A DNA stretch of 31,709 bases. Source: a virus. The notes below the pieces were generated by a model. It made no database searches and was not told where the DNA came from. It was given only the letters and a program-made list of their open reading frames with translations. Each line of letters starts with the position of its first letter. Position 1 is the stretch's first letter. The DNA lies in the IMG/VR virus record IMGVR_UViG_3300020435_000129, positions 1 through 31,709 of that record, one strand, 5' to 3'. Below, piece after piece: positions 1 to 31,709 of this stretch. The position numbers and the translations under genes are program-made.

Positions 1-233
1 CCGTTAAACAATACTTGTGAGTCGGTTACTTCTACACGGCCTTCACAAGCGCCGGTGATTTCACGAGTTATTGCGTCCTTGACGTTTATATTCTCTCGAA
101 TATACTCATGGTCTTCACGATCAATGGCATCTACAATACCAGCAAATCGCGGGTGATTACTCTGTGAAACGATGTGTTGTTTGCCGTCTACGAAAACGAC
201 AACACTATCTTCACGTATGATATACGATATCAT
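1..233 (-). CDS. rIIB: rIIB-like protein, N-terminal part (cut by window edge)
   Basis: The minus strand reads open from an ATG at 233 to the left edge, giving about 77 residues that begin MISYIIREDSVVVFVDGKQH. The start overlaps the rIIA stop as TAATG, the usual rIIA-rIIB junction of T4-like phages. In T4, rIIA and rIIB are membrane-associated proteins needed for growth in lambda lysogens and are tied to lysis timing and exclusion. The short beta-rich start followed by an acidic helix fits the rIIB N terminus as I remember it. The identification leans mainly on position after rIIA, and the C-terminal part cannot be seen. Confidence 0.72.
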   Translation of the reverse strand, partial: MISYIIREDSVVVFVDGKQHIVSQSNHPRFAGIVDAIDREDHEYIRENINVKDAITREITGACEGRVEVTDSQVLFN

Positions 234-3040
234 TATTCCTCTCCTGTGTTAGTATCAGTTATTACCTGATCTCGTATTATATTCCGTGCTTGTCTTAGCG
301 CTTCTTTGATAGAAACTTCCGGTATGCGAACAATACGCTTCTGACCATCATATCGCGTTAGTTCGCACGAACTACAGTCGTAAATGCCTGTATAAGAATA
401 AGCACTGTTCTGCGCGAGTCTCAAGCCGCGTACAAACGAATACAGTACCGGTGTCGCGAAGACGTTAGCAATTTTACCACAGAACGTCGCGTCCCGCAAC
501 ATTTTACTTTCTTTTGAAGACTCGTCTTCAATAATAGCATGAAAGTCTTGTTTACCAATTACTGCCTCTAGGAACTGGTAGGTGTTGCTCGTAGTAGCTG
601 ACGTAATTGTTAAGACCTTGTTGACGTATTTACTAGTAAAATCATCATCTATCTTAAATCTAAGATCAGGACAATTATCCGATATGAACTCTATAGTTTC
701 CATTATAAAGCTCGGTATATTACCTGCTAGTTCGCCGGCCGATACCCCTTTAATAGAATCAATGTAGTCTTTGTGATCTACTACTGCCATTTCAGATATT
801 TTACCACGGAAGTCTTTTAACTGCACAGACAAACAATTTTCAAGGTTTTCGATAGCCTTCACATTCCGTTTACTTGCAGTATAAAACAATATTCTAGAAA
901 CAGGGTCACCTGAGGGCAGCGTATAGGCCTTGTTAACTAGCTCTTTAACTTGGTCAGAATACTTACTACACGCTTCCATTGTCTCAGTAGAATACGGCGA
1001 CGACAACGTACCTGCGTCTATGCTCACGTACACAGTGGTATCAGAGTGTACGCTAACAACATCCCAGTTTTCTAAATAAGAATCAATTAGCGACCCGTCT
1101 TTGCGCACGCGGCGGACACCAATATTCATAGCAGATGTATCGCGACGGTTGGCTTCCCTAATATCAACTACAGGTTCAAAATCACTTACGTTACCGTAGT
1201 GTGATACTTTTAAGTCAACAGCATCGAGGAACGCTTTGATTAGCTTAGCATCTTTTTCGTTTGCTAGAATACTTATGTTGCAGTAGTAAGCACGATTTTC
1301 CTTAACGTATTGACGCCAAGCATTAACGTAGCCTGCCTTGTCTTCAATCAAAATCTCTACACTGTCTTTGAAAAAGTTGCTACTTGTCCAAGTACGAGTC
1401 CACGTCTTGCCGAAATCATATTCAAAAGCATAAGCAGTCTCGAAGTTTTCGAAACCGTCATCCACTAAACCCTTTAAGTGTCGCGGGTACAGCCTACCCA
1501 ACGGCAAGTCTGTCTCGTCAAAGTATTCATCGCTAGGGTCAAGGCCTAGCAGTTCGGCAACTGCTTCAACTACTTCTTCGGCTTGGTCAGATTCCAAATA
1601 GTTTTCGTAAACTTTGTCCAGTATGTGTCGGTGTACTACTTCTGTATAGACAACGTCAAATGTCTTATCGGCTTTCATCATACGTGCACGACAAAGCGCT
1701 TGTTTGACCTCAGCCACATCTTCTACAGGTATAGTACCATGTGTCACAAACAAGTCAGGTATTGACATACTAAGGTTAATACGGTACTTGTTCTTCTTAT
1801 GTGCTACTCGTTCAGAATCTAAAGAAAGTGTCGATACAGATAGTATAGGATTATACTGAGCGTCAACGATTTTCTGGACACGATCGCTTAATAGCGAACG
1901 AAAGTCCATACTGGCCATACGAGCTGCATACGTGCCGCCCGGCACATCAAGTTCCAGGCCGTTCTTAGCCATTTCAATTACTTGATCAACGGTTTGTATT
2001 TCTTCAACTGCATCTGTGATACTTGTGATTGTGTTGTTAACTGCTTGCCATATACGTTTACTTAAGGCAGAGACTGTTTCGTCGTCATAGTGGAGTTCTT
2101 CACGGGAAGGTGCAATCGTAAGTTCGCCTATACCAAACTCCATTACTACTGCGGAGTCAGGCGCGTTTAAAGTCATGTTGTTTGGAAGCACCAAACGGTC
2201 CATACTGACTGGGTAAATTATAGGCCCCATTTGAGCGTAAAGGCCCGAGCTACGTATCCGTACTTTGGAGGTGTGATAATTCAACCTGCTATTGCCTCCA
2301 TCGAAGTATACGTTAGTAGAATACGACACTATATCGTAGTCAGCGGCTTCTTCTAGCGCTACTTTGCCTGCCTGGACGATACTAGCTATATCTTCATCAA
2401 TAAGACGGTCATCGTACGCCGACGGATTAACAATATTAACAGAGCCTTCAGGGAACCACATGTAAATGTCGATAGCTTCAGCCAGCCAATGTGCACGTTC
2501 AGAAGATTCGTTGTTTTTCATCGGTACTGAAACTTCAAGTCCTGACGGTTCGTCAGTGTCCGAGCTGCCCAAATGGTTGATAGACGGGAGGCCTTCTTCA
2601 TTAATAATTACAGCGAAATAGTGTGCTTTTCCTTCGTGGTAAGACACAACATTAAAAATGTCTGTATAACCGAGTGGTGATTTGGATCCAAGGCCCAGAC
2701 CGCCTACGGCTTTGTTGTCGTCGTTTTTAGTGCTGTCGAAATACGTGGTATAGAGATTAGTTGCATTGTCTATATCCAAGCCAGGGCCATAATCCCTTAA
2801 CACGAATACTGGATTAAACTGCGTCGGGAGGGTCACATCAAACGGCTTCTCGGTGTTACCATTCATCGCGTGCGCGTCAAGTGCGTTAGTAGACAACTCA
2901 CGAATAATAGCGTGTCGTGGGTTTGAATACATGTTGCTTGATAATATCTTAAAAGCGTGTGCGTTAGATTTTATGGTAAAGCCTGTCGAGGCAACGCCGC
3001 TCGAAGTCCGTGTTTCTTTTCCTTTGGTTGTGACTTTCAT
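233..3040 (-). CDS. rIIA: rIIA-like GHKL-fold ATPase
   Basis: This 935-residue protein has a clear GHKL (gyrase/Hsp90/histidine kinase/MutL) ATP-binding domain. The N-box is RELSTNALDAH, with E48 and N52. The G1 box is DYGPGLD (83-89) and the G2 box is GGLGLGSKSP (113-122). Among phage genes this pattern, followed directly by an rIIB-like gene, marks rIIA. T4 rIIA is about 725 residues, so this homologue is roughly 200 residues longer; the extra length lies in the C-terminal part, which I cannot assign to a fold. rIIA acts at the host membrane in T4. AAGG lies about 6 bases before the ATG. A sigma70-like promoter is possible in the gap upstream. Confidence 0.9.
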   Translation of the reverse strand: MKVTTKGKETRTSSGVASTGFTIKSNAHAFKILSSNMYSNPRHAIIRELSTNALDAHAMNGNTEKPFDVTLPTQFNPVFVLRDYGPGLDIDNATNLYTTYFDSTKNDDNKAVGGLGLGSKSPLGYTDIFNVVSYHEGKAHYFAVIINEEGLPSINHLGSSDTDEPSGLEVSVPMKNNESSERAHWLAEAIDIYMWFPEGSVNIVNPSAYDDRLIDEDIASIVQAGKVALEEAADYDIVSYSTNVYFDGGNSRLNYHTSKVRIRSSGLYAQMGPIIYPVSMDRLVLPNNMTLNAPDSAVVMEFGIGELTIAPSREELHYDDETVSALSKRIWQAVNNTITSITDAVEEIQTVDQVIEMAKNGLELDVPGGTYAARMASMDFRSLLSDRVQKIVDAQYNPILSVSTLSLDSERVAHKKNKYRINLSMSIPDLFVTHGTIPVEDVAEVKQALCRARMMKADKTFDVVYTEVVHRHILDKVYENYLESDQAEEVVEAVAELLGLDPSDEYFDETDLPLGRLYPRHLKGLVDDGFENFETAYAFEYDFGKTWTRTWTSSNFFKDSVEILIEDKAGYVNAWRQYVKENRAYYCNISILANEKDAKLIKAFLDAVDLKVSHYGNVSDFEPVVDIREANRRDTSAMNIGVRRVRKDGSLIDSYLENWDVVSVHSDTTVYVSIDAGTLSSPYSTETMEACSKYSDQVKELVNKAYTLPSGDPVSRILFYTASKRNVKAIENLENCLSVQLKDFRGKISEMAVVDHKDYIDSIKGVSAGELAGNIPSFIMETIEFISDNCPDLRFKIDDDFTSKYVNKVLTITSATTSNTYQFLEAVIGKQDFHAIIEDESSKESKMLRDATFCGKIANVFATPVLYSFVRGLRLAQNSAYSYTGIYDCSSCELTRYDGQKRIVRIPEVSIKEALRQARNIIRDQVITDTNTGEE

Positions 3041-3063
3041 TACATACCTTAAAGCTTGGTTAA

Positions 3064-3092
3064 ACTATAATTCAATATTAGCAAACTTTAAA
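3064..3092 (-). promoter_or_regulatory. Possible sigma70-like promoter for rIIA
   Basis: On the minus strand TTTAAA (3087-3092) and TATAGT (3064-3069) are separated by 17 bases, and the second box lies 24 bases before the rIIA ATG. The -10 box matches the consensus at 5 of 6 positions and the -35 box at 4 of 6. The gap is very A/T rich, so a chance match is possible. Confidence 0.3.
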
Positions 3093-3115
3093 GAATTAAT
3101 CAAACAGAATTTTTA

Positions 3116-3328
3116 TTATCGATAAAATATTTCTCGGTAGCACGTCGCGCAACAGGTGGTAGGTACAGGAAGTTGCTCTATGTCAATACCGGCGTGATTC
3201 AGAATAGCGTAGTCGACATCGTTTAATGGTGTGGTAACTGACGGTAATGGTTTTGAGTGCGTGGGCGCGGTGAAAAAATCACCACAACCACCGCATCGCG
3301 CTATCCCGTAATTTTCTTTTTCTGCCAT
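3116..3328 (-). CDS. Small cysteine-pair protein, possible zinc ribbon
   Basis: This 70-residue protein has two cysteine clusters: CGGCG near residue 12 and TCCATC near residue 60. Two CxxC-type pairs that far apart suggest a zinc ribbon, with the intervening 45 residues forming a loop or small domain. The start overlaps the end of the membrane-protein gene upstream by 28 bases, so the two are probably co-transcribed. No strong Shine-Dalgarno sequence is visible, which fits translational coupling. I do not recognise the family and give no function. Confidence 0.6.
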   Translation of the reverse strand: MAEKENYGIARCGGCGDFFTAPTHSKPLPSVTTPLNDVDYAILNHAGIDIEQLPVPTTCCATCYREIFYR

Positions 3329-3582
3329 GTCTTATAAAGCCCGGTTACGCTGATATAAATCCAAAACATTTCAATAACGAGCGAAGGTAGGTTGGGATGG
3401 TAAACTAAACTGAATGTCAGCATGAGGGCGCCGCACAAGTTTAAGAGTGTGTAACGATACGAAAACGTGCCTGCCTTTTCCATAACATTTAAGTAATATG
3501 CAAGGATAACACAAGCGCTGCCTAGCGTACCGAAAAATCCAGGCACTGTTAGTGCTTGGCCTAATACATCGTTGATATTCAT
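3301..3582 (-). CDS. Three-helix membrane protein, CBU_0592-like
   Basis: This 93-residue protein is strongly hydrophobic. Three likely transmembrane segments lie at about residues 13-32, 44-60 and 66-84, followed by a basic tail ending in KTWQKKKITG. The order of features (small-residue-rich first helix ending in AYYLN, then YTLLNLCGALML, then a helix after LPS ending in GLYK) resembles the small CBU_0592 family of bacterial membrane proteins, whose function is unknown. It would sit in the host inner membrane. It lies close to the rII genes, so a role in exclusion or lysis control is conceivable, but that is inference only. Confidence 0.68.
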   Translation of the reverse strand: MNINDVLGQALTVPGFFGTLGSACVILAYYLNVMEKAGTFSYRYTLLNLCGALMLTFSLVYHPNLPSLVIEMFWIYISVTGLYKTWQKKKITG

Positions 3583-3588
3583 TTATTA

Positions 3589-3840
3589 TTATTCGCCTTG
3601 TAACTTAATTGATGCACGAAGTGAGTTGAGGGTTTGTTTTAGTTCATTGTCGTCGGGTAGCATATCTATGGCCTCGAGTAACAGTCTCAATGCTTTAATC
3701 TCGTCTGATTCAGCCGTAATTACTTCAGCCTGCGGCGCCAGTGCATTATCCCATAAAGAACGGCCTTCGATACTAAGAGTTGACGTGTCGATAAGGTTAG
3801 CAACCAAAGACCCGTCGTATGTATTATCGTCGTTATCCAT
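3589..3840 (-). CDS. Hypothetical small acidic protein
   Basis: This 83-residue acidic protein starts MDNDDNTYDGSL and ends in a likely helical pair (about residues 45-80). No known motif is visible. The start overlaps the end of the gene upstream by 8 bases, and the stop lies 6 bases before the next start, so it belongs to the same operon. The call rests on open-frame length, tight packing and consistent strand. Confidence 0.6.
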   Translation of the reverse strand: MDNDDNTYDGSLVANLIDTSTLSIEGRSLWDNALAPQAEVITAESDEIKALRLLLEAIDMLPDDNELKQTLNSLRASIKLQGE

Positions 3841-4357
3841 AAGATTTCTTAACCATATTATCTAAATGCGCGAAAGCGTCAGCGCCACCATTATCCTTTA
3901 CCTGGGCATCTATCTCGTCGAGTTTATAACTATAGTAAATCATACTCTTTAGGTCTGCGACCGTAGTATCCGGCGCAGCATTTTCAAGTGCTTCGAAAAT
4001 CCTCCGCATGCGATCCTCTAATTCATCAACCTTTTTGGATATGCTGGATACGCCTATTTCGAGATTGGTGATACTCACACCGTACTGGGAGATAGACGAA
4101 TCCATCTCCCGCAAAAAGTCAACAGTGGCACCACAAAAAAACTCTAGTTCGCCGAAAGCCCTTGTGGATAGCACGATCGATGATTCTACTTCTTCAACGC
4201 TCAAAGCCGGTGGCGGCAGGTCTTTGAAGTCACCAGGGTAGATCCCAGTGCGTGCGTAACCTTCACGAACTATATCCAAACAGTTGTATGTTAACTGCCG
4301 GACATTGTTTGCCGCTGTGTCCAACGTCAATATTGATATGCTGCCGCTGTTATACAT
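3833..4357 (-). CDS. Hypothetical coiled-coil protein
   Basis: This 174-residue protein has a central region (about residues 75-130) rich in heptad-like hydrophobic spacing, including VSSISKKVDELEDRMRRIFE, which predicts a coiled coil. The N-terminal third holds a proline-rich stretch (KDLPPPALS). It overlaps the downstream 83-residue gene by 8 bases and follows the 126-residue gene by 9. Possible roles include a structural or scaffold component, but nothing in the sequence decides this. I do not recognise the family. Confidence 0.62.
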   Translation of the reverse strand: MYNSGSISILTLDTAANNVRQLTYNCLDIVREGYARTGIYPGDFKDLPPPALSVEEVESSIVLSTRAFGELEFFCGATVDFLREMDSSISQYGVSITNLEIGVSSISKKVDELEDRMRRIFEALENAAPDTTVADLKSMIYYSYKLDEIDAQVKDNGGADAFAHLDNMVKKSYG

Positions 4358-4366
4358 GAGTTTTCC

Positions 4367-4747
4367 TTATACTAGGACTTCCCGTAATACCCCTAAGTCT
4401 TTAGGTGATATTTTAATGTCATCACCCAAGTCAGAAATATAGACAGGAACAACGCCCTGAATTGGTTTCTGTTTTAATTCAGCAATAGAGTTCTTATAGT
4501 ACTCTGTTTTATCTTCGGCTATAACTACACCACCGTTATCGGTAGTTACCGGGTTGCCTGAGTCGTCTAGTTTGACGCACTCCTTGACAATAGCACCGTA
4601 TTCTTCACCAAAACTTTGCTCAGCACTGCTTATCGTTTCGGCCATTTTACTGAACTTCTGCGACAATGCCGGCTTCATTGGTAGCTCGACTAGTCGAGTG
4701 AAAGCTTCGCTGAATCTCTTATCGAAAAATATACTATATGTAATCAT
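4367..4747 (-). CDS. Hypothetical protein, resembles DUF1617-type phage proteins
   Basis: This 126-residue protein has an N-terminal helical half with an E..FGEEYGAIVKE segment, then a short DSGNP turn, and a C-terminal half with KPIQGVVPVYISDLGDDIK. That order (helices ending in a YG, a small acidic turn, then a PV-xx-L strand) is like a common small phage protein class (DUF1617-like) found near virion genes. The similarity is by layout only. It has its own upstream CTATAAAAG element and so may be transcribed apart from the repeat genes before it. Confidence 0.58.
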   Translation of the reverse strand: MITYSIFFDKRFSEAFTRLVELPMKPALSQKFSKMAETISSAEQSFGEEYGAIVKECVKLDDSGNPVTTDNGGVVIAEDKTEYYKNSIAELKQKPIQGVVPVYISDLGDDIKISPKDLGVLREVLV

Positions 4748-4759
4748 GTTTGTCTTGTC

Positions 4760-4768
4760 CTTTTATAG
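4760..4768 (-). promoter_or_regulatory. Late-promoter-like element CTATAAAAG
   Basis: CTATAAAAG on the minus strand lies 12 bases before the ATG of the 126-residue gene. The same element precedes the genes starting at 8902 and 9572 at a similar distance. It resembles the T4 late core TATAAATA. The following GGA may also act as part of the ribosome binding site. Confidence 0.4.
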
Positions 4769-4778
4769 TTGTTTTTGT

Positions 4779-5870
4779 TTATTTATCTACGTATCTCACG
4801 CAGTTTGTCTTTTCGTGTCCAAGCCTGATTGTTGCTTTTTCACTATCTGTAAGTTCATTGTTCATACGCAAATATTGATCTATAGTACACGGCACGCCAC
4901 GATACCAATACTCAATACCGGTTCTTCCACCGGCATAGGCAAACACTGCCGCCGGACCGTCGACGCGGTGTAAATATGTCAGGCTGTCATCTAAATAGCG
5001 CGAGTTGGATCTTACTAGCTTACCGTTTTTTGGCCAGTACGTGTGTAAAACTGGGTGTCCAGTTTCATCAACCGTCATCTCTAATAGCGCTGGTTTATCC
5101 GGCCTAAACGATTCATGCACCATGTAATAGTCTTGCGAGCTTAGATCAACCTTCCCGTTCTTTGCGTATAAACGGGTTTTTGTAGATATCTCGTCTTCGA
5201 ACCCTTCTCTTACCCTGTACTTCTCAACGATCAAAGCAGGAGCAGTATTGTTTCTTCCTACTAGTCCATTTTCTGCGTAGCATTTCTGATGGAACCGATT
5301 CCCTAATATACCAACACAATAACTACTCGTAAGAGCAGGCAGATCACCCGTTCTATGTAATAATCCATACTCTGCGTATATCTTTATATCGGTGTTCTCA
5401 AGCGGATATTCAGTAGATCTAGTGGTTATTACAAGCGCGGGACCTGATTCAGAGTGTAGCAATATCCCTCCCGCCGTTTCGTAAAACGACAAAAAAAGAT
5501 TGACACTGGTATGGAAGCACTTGATAGATATCTCCACCGCTTCATTTTTATGGTCTATTACTGCCTCGAGGTCTTCGTTAGTAGGTCGTTTCTTGTTTGT
5601 CGCATCGGAATACAATCTATTGGTTGTTGATACGAAAAGTTTTAGGGCGTTTTCCTTTGCTGCGGTAACCACCTCACTTACGCTATAGGTACCATCAGGT
5701 ACTAGTATTTCTGTTACTTCACTGAAAGCAGATATATGCACTGCATTCGATGCGTTGTTTTTGCCAGAAATGTCGAGTACGGTCTTTAACACAGGCAACA
5801 CATCCGGCACCGTAGAAGTGTTACGGATAGATGCGGGTATTTCAAATACTGACGCTAAGATACCTTTCAT
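4779..5870 (-). CDS. DGPA-repeat protein, copy 4
   Basis: This 363-residue protein is built from degenerate repeats of the form [Y-x-x-x-G-x-L-H-R-x-D-x-P-A-hydrophobic]. Examples are YAEYGLLHRTGDLPALTSS, YAENGLVGRNNTAPALIVE, FRPDKPALLEM and YLHRVDGPAAVF. The last unit ends YRGVPCTIDQYLRMN, followed by a helix with DSEKATIRLG. Three upstream neighbours share this repeat and closing helix. Repeats of this kind occur in large-virus and phage proteins with no assigned function as far as I know; each unit probably forms a beta hairpin, as in MORN or WG repeats. Its start overlaps the previous gene by 4 bases (ATGA). Confidence 0.75.
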   Translation of the reverse strand: MKGILASVFEIPASIRNTSTVPDVLPVLKTVLDISGKNNASNAVHISAFSEVTEILVPDGTYSVSEVVTAAKENALKLFVSTTNRLYSDATNKKRPTNEDLEAVIDHKNEAVEISIKCFHTSVNLFLSFYETAGGILLHSESGPALVITTRSTEYPLENTDIKIYAEYGLLHRTGDLPALTSSYCVGILGNRFHQKCYAENGLVGRNNTAPALIVEKYRVREGFEDEISTKTRLYAKNGKVDLSSQDYYMVHESFRPDKPALLEMTVDETGHPVLHTYWPKNGKLVRSNSRYLDDSLTYLHRVDGPAAVFAYAGGRTGIEYWYRGVPCTIDQYLRMNNELTDSEKATIRLGHEKTNCVRYVDK

Positions 5871-6862
5871 TGGGTCTCACCCAAAATTATCATAGCTTTT
5901 TCCTCATCACTTAAATTACATCGTTTTACGAACTCAGACGGTGATAACACCTCGTTCTTTATTATATAGTGGGTGTTTTGCTCTGTTATGAGCCCCGGAT
6001 AGTATTTAGACCCCACATCCATATTGTGATCAATTAGTAGCCAATAATTAGGATCACTGTCTATTGTTACCTTCCATCCGAATTTGTCATCTACATACGA
6101 GCACTCAGCGATCTCGGTAATGTCGCCGCTACGCACAGTGATAGACCTGAAGCCTTTTTTACTAAGCTTCTTATCTTCGATACTCACCGTAATATCTACT
6201 ATCTTTTTGTTATCTCTATCAGAATAAATTTTCGTCGTAAAAGCCGGGTGAATACCGTTGTCGTTTATGTCGCCGTTTTTGGCGTGTACCTTAATGCGGT
6301 TAGTGTAGTTGTTCAAATTCACATTACGCATTGTGTGTATAACAAGTGACGGTGTTTCGCCAAAATCATTTAAGAGACCGGTCGCTGTATCAATATAGAA
6401 TGTGGCATGAGTAAACCCGCGCTGGTCGCCGTTTATGTTCTTAATATCGCCTTTAAGATCAACACGAAACAGGTCGTGCGGAGTTACTTTTTCGGCACTA
6501 ATAGTGAACTCATACGTTGTTACTAATGAGTTTTCGTCCTGAGTTTCAAATTTACAATACGCAATCCCGTCTCTTACATGATTCACAGTCGGTCGGTATT
6601 GATCCATATCAATGTTATTCATGAATATGGTACTAGCGAAGTACGGCTTTATTTTGGTCTCAAAAGCCAGCCAGCACCCATTAATGACTCTACCGGACTC
6701 AACGTCTTCACCTCGTGCCAGGGCGCTAACGAACCCGAGTAACTTCGTCCCATAACGCTGCTCTTGTGTATACGCGTCTACAAGACGCGTCAAAACAACT
6801 GCTACTTGATTCACGTTTGAGCGCCCGACTACTACATTTCGTATATCAGGTAATTTAAGCAT
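5867..6862 (-). CDS. DGPA-repeat protein, copy 3 (most diverged)
   Basis: This 331-residue protein is the most eroded member of the four-gene family. Only two units are easily seen: IDTATGLLNDFGETPSLVIH and VHAKNGDINDNGIHPAFTTK, in which the His-Arg and Asp-Gly positions are altered. The closing helix is preserved (LSDEEKAMIILGETQ), which ties it to its neighbours. It overlaps the gene before it by 8 bases and the gene after it by 4, so all four are likely one transcription and translation unit. It could be a paralogue that has taken a new role. Function unknown. Confidence 0.72.
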   Translation of the reverse strand: MLKLPDIRNVVVGRSNVNQVAVVLTRLVDAYTQEQRYGTKLLGFVSALARGEDVESGRVINGCWLAFETKIKPYFASTIFMNNIDMDQYRPTVNHVRDGIAYCKFETQDENSLVTTYEFTISAEKVTPHDLFRVDLKGDIKNINGDQRGFTHATFYIDTATGLLNDFGETPSLVIHTMRNVNLNNYTNRIKVHAKNGDINDNGIHPAFTTKIYSDRDNKKIVDITVSIEDKKLSKKGFRSITVRSGDITEIAECSYVDDKFGWKVTIDSDPNYWLLIDHNMDVGSKYYPGLITEQNTHYIIKNEVLSPSEFVKRCNLSDEEKAMIILGETQ

Positions 6863-7922
6863 CGAGGTCTTCTCCCAGTACGTACAAACCCTTTTCGGCT
6901 TCTGTCATTTTTGAACGCATTAACCACTCTTCTTTACCGGACATTTTGTGGCCGTGCCTTGCATACACCCGCGTAACAGTCTTGCCCGCGTTGATACTTT
7001 TAATAGCAGGTCCGTACTCATTGTGTACCTCAAAATTATCATCTAAATAATAATGAGTCAGCACGTTCGTTGTCAGACAAACAAGCGCGGCTGTCGGTGT
7101 AGATGACCTAGGCTTGCCGTTCACAATATAAGAGGTGTATGCTTCTACTCTCTTAGCATTATAATCTATGGCAGGTCCATCTTCGTTGTGAATGTGGCCG
7201 TCACAGGCGTGAACTGACATAGTGAAGTCACTTGTCGTACCGTAAAGCGCAGGCTCGTCAGCGCTTCTGTGCAACTCTCCATCACGTGCGCATATAATAA
7301 AGTTTCGGTAACCTTCACGATCATTTAATACCAGCGCAGGGCGATCACCATCACGGTGTAATTTACCAAAACGATTCAAGTATATCGACAAGCGGGTATT
7401 AGTGCCTATCGACTGCCCTTTAGCAGCGCGTATAACCAGCGCCGGTTTGTCGTCTTCCGGCGTAACTATCTCGGCTCTATCAGTACAATAAAACTCAAGG
7501 TAGTGTGATCTGTATCCATCAAAGTCAGAATACATAGTGACTTGGTTTAAGCTTTCACCGACTCTTTTTACCTCGAAACGCTGAAGCCAATTAGCGTTAA
7601 GTCCCGTGTCGCCAAGCATAAACAATCCAGCAAACAACGAGTGTTCGCGCAGCGATTCGATAATACCTAGTGCTAAATCATTCACACCATTCAGGTACTC
7701 ATGGTCCTCGGTGTCTCCGCGATAGTGAAGACCAAGCGACTTTATCCTTCTCCCTATACCGCCGTCATTCGACTTGCGTAACAAATCCGAAATATTATCC
7801 ATATAAATAGCGCCGTCGTTTTTCAATCCCATATCCAACAAATGATGATCTATAGTGTTGGGTATTCCGGTACGGTAAAACGCGGGTGTGTATGAAACTA
7901 GCGCGAACTCTTCATATCTCAT
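6855..7922 (-). CDS. DGPA-repeat protein, copy 2
   Basis: This 355-residue protein has at least four recognisable units: LNRFGKLHRDGDRPALVLN, ARDGELHRSADEPALYG, ACDGHIHNEDGPAIDY and FEVHNEYGPAIKS. The closing segment reads MTEAEKGLYVLGEDLDA. The N terminus carries FYRTGIPNTIDHHLLDMG, a motif otherwise found at the C-terminal end of copy 4 (YRGVPCTIDQYLRMN), which suggests a past fusion or out-of-register recombination between copies. The start overlaps the previous gene's stop by 4 bases. Cytoplasmic, with no signal peptide or membrane helix. Confidence 0.75.
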   Translation of the reverse strand: MRYEEFALVSYTPAFYRTGIPNTIDHHLLDMGLKNDGAIYMDNISDLLRKSNDGGIGRRIKSLGLHYRGDTEDHEYLNGVNDLALGIIESLREHSLFAGLFMLGDTGLNANWLQRFEVKRVGESLNQVTMYSDFDGYRSHYLEFYCTDRAEIVTPEDDKPALVIRAAKGQSIGTNTRLSIYLNRFGKLHRDGDRPALVLNDREGYRNFIICARDGELHRSADEPALYGTTSDFTMSVHACDGHIHNEDGPAIDYNAKRVEAYTSYIVNGKPRSSTPTAALVCLTTNVLTHYYLDDNFEVHNEYGPAIKSINAGKTVTRVYARHGHKMSGKEEWLMRSKMTEAEKGLYVLGEDLDA

Positions 7923-8902
7923 GCAACCACCTCACCATGCGATAACGCAATCATTGTTTCTTCAGTTTTAGTCAATATGCCGAGTGAACACAATGCTTCG
8001 AATGTTGTTTCTCTACCATGTAGATAAAAGCTGGCGCTTCTAGGTGTTATAACGGCAGGTCCTACCGGATTATGCAAGTCGCCTGTCTTGTCAAAGTGGG
8101 TCACACCGGCTATACCAGATGAATCAACGTATGTCTCGGATACAACAAACCCGTGCGGCGTAGTATCTATAGTCATATTACAGTATTGGTCACTTCTAGA
8201 ACCCGACACCATCGTGCCGTTTTCAAAGAACAGCTTAAGTGTGTAATCACCTTTACTCATATAAATCGCGGGCGCATCACCTACGTTATGGAGTTTTCCG
8301 GCAACTGCGCAAACTTCAATATGAAGAATATATTCCTGTGTTAGGGGATCAAATATCTTGACCTCAATCGCAGGCCCGTCTAAACGGTGCGGCATGCCGT
8401 GCAACATGTGCACACTGTACTCGTAGTCAAAAACGTTAGACTTTCCTTCCAGACAATGGAAAAATATAGCATGGACCGCAGGGCCGTCTGTTTTGTGCAA
8501 GTGATTATTATCGTCTACTTGTATGGCAACCTTACCGATTGCTAAGGCTTCTGGACGTGACCCGCTATTGTTTGGTCCTCCCTTGCGCCAGTGGAAAAAG
8601 CTACGGAAAACCTCGCCGCCAGGTATGTCCGTTACTTCTTCTGCATCACATACTATATCGTACCTAACATCGGTCGCTTCAGTGATAATATCTTCTAATA
8701 CATAAGCGATCCATTGTCGGTATACATCAGTGCCTTGGGAAAGTTTGTCCTGGAGGCTTGTATCAAGCACCCACCACATTCCTTTTGACAGGAATTTTTT
8801 ACTAACTGATTCGTAGTTTATAACGGTATACAACGGGGCAGCCTCGCCTATTAAATCGATAATAGGATCAGCCACAAATATCGGTTCTGACATTTTAATC
8901 AT
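7919..8902 (-). CDS. DGPA-repeat protein, copy 1 (first in the unit)
   Basis: This 327-residue protein has units such as DDNNHLHKTDGPAVHAIF, LHGMPHRLDGPAIEV, AGKLHNVGDAPAIYMS and KTGDLHNPVGPAVITP. The final unit ends FYLHGRETTFEALCSLG, with a closing helix KTEETMIALS. The first 120 residues lack repeats and differ from the other copies. A CTATAAAAG element precedes the ATG at 8902. A second in-frame ATG at 8893 (MSEPIF) is an alternative start; neither has a strong Shine-Dalgarno sequence. Function unknown. Confidence 0.75.
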   Translation of the reverse strand: MIKMSEPIFVADPIIDLIGEAAPLYTVINYESVSKKFLSKGMWWVLDTSLQDKLSQGTDVYRQWIAYVLEDIITEATDVRYDIVCDAEEVTDIPGGEVFRSFFHWRKGGPNNSGSRPEALAIGKVAIQVDDNNHLHKTDGPAVHAIFFHCLEGKSNVFDYEYSVHMLHGMPHRLDGPAIEVKIFDPLTQEYILHIEVCAVAGKLHNVGDAPAIYMSKGDYTLKLFFENGTMVSGSRSDQYCNMTIDTTPHGFVVSETYVDSSGIAGVTHFDKTGDLHNPVGPAVITPRSASFYLHGRETTFEALCSLGILTKTEETMIALSHGEVVA

Positions 8903-8911
8903 GGCGTTCTA

Positions 8912-8920
8912 CTTTTATAG
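8912..8920 (-). promoter_or_regulatory. Late-promoter-like element CTATAAAAG before the DGPA-repeat genes
   Basis: CTATAAAAG lies 9 bases upstream of the first repeat-gene ATG, in a strongly A/T-rich gap after a hairpin terminator. The same 9-mer occurs at 4760-4768, and a one-base-longer form at 9581-9591. Confidence 0.4.
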
Positions 8921-8993
8921 AAATATTACATCAATTCTATATTAGTATTACGCAAAAGTCTAGATATTTAATTTTGTGCGGTTTGTTTGAAAT

Positions 8994-9021
8994 GAAAAAG
9001 CGCCCTTTATATGAGCGCTTT
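8994..9021 (-). terminator. Hairpin terminator after the 55-residue gene
   Basis: AAAGCGC (8997-9003) and GCGCTTT (9015-9021) form a 7-bp stem with an 11-base loop. Read on the minus strand, the stem runs into five T residues, the form of an intrinsic terminator. It ends the transcript of the 9035-9202 gene just before the repeat-gene cluster, so those genes probably need their own promoter. Confidence 0.7.
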
Positions 9022-9034
9022 CTACTGCGGTACT

Positions 9035-9202
9035 TTATCGCGAGGATGAATCACTTTTTTCACTTACGAATTTGTTCAACTCGTTTGCTACTTTAAGTAC
9101 TTCTTCTACTTCGCATTTTTCTGATTCGTTAGATCCGGCAAGAACAATCTTAGTAGCTAATTCCAAAATGTCTGTACGGATTTCAAAGGCATTCTTCGCC
9201 AT
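9035..9202 (-). CDS. Small helical phage protein (55 residues)
   Basis: An open frame on the minus strand starts MAKNAFEIRTDILELATKIV and ends SEKSDSSSR. It has a good ribosome site (GGGAG about 6 bases before the ATG). The opening MAKNAFEIR-x-x-IL resembles a family of short conserved proteins in T4-like marine phages that I recall as starting MAKNAYEIR. That match is from memory and needs a search. The protein is predicted to be mainly helical. A GTAAATA element lies upstream and a hairpin terminator downstream, so it may be its own transcription unit. Confidence 0.68.
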   Translation of the reverse strand: MAKNAFEIRTDILELATKIVLAGSNESEKCEVEEVLKVANELNKFVSEKSDSSSR

Positions 9203-9236
9203 GTAAAACTCCCTAAATATTGTGTATTACTAGGAG

Positions 9237-9243
9237 TATTTAC
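9237..9243 (-). promoter_or_regulatory. Late-promoter-like element GTAAATA
   Basis: GTAAATA on the minus strand lies 34 bases before the ATG at 9202. It is a variant of the CTAAATA element found before several late genes further right. Confidence 0.33.
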
Positions 9244-9266
9244 GATATTTTCACCTTTTGCGGCTA

Positions 9267-9572
9267 TTAGCCAAGATCAATACCAGTCGTATTAGAAATG
9301 TACATCTCTTCCATGTCTTTGGAAGGCAAGTAGTACGAAGTCAATGCATGGCGCATGAATATCACAGTGTCGGCCTCCGGGTTGCCGATTGCGTAGCTAA
9401 ACGGCATAATTTGCCCCTGTCCTTGTATTGCAAGTCGGATGGGCTTTTCTATTATAAGACTAGTGTCGTCCACCGACTTTACTTTACCGATGACTTCTGC
9501 GCCATTTGACATCTGAAACATGAATATTTTTCCAGGTGTCTCGTTTAATGAGTATGTAGGCTGTATGAGCAT
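9267..9572 (-). CDS. Small protein, possibly Sm-like fold
   Basis: This 101-residue protein contains alternating short strands: KIFMFQMSNGAEVIGKVKSV, then SLIIEKPIRLAI, then IMPFSYAIGN and VIFMRHALTSYYLP. A strand carrying 'NGAEVIGKV' followed by 'DDTSLIIEKP' is how Sm/Hfq-like small beta barrels begin (bind, bend and shift strands). Sm-like proteins bind RNA or form rings. The similarity is by pattern only, and a tail-associated or other beta-barrel role is equally possible. It follows nrdB by 13 bases and has its own CTATAAAAAGG element. Confidence 0.6.
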   Translation of the reverse strand: MLIQPTYSLNETPGKIFMFQMSNGAEVIGKVKSVDDTSLIIEKPIRLAIQGQGQIMPFSYAIGNPEADTVIFMRHALTSYYLPSKDMEEMYISNTTGIDLG

Positions 9573-9580
9573 GTGTGATT

Positions 9581-9591
9581 CCTTTTTATAG
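9581..9591 (-). promoter_or_regulatory. Late-promoter-like element CTATAAAAAGG
   Basis: This element lies 8 bases before the ATG at 9572 and overlaps the nrdB stop codon (9586-9588). Its AAGG end may double as the ribosome site. It matches the elements at 4760 and 8912. Confidence 0.37.
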
Positions 9592-10710
9592 TTTTATTTT
9601 GGATGCCAAATCTTTCATGAAGTTTTCAGGCACACGTTTATCGATCTCACCAATAACGTAAGATTCAAGTTCTGTTTCTTGCGGTGCCGCCTGGCGTGTC
9701 TTACCAGCGATCCAGCTCGTAGTCCACGGCAGCGGGTTAGCTTGGCCCGGTGAATACGGACTGTTAAGTTGAATGGCACGCATACGATTATGGCCAATCC
9801 ACTCAACATAATTACATAAAAGACCTTCAGTTAAGCCTATCATCGAGCCTTCTTCAAACAGGAACTTAGCCCATTCTTTCTCTTGCTCGATGGCCTCAAC
9901 GAACAGCGCATTACACTCGTCGCGAGTTTCTTCACGTATTTTTGCAAAGTCCGGATCTTCTTTAGGCAGTGTCTTAATTGCGTTCTGGGTGAACATTAAG
10001 TGAATGTTTTCGTCACGACAAATGAACTTAATGACTTTGGCGTTGCCTTCCATTTTCTTTTGTTCAGCGAATGCCCATGAGCATGCAAACGACACATAAA
10101 AACGAATACCTTCAAGCGCGTTTACTGCATTAAGTGCCATCCATAATGACTTCTTGTGCTCATAAAGACTGAGCTTATCATCATAACCGTGAACGCGCAC
10201 ATAACAATTGTTATAGTCAAGCACATCGTAATACTTGGCAATTGATTTAGCACAATCAACAATTGGCTGGATATTATTAATACCGTCAAACACTTCGCCT
10301 GGATCAGAATACACGTTACGGATAATGTGCGAGTACGATCTGTTATGGATAGACTCAAAGAAACTCCACGTCTCGATAAATGTTTCTGCTTCAGGCAAGG
10401 TAACAACCGGCAAGAACACCAAGTTAGGCGAGCGTCCTTGGATTGAATCTAGCAGAATTTGTCTGCGCAAGTTATACGTGAAGATACGTTGCTCAGCCGG
10501 TGTGAGCTTCTTAAAGTCACGGACGTCTTTGCTTAAGTCAACTTCTTCCGGCTGCCAAAAGTAGCCAACTTGTTGTTCAGTCATGCGCTGAACTGTACTG
10601 TATCTGATTTTATCGTACCGCGCAACTGTTACGCCGTCGTTATCTGCATCCAGAAACGTGTTGCACTGAACGTTGGATTTTACGTTGTCGAGGTTATATA
10701 CTGACTTCAT
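9586..10710 (-). CDS. nrdB: Ribonucleotide reductase class Ia, beta subunit
   Basis: This 374-residue protein carries all di-iron ligands and the radical tyrosine of NrdB. They are D88 (LLDSIQG), E119 and H122 with Y126 (FESIHNRSY), E200 (NALE), and E234 and H237 (RDENIH). The length is close to T4 NrdB (388). With NrdA it reduces ribonucleoside diphosphates to deoxy forms for phage DNA synthesis in the cytoplasm; the beta subunit holds the tyrosyl radical. The start overlaps the inserted gene upstream by 4 bases, so it is translated from the nrdA transcript. Confidence 0.97.
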   Translation of the reverse strand: MKSVYNLDNVKSNVQCNTFLDADNDGVTVARYDKIRYSTVQRMTEQQVGYFWQPEEVDLSKDVRDFKKLTPAEQRIFTYNLRRQILLDSIQGRSPNLVFLPVVTLPEAETFIETWSFFESIHNRSYSHIIRNVYSDPGEVFDGINNIQPIVDCAKSIAKYYDVLDYNNCYVRVHGYDDKLSLYEHKKSLWMALNAVNALEGIRFYVSFACSWAFAEQKKMEGNAKVIKFICRDENIHLMFTQNAIKTLPKEDPDFAKIREETRDECNALFVEAIEQEKEWAKFLFEEGSMIGLTEGLLCNYVEWIGHNRMRAIQLNSPYSPGQANPLPWTTSWIAGKTRQAAPQETELESYVIGEIDKRVPENFMKDLASKIKL

Positions 10711-11597
10711 TTACTCTTCCAAATGTATCTATCTTCATGTTGCATGAACCCGCGGTTCTCCCAGGCTTGCACATTGTCTTTGTAAGGGTTCAAGATTAAA
10801 CTAATTTCTTTAGGGAAAAAAGTTGCCTTAAAGTATTCAGTGATGCGAGTTATTGCGGCATCTACGTGTCTGTCTACCTTTATTGCTTTATTTATAATGC
10901 GCCACTTCCCTTGCGCTTCATTTTCGTAGTCAAAAAGCACAGCGGCGATAAGCTCAGTGCCGCCATACAGTCCTATACAAGTCTTCCCAACAGTAGAGTC
11001 ATCAAAACTATACTTGTTGAAAAAGCTTCTGTATAAACCGACAGGCACACTAACTACCTTAATGGAGTTAGGATGCACATGACCCTTATGAGCCCCGTAT
11101 TCTCTGTTTATGAAGCTCATAGACAGCGAATTCTTCTTATCCCAGTCGTACTCACTCACATGCAAGTACCCAAGCGCAGGTTTAGCGGATATGCCGCGGT
11201 AGTTGCCTTGCTTATAGCCGACTTTATTTTCGTCTATAACTATGTTTTCATCACCTATTAATCGACGCATATATGCGACAATTTGCTCGAAATAAGGCAA
11301 AGTAATCTTTTCTCTAACTTCCTTATCAAGAATGTCACTAATAGGCTCGCTAGGCGTATTACACACATCACCGCCGCAGTACTTCGAATAGCCACGGCCA
11401 GACCACTTAGCGTGTTTGTCGCAATCGTCACATAACACCGCTCCGTAGTTTTCGTTTATTACATGCCATTTCCTTTGAGTCCAGGTCGCACTCTCCGGTA
11501 AGAACGGAGTTGCCATGAGCAACTCCTCCTGCATGTTTTTATTGGCCGCACTTCCCAGCTCTTTGGCTGTCATATTGGATAGTGCTTCAATATTCAT
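10707..11597 (-). CDS. Cysteine-cluster protein between nrdA and nrdB, possible homing-endonuclease relative
   Basis: This 296-residue protein starts at the ATG overlapping the nrdA stop (TAATG), with AAGGA 11 bases upstream; an ATG 12 bases earlier has no such spacing. Around residue 55 it has CDDCDKHAKW followed by YSKYCGGDVC, a likely zinc finger of the kind that opens many phage free-standing endonucleases. The last 100 residues (GLYGGTELIAAVLFDYEN, then NPYKDNVQAWENRGFMQHE) resemble the N-acetyltransferase-like domain found at the end of Hef/VSR-type endonuclease-related proteins. No catalytic nuclease motif is clear. The position between nrdA and nrdB is a known site for mobile endonucleases in T4-like phages. 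Function uncertain. Confidence 0.6.
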   Translation of the reverse strand: MNIEALSNMTAKELGSAANKNMQEELLMATPFLPESATWTQRKWHVINENYGAVLCDDCDKHAKWSGRGYSKYCGGDVCNTPSEPISDILDKEVREKITLPYFEQIVAYMRRLIGDENIVIDENKVGYKQGNYRGISAKPALGYLHVSEYDWDKKNSLSMSFINREYGAHKGHVHPNSIKVVSVPVGLYRSFFNKYSFDDSTVGKTCIGLYGGTELIAAVLFDYENEAQGKWRIINKAIKVDRHVDAAITRITEYFKATFFPKEISLILNPYKDNVQAWENRGFMQHEDRYIWKSK

Positions 11598-13936
11598 TAC
11601 AGTACACATCCTTCACAGTCATCGTCGTCGATAATCTCGACCGGTAACGGCTCTTCTACGGTGTCTTTCTTCTCGGTGCCGTCGCCTTCGTTTGCGTCAT
11701 ACGTGTTCGCGTAATACAACGTCTTAATACCGTGAGAATAGGTGAAGTACAAGTCTTCGATCAACGTAGTGAGTGGTATTTTACTCTTCATCTCGCCGCC
11801 GTTTGCATCAAGTGTTTTGAAGTGTAACGGGTTATAACTTGTGTTGGCAGATATAGTCTGGTCCATATAGCGCTGCAACACAGCCATAATAGACAAGTAC
11901 CCACGCGGCGACTCTTGATCCCATAACAGTTCGTACTTGTTTTTGTACTTACTGTACTCAGGCACTACTTGTTTAAATACACCATGCTTGCTTGACTTTT
12001 CACTAACAAAACCACGCGGTGGTTCAACACCATTAGTAGCATTAATTAGCTGGCTAGAAGACTCGCTCGGCATACATGCCATCATCGCCGCATTACGAAC
12101 GCCGTGCTCTTTCATATCAGCACGTAACGACTCCCAGTCCATGCGCAAGTTCAAAGGCACCAAGTCATTGACATTTTTATGCGCAGTTTCCCACGGGAAT
12201 AGTCCCTGACCGTATTTGGTCTCGTGCGACAATTCACACGCGCCTTTCTCTTTAGCAAGCTGAACAGAAGCTTTAATGATGTAGAAGCTCATTGCTTCCA
12301 TATACTCGTCGACTAGCTCTAGCGCTGACTCTTGCGTATACCCGGTGCCGTTCTTGGCAAGGAAGTAGGCTAAGTTGTTGATACCTATACCCAAAGTCCT
12401 AAACTCTCTGGTAGAAAGCTCAGCTTGAATAGCCGGATAATTTTGGTACGATAATAACGCGTCAAGACTACGAACAGCTAATTCACAAGGTTTTTCAAAG
12501 TCTTCAGGCTTATTAATTACGCCCCAGTTAATTGCCGATAGCGTACATAGTGCAATGCGGCCTGATTCATCATGTAGTGACTCAAAAGGCTTAGTAGGCA
12601 ACGTAATCTCAGCACACAAGTTAGACATAGTCACAGGGTGTTTGGTTTGATCAAACGAGCTATGAGTATTACAGTGGTCGATATTCTGCAAGTAAATTCG
12701 ACCAGTGTTTTGTCTTTCATCTAGAAACTGCGACATCAACTCATACGCGTTAACTTTGCGCTTGTACGCAACTTTAGGTGACTTTTCTAACTCACTGTAA
12801 AGCTTGGCAAATGCATCGTTATCGCCTGAGTAAAACGTGTCCCATAACTGCGGCACTTCACTTGAGTTAAACAAGGTAACATCTTGCCCGGCTAGTGCAC
12901 GTTCATATATTAGCTTGTTAAACTGAATACCGTAGTCTACGTGGCGAACACGGCTTTCTTCAGTCCCTTTGTTGTTTTTAGCAACAAGTAGGTTTTCTAC
13001 TTCACCATGGAAGTAAGGATAATACACTGTGGCAGAACCACCGCGTACACCGCCCTGCGAACAAGACTTAAGTGCTGCCTGGAAATACTTAAGGAACGGA
13101 ATAACGCCGGTATGTTCAACATCACCGCCTCGCACTTTAGTACCAACTGGGCGAATGCGTCCAATATTAATACCAATGCCTGCTTTCTGTGAAACATAGT
13201 TTACGATGGCAGACGACGTCGCGTTAATCGAATCCAAACTATCTGCTGACTCAATAAGTACACAAGAACTGAACTGCTTTTCGCGTGTTCTGGCGCCCGC
13301 TAGAACCGGTGTCGGCACACTAATCTTAAATTTACTCAACGCATCGTAGTACTCTTTAACAAACTTCATACGGGTGGATGCGGGGTAATCATGGAACAGG
13401 GTAGCAGCGATCAACACATATGCCACCTGCGGGGTTTCAAAGTGTTCTTCTTTCACTCGATCCTGTGCCAGATACTTACCTAACCACTGCCCCATGCCAG
13501 CGTAACTGATATCATAGTCACGATCATGCTTGATGATTTTGTTAAGATAATTTAACTCCTCGTCACTGTACCACTCTTTGAGTTCTTCAGTGTACCATCC
13601 TAGGGTAATGTTGCGCTCGACAATCTTACGCAAGTGCCACGGTTCAGGCTGACCGTATACTTCTTTACGTAAGTTAAAGTTCACTAACTTACTCGCAACG
13701 TATTGGTAGTTACTGTCTTCAGGGGTGATCAAATCAGCTGCGGTTTTAGTTAGCGTTTTATGAATCGCTTGTGATTCCATCCCATCGTAGAAGTAAAGCT
13801 TTGATTTAAGTTCTATTTGTGATGGCGAAACACCGGTTAAGCCGTTACATGCCCACTGTACTACTTTGTGAATTTTCTCGATATTGAAGGGCTCGAGTGA
13901 ACCGTCACGCTTCTTAATGCGGATCTCTTCTGTCAT
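11597..13936 (-). CDS. nrdA: Ribonucleotide reductase class Ia, alpha (catalytic) subunit
   Basis: This 779-residue protein starts at the ATG at 13936 (MTEEIRIKKRDGS); an 18-codon in-frame extension upstream overlaps the previous gene and is probably not used. An ATP-cone occupies about residues 1-95, so allosteric activity control is likely kept. Catalytic residues are C225 (FSSCVLIE), N439, C441 and E443 (NLCAEITLPT) and C464 (ALCTLSAIN). The radical-transfer tyrosine pair is in LYYANTYD, and the C-terminal redox pair is CEGC (C774, C777), spaced by two residues rather than the four of the E. coli enzyme. It pairs with NrdB encoded two genes downstream. Confidence 0.97.
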   Translation of the reverse strand: MTEEIRIKKRDGSLEPFNIEKIHKVVQWACNGLTGVSPSQIELKSKLYFYDGMESQAIHKTLTKTAADLITPEDSNYQYVASKLVNFNLRKEVYGQPEPWHLRKIVERNITLGWYTEELKEWYSDEELNYLNKIIKHDRDYDISYAGMGQWLGKYLAQDRVKEEHFETPQVAYVLIAATLFHDYPASTRMKFVKEYYDALSKFKISVPTPVLAGARTREKQFSSCVLIESADSLDSINATSSAIVNYVSQKAGIGINIGRIRPVGTKVRGGDVEHTGVIPFLKYFQAALKSCSQGGVRGGSATVYYPYFHGEVENLLVAKNNKGTEESRVRHVDYGIQFNKLIYERALAGQDVTLFNSSEVPQLWDTFYSGDNDAFAKLYSELEKSPKVAYKRKVNAYELMSQFLDERQNTGRIYLQNIDHCNTHSSFDQTKHPVTMSNLCAEITLPTKPFESLHDESGRIALCTLSAINWGVINKPEDFEKPCELAVRSLDALLSYQNYPAIQAELSTREFRTLGIGINNLAYFLAKNGTGYTQESALELVDEYMEAMSFYIIKASVQLAKEKGACELSHETKYGQGLFPWETAHKNVNDLVPLNLRMDWESLRADMKEHGVRNAAMMACMPSESSSQLINATNGVEPPRGFVSEKSSKHGVFKQVVPEYSKYKNKYELLWDQESPRGYLSIMAVLQRYMDQTISANTSYNPLHFKTLDANGGEMKSKIPLTTLIEDLYFTYSHGIKTLYYANTYDANEGDGTEKKDTVEEPLPVEIIDDDDCEGCVL

Positions 13937-13946
13937 TTTCGTCTCG

Positions 13947-14405
13947 CTAGTTATTGTATCTCGGTAGGTCTTGACTACTGTAAGAGGCAAGTATTTTTCC
14001 TACTTGCAAGTCAGACACCGTACCGCCATCATAAGTCAGTGTATCTATAAACCAACCATGTGTGTTATTTACGATGACTATCCTGTCATATCCTTCTTTT
14101 TCTACGTAATAAATCCCGAAATCGTCGTCAGCGTACGAGTCTGAAAGACTTATAGTATAGTAAAGAAATACGCCTAGTCCGCATGAACAAAACAGACTAT
14201 CAGTAATCTGCTCCCATGGACTAGGCCAGTTAGACGGGGAATAGGGATCTAGTGTTTTGCCCGTCTCGATAGGAAACCTTGCAAACTTTTCGCGCAGATG
14301 AGAACCTAATTCTTCAGCGCTTAATACAGGCAGGTCAACACGCATTTTGCGCCACAGTGCCATAAAATCTTCAAAGTCAAGTTGAGTCCAATCTGTATGT
14401 GTCAT
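13947..14405 (-). CDS. Hypothetical protein
   Basis: This 152-residue protein starts at ATG 14405, with AGGGG five bases upstream; the in-frame GTG at 14411 falls within that ribosome site. The N-terminal half has aromatic and acidic helices (LDFEDFMALWRKM) and a SNWPSPWEQI loop. The C-terminal half is beta-rich, with FGIYYVEKEGYDRIVIVNN and a final IDTLTYDGG. It has no recognised motif. It sits 12 bases after the probable virion gene upstream and 10 bases before nrdA, so it bridges the late and nrd operons. Confidence 0.62.
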   Translation of the reverse strand: MTHTDWTQLDFEDFMALWRKMRVDLPVLSAEELGSHLREKFARFPIETGKTLDPYSPSNWPSPWEQITDSLFCSCGLGVFLYYTISLSDSYADDDFGIYYVEKEGYDRIVIVNNTHGWFIDTLTYDGGTVSDLQVGKILASYSSQDLPRYNN

Positions 14406-14417
14406 ACGCACCCCTGT

Positions 14418-15371
14418 TTAATCTCTTGAAGCAAATCGCCTTATAACCATTGAAAGTTTAGCGTCTGCGTTAAATGTGTTCTTATAGCGCCATACCGCTC
14501 TGTCAGGCGTAAGAAAGTCCACCGAAAACGTAACATACCCGGCAAGGCCATCAGGTACTCTTACAGATGGTCCTTGGGTTGATACTAGACCGGTTCGTGA
14601 TAACGGACTTAAGTGGGCGGTAATTATGCCTGAACTAAAATACGTGTCGCCGTTGTCTGCCATTTCGAGTGAATACTCACAAGTGAACACGTCACTCTCG
14701 GTAGTTTCAAATATTAGGCCCCCGTCCGGGAAATCCAAAAAGGATTCCGTTGGCGGAAGCGTCCACCGAAGTGGCGCGTATATGTTTTCGCCAGGACTAG
14801 TAACAATAATGGTTTCACTGTCAACTGAGGTCTTTAGCTCTATATTCAGTCGAACATTAGCAATCGCCCTGTTAGACATCTCGTTCATGGCCGTTGCTAT
14901 CAGCGAAGCTTCGCCGTGTCCGCCAGTCTCTACAGTGAATCCAACCGTTTCAGTATCTAGAATTTCTTCTATCAATGAGCTACCCGATACAGTGGTTTCA
15001 GCGCCCAATTTTTCAGAAGCTGTGGTGCCTGCAGGGAGAACAATAAGCGCAGTTTCCACGTTAAATCTAATGTCAGTACCCGGGTCAGATACCATAGAAC
15101 CGAACTCGTTTTCCAAGTCAGCTTTGGTTGTACCATCTGCTAAACGAACAGGGATAAAGCGCGTTTCTAGGTAGTTCTGTCCAGTTAATGCCTCGGTAGA
15201 TCCAAGGTAGTTTATGCCTGGCGGCGTATACGCAGGATCGCCGCCTATGTAGATTCGTTGAGTATCAACGCACTGGCCAAACTCGCCCGGAGCAAGTGGT
15301 TGAGGTAGATCAACTTGTCGGCCGCGTAGGTTCGTTTGCCTAGCCACCTTAATAGTAGTAGTTGGGTTCAT
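14418..15371 (-). CDS. Probable virion surface or tail-fibre-like protein
   Basis: The N terminus of this 317-residue protein has QPLAPGEFGQCVDTQRIYIG followed by GD, a close match to the short 'LAPGELGxDTxTgrLkIGDG' head found at the start of many phage fibre, tropism-determinant and baseplate proteins. The rest is beta-rich with many Thr, Ser and Gly residues, and has no enzymatic motif. It is therefore probably an exposed structural protein that attaches through its N terminus. A GTAAATA element precedes its start. Its exact place in the virion cannot be told from sequence. Confidence 0.6.
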   Translation of the reverse strand: MNPTTTIKVARQTNLRGRQVDLPQPLAPGEFGQCVDTQRIYIGGDPAYTPPGINYLGSTEALTGQNYLETRFIPVRLADGTTKADLENEFGSMVSDPGTDIRFNVETALIVLPAGTTASEKLGAETTVSGSSLIEEILDTETVGFTVETGGHGEASLIATAMNEMSNRAIANVRLNIELKTSVDSETIIVTSPGENIYAPLRWTLPPTESFLDFPDGGLIFETTESDVFTCEYSLEMADNGDTYFSSGIITAHLSPLSRTGLVSTQGPSVRVPDGLAGYVTFSVDFLTPDRAVWRYKNTFNADAKLSMVIRRFASRD

Positions 15372-15395
15372 CGTTATTCCTTCAAATAGTAGTAT

Positions 15396-15402
15396 TATTT
15401 AC
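15396..15402 (-). promoter_or_regulatory. Late-promoter-like element GTAAATA
   Basis: GTAAATA on the minus strand lies 24 bases before the ATG at 15371 and overlaps the stop codon of the exonuclease gene (15399-15401). A GAAGGA ribosome site follows closer to the start. Confidence 0.33.
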
Positions 15403-16097
15403 TTGGAAGGAAGCGGATTAGTCGAGTAATACTCATCTAATTTTGACACCCAAAGAGTCTCGCAATCTCGATACTCGTCGCCAGAAAAAACAAACTCTTG
15501 CACCGTGCCTGTCTCCCAGCACGCAACCAAAACAACTGCTTGTTCGATGCCTGAATTGAAGAGTGCGTTATGTGCAATACCGTAAGCACCGCACTGGCAG
15601 CGATAGTCTTCTATCCATTCTTTGCGCTTGGGTTTTCTACTGTTTTTAAAATCAATAACAGAACGCTTGCCGCGCCAAACACCCGACATATCCAATATAC
15701 CACCGTACATACCGGGTAAGTAAACAGGAACTTCTACGCCCCATACCTCGTCGCAGTGTTTATTGATTTCAAGTTGCATTAGTTTGGTGAGGAGCTTAGC
15801 CAAATAAGCGCCTTCTTGATCTTTACCGGTATCAAGGAGCCAGTTCTCTAAATTGGCGTGCATTGCATCGCCGATGCCAGTCGACTCTTTTGAAATGCGT
15901 TCGGCTTCTTCTTCACCGACCCTCGCTTTCCAATCTTCAAGTGCTTGTTTGGATTCTTCTGATTTGGTTGCATTAAGGATTCTTGTTATTGCAGGGAGCG
16001 CAAGCCCTTCAGGACCATAGCGCCATTTTCTATCAACAAGAACCCGTTCTACGGAGCCGTAATCGAACCGGTTCTCCAGGACAGGACGTTCTATCAT
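15399..16097 (-). CDS. PD-(D/E)XK exonuclease, RecB/Cas4-like
   Basis: This 232-residue protein has the RecB-family nuclease layout. GIGDAMHANLE gives the G-x-x-x-H motif (H80). E122 is in WGVEVPVY and D136 in GGILDM. The catalytic D-x-K is DFK (D149, K151), and Q168 with Y172 form the QxxxY motif (CQCGAY). Such nucleases degrade or trim DNA ends with a metal ion. In phages they act in recombination or in processing host or replicative DNA, so that role is likely but not proved. The gene lies among virion genes, 3 bases after one and 27 before another. Confidence 0.85.
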   Translation of the reverse strand: MIERPVLENRFDYGSVERVLVDRKWRYGPEGLALPAITRILNATKSEESKQALEDWKARVGEEEAERISKESTGIGDAMHANLENWLLDTGKDQEGAYLAKLLTKLMQLEINKHCDEVWGVEVPVYLPGMYGGILDMSGVWRGKRSVIDFKNSRKPKRKEWIEDYRCQCGAYGIAHNALFNSGIEQAVVLVACWETGTVQEFVFSGDEYRDCETLWVSKLDEYYSTNPLPSK

Positions 16098-16100
16098 ATA

Positions 16101-17189
16101 TCACCAACTTATTATTATCTTTAGTGTGTTGAGTGTTTTCGGATTGGTTACTACATTAACAGTAAATTTTGCAGCCTCTAAAATACTTATAAACCTGTAT
16201 ACAAAGTCTCTTTCATGGGACTTCACAGGGCTCCTGTATGCTTGCCAGTAAGGTGTAGATGTTGGCGTGCTAACATTTACAACAGGCTCTAAAATAGCTG
16301 GTGCAGGGTTTGTATGGAACTCACTCGGGGTAACGGTAATTGTATCGTGTACTGAATACTCGCTGCCACCCGACAACAAGGTAACACCTATAATTTCACC
16401 CGCAGCCGAAAACAAGGGCTTAAACTTAGCGCCGGAGCCTGTACGGCTAGACATGCGCACACGGCACTGGATAGGGCTGTAACCAGAGCCACCACTCTTT
16501 ACCGCTATCGACTTGATACGGCCGTTTTCAGTGTGTATGGCACCTGCGGCAAACCCTTTGCCTGCCGGGTGGGAAACAACAATGCTAGGTAAGCGTGTCG
16601 AGTATCCTGTACCAGGGGCAGATACACTTACATTTACTATGCCTCCCTGAGAATCAACCTCAGATATCTGCGCTGATGCGCCGAAACCAGTCGGGTGATC
16701 TATAATGATATCGGAACCAACCGTGTAGCCGGTTCCTGCTTTAGTGGGCACCACCTTTAGTACTGCGCCGGTATCACTAGCGACCACGGTAAACTCGGCT
16801 GACGTGTGCTCGTCCTCGGTAAAACGGACTGGCGGGTAGGCTTTAGCTATTACAGGGTAATAGCCTGAACCAGGCTCTACTACATCTACTCTAGTTATAG
16901 CGCCCTGGCTATCAACGTTCACTTTAAACTTGGCGCCATATCCGATAGAGTGTTCGACTCGTACGTTAGCAGGGATAGGCGACAAGTTCTTGCCGCCACT
17001 TAAGATGTTAACTGATTCAACAAAACCAGATGTTTCAGTGAGGTGCGTGCCTGAGTCAATTACTACGGAACGGTTTCCTGCATGATGTGCATCGAGTATC
17101 ATTTTCTCAGCAACATTCAAGTCATCCATCAACATCGCACTATACGGCTTTACATTGTCAAGCTCGTCAGCACTGAAGCACAGGCGCAT
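16101..17189 (-). CDS. Virion protein with GSGY repeats
   Basis: This 362-residue protein has five repeats of the form G-x-I-x-x-V-x-V-x-x-x-G-(S/T)-G-Y, about 45 residues apart. They are: GAITRVDVVEPGSGYY, GAVLKVVPTKAGTGYTV, GGIVNVSVSAPGTGYST, GRIKSIAVKSGGSGYSP and GEIIGVTLLSGGSEYSV. The last copy has lost the GxGY core. This repeat is common in phage and other secreted structural proteins and forms a beta stalk or decoration; T4-like cyanophages carry it in tail or baseplate proteins. GAGG lies six bases before the ATG. A C-terminal 60-residue part (SPVKSHERDF onward) is not repetitive. Confidence 0.65.
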   Translation of the reverse strand: MRLCFSADELDNVKPYSAMLMDDLNVAEKMILDAHHAGNRSVVIDSGTHLTETSGFVESVNILSGGKNLSPIPANVRVEHSIGYGAKFKVNVDSQGAITRVDVVEPGSGYYPVIAKAYPPVRFTEDEHTSAEFTVVASDTGAVLKVVPTKAGTGYTVGSDIIIDHPTGFGASAQISEVDSQGGIVNVSVSAPGTGYSTRLPSIVVSHPAGKGFAAGAIHTENGRIKSIAVKSGGSGYSPIQCRVRMSSRTGSGAKFKPLFSAAGEIIGVTLLSGGSEYSVHDTITVTPSEFHTNPAPAILEPVVNVSTPTSTPYWQAYRSPVKSHERDFVYRFISILEAAKFTVNVVTNPKTLNTLKIIISW

Positions 17190-17192
17190 ACA

Positions 17193-17513
17193 CTACCTCA
17201 TTTCTTTTTTTGCAAATTGTGAAGATTTTTTGCGAACCGCATCTCGAGCGGTTTCTTCGTCACCTACGTCAATAGCAAGATCGGATCCAAACGAAATCGT
17301 ATCAACCGTCACCGTGCCTATTATGTCAGACCCGGATAGCATATCAACAATCATTTCAGGTGTAACTTGTACACCTGTCATGTCATGCATATACTGAACG
17401 GCAACAGAAGTATCAATCTCTTCTTGTCCCTGTGCTCGTTGGCGTAAGATGAAATTCTCTAACTCGGCTCGCAAATTATCGTCGCTTTCGTTGATAATTT
17501 CATCTATGCGCAT
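17193..17513 (-). CDS. Hypothetical small acidic protein
   Basis: This 106-residue protein starts MRIDEIINESDDNLRAELEN and ends KKSSQFAKKEMR. The first half is helical and acidic. The middle is a short beta region (IIGTVTVDTISFGSDLAIDV). The start overlaps the stop of the 234-residue gene as TAATG, so the two are translationally coupled. The acidic start and basic end, and the place among late genes, would fit an assembly or core protein. I do not recognise the family. Confidence 0.6.
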   Translation of the reverse strand: MRIDEIINESDDNLRAELENFILRQRAQGQEEIDTSVAVQYMHDMTGVQVTPEMIVDMLSGSDIIGTVTVDTISFGSDLAIDVGDEETARDAVRKKSSQFAKKEMR

Positions 17514-18217
17514 TATGCGTCGTCCTTCATTCCGCGGTCGCCGCCAAGCTCTAATTCGGGAGCATCAGTACCGTCACTATCAAGGTCAGGTGTATCGCCT
17601 TCTTCATCATCGCTGTCGTCACCGCCAAGACTGTCGTAATCCATCATATCACTGTCCGAGCTAATAGGTGTGCCAGAAGATAAGTCATCAGCAGCGCCTG
17701 ATAATTCTTCATAGCTAGCTTGAAGCGTGTCAGTCAGGCCTTCCAAATTAGATTTAGCAAGATTGTAAAACGCTTTGGCTTGGTCTTCACCGAATTTATT
17801 CTTAATCTCTTCAGTGATATAGATCAAGTCAGTGGCAACCATCTTTGCCACTTTCTCATACATGTTCTGAATGTCGCCACTTAGTGCTTTTGCAGCAACA
17901 AGGACTTCCGCTTGATCAACGTTTTCGTTAAGTTGCTTTTCGTTGTTTGCGACGGTGTCAATCCACTGTCTAAATTCGTTTAACTCTTTCATACCAATTC
18001 GGCCGTCCTTAATTTGTTTCGATATAACAGAACCCGCCTCTTTAATAAGACCGTTCATTGCGATCTTAATAACCGAGTCGTTTCTGTTCTCATGGATTTT
18101 TTTAAATGCGTAACTAACAGCATCCTTGATATCACTGATTTTAGAATCAGGTCTAATCTTAGGCATGTTTTTGCCGAAGTTAACTTTTTCACTAAGGTAT
18201 AGTGAATCTACTTTCAT
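17513..18217 (-). CDS. Helical protein with acidic C-terminal tail, candidate assembly protein
   Basis: This 234-residue protein has a long helical body (about residues 25-190). A highly acidic, low-complexity tail follows (about 190-225), rich in Asp, Ser and Gly, with runs such as GGDDSDDEEGDTPDLDSD. Many phage scaffolding, core and packaging proteins have such tails, which can contact basic partners. The operon also encodes a very basic protein upstream (18564-19043). No family is recognised. It overlaps its neighbours by 4 bases on one side and 1 on the other. Confidence 0.62.
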   Translation of the reverse strand: MKVDSLYLSEKVNFGKNMPKIRPDSKISDIKDAVSYAFKKIHENRNDSVIKIAMNGLIKEAGSVISKQIKDGRIGMKELNEFRQWIDTVANNEKQLNENVDQAEVLVAAKALSGDIQNMYEKVAKMVATDLIYITEEIKNKFGEDQAKAFYNLAKSNLEGLTDTLQASYEELSGAADDLSSGTPISSDSDMMDYDSLGGDDSDDEEGDTPDLDSDGTDAPELELGGDRGMKDDA

Positions 18218-18564
18218 AATACGTCCGCCTCTAAAAACTTTTCAGCATTAAGCTTATTTACTTCATCACGGATGCGAGCAATGTTTTGGTACAGGCGTCT
18301 CTTGTACATGCCGGCCATTTGCGCAGAGTCTTCAGCCAATACGTAATTAGCCGAATTATCGTAAAACATGACGTCAGTGGTATACTTGCCGTAATACCGA
18401 TCGTCGTTGATTAAGGACGGCACCAGGAAGGTGTACCCACTATTATACGCAGAAACAAGGGCTTTAGCCGTGTCTTCCAAAAAGATGTTAGTGTGTACCT
18501 CTCCACCGTTGGTTACTGTGAAGCCGTATGGTGTTTCGCCGTATGATGCACAAGATGTTTTCAT
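18214..18564 (-). CDS. Hypothetical protein
   Basis: This 116-residue protein starts MKTSCASYGETPYGFTVTNG. It has a beta-rich front half and a C-terminal helix (MAGMYKRRLYQNIARIRDEV). No motif is recognised. Its ATG overlaps the stop of the basic protein upstream by one base (TGATG), and its stop overlaps the next start as ATGA, so it is tightly coupled to both. Judged real from packing and strand. Confidence 0.6.
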   Translation of the reverse strand: MKTSCASYGETPYGFTVTNGGEVHTNIFLEDTAKALVSAYNSGYTFLVPSLINDDRYYGKYTTDVMFYDNSANYVLAEDSAQMAGMYKRRLYQNIARIRDEVNKLNAEKFLEADVL

Positions 18565-19043
18565 CAGTTCTCCCGATCGTTGAGTCTTGCGACTCGTTTG
18601 CTTGCTGGATTTATTCTTTTTGTTCTTTTAGCTTTGCGTGACATTGTGCGGCCTTTTGTAGCTTGGTTTCGCTTCATAGTGACGCGCTTTTTAATGTCAA
18701 TCGGTTTATGACAGGTAGCAGGGTCAGACACAATGCGGCCTTTACGGAGGCCACTAGTGCATCTGAATTTACGCACCACGGAGTCGCCTACGCGACTCCA
18801 GACACGTCTTGCTTCGTTTATAGAAGTTTTGATACCAAGCGGCAGAGCGCCTAGATCTTCTACTTCGAAAACGATACTGCCATTGACTCTATTATACATA
18901 GCAACCACTTCTCCGTCTACCGAAATTGCTTCACAAAGTCGATTACTTTCTATGAGTTTGCCATCGTTAAAATGAGTTTTTAGTTCAAGCCATTTACTTT
19001 CAATAAAGTTAACACGGCCGCCTGTTAGTTCTTCAAGTAGCAT
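18564..19043 (-). CDS. Phage protein with strongly basic C-terminal third
   Basis: The first 95 residues of this 159-residue protein form a compact domain. The last 65 are very rich in Lys and Arg: RKFRCTSGLRKGRIVSDPAT, then CHKPIDIKKRVTMKR and SRKAKRTKRINPASKRV. I recall a similar tail, with the RCTSGPRKGR and NPASKRV elements, in conserved hypothetical proteins of T4-like cyanophages. The tail probably binds nucleic acid. The two cysteines (CTSG and ATCHK) could bind a metal or form a pair. It may be a head-internal or DNA-associated protein, but this is inference. Overlaps the gene before by 11 bases. Confidence 0.65.
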   Translation of the reverse strand: MLLEELTGGRVNFIESKWLELKTHFNDGKLIESNRLCEAISVDGEVVAMYNRVNGSIVFEVEDLGALPLGIKTSINEARRVWSRVGDSVVRKFRCTSGLRKGRIVSDPATCHKPIDIKKRVTMKRNQATKGRTMSRKAKRTKRINPASKRVARLNDREN

Positions 19044-19437
19044 AAATCCCTACCGCTGCATTTGCTTTTTCTGATAACCTTAATCTACCACCATCGTATA
19101 GGATTAAGTTATCGAGGTTCTCCCGTATCCACCACAGCTTGTCTTCGCCTCTAGAAAACGCGTCAGCGTGCTCGAATCCTAGTACAAAGGCAGTTCCTCT
19201 GCCTTTTAAATCGCATACATCATTGAGGTCAAGTACAGTATACGGTTCTACTATCACATGTGGTTGACATCTAAGGCCTATTGCTTGTAATATAATCGAG
19301 AAGTTCTTTTGCGACGCCTGTTTGAAGTCTCCGCTATTAGAAACTTCAACTCCGCCCCTGCCGTGTCTCCCATTTGATCTACAATAAAAAACTATTTTCT
19401 CACGTATATCAAGGGATGCATAATCATGTGTGGCCAT
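19033..19437 (-). CDS. Hypothetical protein, first gene of a late operon
   Basis: This 134-residue protein starts at ATG 19437 (MATHDYASLDIREKIVFY), with GGGAG eight bases upstream; the in-frame GTG at 19455 lies inside the promoter-like element and is unlikely to be used. The middle contains KNFSIILQAIGLRCQPHVIV, and the end is LSEKANAAVGIYAT. No motif is recognised. A CTAAATA element and the strong terminator of the previous unit show that transcription restarts here. The operon may run on to the nrd genes. Confidence 0.62.
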   Translation of the reverse strand: MATHDYASLDIREKIVFYCRSNGRHGRGGVEVSNSGDFKQASQKNFSIILQAIGLRCQPHVIVEPYTVLDLNDVCDLKGRGTAFVLGFEHADAFSRGEDKLWWIRENLDNLILYDGGRLRLSEKANAAVGIYAT

Positions 19438-19456
19438 TATGAGCTCCCGTTTCACT

Positions 19457-19463
19457 TATTTAG
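19457..19463 (-). promoter_or_regulatory. Late-promoter-like element CTAAATA
   Basis: CTAAATAAGTG on the minus strand lies 20 bases before the ATG at 19437 and directly after a strong terminator. It shares the CTAAATAAGT string with the element before 21048. Confidence 0.45.
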
Positions 19464-19492
19464 TATTAAATGTTCACCGAACTCAGGGCACA

Positions 19493-19520
19493 AAAAAAGC
19501 GGACCAAAGTCCGCTTTTTT
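19493..19520 (-). terminator. Strong intrinsic terminator
   Basis: A perfect 12-bp inverted repeat (19493-19504 with 19509-19520) encloses a 4-base CAAA loop. The stem is GCGGAC/GTCCGC flanked by six A and six T residues, so it can work in both directions. It lies 14 bases after the stop of the 151-residue virion-like gene and is the strongest terminator in the window. Confidence 0.93.
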
Positions 19521-19533
19521 ATGAAGTAAAATA

Positions 19534-19989
19534 TTACTTGAAGTGACGCGCAGTAGCTGGGCGGTGTTCGCCGTCGTGGCCTTCTACTAAGTCAGCAGCA
19601 GTAGCCGCATCTAAGCCAGAGAATACAGCGAATGTCGCCGTAAACGTAGCAGAGATCGGGTTGCCTGCATTGTCTAGACCGTCAACTGCTTCAGCTTGTA
19701 AGCCTTCAATTTCAAGGCTAGTTGCTGGATCGTCTACGTAGAAGCCTTGGCCAGTGCCTAGGATAACGTCTACTTTAGACGCAGTGCCTGCATCGTCAAG
19801 GTACATAGGACCAATACCAGTAACAACTGCACGAGTACCAAGAACGCGTAGCGCTTTTTCAAGTACAGAATCACGAACACCGAAAGCTGAGCTTGAAATG
19901 TCAGAATCGAATGTTAGTGTAACAAAGTACATTGGTTCTACGAACATACCTTCTTGTACTGAACCTTTAGTGTATACATCAAATGCCAT
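19534..19989 (-). CDS. Probable abundant virion protein
   Basis: This 151-residue protein starts at ATG 19989 (MAFDVYTKGSVQEGMFVEP), with GGAGAT nine bases upstream. A longer in-frame reading would start at a poor site inside the gap. The protein is rich in Ala, Gly, Thr and Asp with alternating strands (YFVTLTFDSD, VVTGIGPMYL, KVDVILGTGQ, ATFTATFAVF). It has its own promoter-like element, good ribosome site and a very strong terminator, as expected for a highly made structural protein. It could be a tube, head-decoration or other coat protein. I see no clear match to T4 gp19. Confidence 0.6.
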   Translation of the reverse strand: MAFDVYTKGSVQEGMFVEPMYFVTLTFDSDISSSAFGVRDSVLEKALRVLGTRAVVTGIGPMYLDDAGTASKVDVILGTGQGFYVDDPATSLEIEGLQAEAVDGLDNAGNPISATFTATFAVFSGLDAATAADLVEGHDGEHRPATARHFK

Positions 19990-20039
19990 GATTAAAAATC
20001 TCCATAATCTTTTGTGGGCTTGTGCCCTTTTCACATATT

Positions 20040-20046
20040 TATTTAG
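20040..20046 (-). promoter_or_regulatory. Late-promoter-like element CTAAATA/AATAAATA
   Basis: GCTAAATAAATATG on the minus strand contains both CTAAATA and AATAAATA, the latter one base from the T4 late core TATAAATA. It lies about 50 bases before the ATG at 19989. A short GGGC/GCCC hairpin follows in the leader. Confidence 0.45.
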
Positions 20047-20061
20047 CGCCGACGGCTAATA

Positions 20062-21048
20062 TTATTTCTTTTGCTTGCCAAGTTGACGTAAACGCGCAGA
20101 TATCTGATACGCCAGTGTCAAGTCGTTCATTAACTCGGCAAGGTCCATCCTTACTCGACTAGCAGATTCTGGACTTAAAGACTTCTGGCCTTTCAGAGAC
20201 TTGTTAACCATAACTAGTCTGCTTGCCACACTATTTAAGAACGCGGCCACTGTGTCACTGCTATTTTTAGGCGAAACACTAAACGGCTTTCCAAGTTTCT
20301 TCTCGAAATCACCCAGCTTCATCATCGCAACAGATTCATCAATCGGACTGGTACGAAGCACTTTGCTCAGCGCTGCCCCAATCGGCTTTATCTTTTCGAA
20401 CGTACCGGCGATGTCCGCCTCTATCTCAGGAGAAATAGTATACGGTAGTTCGTGAGATAGGTTGTGGCCGGAAACTTTATCGCTTGCCACAATTGCGCCA
20501 GACAACAGTTCTTTGAACATAGGCGCTGCGTCGATATCAGCTTCAAAAGCTTCTATCATTTCACACATTTCACGTATACGGCGTATGGTAGCCATATTCT
20601 CTCTTAGATCTTCTAAGAAGCTCACGTTCTTTTGTATTTTCACATCCTTACAAAGAGCACTAAACTCGTCAAATACCTGGCTAAGGCACGCACAGCCATC
20701 CACACCTACTACTTCGGGATCGTTTATATTAAACGACATAGGATCAGCTAGGCCAAGGCGGCCAGTGGACATATAGTCTAGATTCTTCTTAAAGTCGATA
20801 ATACCTTCTTTTACGATAGCTTGCTTGTTGCTTGCTTTCTTTTTAGGGGCAGGTTCTTGCATGCTGTACTCTACACTTTCTGATAAATCAGAATGTTGAA
20901 GGAACTTGGTAAATTTAGCAGCATAATCAGCGTCCAGTGCAAGTTCACGGTCGCCTTCAAATTTAGAATTCTCAGAAAGAATGGGATGCGACATATATGT
21001 GTCCATCGCCGCTTCTGACAAAAATTTAATTTTAATGTATTTGTTCAT
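20062..21048 (-). CDS. Hypothetical late protein, helical
   Basis: This 328-residue, mostly helical protein starts MNKYIKIKFLSEAAMDTYM. A lysine-rich linker (EPAPKKKASNKQ) at about 66-77 separates the first part from the rest. The C-terminal third (ASRVRMDLAELMNDLTLAYQ) is a long helix. The linker and helical build could suit an internal head or assembly protein, but there is no recognisable motif. It has a CTAAATA element upstream and its own short leader, and lies just before the abundant-protein gene. Confidence 0.6.
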   Translation of the reverse strand: MNKYIKIKFLSEAAMDTYMSHPILSENSKFEGDRELALDADYAAKFTKFLQHSDLSESVEYSMQEPAPKKKASNKQAIVKEGIIDFKKNLDYMSTGRLGLADPMSFNINDPEVVGVDGCACLSQVFDEFSALCKDVKIQKNVSFLEDLRENMATIRRIREMCEMIEAFEADIDAAPMFKELLSGAIVASDKVSGHNLSHELPYTISPEIEADIAGTFEKIKPIGAALSKVLRTSPIDESVAMMKLGDFEKKLGKPFSVSPKNSSDTVAAFLNSVASRLVMVNKSLKGQKSLSPESASRVRMDLAELMNDLTLAYQISARLRQLGKQKK

Positions 21049-21075
21049 TATGGTACCTAGATAGTTTAATAAACT

Positions 21076-21082
21076 TATTTAG
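21076..21082 (-). promoter_or_regulatory. Late-promoter-like element CTAAATA
   Basis: GACTAAATAAGTTT on the minus strand lies 28 bases before the ATG at 21048, between a weak hairpin and the gene. It has the same CTAAATAAGT string as the element at 19457. Confidence 0.45.
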
Positions 21083-21093
21083 TCTTAATGAAC

Positions 21094-21120
21094 AAGAGGC
21101 GAGTGTTAGTCCCGCCTCTT
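21094..21120 (-). terminator. Hairpin overlapping a stop codon, possible terminator
   Basis: AAGAGGCG (21094-21101) and CGCCTCTT (21113-21120) form an 8-bp stem with an 11-base loop. The second arm encodes the last residues of the gene ending at 21106. The T run after it is poor (CTTGTT), so termination would be weak. Confidence 0.45.
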
Positions 21121-21813
21121 CTGTCTGCCTACTTGGTACCCTGTAAGGGCGGCTAGTGCTACAGCTGAAAGAGTGTCAACAGTAGTGCCGGCGTCTTGCA
21201 TCTTAGCCGGTATTAGTGGATCGAAATAAGGCAATATCTCTAAACGAGGATTATACCTGCGCAATAGCATCTTGGCGTCTTTGTAAGCATAAACTCGCTG
21301 AACCGGTGTGATTTCCGCCAGCTGGATAACCTTACGCCTAAGACGCTTAATCTTCTTGTCACTTATTAATAACATGCTTTCAAATGAAAACAGATAAAAG
21401 CTTAGTTTTGATTTAGTAACAGGCATATCACCGCGCAACATTTTAAAATAGTCAATCAAATGGCGCTGTGAATGTTTCGTTGTTTCGTTATTGTACTTGT
21501 ACTTGGGGTTGTTGCCCAGTACAGTTGCACACATAAGAGCAACGTCGTTCAACCGGGTGTATGCTTTGTTGAAGTTTTTATACACAAGTGCTTCGTCAGC
21601 GTACTGTGCGATTGCCTTGTGGCTCTGGCGCTCTTGGACAAGCATAGCCATAGACACCAGTGTCAAATACAACATCTCACACAACGTCTTATAACTATAC
21701 TTATTCAATCCAGTTAGCGTGTAAAAGAAGCCGCGGGCTTCTGATAATTCAGAAACTAACGACTCGCTTTTTGTTTCGTTGAAGGGCCACTGCTTGGTGT
21801 AATTATCGGCCAT
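21106..21813 (-). CDS. Hypothetical helical protein with hydrophobic C terminus
   Basis: This 235-residue protein starts at ATG 21813 (MADNYTKQWPFNETKSE), which overlaps the previous gene by 11 bases and has CAGGT close upstream. It is mainly helical, with a hydrophobic stretch near residues 45-58 (TLCEMLYLTLVSMAML) and a short one near the end (TLSAVALAALTGYQVG) followed by RQKRRD. The latter could be a membrane or packing helix. No family is recognised. It follows the nucleotidyltransferase gene and is translationally coupled to it. Confidence 0.6.
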   Translation of the reverse strand: MADNYTKQWPFNETKSESLVSELSEARGFFYTLTGLNKYSYKTLCEMLYLTLVSMAMLVQERQSHKAIAQYADEALVYKNFNKAYTRLNDVALMCATVLGNNPKYKYNNETTKHSQRHLIDYFKMLRGDMPVTKSKLSFYLFSFESMLLISDKKIKRLRRKVIQLAEITPVQRVYAYKDAKMLLRRYNPRLEILPYFDPLIPAKMQDAGTTVDTLSAVALAALTGYQVGRQKRRD

Positions 21814-22711
21814 TACCTGTCCCCATATACTTCGCAACCTCTGGCGGATATTCGAAGTCACCGCCTGCTAAATCAGGTTTGGTGTCAAAGTTCCTAGCCA
21901 TAGTCCTAAACACCGACTCGGCCGCATCTGCGGTGTAGTACTTTTTAACCGCGGCGATAAGACTCTCAGCACTGTCTAGTACCTTAGCATCTGCCTTGCC
22001 CTGGAAAAGAACATCAGCAATCCCTTTGGCGTCAGTTACAGGTTCACTAATAACCTTGTCATCCTGCTTTTTAACCCACCCGCCGGTGGCCTTTTTACGG
22101 GAGGTTCTTTCTACTTTCACTAACCCGTCCTTAGGACTCCACTTCCAGCGGATAATCTTAACCGGGCGGCCATAGCTATCTATCTCGTCACTTGATTGAC
22201 GATCAACATGCGCGGCTATACTAGCTATCGCCAAGTTGCGATGTGTTCCTTTCAATTTAGAATCCTTAGAAGACGGCGAATGAAAATAAAGTTTAAGCCA
22301 TTCAGGGTTACCGAATATAAAGTCCACCTGCACATATCCTGTGCGGGGCTGCCTCTTGTCCTTTTTAGGATTGTAGCCCTGGATCTTAACCGCGGTTGTT
22401 ATTAAGCCACCTACTTGACGCACGTTTTCTTGACCTAGTACTTTCTTTAGCCTTTCGATAAACTTTCCTAGTTCTTCCGGGTTTTTAGGCTTAAGTGCAA
22501 TATCGACATCACCACTGTACTCTTTTTTGCCAACTGATCCAAGCACATGTGAACCTAGATCGGGTATTTGAAGGACTTGAGCCAACCCGTTAATAGTAGG
22601 TTCTATTTCACTTATATGAATGGCGCCGACGTTACTGAAGGCGTTGCCGCCCTCAGTTAGAAGCATAGCGCTGTACGACTGTTTTAATCCCGAAATATCT
22701 TCTAAAAACAC
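21803..22711 (-). CDS. Polymerase-beta-type nucleotidyltransferase
   Basis: This 302-residue protein has the polymerase-beta superfamily motif: VLGSVGKKEYSGDVDIAL gives G58-S59 and the D68-x-D70 metal pair, and D130 in YVQVDFIF fits the third carboxylate. Such enzymes transfer a nucleotide to RNA, DNA, protein or a small molecule; the target here cannot be told. The start is GTG at 22711, with AAGGA nine bases upstream; the next in-frame ATG is 15 codons on and would remove the conserved-looking start. It sits two genes after a ligase-like gene. Confidence 0.78.
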   Translation of the reverse strand: MFLEDISGLKQSYSAMLLTEGGNAFSNVGAIHISEIEPTINGLAQVLQIPDLGSHVLGSVGKKEYSGDVDIALKPKNPEELGKFIERLKKVLGQENVRQVGGLITTAVKIQGYNPKKDKRQPRTGYVQVDFIFGNPEWLKLYFHSPSSKDSKLKGTHRNLAIASIAAHVDRQSSDEIDSYGRPVKIIRWKWSPKDGLVKVERTSRKKATGGWVKKQDDKVISEPVTDAKGIADVLFQGKADAKVLDSAESLIAAVKKYYTADAAESVFRTMARNFDTKPDLAGGDFEYPPEVAKYMGTGNGR

Positions 22712-22720
22712 AGGTATTCC

Positions 22721-23209
22721 TTAATCTGTATTACCGCTGAACGACTGCAATTCAGATTTCAAAATAGTTATGAACGTGTCGAGGTCAAACTCACGACTGC
22801 CGGGCAACGATCGTATAAGGGTTAGTATTTCGTCGTCATAATCGTCGTTTTCTAGCGCATCTACAAGTGCGCGGGCTTGCGGATATTCCAGGTTGTACTC
22901 TTTAACGAAGTACTCAGCATCAGGGTTATTATCAGTAACAATAGCCGATCCTGGGCGGTATGTTTTTTCAGATACAGATTTTATGTCACTTTCAGCCTGA
23001 CTGATTAGCGATTCAATGTCGTGGCCGGTACGGCGACGAATGGTCGAAAAATCACCCATTCCCTCAACAACAAGTCTCTCGTTACGGTTAACGATACGAA
23101 AGCGTTTCTGTGGGTCATTGTACATAGTGGTGGCTTTTGAGTCCATATCTAGGTTTAGATTGAACTCAGCCAGTTTAGCTCGGTTGTATTTCCTATTTCT
23201 TATTGGCAT
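22721..23209 (-). CDS. Hypothetical protein between ligase-like and nucleotidyltransferase genes
   Basis: This 162-residue protein starts MPIRNRKYNRAKLAEFNLNL, with GGAG seven bases upstream. The N terminus is basic, the middle has FRIVNRNERLVVEGMGDF, and the C-terminal 70 residues are acidic and helical (ALVDALENDDYDDEILTLIR). No motif is recognised. It begins a new transcript after a hairpin and a TTAAATA element, and its stop lies 9 bases before the nucleotidyltransferase start, so the two are probably co-expressed. Confidence 0.62.
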   Translation of the reverse strand: MPIRNRKYNRAKLAEFNLNLDMDSKATTMYNDPQKRFRIVNRNERLVVEGMGDFSTIRRRTGHDIESLISQAESDIKSVSEKTYRPGSAIVTDNNPDAEYFVKEYNLEYPQARALVDALENDDYDDEILTLIRSLPGSREFDLDTFITILKSELQSFSGNTD

Positions 23210-23221
23210 GTATAACTCCGA

Positions 23222-23246
23222 AAATAAGGTTTCTTATACCTTATTT
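23222..23246 (-). terminator. Hairpin, possible weak terminator overlapping a promoter-like element
   Basis: AAATAAGGT (23222-23230) and ACCTTATTT (23238-23246) pair over 9 bp with a 7-base loop, and the minus-strand transcript ends in four T residues. The stem is A/T rich. One arm overlaps the TTAAATA element at 23242-23248, so the site may end the ligase-like transcript and start the next. Confidence 0.5.
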
Positions 23247-23248
23247 AA
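23242..23248 (-). promoter_or_regulatory. Late-promoter-like element TTAAATA
   Basis: TTAAATAAGGTA on the minus strand lies 33 bases before the ATG at 23209. It differs from the CTAAATA elements by its first base. Confidence 0.35.
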
Positions 23249-23253
23249 GGAAG

Positions 23254-25323
23254 TTATCCAAAAGCGGTTTCTATTCTGTTGCCCAGTACCACACGATAAA
23301 GCTGAACTGATTCACTTGCTGCCTTAGTAATACGTAACAGGGCTTCAAGCTTTTGTTTTGCTTCACAGAATGCGACCAAAGTGCGACTATGTATACAGTC
23401 GTCAGCGTAGGAAATCTCAACGCCATTTGGAATGGTTATCGACAAATCCTTATAGGTATTTAGGTACTCACCAAGCATAATTTGATGACTACGAAGCGCA
23501 CGAGTAAGGATGTCTGCAAACTTTTCTTTTACGTAAACCACGTCAAGGCTACCCTCGATAAGTTTAAGGAACTTTTCGTAGGTTTCTGCTTGTGAACGGA
23601 TCACACGTTTGGCCGAAATAGTAGCATAACGAGTATCACCTAGTATATAGGCAAGTTCTAACATTGTCTTACCGACTATCGAATCGTTCTTGCTGTTTAA
23701 TACAGTAGACTTGATCTCTTCTCGCTTTTGCCATATAAAGTTCTTAGCTTCCAAGAATGTGGATTTGTCGACTATCTTAAACATGAAGCCGTCAGGGTGC
23801 TTAATTACTATGCCTTCAATCCAGCTATCTTCCCTATCAGAGAACTTACTCGTACTAGAATGCACAAGCGCAGTCAGAAGATGATTCTTTACTTTTTGTT
23901 TTGCTTCTTTGATTTTATCACGGCACGGGTTTCTCGAGTCTTTGATTTTCTGCTTCAAAGAATTCCAAGTATCTTGATCAGTATCTTCAGGGCGTTTGCT
24001 GTTCAATTTAAAGTTCGCAACTTCGCTTACTGTCATGCCCGTCTCAGCATCTGTCTCGCCTAGAATCGCGTTATATTGCTCGATTGCAGTACTTATTTCA
24101 CTTTTCGCTAAGGACTCTTGTAAGAACTCCTGCGACATTTGCGGTACTTCACTAAACATAACTTTAGATGTTCGCTTTTCCTTTATCACAGTAGTACCGT
24201 CTCTACTAACCAAACATTCATGTTCGACGCTAGTGATGCCGTTTGAATCGTATATCTCCACTACTTTAGGCATTATATGCGGGTCGCCTTTTAACTGTCT
24301 TAATAACACAATATCATTCACAGCATCATCGTAACGGATTACGTTGGGTATCTCGTCGTAAAGTACTTCTACTTCTATCTCAAAGTCGCCCAGTAATGAT
24401 ACCTCGCTTTCGCAAGCTAGCAATGCGCGGTGGGCAAATATGCGATAATTGCTGCTGAAGTTCTCGGGATGATCATCAACAGCATAAACTTTATCCAGGT
24501 TCCCGAACACAGTATACATTTGGCCGTTTTCTACGCCAAATCGCAGGTTGCTGCCGTCTAGTTTCTCAGTCACAACACAGAGCTCCAAATCATTAATTGC
24601 TCTGTAAAACAACGTATCGTCTAAATCTTCTATATGAGTGATCCCGCGCTTCTTTTCAACTGGCGCGGCGTGTTCATTAATCAGTGAATGTTTATATTCA
24701 GGACTCAGTGTACTTTGTCGAATAATGCTACGGTATATACGTGGCGCGGATTCAAACATAGTAGTCACGACGCCCACTGCCTCGGATAACACCATATACG
24801 CGGTTGGTAGTAATGAACTACCGTAAAGCGAAAGTATTTCACCTAACAATAATTGCCAATAATCTTGTACCTGCGGGGTGGATGCGTGTTTGTACGGGTA
24901 ATTTGCTAACGAAAGCATAGTAATAAACGCACACTCGTCGCGTTGTGATAGAACCAGTTCTGGGTTAAGGTCGGGATCACCGAATCCTAGTTGGCCGTCG
25001 TGTGTTCGGATCACGTCTGAGTCTAATCCCGTCATTATAACGTACTTGAAAGCTCGGTTCGCTTCATTACTAAGAAAGTACGAGGACGATACATAACGTA
25101 GAGTTGAGAGGACAGAAGTCTCTGGCTGTGCTGATAATTGCACACATAGGTCCACCACATCTTTGACAGACACGTTGCTTGACGCAGCAACTTGGTTAAT
25201 CATCTGCAGGTTAGTAGTAACAGCCTGTTCTATAATCTCGCCAGCTTTGCGTGATATAGACGTATCACGTGGTTCTAAAACCTGCAAAAACTTACCGGCC
25301 AAGGCGTTTTTTTCTTTTTTCAT
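23254..25323 (-). CDS. Ligase-like covalent nucleotidyltransferase, 689 residues
   Basis: Motif I of DNA/RNA ligases and capping enzymes is EKLDGSNLRFG, with the nucleotide-accepting K254. GDFEIEVEV (312-320) fits motif III/IIIa, EGIVIK (503-508) fits motif IV, and FKIVDK (515-520) fits motif V. A 180-residue insert separates motifs III and IV, and a 235-residue N-terminal part and a helical C-terminal part (540-689) are unlike known ligases. It could join or repair nucleic acid, or be a virion-associated relative such as the KWDG-type proteins of T4-like phages. AAAGG lies nine bases before the start. Confidence 0.78.
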   Translation of the reverse strand: MKKEKNALAGKFLQVLEPRDTSISRKAGEIIEQAVTTNLQMINQVAASSNVSVKDVVDLCVQLSAQPETSVLSTLRYVSSSYFLSNEANRAFKYVIMTGLDSDVIRTHDGQLGFGDPDLNPELVLSQRDECAFITMLSLANYPYKHASTPQVQDYWQLLLGEILSLYGSSLLPTAYMVLSEAVGVVTTMFESAPRIYRSIIRQSTLSPEYKHSLINEHAAPVEKKRGITHIEDLDDTLFYRAINDLELCVVTEKLDGSNLRFGVENGQMYTVFGNLDKVYAVDDHPENFSSNYRIFAHRALLACESEVSLLGDFEIEVEVLYDEIPNVIRYDDAVNDIVLLRQLKGDPHIMPKVVEIYDSNGITSVEHECLVSRDGTTVIKEKRTSKVMFSEVPQMSQEFLQESLAKSEISTAIEQYNAILGETDAETGMTVSEVANFKLNSKRPEDTDQDTWNSLKQKIKDSRNPCRDKIKEAKQKVKNHLLTALVHSSTSKFSDREDSWIEGIVIKHPDGFMFKIVDKSTFLEAKNFIWQKREEIKSTVLNSKNDSIVGKTMLELAYILGDTRYATISAKRVIRSQAETYEKFLKLIEGSLDVVYVKEKFADILTRALRSHQIMLGEYLNTYKDLSITIPNGVEISYADDCIHSRTLVAFCEAKQKLEALLRITKAASESVQLYRVVLGNRIETAFG

Positions 25324-25456
25324 CGTGTAATGCCTTTACAAAAACGGTCTTCTCTGTGCTTTTTAGACTATTGTAGACAGCTTCCGCTTTCGGGTCTACC
25401 GTTTCCTTGTCGGCTGAGCCGTTCGGGTTAAGCCAAACTTTACTTTTTCTGGCCAT
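25292..25456 (-). CDS. Small basic protein overlapping both neighbours
   Basis: A 54-residue frame starts MARKSKVWLNPNGSADKETV and ends HDEKRKKRLGR. AAGGA lies eight bases before its ATG. It overlaps the 97-residue gene's end by 17 bases and the ligase-like gene's start by 32, and without it there would be a 116-base gap between tightly packed genes. It is lysine-rich, so nucleic-acid binding is possible. Existence is likely but not certain. Confidence 0.58.
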   Translation of the reverse strand: MARKSKVWLNPNGSADKETVDPKAEAVYNSLKSTEKTVFVKALHDEKRKKRLGR

Positions 25457-25733
25457 TTATCGATTCCTTTAACTGACGCTCAAACTTGTCAGTATTTTTC
25501 GCTTTTACTGCGTTACAGAATTTCCGTTCCACAACTACTGCAACTTCTTCACCGTAGTTAGCTTCTAGTGAATTGAAAAAATTCAGAGCGGCTTCGAGCA
25601 CCTTGATTCCGCGCTCAGTGTGCTCGTCAGACATATGATCTACAGGTATGTCTGCAAACTGCCCAAGAATATCTTGCAGCGATTTACGACTCTCCGGTAT
25701 CGAATCATAATTATCTAAATCAGATACTTTCAT
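25440..25733 (-). CDS. Hypothetical small protein after the helicase gene
   Basis: This 97-residue protein starts MKVSDLDNYDSIPESRKSLQ and ends RQLKESINGQKK. It is predicted to be helical, with an acidic front half and basic end. It lies 24 bases after the helicase gene and overlaps the small basic gene by 17 bases. It could be a helicase accessory protein by position, but no motif supports this. Confidence 0.6.
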   Translation of the reverse strand: MKVSDLDNYDSIPESRKSLQDILGQFADIPVDHMSDEHTERGIKVLEAALNFFNSLEANYGEEVAVVVERKFCNAVKAKNTDKFERQLKESINGQKK

Positions 25734-25757
25734 TATCCTGCCTGTTTTATCCTAGAG

Positions 25758-27158
25758 TTAATCACTTCTACGCAAACTATTCCTAACTTTAGAGAACGCG
25801 TCAACTGTACTAGACGCATCTTGCGTAGGTGCGGGCGGCTCTTTGCCCATTGTTCCTTTCTTATTTATAGAATCTAGAATAGAACTGGTTTGTGTCTCAA
25901 TACTTCCGCGTTCGCCTTCTTCGAGATCGTCCATCTGCATAGTAGCAGGATTGTATTTTAAATCAATACGCTTACCTACACCACTTGAAGAACGTGTCTT
26001 TAAAAGTTGTAACTGATAACGACCGTTCTCTTTCATAGTGTTAGTTACGTAAATTCCAAACACGTTATCAGCTGTGTTGATTTTAGATACGCCGCCTGCA
26101 ATGTGCTGGTGCCCAAAGTCAACAGCTTCGTGACTGTCACGGTTAAGCTGCGAGGCTGTATCCAATACAACATCTAATTCAGCAGCTAAGTCACGCAACT
26201 CTTCCGACACATATTTGTCTTTCGTGAATACATCACTTGCATTTACTTTGGTACGGTAAGGCGAACATAAGTCCAAGTAGTCAACGCACAGTTTGTTTAC
26301 TTTACGACCTGTCTGGATCTGATACTCTTTAACGTAAGCACGAATCTCAGCAGCAGTGGTTCCGGACGGAAAACGTTTTATCTGTAGTGAGCCGCCATAC
26401 TTTTTAGCAAACATAGCAATACGAGTCGAGGCGTCTTCACTATCCCTCATCACGTTTTGTGTGCTTAGGCCCGCAAACATAGCGTCTAGACGCAACGCAC
26501 ACAAGTCCTCTGACAGTTCCAGTGATATGTACATCGCATTTTCGCCACGCATGACAGACTTTCTTGCAGAGTTTTGTAGGAAAATACTCTTACCAGTCCC
26601 GGACTGCCCTGCATAAATGTTAAGTGAACCTACTTCAACGCCACCGAACAACGCGTGGTCTAAATCTCGGTATCCCGTAGACACAAGAGGTTTCTTCTCT
26701 TTCATGCGCTGCAAGCGCCCTAACGGGTCGTCGAAGTAATCAGTACCCAAGTCTTTGACGAGGCCTACTTGAACTGCTTCTTTAACTAGTTGCTCAACGC
26801 TACCGTATTCTTTCTTTTCAATCAGTCGCGGCGCATCAAGAACAGCTTTGATGATTTCCTTGTGTCGAGCAAACTTTTCGTAATTATCAAGGAACCATTC
26901 CTTGTGCTCATCTTGCAGGTCCTTTGTTACGTTGAATTGTTTGCCCACCACCGCTTTTAATTGATCCAAGTCAGGCAATGCACTGTATTCATCAGCATAT
27001 TTTACCATGAAATCGACAGTCTTTTTATTTGTCTCAGAGGCATAGTGATCAGGCTTAATCACATTACGACAGCGCACAAATAATTCAGGATCGCTTAAGA
27101 AAAATTGAATGAATAACTCCTCGACCTGCGGAGTATACTCTTGGATGTAATCAGACAT
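25758..27158 (-). CDS. 41: Replicative DNA helicase, DnaB/T4 gp41-like
   Basis: This 466-residue protein has the RecA-fold of DnaB-type helicases. Walker A is AGQSGTGKS (183-191), Walker B is KLCVDYLDL (D293), and the Q motif is TASQLNR (Q337). An N-terminal helical domain of about 150 residues precedes it, as in gp41. It would form a hexamer, unwind DNA 5'-3' at the replication fork and bind the primase encoded just upstream. The start overlaps the primase gene's end by 8 bases, with AAGGAT upstream of the ATG. Length is close to T4 gp41 (475). Confidence 0.93.
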   Translation of the reverse strand: MSDYIQEYTPQVEELFIQFFLSDPELFVRCRNVIKPDHYASETNKKTVDFMVKYADEYSALPDLDQLKAVVGKQFNVTKDLQDEHKEWFLDNYEKFARHKEIIKAVLDAPRLIEKKEYGSVEQLVKEAVQVGLVKDLGTDYFDDPLGRLQRMKEKKPLVSTGYRDLDHALFGGVEVGSLNIYAGQSGTGKSIFLQNSARKSVMRGENAMYISLELSEDLCALRLDAMFAGLSTQNVMRDSEDASTRIAMFAKKYGGSLQIKRFPSGTTAAEIRAYVKEYQIQTGRKVNKLCVDYLDLCSPYRTKVNASDVFTKDKYVSEELRDLAAELDVVLDTASQLNRDSHEAVDFGHQHIAGGVSKINTADNVFGIYVTNTMKENGRYQLQLLKTRSSSGVGKRIDLKYNPATMQMDDLEEGERGSIETQTSSILDSINKKGTMGKEPPAPTQDASSTVDAFSKVRNSLRRSD

Positions 27159-28359
27159 TCATATCCTTTTTTAGATTTATTGTTAGTGGATTAGTCTCTA
27201 CGCTAGCTAGTATACTTTGGATTGTATAAATCCTACCGTACTTAGCAGCAGCGGCTGCCGCGTCCTTAAATTTATGTTTCCATGGCGGAAACGATACTGA
27301 CCAGCCTTCCCTTATGGCTATGTCAATCAAGTCGTCGCCGTCTTTGTCGTTATCGGGCACAACAATTACAGGCATGCCTAAATTTTTGATCATGTATATC
27401 TGATCATCGTTAATGTTTCTTCCGCCACATGCCATGCCTTGCATAACATACGCGTCAATAACACCTTCATACAACACCGCAAACGTTCGTTTGTAGTTGT
27501 TATGGAATAAGTGGTAATTGAATATCGCATCGTCCGGCATCATTGAATGATACTTTTTGATCTTAGCAGCACGGTCGTTTACTGCACGCGCCGTATAACC
27601 GATCCGTTTACCGCCAAATTCAAACGGAAGTATTATACGATTGCCTGCTTCTTTAGTGACAGCGTAACTCCAACATATATCGTCAAACTCAAGTAAGTCA
27701 CGTTCATACATATAAAGCAAACACTCATTCACATCAGCAGGAATAGGATGTCCTAGTTCAGCTCTATCAAGGTAATAACTCATAGGTTTTGCATCGCCAG
27801 GATAACTATGCTCACGTGACCAGCGCTTTGTTATTTGCACGTAACGGGTACTAAACTCGTTGAACTCAGGCATAACATTATCTGTTATCCTAGTCCTAAG
27901 TATCTGACGTATTTGTTTCTCGTCTTTTATAAGACTTTGGGCAACTTCGTTGAGTTTGGGCTTCTTGTCTTTGAATAATTCAGCGAACGGAACTTCAGTT
28001 TCTTCGGGCTCCGGTTCAAGCATCAAATCAGAGATGACACCGCTATGTAGATCCTCGAATAGCCCGTACTTAATCTCATCTATGAGTTGCTTTTTAACGC
28101 CGAGTTGGCGCATAAATGACTTGAGCGGCTTGCTCATCTGTTTCTTGTGGTATTCGTATTTGAACTTAAAGCCGCAATTGAAGCATGACCCGCCGAAGCC
28201 TTTATGATCGACTTTCATACCGAAACGTTTCTTGGTGTCAGGCGAGTGTCCTTTAGTAACACACATCGGGCAATTTCTAGTCCTGAAACCCTTTCTTGAA
28301 ATTTTATGTGGCCCGAAATTCTCTAGTATAGTATCTAGTAACTTCTGATCCCAGCTCAT
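27151..28359 (-). CDS. 61: DNA primase, T4 gp61-like
   Basis: This 402-residue protein has an N-terminal zinc ribbon (C30, C33, C59, C62; NCPMCVTKG and CFNCGFKF). A Toprim catalytic domain follows: the acidic motif is YEGVIDAYV, and PDNDKDGDDL is the D-x-D-x-D element. It makes short RNA primers for lagging-strand DNA synthesis in complex with the gp41 helicase encoded next to it. Length is similar to T4 gp61 (342) with about 60 extra residues. A purine-rich AGAAGAA precedes the ATG. Confidence 0.92.
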   Translation of the reverse strand: MSWDQKLLDTILENFGPHKISRKGFRTRNCPMCVTKGHSPDTKKRFGMKVDHKGFGGSCFNCGFKFKYEYHKKQMSKPLKSFMRQLGVKKQLIDEIKYGLFEDLHSGVISDLMLEPEPEETEVPFAELFKDKKPKLNEVAQSLIKDEKQIRQILRTRITDNVMPEFNEFSTRYVQITKRWSREHSYPGDAKPMSYYLDRAELGHPIPADVNECLLYMYERDLLEFDDICWSYAVTKEAGNRIILPFEFGGKRIGYTARAVNDRAAKIKKYHSMMPDDAIFNYHLFHNNYKRTFAVLYEGVIDAYVMQGMACGGRNINDDQIYMIKNLGMPVIVVPDNDKDGDDLIDIAIREGWSVSFPPWKHKFKDAAAAAAKYGRIYTIQSILASVETNPLTINLKKDMNV

Positions 28360-28417
28360 ATTCTTCTTATTATTTTGGCTTTTGTGCGCAGTAGTATAAT
28401 GCCAGCCGCCAAAATAA

Positions 28418-29170
28418 TCAAGATCGCCAAGTCAGTTTGTCGAAAGTTCCTAAGTTGTCCAAATCACCTTTGAGGATGAACTTCACCCAGTAAAGATTAC
28501 CCACTACGTTAAAGGCATGGGTGCCGGTAAACTTATCCATCTGTATCTCGTTTACAGGCAAATCTTGTACAGTAACAGGAAACCAAGAATTATTATCCGG
28601 CGGCGGATCTAGTTCCAGAGTACCGTATATCTCTAGCGTTCCGCTAAAGTTATCTGCTTGGATAGACATCGTGTGTAGGCTGTTTCTGTGGTTTCTTAGA
28701 GCGTTACATGGTATAGCTGAACTACTATACACCGTTACACCGTCTTTTAACGTAGGAAGCCATTTTTCAAACGGTTTTATCTCTTCTCTACTAGGGCGCG
28801 GTGTGCTATCTGCGTGGCCTGTTACCTCTACTTCGAAACGAATCTCGCCGTTCAAGTCCCGGTAAAGAGGTTGGCGCGGGTTATGTTCGTAATTGTTGGT
28901 GTCGAACATTTCCATAGACTCAAGAACCATCTCGTAATAGCCAGGCTCAACCTCTAGTAGCTCACCTTCGAGTACATTTAACGAAAACTGATCATCGTCA
29001 GTTTGTATTAATCTTTTTTCAAATACTTTATCGCCATTCATGCGATCCACGATCTTTGCCATAACCACAAGGCCGCTCACATTCTGGCGTTTCATGTCAC
29101 GGTTACGGACTCTAAAATAATGAGTATTGTCAACACCGCGGTGGAGGGTGATGGTATCATTGTCATTCAT
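28418..29170 (-). CDS. Probable baseplate or tail structural protein
   Basis: This 250-residue protein starts at ATG 29170 (MNDNDTITLHRGVDNTHYF), with GAGG nine bases upstream; the longer in-frame reading begins in the promoter gap. The N-terminal 120 residues (TLHRGVDNTHYFRVRNRDM, later EPGYYEMVLESMEM and IRFEVEVTG) resemble the immunoglobulin-like N-terminal domain of baseplate upper (BppU-like) proteins. The C-terminal half has beta strands (TLEIYGTLEL, NLYWVKFILKG). The position before the replication genes is unusual for a structural gene. Identity is tentative. Confidence 0.55.
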   Translation of the reverse strand: MNDNDTITLHRGVDNTHYFRVRNRDMKRQNVSGLVVMAKIVDRMNGDKVFEKRLIQTDDDQFSLNVLEGELLEVEPGYYEMVLESMEMFDTNNYEHNPRQPLYRDLNGEIRFEVEVTGHADSTPRPSREEIKPFEKWLPTLKDGVTVYSSSAIPCNALRNHRNSLHTMSIQADNFSGTLEIYGTLELDPPPDNNSWFPVTVQDLPVNEIQMDKFTGTHAFNVVGNLYWVKFILKGDLDNLGTFDKLTWRS

Positions 29171-29216
29171 GCTATAAGTCCTCGGTATTCCCACGAAAAC
29201 GGTACTTTCATGGTTA

Positions 29217-29224
29217 CATAAATA
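29217..29224 (+). promoter_or_regulatory. Late-promoter-like element CATAAATA for the plus-strand gene
   Basis: CATAAATA, one base from the T4 late core TATAAATA, lies on the plus strand 55 bases before the ATG at 29280. It is in the 109-base gap shared by two divergent genes. Confidence 0.4.
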
Positions 29225-29261
29225 TATGGTGTACAACACAACAAATATGCCTTTTTAAAGA

Positions 29262-29268
29262 TATTTAG
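29262..29268 (-). promoter_or_regulatory. Late-promoter-like element CTAAATA for the minus-strand virion gene
   Basis: CTAAATA on the minus strand lies 91 bases before the ATG at 29170, further than in other copies, and just before the plus-strand gene's start codon. It could give the leftward transcript of the structural and replication genes. Confidence 0.3.
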
Positions 29269-29279
29269 CAGGTAGCAAA

Positions 29280-29651
29280 ATGACCCAAGACGAACTAACT
29301 AAAAAATTTCCTTTTCTAACTGGCTTGAAAATAGGAGATGACGAATATTTAGGAATTATTGAAAATGTAGCGAGTAAGGCCGTTACCTTCTATGATTTCG
29401 AAGCACTTACGGACCACGATGAAAAAGTGTTATTCCTTAAACTCGGTTCAAACTGGTGGTGGGAAACAAATAGATCAATCCCGATTGGTGTGTATTTATT
29501 TGAAGAGATGAAAGCGTTTTCACATACTGTACGAACGTACAGGGAAAAAGACGTAGAAGTCTTGTTTGGACCCTACGTCAGTTTAGACGAGATGTGTCAA
29601 AAGAAATTCGGCAAGAAGCGCGTTGTTAAGCTGGTAACTAATATGGGCTAG
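29280..29651 (+). CDS. Hypothetical protein, the only plus-strand gene
   Basis: This 123-residue protein starts MTQDELTKKFPFLTGLKIGD and has an aromatic LGSNWWWETNRSIP in the centre, followed by FGPYVSLDEMC near the end. It is unlike any family I recognise. AGCAGGT precedes the ATG. Its base composition and codon use look like the neighbours, so it is not obviously foreign. It is convergent with the hydrolase gene: its TAG (29649-29651) overlaps the other gene's TAG (29648-29650) in a shared CTAG. Being alone on this strand, it may be expressed at another time. Confidence 0.66.
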   Translation: MTQDELTKKFPFLTGLKIGDDEYLGIIENVASKAVTFYDFEALTDHDEKVLFLKLGSNWWWETNRSIPIGVYLFEEMKAFSHTVRTYREKDVEVLFGPYVSLDEMCQKKFGKKRVVKLVTNMG

Positions 29652-30229
29652 ATAGCCTTTAGTGCTTGTTTAACAATCGACATCCTTTTAACAAATAACT
29701 TGAGTGACAATGGATCGGCCAATGCAAGTTTATGATGAAGTGTAACCTTTTCATTCATATAATCATATGCAAACTTGCGGCCCGACTTCAAATGAATCGT
29801 CATTATATTATCGGCAGCATCGCACACTTTGACGGTCTGTGATACTCGGGTACCAGCAGCATAGTGATTGGCCTCAAGTATTTTCCTAAACTTGCGGTTG
29901 CCTGAAGACTTGGTTATCTCTGTATAAGTGTAATACAGATGATACGCAAACTCAGTACCGAATTCATTAATTACCGTAACAAGCTCTACGTCTTCGTCTT
30001 CCACGACATCGTGCATTACAGCTACACGGATTGCCATCACCTTTTCATCGTGCGTCAAGCCCGTTTCCAGGACGTTTAACGCTACGTTAATGGGGTGGAT
30101 AATATATAGATCGTTTGTCCCGATTCTTTTGCGATCAATGTGCGCGTTATAAGCAAAATCGAAATACTCTTGAAATCCGGGATCGAGTTCAAGCAGCGGG
30201 GCAATCAATGCCTGATAGCGTTCTTTCAC
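29648..30229 (-). CDS. HD-domain hydrolase, SpoT/MESH1-like (p)ppGpp hydrolase candidate
   Basis: This 193-residue protein has the metal-binding HD layout of alarmone hydrolases: H45 (YIIHPINVA), H73-D74 with E77-D78 (MHDVVEDED) and a late D137/D140-N141 (KVCDAADNIM). MESH1 and the hydrolase half of SpoT have the same order, H...HD...ED...D, and remove the 3' diphosphate of (p)ppGpp. Length is that of single-domain MESH1 proteins, with no synthetase domain. It starts at GTG 30229 with AAGGA nine bases upstream and overlaps the gene before by 41 bases. A phage version could undo host stringent-response or toxic alarmone defence; this is inferred. Confidence 0.8.
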   Translation of the reverse strand: MKERYQALIAPLLELDPGFQEYFDFAYNAHIDRKRIGTNDLYIIHPINVALNVLETGLTHDEKVMAIRVAVMHDVVEDEDVELVTVINEFGTEFAYHLYYTYTEITKSSGNRKFRKILEANHYAAGTRVSQTVKVCDAADNIMTIHLKSGRKFAYDYMNEKVTLHHKLALADPLSLKLFVKRMSIVKQALKAI

Positions 30230-30476
30230 GTATTGTTTCCTTTTTGTTATTGTCTATGTTTATGGCCATATCTGTATTGAGGAAATCATCAAGTTCATAA
30301 AACTCAACACGAAAGCCTTTTGGTAAGGTAACGCCCGGTTCATACTTTTCATCGCACAACTCTTCACCATATATCACCAGTAACTCTTCAGTCAGCATAC
30401 AATGCGTACTTAGGTTCACTGTCCTGATATAGTATCGAGTTTTTGCACAACTCTTAAGTTGAAAGCTTGTGTACAT
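30189..30476 (-). CDS. Hypothetical small protein
   Basis: This 95-residue protein starts MYTSFQLKSCAKTRYYIRTV and has strands and turns such as LLVIYGEELCDEKYEPGVTL and PKGFRVEFYELDDFL. No motif is recognised. It has GGGAGA six bases before the ATG, and its end overlaps the hydrolase gene's start by 41 bases, which means translation of the two is linked. An ATAAATA element lies upstream. Confidence 0.62.
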   Translation of the reverse strand: MYTSFQLKSCAKTRYYIRTVNLSTHCMLTEELLVIYGEELCDEKYEPGVTLPKGFRVEFYELDDFLNTDMAINIDNNKKETIRERTLSGIDCPAA

Positions 30477-30497
30477 GTGTCTCCCTGTATTTTTATG

Positions 30498-30504
30498 TAT
30501 TTAT
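30498..30504 (-). promoter_or_regulatory. Late-promoter-like element (A)ATAAATA
   Basis: AATAAATA (30498-30505) on the minus strand differs from the T4 late core by one base and lies 21 bases before the ATG at 30476, just after the terminator hairpin of the DUF2828 gene. Confidence 0.42.
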
Positions 30505-30514
30505 TCGCAATGCG

Positions 30515-30541
30515 AAAGAAGGGACCAAAAGCCCCTTCTTT
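30515..30541 (-). terminator. Hairpin terminator after the DUF2828 gene
   Basis: AAAGAAGGG (30515-30523) and CCCTTCTTT (30533-30541) form a 9-bp stem with a 9-base loop. On the minus strand the arm ends TTCTTT, a short T run, so it is a moderate intrinsic terminator. It lies 22 bases after the stop of the gene ending at 30564. Confidence 0.72.
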
Positions 30542-30563
30542 AAATACTAGGGCGCACTACGCC

Positions 30564-31709
30564 TCACAGTGTATAGCGATCTTTCATAATAGCGTCAAGC
30601 ATTATTCCCATCGGTGATAGGTCCTTGCCTTCTATAATGGTCTTCGCTATGGCCGGGCTAAATCCAGACACCATTACCATGTCTTTATCAGTAGCTTTTA
30701 CCGGGTTGTTGCCAGGTCGAGCAGCTAAGTTCCAGAACACAATAGTAGGACACTCATAGCCTGCCTTTTTAAACAAGTCTTTTACAGTGGATGTAAGACC
30801 GCGGTTACCCCAGGAATTGAACTCCATGTCAGATAACACAAGCAACATCTTAGGCATATGGTCAGCCGGAACATTGTTGTTCACTGCAACTTCGAGGATT
30901 TTCTTGAACGCTGCCGATAAGTCAGTGCTGCCGCCCCAACCTGCGCGTAAAATATCCTTGTAACGAGCGTCAATTTTAGCGCCCTCTTTCACGAAGCCAA
31001 ACTGAGGTCGTGACTCGAAAGTCATGTACGCATTCTTGAATTGACCAGTGTTACGTTCAGCCAAGTACATGCCGAGCGACACAGCAATATGCATAGGATC
31101 ACCTCTCATTGACGCAGAAACGTCAATCATAGGCAGTACATCAGGCGCATTTGACATCGAGTCAGCCAAGTTTTGCCACTGTGCTTGCATGGCGTCGACT
31201 TCGGTTTTTGACGTTACTGTTCTCTTACCTAAAGGCGCAAGTATTTCATGCGGGAATATTGCGCCGGCGTTAACCTTTGTTTCACCTTCAATAGCTGATT
31301 GGATGAATTCTTCAAAACGTACAGGGTCATGACGCAGGAACGCCTTGCGGTATTTCTTAAACGCGACTGACGGTACGTGCGAATAATTGATCTCGTCCCA
31401 CTTGCCTTGGCACATTTGGGTCTCAACTACTTTAGTCAAGTCAACAATCTTGCGACGGTATTCCTTCGGCGTGTCCTTGTAGCCCATAGACGTACGAACA
31501 GCTCGCGCGAATTTACCTTTGCGCGGAAGCCATTTAGCAGCCAAGCCGTTGCCCGAATCAAGCGCTTCGTTAAACAACTGACCGATGAATTTCTTGTTTG
31601 CATCGGTGCACTTGTTGAACAAGTCAAGCAAGTCGCGCCAGCGACCAATCTCAGACGACTTGGTTAGTAGTGCCTTGACATTTTTGGCACCATAAGTGCG
31701 TTGGTTAGC
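30564..31709 (-). CDS. DUF2828/TROVE-like protein with von Willebrand A domain (N terminus outside window)
   Basis: The frame is open to the right edge, giving 381 residues; no credible start codon lies inside. The first residues (EIGRWRDLLDLF) match the GRWDDLL element of TROVE/Ro60-type proteins. A complete MIDAS metal site follows: DVSASM (DxSxS), a threonine in GGSTDL, and an aspartate in LVLSDMEF. DUF2828 proteins share this layout and occur in large viruses and phages. Ro60 relatives bind small structured RNAs, so RNA binding is a reasonable inference, not seen directly. The gene has its own terminator downstream. Confidence 0.82.
   Translation of the reverse strand, partial: ANQRTYGAKNVKALLTKSSEIGRWRDLLDLFNKCTDANKKFIGQLFNEALDSGNGLAAKWLPRKGKFARAVRTSMGYKDTPKEYRRKIVDLTKVVETQMCQGKWDEINYSHVPSVAFKKYRKAFLRHDPVRFEEFIQSAIEGETKVNAGAIFPHEILAPLGKRTVTSKTEVDAMQAQWQNLADSMSNAPDVLPMIDVSASMRGDPMHIAVSLGMYLAERNTGQFKNAYMTFESRPQFGFVKEGAKIDARYKDILRAGWGGSTDLSAAFKKILEVAVNNNVPADHMPKMLLVLSDMEFNSWGNRGLTSTVKDLFKKAGYECPTIVFWNLAARPGNNPVKATDKDMVMVSGFSPAIAKTIIEGKDLSPMGIMLDAIMKDRYTL

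What the first reader, a model, noticed from the sequence alone, without database searches (positions are those of the whole stretch)
4779..8902. Four tandem paralogous genes built from degenerate LHRxDGPA repeats
Four overlapping genes (327, 355, 331 and 363 residues) make up 13% of the window. All carry a YxxxGxLHRxDGPA-type unit and a closing helix with the pattern (D/E)-E/S-E-K-x-x-I-x-LG. Conservation falls from strong (7919-8902, 6855-7922) to nearly erased (5867-6862), as in a family expanded by duplication and then diversified. The repeat is known in large-virus and phage proteins of unknown function. A phage keeping four diverging copies suggests binding diversity, for instance against varied host targets.
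Basis: partly seen in the sequence, partly recalled or inferred. Interest (0 to 1): 0.78.

Follow-up and report, generated by a model that had tools for sequence, protein, structure and literature searches.

The report
Tandem LHRxDGPA-repeat paralogues in jumbo phage
A marine giant phage carries four side-by-side sister genes built on a repeat common in phages (plus a fifth, and probably a second array of 16 distant kin), each with a variable beta-rich body and a kept C-terminal cap; this suggests a kit of protein binders whose targets are unknown.

Summary
Genes A-D (7919-8902, 6855-7922, 5867-6862, 4779-5870, all minus strand, overlapping) are true paralogues: profiles that leave one gene out still find it first among about 400 phage proteins and 2,000 shuffles. 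C has no canonical LHRxDGPA unit but keeps the C-terminal two-helix cap. The window is 99.99% identical to part of a 310-kb marine contig; a sister species keeps all four genes. Beyond the finding: a fifth paralogue lies elsewhere in both genomes, and a 16-gene tandem array (226,981-239,891 in the sister) shares at least the closing tail in about six members. These 21 genes evolve about three times faster at protein level than other genes (omega 0.17-0.21 against 0.067), but all stay below 1, so positive selection is not shown. The repeat is common in phages: 24 of 96 motif-selected loci carry three or more such genes, often with a tail better kept than the body. A model of D's end (pLDDT 76) shows beta strands plus two helices and matches no solved fold. 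Best reading: soluble protein-binding adaptors with variable bodies and a constant cap, probably not late genes. Targets are unknown; virion head proteins remain a serious rival.

The parts
7919..8902 (-). Gene A (327 aa), first of the block; LHR-type units at residues 135, 171, 204, 276
   Evidence: 90% identical orthologue in sister phage G003
6855..7922 (-). Gene B (355 aa); units at residues 188, 217, 244, 299
   Evidence: 83% identical in G003
5867..6862 (-). Gene C (331 aa); no canonical unit, cap retained
   Evidence: leave-one-out E = 4.5e-6; 75% identical in G003, fastest of the four
4779..5870 (-). Gene D (363 aa); units at residues 138, 171, 300, closest to the classic repeat
   Evidence: 88% identical in G003
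8054..8500 (-). Repeat region of A
   Evidence: motif positions
7005..7361 (-). Repeat region of B
   Evidence: motif positions
6245..6373 (-). Degenerate unit remnants of C (GLLNDFGETPS, GDINDNGIHPA)
4950..5459 (-). Repeat region of D
   Evidence: motif positions
7931..8035 (-). C-terminal cap of A (strand, helix, helix)
   Evidence: cap profile
6867..6971 (-). C-terminal cap of B
   Evidence: cap profile
5870..5974 (-). C-terminal cap of C
   Evidence: cap profile; tail leave-one-out rank 1
4809..4916 (-). C-terminal cap of D; AlphaFold2 shows two helices at pLDDT about 78-89
8994..9021 (-). Terminator-like hairpin (AAAGCGC...GCGCTTT, then T run) upstream of A
   Evidence: read by eye; its loop is longer than the scan allows, so no tool supports it

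Best explanation
A-D are a co-oriented, translationally overlapping block of diverged LHRxDGPA-repeat proteins of a ~310-kb marine jumbo myovirus-like phage, part of a larger paralogous family (a fifth dispersed copy and very probably a 16-gene second array). Each protein has a fast-evolving beta-rich body and a conserved C-terminal strand-helix-helix cap. Shown: paralogy, cap, fifth copy, fast but constrained evolution, and similar arrays with conserved tails in unrelated phages. Inferred: they are soluble intracellular binding proteins; the variable beta-hairpin surface binds different protein targets (host, defence or competing-phage factors), while the cap seals the end of the repeat stack and may dock on a common partner; duplication and divergence widen the target range. 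No late promoter motif lies before the block, which suggests early or middle expression.
For: Leave-one-out profiles link all five genes. A cap profile without the LHR motif retrieves LHR proteins of other phages at their C-termini (L149 at 5.7e-5; most of the leading non-family hits carry LHR although only 1.9% of ORFs do). Within several arrays of other phages the last 13 residues are better kept than the body (L205 0.85 against 0.37, L224 0.69 against 0.44, L225 0.61 against 0.39, L213 0.48 against 0.19). Omega is threefold above other genes at equal dS. AlphaFold2 of D residues 260-353: strands then two helices, pLDDT 75.8. No enzyme family matches in Pfam, PHROGs or NCBIfam. The CTAAATA late-type motif, found 38 nt before the tail-sheath gene, is absent at that spacing before A, the K array and the fifth gene.
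Against: No target or partner is known; no site is shown to be under positive selection; the full-length model of B failed (pLDDT 37.7); Foldseek finds no significant fold match. Expression timing is inferred only from a missing motif. The raised omega fits relaxed constraint equally well. The hairpin-repeat reading rests on a 94-residue fragment.
Confidence: 0.45

Rival explanations
1. Virion head-associated or ejected proteins. Giant phages are known to keep about 20 tandem paralogues as head proteins (SPN3US paralog family B, gp138-154 and others; PMC5694885). A-D and the second array could be such proteins, with the cap acting as a packaging signal.
For: Similar number, gene size and tandem layout in SPN3US. 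A conserved C-terminal element fits a targeting signal. The genes are non-enzymatic and fast-evolving.
Against: No sequence link between A-E or their cap and SPN3US gp138-154 (best E about 0.5; the best BLAST hit of any array gene is 0.017). No late promoter motif at the usual spacing before A, the array or the fifth gene. Neighbours of A-D are nrdA/B and rIIA, not head genes.
Confidence: 0.25
2. Antitoxin- or immunity-like decoys that bind host toxins or abortive-infection effectors, as suggested for MORN_2/YwqK proteins.
For: A consensus of the classic unit matches MORN_2 at 2e-4; YwqK/MORN2 proteins are described as possible antitoxins (PMC12940168). Arrays with variable bodies fit many toxins.
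Against: A-E match neither MORN_2 nor DUF6745 nor any NCBIfam model. No toxin-like neighbour was recognised in the window.
Confidence: 0.13
3. Redundant duplicates under relaxed constraint, kept by amplification and drift, with no target diversity.
For: Omega of 0.08-0.37 is raised but below 1; C has lost its repeat units; dS is raised in B and C, which points to allele exchange.
Against: All 21 genes are intact and syntenic in two species; caps are conserved; purifying selection is clear in every gene.
Confidence: 0.12
4. Substrate adaptors for a phage-encoded ClpAPS protease: the body recruits a target, the cap docks on Clp.
For: The phage encodes ClpA, ClpP and ClpS. The fifth paralogue lies directly upstream of clpS, and clpA lies upstream of the 16-gene array on the same strand.
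Against: ClpP occurs in 10 of 19 LHR phages and 5 of 8 control phages, ClpS in 4 of 19 and 2 of 8, so there is no association. In A-D the tail motif is not at the very C-terminus.
Confidence: 0.05

Closest known systems
Phage LHRxDGPA-repeat proteins (Celeribacter phage P12053L gene 09, Agrobacterium phage Atu_ph07, many IMG/VR contigs); Pfam DUF6745 covers part of them
   Same: Unit motif, a closing strand-helix element, tandem gene arrays
   Different: Classic units repeat every 23 aa and are regular; here spacing is 27-129 aa, units are degenerate, proteins are 2-3 times longer with long unit-free N-terminal parts; DUF6745 itself does not match
MORN_2 (PF07661) / YwqK-type proteins
   Same: Short beta-hairpin-like repeats of about 20-23 residues; weak match of the classic unit consensus
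   Different: No match of the window genes or of either phage genome to the model
SPN3US paralog family B (20 head proteins, mostly one tandem array)
   Same: About 20 diverged paralogues in tandem in a giant phage
   Different: No sequence or cap similarity; no late-type promoter motif at the usual spacing here
Poxvirus ankyrin-PRANC proteins (analogy from general knowledge, not tested)
   Same: Variable repeat body with a constant C-terminal docking element
   Different: Different repeat, different hosts; docking is not shown here

Membership tests
LHRxDGPA repeat proteins of phages | Multiple LHRxDGPA-type units | tested here: met
   A 4, B 4, D 3 units against a shuffle mean near 0.01; not met by C alone
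LHRxDGPA repeat proteins of phages | Regular 23-residue unit spacing (typical of classic members, not universal) | tested here: not met
   Classic spacing is 23 in 250 cases; here 27-129. They are therefore filed as a diverged variant, not as classic members
LHRxDGPA repeat proteins of phages | Closing strand-helix cap, in some phages with a second helix ending in Phi-x-Phi-x-[YW]-[GAS] | tested here: met
   Cap profile; tail motif in 19 of 203 LHR ORFs against 4 of 1,894 others, p = 1.5e-16, from 5 loci
LHRxDGPA repeat proteins of phages | Profile similarity to classic members | tested here: met
   Family profile (A-D, two species) finds P12053L gene 09 at 7e-4 and Atu_ph07 at 0.006 among 9,731 ORFs, and LHR ORFs down to 1.6e-13
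Pfam DUF6745 | Score above the curated cut-off | tested here: not met
   passed only by classic proteins L226 and L227
MORN_2 / YwqK | Match to PF07661 | tested here: not met
SPN3US paralog family B | Sequence similarity to gp138-154 | tested here: not met
SPN3US paralog family B | Presence in the virion head | not testable with these tools
   needs mass spectrometry
Second array K01-K16 as same family as A-E | Shared C-terminal tail | tested here: inconclusive
   Strong for K06 and K14, good for K07, K10, K12, K16, not shown for the other ten

The most novel reading that the evidence does not exclude
A general phage strategy: tandem arrays of proteins with variable LHR-type beta bodies and an array-constant C-terminal cap that docks on one common partner, giving the phage a set of interchangeable adaptors against many cellular targets; this jumbo phage carries about 21 of them in two arrays, most of which have lost the recognisable repeat.
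Probability: 0.2. Interest if true: 0.8.

Novelty: new variant of a known kind. Interest (0 to 1): 0.52.

Why it matters
LHRxDGPA repeats are spread through phage genomes with no known function (papers searched: none on the motif or on DUF6745). The cap-and-array architecture gives a way to recognise members that have lost the motif, links two seemingly unrelated arrays in one giant phage, and makes a test possible: find what the constant cap binds and what the variable bodies bind.

Tried and rejected
Nucleotide search with the four-gene block and tblastn of annotated phages with A, B, the fifth gene and K02: no match. Full-length AlphaFold2 of B with 8 sequences: pLDDT 37.7, not used. Foldseek of the D fragment against PDB and BFVD: nothing significant. 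PDB sequence search: none. Clp-adaptor idea: no co-occurrence. Positive selection: omega below 1 in every family gene. Late expression: motif not found before these genes. SPN3US family B: no sequence link. A shared-tail model for all 16 K genes: only about six pass. Sigma-70 scan: no excess over shuffles. Searches with a synthetic unit consensus were used only as a lead, since I wrote that consensus myself.

Full report
What the window is. It is an IMG/VR virus record, 99.99% identical over 30.8 kb to contig IMGVR_UViG_3300020277_000001 (G001, 310,672 bp; the aligned stretch held here covers window 1-30788), and 91.7% identical to a sister phage, IMGVR_UViG_3300020380_000001 (G003, 306,500 bp); a third contig (G002, 82 kb) gives the same scores as G003 for A-C and seems to be the same species as G003. 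That the samples are marine is my reading of the record numbers, not a tool result. Window neighbours are an rIIA-like gene, nrdA and nrdB with an HNH gene between them, an exonuclease, a DnaB-like helicase and a primase. G003 has a tail sheath, so this is a jumbo phage with a contractile tail. No close relative is in the annotated phage collection.

The observation. Coordinates and lengths are as stated. The genes overlap by 4, 8 and 4 nt, which suggests coupled translation. In order of transcription I call them A (7919-8902), B (6855-7922), C (5867-6862) and D (4779-5870). A, B and D carry 4, 4 and 3 LH[RNKS]..PA units; none of 5,000 shuffles reached this, and with the tighter pattern no other protein of the sister genome has one. 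C has none, only degenerate traces.

Are they paralogues? Yes. Pairwise profile comparison is weak but real: B-D 5e-5, A-B 3e-4, C-D 1.7e-3, A-D 2.4e-3; 6 of 10 pairs among A-E are below 0.01 against 2 of 525 control pairs. The stronger test leaves one gene out: a profile of the other four finds A at 1.4e-3, B at 4e-12, C at 4.5e-6, D at 8e-9 and the fifth gene at 1.5e-6, always first among untrained proteins.

A fifth paralogue, E, lies far away in both genomes (G003 259,943-260,746; G001 about 263,556-264,392; 95% identical) and was found by the family profile. It carries the cap LSESELAMLRLNYG at its end.

The cap. All five end in a strand (often with a G), a short helix and a second helix of type L[ST]xxExAxxxL. 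A profile of the last 36 or so residues, without the LHR motif, was run on 13,744 ORFs, of which 257 (1.9%) carry LHR-like units. Beyond the family itself most leading hits are LHR proteins of other phages, at their C-termini: L149 (5.7e-5), L167, L142 (two genes), L185 and others. So cap and repeat go together in other phages, and C, which lost the repeat, is identified by the cap. AlphaFold2 on D residues 260-353 with 53 aligned relatives gave mean pLDDT 75.8, with strands followed by two helices, the cap at 78-89. Foldseek finds no significant match. The full-length model of B is useless.

A larger family. In G003, 16 overlapping genes of 218-315 aa form one array at 226,981-239,891; one of them, 238,302-239,033, had been missed by my ORF caller. 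A position-specific matrix made only from A-E tails was scored on about 400 C-termini: the best four untrained hits are all in this array (K16, K14, K06, K07), above every one of 3,029 internal windows. Leave-one-out tail profiles rank K06 and K14 first and K07, K12, K16, K10 third to sixth among the untrained C-termini and internal fragments; A itself ranks only 37th, and the remaining K genes are not recovered. Profile pairs A-E against K below 0.01: 5 of 80 against 2 of 525 controls, mostly co-terminal. I therefore claim kinship of about six K genes by their tail, suspect the rest from the layout, and do not claim that their bodies are homologous.

Evolution. Between the two species the family evolves fast: median omega 0.206 (K array) and 0.175 (A-E) against 0.067 in 72 other genes of at least 150 aa (Mann-Whitney p = 9e-9); dS does not differ (p = 0.75), so this is not a mutation-rate effect. 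All values are below 1 (highest 0.37), so there is no gene-level positive selection. B and C have raised dS (0.58 and 0.82 against about 0.34), which suggests exchange with a diverged allele.

Other phages. These hold 239 ORFs with the unit; the spacing is 23 aa in 250 cases. Of 96 loci with a complete LHR gene, 24 carry three or more. In several arrays the last 13 residues are the best-kept part: L205 0.85 against 0.37 for residues 36-70 from the end, L224 0.69 against 0.44, L225 0.61 against 0.39, L213 0.48 against 0.19; recent arrays such as L171 and L222 are similar throughout, and several loci show no conservation. The tail motif Phi-x-Phi-x-[YW]-[GAS] occurs at the end of 19 of 203 LHR ORFs and 4 of 1,894 others (p = 1.5e-16), though from only five loci, so the counts are not independent. 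These loci were chosen by the motif, so frequencies do not apply to phages in general.

Expression. A motif [AG]CTAAATA is enriched about 13-fold upstream of genes and sits mostly 25-40 nt before the start codon; the tail-sheath gene has it, as do other very long genes. It resembles the late promoter of T4-like phages (general knowledge). It is not found at this spacing before A, the K array or E. This suggests, but does not show, that the family is not late.

Mechanism. With no enzyme signature, a beta-rich variable body, a constant cap and amplification, the likeliest role is protein binding with many targets. The cap may only seal the stack or may dock on a partner; the conserved tail within arrays of other phages favours some constant role. 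Head or ejected proteins are the main rival, because SPN3US keeps 20 head paralogues mostly in one tandem array (PMC5694885), although those have no similarity to A-E. A link to the phage's own ClpAPS looked attractive because E lies next to clpS, but Clp genes are as common in control phages.

Known or new. The repeat is known to databases as part of DUF6745, which classic phage proteins match above cut-off while A-E do not, and is distantly like MORN_2. No held paper mentions the motif or DUF6745. The array-with-constant-cap pattern and the hidden larger family seem undescribed in the held literature, but only a few searches were made.

Noticed in passing
L032:6981-19891 (G003 226,981-239,891); G001 about 284,450-297,360: Array of 16 overlapping genes of 218-315 aa, many ending in an LxLxYG-type helix like A-E; folded into the report as the K array.
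   Followed up: partly
L033 (G003 244,326-246,581; 256,771-257,337; 259,410-259,721): The phage encodes its own ClpA, ClpP and ClpS; clpS lies directly downstream of the fifth paralogue.
   Followed up: partly
G003 genome, e.g. L022:12543-12550 before the tail-sheath gene: Strong [AG]CTAAATA motif 25-40 nt before many start codons: probable late promoter of this phage group.
   Followed up: partly
window 10707-11609: HNH endonuclease-like gene between nrdB and nrdA, overlapping both; probable homing element.
   Followed up: no
window 16101-17189: 362-aa protein matching baseplate and virion structural families, placed among replication genes.
   Followed up: no
window 23254-25323: 689-aa gene with dS 0.83 but omega 0.05 between the two phages, like B and C a possible site of allele exchange.
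   Followed up: no
G003 96,396-100,348: Second stretch of fast-evolving genes of about 190-240 aa (omega 0.15-0.34), with one paralogous pair at 98,602 and 99,172.
   Followed up: no
L032/L033 (G003 239,888-240,481 and 242,426-242,932): By eye, a lytic-transglycosylase-like gene and a macro-domain-like gene directly upstream of the 16-gene array.
   Followed up: no
phages of L169 and L133 (G011, G004): Their ClpP matches read through one in-frame TAG and one TAA; recoding, an insertion or a frame artefact is possible.
   Followed up: no

Follow-up and report, generated by a model that had tools for sequence, protein, structure and literature searches.

Encoded close together on the minus strand of a viral DNA of 31,709 nucleotides (positions 1 to 31,709 of IMG/VR record IMGVR_UViG_3300020435_000129, hereafter the window), a ligase-type protein and a nucleotidyltransferase form a real and ancient pair, linked and sometimes fused across very different phages. 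We propose, with a probability of roughly 45%, that the two make up a gap-fill-and-seal kit of a broad set of T4-like phages, packaged in the head and ejected with the genome. The ligase-type protein (689 aa; 23254..25323) carries a KxDG motif, here EKLDG, at Lys254 (codon 24562-24564), together with Glu319, Glu503-Gly504 and Lys516, while the nucleotidyltransferase (302 aa; 21803..22711), which has a GTG start with aagga upstream, carries a DxD motif and a further catalytic aspartate (Asp68, 22508-22510; Asp70, 22502-22504; Asp130, 22322-22324). A preliminary description had reported both open reading frames at these coordinates, and they are present there with complete active sites, each residue lying where that description placed it or where the fold needs it.

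A linked and sometimes fused gene pair

The same description set the pair among late genes, which captures only half of the context, because the pair also follows primase and helicase. Upstream of the ligase, and like the rest of the locus on the minus strand, are a DNA primase (27151..28359; PHROG 47, E 3e-21; 58/74 loci), a DnaB-like replicative helicase (25758..27158; PHROG 19, E 1.7e-69; 60/74 loci) and a small protein matching PHROG 11854 'virion structural protein' (25440..25733; E 1.1e-5; 51/74 loci). The nucleotidyltransferase is followed by a gene (21106..21861) whose real start is probably an ATG at about 21813, and 16 of 20 relatives of this gene have a head-protein-like cleavage site within their first 40 residues. 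A small open reading frame does lie between the two enzymes, as reported (162 aa; 22721..23209), but it is unrelated; as a candidate third partner it was rejected, since it occurs at only 2/74 loci, confined to the window's own close lineage, and so does not belong to the conserved system. The window genome also encodes a separate ATP DNA ligase, and a search of phage records at the DNA level with the window gave no match.

Relatives were drawn from two pattern scans (one represented by the best 80 of 123) and from separately found loci, and were clustered at 90% identity into 63 nucleotidyltransferase clusters, where a frame-split gene (L106) was entered twice, and 68 ligase clusters. A ligase lies within 5 kb of the nucleotidyltransferase in 46 of the 63 clusters and is fused to it in four more, so that 50/63 are linked or fused; a further five are fused or linked to the ligase-like DUF6267, four are without any partner within 5 kb and another four cannot be judged. 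Conversely, in nine of the 68 ligase clusters no nucleotidyltransferase lies within that distance. The two genes are also neighbours in PA5oct, Phosso and Atu_ph07, and the block runs primase, helicase, ligase, nucleotidyltransferase, with the helicase upstream of the ligase on the same strand in all 54 measured loci and the primase upstream in all 51. Loci that lack the nucleotidyltransferase often have an exonuclease gene directly next to the ligase. Beyond phages, a scan of 84,980 bacterial and archaeal genomes, narrow enough for distant relatives to escape it, produced 51 pattern matches, not one of which was confirmed as a relative of the nucleotidyltransferase.

Conservation of the ligase residues was judged only on relatives reached through the nucleotidyltransferase, because the ligase scan pattern itself demanded EKxDG. 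In all 30 such ligases Lys254, Asp256, Gly257, Glu319, Glu503, Gly504 and Lys516 are kept, and the ligase motifs are invariant in A3; a loss of the lysine among relatives, which would have spoken against an enzyme, was thus looked for and did not appear. Reciprocally, 9/9 nucleotidyltransferases reached only through the ligase retain the two aspartates of DxD as well as Asp130, and the DxD...D triad in its GS motif context is invariant in 42/42. The match to the two active sites is therefore not a matter of chance.

Affinities of the two enzymes

By predicted model and by profile, the nucleotidyltransferase best fits the palm and thumb of family X DNA polymerases. Its model (pLDDT 91.5) returned 27 Foldseek hits in the PDB at E≤0.001, all of them pol beta or pol mu. 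Residues about 29-249 align with pol beta 148-335 (palm and thumb) at Z about 8.3-8.8, and the comparison with pol lambda gave a VIA Z of 8.8 over 190 residues at 3.7 Å, a modest value; absence of a family from the VIA comparisons was not taken as evidence. A BFVD search returned Pithovirus DNA polymerases. Profile comparison with 74 bacterial and archaeal PolX proteins (hhalign) gave E 0.0038 over 137 columns spanning GS..GDxD and QVD, at a low probability of 8.7-22.8%, against E 0.6 over 22 columns for 14 RlaP proteins and 0.05 for CCA-adding enzymes. The N-terminal 8-kDa/HhH domain of PolX gave no Pfam hit and is lacking, the palm starting after no more than about 20-30 residues; nor do we equate Arg158 with the template-contacting arginine of PolX, because the alignment is ambiguous at that position.

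Membership of both RlaP (PF10127) and the CCA-adding enzymes was rejected by profile and genome searches. The RlaP profile had no hit at E≤1 in the window nucleotidyltransferase, and RlaP did not appear at E≤1 among the 25 of 27 families listed for members of the family, a listing that one stray member match could escape; across 11 records PF10127 was matched nowhere at the pair and, in Atu_ph07, by a separate gene. Searches of PDB sequences with both family profiles, and of NCBIfam, returned chance hits only.

The catalytic core of the ligase (about residues 225-689, modelled by AlphaFold at pLDDT >90) follows a lineage-specific extension of residues 1-217 modelled at low confidence, and it fits the nick-sealing RNA ligases: the predicted core aligns with Naegleria gruberi RNA ligase at VIA Z 9.4 over 186 residues and with T4 Rnl2 at 8.0-8.7, and the Rnl2/Rnl5-type features (the motif I lysine and motifs III, IV and V) occur in 30/30 unselected relatives. 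Pfam RNA_ligase (PF09414) scores the window protein at E 1.8e-5 and 25.4 bits, under a curated cut-off of 27 bits, and the L111 ligase at 27.8 bits; 42 of 50 members match at E≤1. A direct profile comparison of the family with T4 Rnl2 gave no match (E 0.25).

These affinities bear on the strongest alternative, an RNA (tRNA) repair kit in which the nucleotidyltransferase would restore nucleotides lost from RNA ends and the Rnl2-like ligase would rejoin tRNA or rRNA cut by defences, with packaging permitting instant action. The nearness of the ligase core to RNA ligases and its Pfam matches speak for it, as do tRNA genes in 13/15 records and a published analogue, RlaP with an RNA ligase (PMC7824862). 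Yet the nucleotidyltransferase is neither RlaP nor CCA-like, Atu_ph07 has its own separate RlaP, 10/15 records have one or more canonical RNA ligases elsewhere, far above the cut-off (best E 3.4e-20 or lower), and the block sits behind primase and helicase, with the exonuclease gene often beside the ligase when the nucleotidyltransferase is missing. We consider RNA repair unlikely, if the most serious of the competitors. The preliminary description's own version, restoration of cut tRNA, is unsupported as stated, with a nucleotidyltransferase that lies outside RlaP and best matches family X and a ligase that best matches nick sealers.

Leaders, candidate protease sites and proposed packaging

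T4-like phages are known to package defence inhibitors and host modifiers. The cleavage motif of the prohead protease is L/I-X-E (PMC9026906), and a T4-prohead-protease-like site coincides exactly with the domain start in 22/63 nucleotidyltransferase and 23/68 ligase clusters. The former figure comprises 19 sites found by script and three read by eye (L025, L050, L143); false matches of the boundary-site expression were removed by eye (L135 among the nucleotidyltransferases; L023 and L048, downstream of KxDG, among the ligases), and three ligases whose TFK/PFK leader lies slightly before the domain (L078, L082, L091) stand outside the 23. A site of this kind is also present at the junction in all four ligase-nucleotidyltransferase fusions and precedes the KWDG domain in all 31 DUF6267 open reading frames, which fall in only five clusters. 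Within the first 40 residues, a strict site occurs in 19/60 nucleotidyltransferases and 23/68 ligases as against 3/109 helicases and primases (Fisher 2e-7 and 2e-8, respectively), and the excess is smaller over other open reading frames of the same head-gene-rich neighbourhood (122/798; Fisher 0.003 and 0.0003), related sequences in all these leader statistics not being independent.

Two ligases (L078 and L091) start MITFKQFIxE/A, where T4 IPII and IPIII start MKTYQEFIAE/A (a slash marks the point after the glutamate), so that the leaders of these two lineages nearly match the one of T4 IPIII. In the window, the nucleotidyltransferase has a 20-residue leader ending MLLTE/GG (22652..22711), a candidate capsid-targeting sequence and prohead-protease site in which L-T-E satisfies L/I-x-E before the mature domain. 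The window ligase has no clean site: its linker SLINE/HAAPVEKKRG before the core (24643..24687) is a weak candidate read from sequence, and INE/H, with His after the Glu, was not counted. The leader is not universal, because 20/63 nucleotidyltransferase clusters begin Met-GG and a further 16 show a different residue at that place. An S77 protease and Gp23 are present in 15/15 records, including a 310-kb record matching the window, and Gp23 propeptides carry LLE/G-type sites.

Packaging, which the preliminary description had mentioned as a fitting role, is thus well supported by anatomy and thinly by proteomics. The PA5oct record marks the nucleotidyltransferase, gp253, as 'structural protein, ESI-MS/MS' and has no mass-spectrometry note for the ligase, gp256; both proteins are without leader, though gp253 was detected. 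Ribonucleotide reductase and UvsX are marked ESI-MS/MS in the same record, so the detection of gp253 may include carry-over.

It is improbable, in our view, that the pair is an unpackaged accessory of replication or recombination in the infected cell and its leaders chance or regulatory features; the constant position right after primase and helicase, the many members without leader and the PA5oct ligase unseen by mass spectrometry would suit such a role, but the IPIII-like leaders would not, nor would sites that lie precisely where each of the two domains begins and at every fusion junction. Somewhat more doubtful again is a host takeover in which the enzymes, once packaged, would nucleotidylate small molecules or proteins of the host, in the manner of T4 Alt or of the protein-directed Pol-beta enzymes proposed for polyvalent proteins. 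T4-type leaders imply injection, and certain Pol-beta domains that enter together with invading DNA have been proposed to nucleotidylate proteins (PMC5512222, in the sections available); against this, the Pol-beta folds described in those sections are minimal and come from conjugative elements, whereas the window enzyme has a predicted palm and thumb, and the association with a nick-sealing-type ligase, by pairing and by fusion, favours polynucleotides as substrate. That the proteins are structural or inactive enzyme relics serving as head proteins, as head-protein neighbours and the PA5oct label 'structural protein' might suggest, is scarcely credible given active-site residues kept in 30/30 ligases and 9/9 nucleotidyltransferases chosen without regard to those residues.

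The proposed kit beside known systems

Under the gap-fill-and-seal reading, both proteins would be made late in infection, either separately from two genes or, in certain phages, joined in a single polyprotein. Their short N-terminal leader would play the part that the capsid-targeting sequence plays in T4 internal proteins, and the S77-type prohead protease would then cut after L/I-x-E and free the mature domains, the nucleotidyltransferase starting GGNxF and the ligase GITHxEDL. In the next host, the family-X-like nucleotidyltransferase would add nucleotides at 3' ends or gaps by two-metal DxD...D chemistry, and the ligase, self-adenylated on Lys254, would seal the remaining nick. The likeliest substrate would be the incoming DNA, with gaps, nicks and cuts from packaging, virion damage or host nucleases, mended before new repair proteins could be synthesised. 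More broadly, though at rather less than an even chance, several deep T4-like lineages may carry a virion-borne end-joining or gap-repair kit, sometimes a protease-cut polyprotein, that mends the genome (or host RNA) before phage gene expression. No description of a virion-borne polymerase-ligase repair kit was found in the open-licence PMC papers searched, and the putative sites at domain starts and fusion junctions, with the IPIII-like leaders, are new here. If the proposal is true, large phages carry in the means to repair their genome as it enters, at a step where host defences act. Through the fusions, the candidate cut sites at the junctions and the two active sites, it can be tested directly in isolated phages (PA5oct, Atu_ph07, Phosso and cyanophages).

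With family X DNA polymerases (pol beta, lambda, mu, TdT and bacterial PolX) the modelled nucleotidyltransferase shares palm and thumb, the GS...GDxD...D triad and the QVD strand, but it is without the 8-kDa/HhH domain and about 11-20% identical in structural alignments. The ligase shares motifs I, III, IV and V and the nucleotidyltransferase core with Naegleria gruberi RNA ligase, T4 Rnl2 and trypanosome REL1, and differs in a long insert and a helical C-terminal region of its own. DUF6267 (PF19782) resembles it in its KWDG...EGYV...K-V-D/N-R motifs (hhalign E 5e-7 over motifs IV-V) and is fused to the same nucleotidyltransferase family in 30 open reading frames, but there the nucleotidyltransferase comes first and the ligase-like domain second. 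Its function is unannotated, the cyanophage records examined call it hypothetical and no mention was found in the open-licence PMC papers searched; our analysis gives a first functional suggestion for it.

T4 IPI, IPII, IPIII and Alt offer the likeness of a short N-terminal leader ending L/I-x-E with an S77 protease in the same genomes; their cargo is defence inhibitors or an ADP-ribosyltransferase, whereas here it would be a predicted polymerase-ligase pair with putative cleavage sites. Polyvalent proteins of phages and conjugative elements are likewise multi-domain cargo delivered with invading DNA, some of them proposed to be cut apart, but in the sections of PMC5512222 available their Pol-beta domains are minimal, conjugative-element forms and such a ligase pairing is not among them. 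Close in composition is a system that qualifies the preliminary description's statement that no system of exactly this make-up was known: in jumbo phages, RlaP (PF10127) pairs with an Rnl1/Rnl2 RNA ligase, a Pol-beta-superfamily nucleotidyltransferase beside an ATP ligase for which end repair has been proposed (PMC7824862). The window pair departs from it in the family of its nucleotidyltransferase and the branch of its ligase, and window-type pairs are further set apart by direct gene adjacency or fusion and by candidate head-targeting leaders.

Two linked genes and their surroundings

The genes for a 302-residue nucleotidyltransferase (21803-22711) and a 689-residue KxDG ligase-type protein (23254-25323) lie on the minus strand of the window, a 31.7-kb fragment of a virus, exactly where the preliminary description had placed them, and both are found on one strand of a 310-kb viral contig with 100% identity over matched residues. 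Upstream of the pair are a small virion-type protein, a replicative helicase and a primase; downstream are head or tail genes, an exonuclease and ribonucleotide reductase, whose two genes flank a homing-endonuclease-like ORF (10707-11609). Four overlapping ORFs at 4779-8902 (363, 331, 355 and 327 aa), without PHROG matches, are weakly similar among themselves (E down to 4e-6) and probably represent paralogues that diverged in a tandem array.

Protein searches recovered the ligase in 12 isolated-phage records (11 PA5oct-type Pseudomonas jumbo phages and Sinorhizobium phage Phosso) and the nucleotidyltransferase in 28, namely the same 12 with Lak phages, Atu_ph07 and Flavobacterium phage immuto; searching from the Phosso protein additionally picked up an Atu_ph07 ligase, and the two genes adjoin in PA5oct, Phosso and Atu_ph07. 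Two independent IMG/VR scans, one per gene (one of them the best 80 of 123 matches), together with our own profiles, gave at 90% identity 63 clusters for the nucleotidyltransferase and 68 for the ligase. The linkage in related phages on which the preliminary description depended is borne out: the nucleotidyltransferase lies within 5 kb of the ligase in 46 of its 63 clusters and is fused to it in 4, while its partner is the ligase-like DUF6267 (PF19782) in others (4 fused, 1 linked), leaving 4 clusters without a partner within 5 kb (L013, L014, L015, L046) and 4 with too short a flank to judge. Among the 68 ligase clusters, 45 are linked, 4 fused, 9 without a partner within 5 kb and 10 too short in flank. 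The pair is thus conserved. Across 74 loci examined, a helicase occurs in 60, a primase in 58 and a small head-type protein in 51, with the helicase upstream on the ligase strand wherever measured (54/54) and the primase likewise (51/51). An exonuclease gene abuts the ligase, at distances of -61 to 144 bases, in seven loci lacking the nucleotidyltransferase. Some ligase relatives (L116, L119, L126, L127, L125, L122, L130) reach about 1000-1250 residues and have long C-terminal parts, acidic in L116 and L119; they lack the nucleotidyltransferase, and an exonuclease gene sits right next to them.

Relationships of the two enzymes

The nucleotidyltransferase gave only chance-level matches in Pfam, NCBIfam and PHROGs; its AlphaFold model is confident (pLDDT 91.5), and DNA polymerases beta and mu account for all 27 PDB matches with E<=0.001. 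VIA aligned its palm and thumb with pol lambda, beta and TdT (Z 8.3-8.8, 3.5-4.8 A, 153-200 residues), and in a viral structure library Pithovirus DNA polymerases rank next after its own phage relatives. Against 74 fetched polymerase X proteins, hhalign matched the two motifs GS...GDxD and QVD as well as the residues that follow them (E 0.0038 over 137 columns, at a low probability of 8.7%); matches to CCA enzymes (E 0.05) and RlaP (0.6) covered short stretches, and Atu_ph07 encodes RlaP itself away from the pair. The protein therefore resembles a family X polymerase in profile and model, but without the 8-kDa/HhH part, and is not assigned to that family here. Directly after immuto's copy lies gp088 (L013:11132-13855), in which another domain of Pol-beta type is joined to a cytidylyltransferase-like one and possibly a peptidase.

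The ligase has a weak Pfam RNA_ligase match (E 1.8e-5). Its core (residues 225-689) models well, its first 220 residues do not, and by VIA the core best matches a Naegleria nick-sealing RNA ligase (Z 9.4, 186 residues, 3.7 A), followed by T4 Rnl2 (8.0-8.7), REL1 (8.0) and T4 Rnl1 (7.7), with DNA ligases lower at about 6. Among 50 members, Pfam matches at E<=1 were RNA_ligase in 42 and DUF6267 in 7. An ATP-dependent DNA ligase is encoded separately in the window's genome, where nothing else matches RNA_ligase; canonical RNA ligases occur elsewhere in the genome in 10 of 15 records. DUF6267 itself appears to be a diverged ligase-type domain of the KxDG kind (KWDG, EGYV, K-V-D/N-R); it is present in many cyanophages (L061:2583-4391; P-SSM4, L295:5280-6206; ACG-2014j, L296:5335-6540), behind the gp41 helicase and followed by a cytidyltransferase gene.

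The catalytic lysine (K254), whose loss would have spoken against the enzyme reading of the preliminary description, is retained with the motif III-V residues in 30/30 ligases reached only via the nucleotidyltransferase, and the three aspartates (D68, D70, D130) in 9/9 nucleotidyltransferases reached only via the ligase. From these residues both enzymes look active, and a structural relic is a less likely account of the pair.

Head-targeting leaders and virion proteins

T4 gp21 is described as cleaving after L/I-X-E (PMC9026906), and for IPIII the ten N-terminal residues are reported to be enough for targeting. Directly before the nucleotidyltransferase start GGNxF stands [L/I/V/M/F]-x-E in 22/63 and the initiator Met in 20/63, the remaining ones having other residues there; before the ligase start GITHxEDL the same site occurs in 23/68 and a nearby Met in 17/68, over a motif background of 1.7% within both proteins. 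The strict site falls in the first 40 residues of 19/60 nucleotidyltransferases and 23/68 ligases, compared with 1/57 helicases, 2/52 primases and 0/42 of another neighbour; it is also present in 122/798 other neighbourhood ORFs, as expected if many encode head proteins. It marks the junction in 4/4 ligase-nucleotidyltransferase fusions and precedes the KWDG domain in 31/31 DUF6267 ORFs (five clusters); 30 of these ORFs are fusions with the nucleotidyltransferase. An S77 prohead protease and Gp23, whose propeptides carry LLE/G or LFE/S-type sites (slash, candidate cut), are both present in 15/15 records. In the window, the nucleotidyltransferase has a 20-residue leader ending MLLTE/GG, with a GTG start and a good ribosome site; the window's ligase has no clean site. 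Near the pair, a 328-aa ORF confined to the window's close lineage (20062-21048) has a further candidate leader for capsid targeting in its opening residues, MNKYIKIKFLSE/A. Leaders such as MKKFSAFLKE/A and MQGFKTFLSE/A, which resemble T4 capsid-targeting sequences, stand at the start of cytidyltransferases and their neighbours in cyanophage and Methylophilales-phage DNA (L295:6193-7344; L297:5204-6289, 7915-9867), hinting at further head-packaged nucleotidyltransferases.

PA5oct gp253, the nucleotidyltransferase, is annotated as structural by ESI-MS/MS and the ligase gp256 bears no such mark; ribonucleotide reductase and UvsX also carry a detection mark in that record. Both Atu_ph07 genes fall within CDS 31-76, for which PMC6102473 gives 29 virion-detected proteins, a count for the cluster as a whole.

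Possible roles and nearest known systems

The reading that uses all parts is one in which the pair would be delivered from the phage head, the family-X-like enzyme would fill a gap and the nick-sealing ligase would then seal it. The polymerase type, primase-helicase context and exonuclease neighbour favour DNA over RNA as substrate; the ligase fold favours RNA. Less likely than head-delivered gap filling and sealing are protein nucleotidylation by the pair and a role in replication without packaging.

A literature search of partial coverage found no published description of this pair. The nearest published ideas are RlaP with RNA ligase in jumbo phages (PMC7824862) and injected polyvalent proteins (PMC5512222). 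As for the leaders, at L078 and L091 the nucleotidyltransferase starts MLTFKxxFLxE/GG and the ligase MITFKQFIxE/A, the latter very close to the start of T4 IPII and IPIII, MKTYQEFIAE/A.
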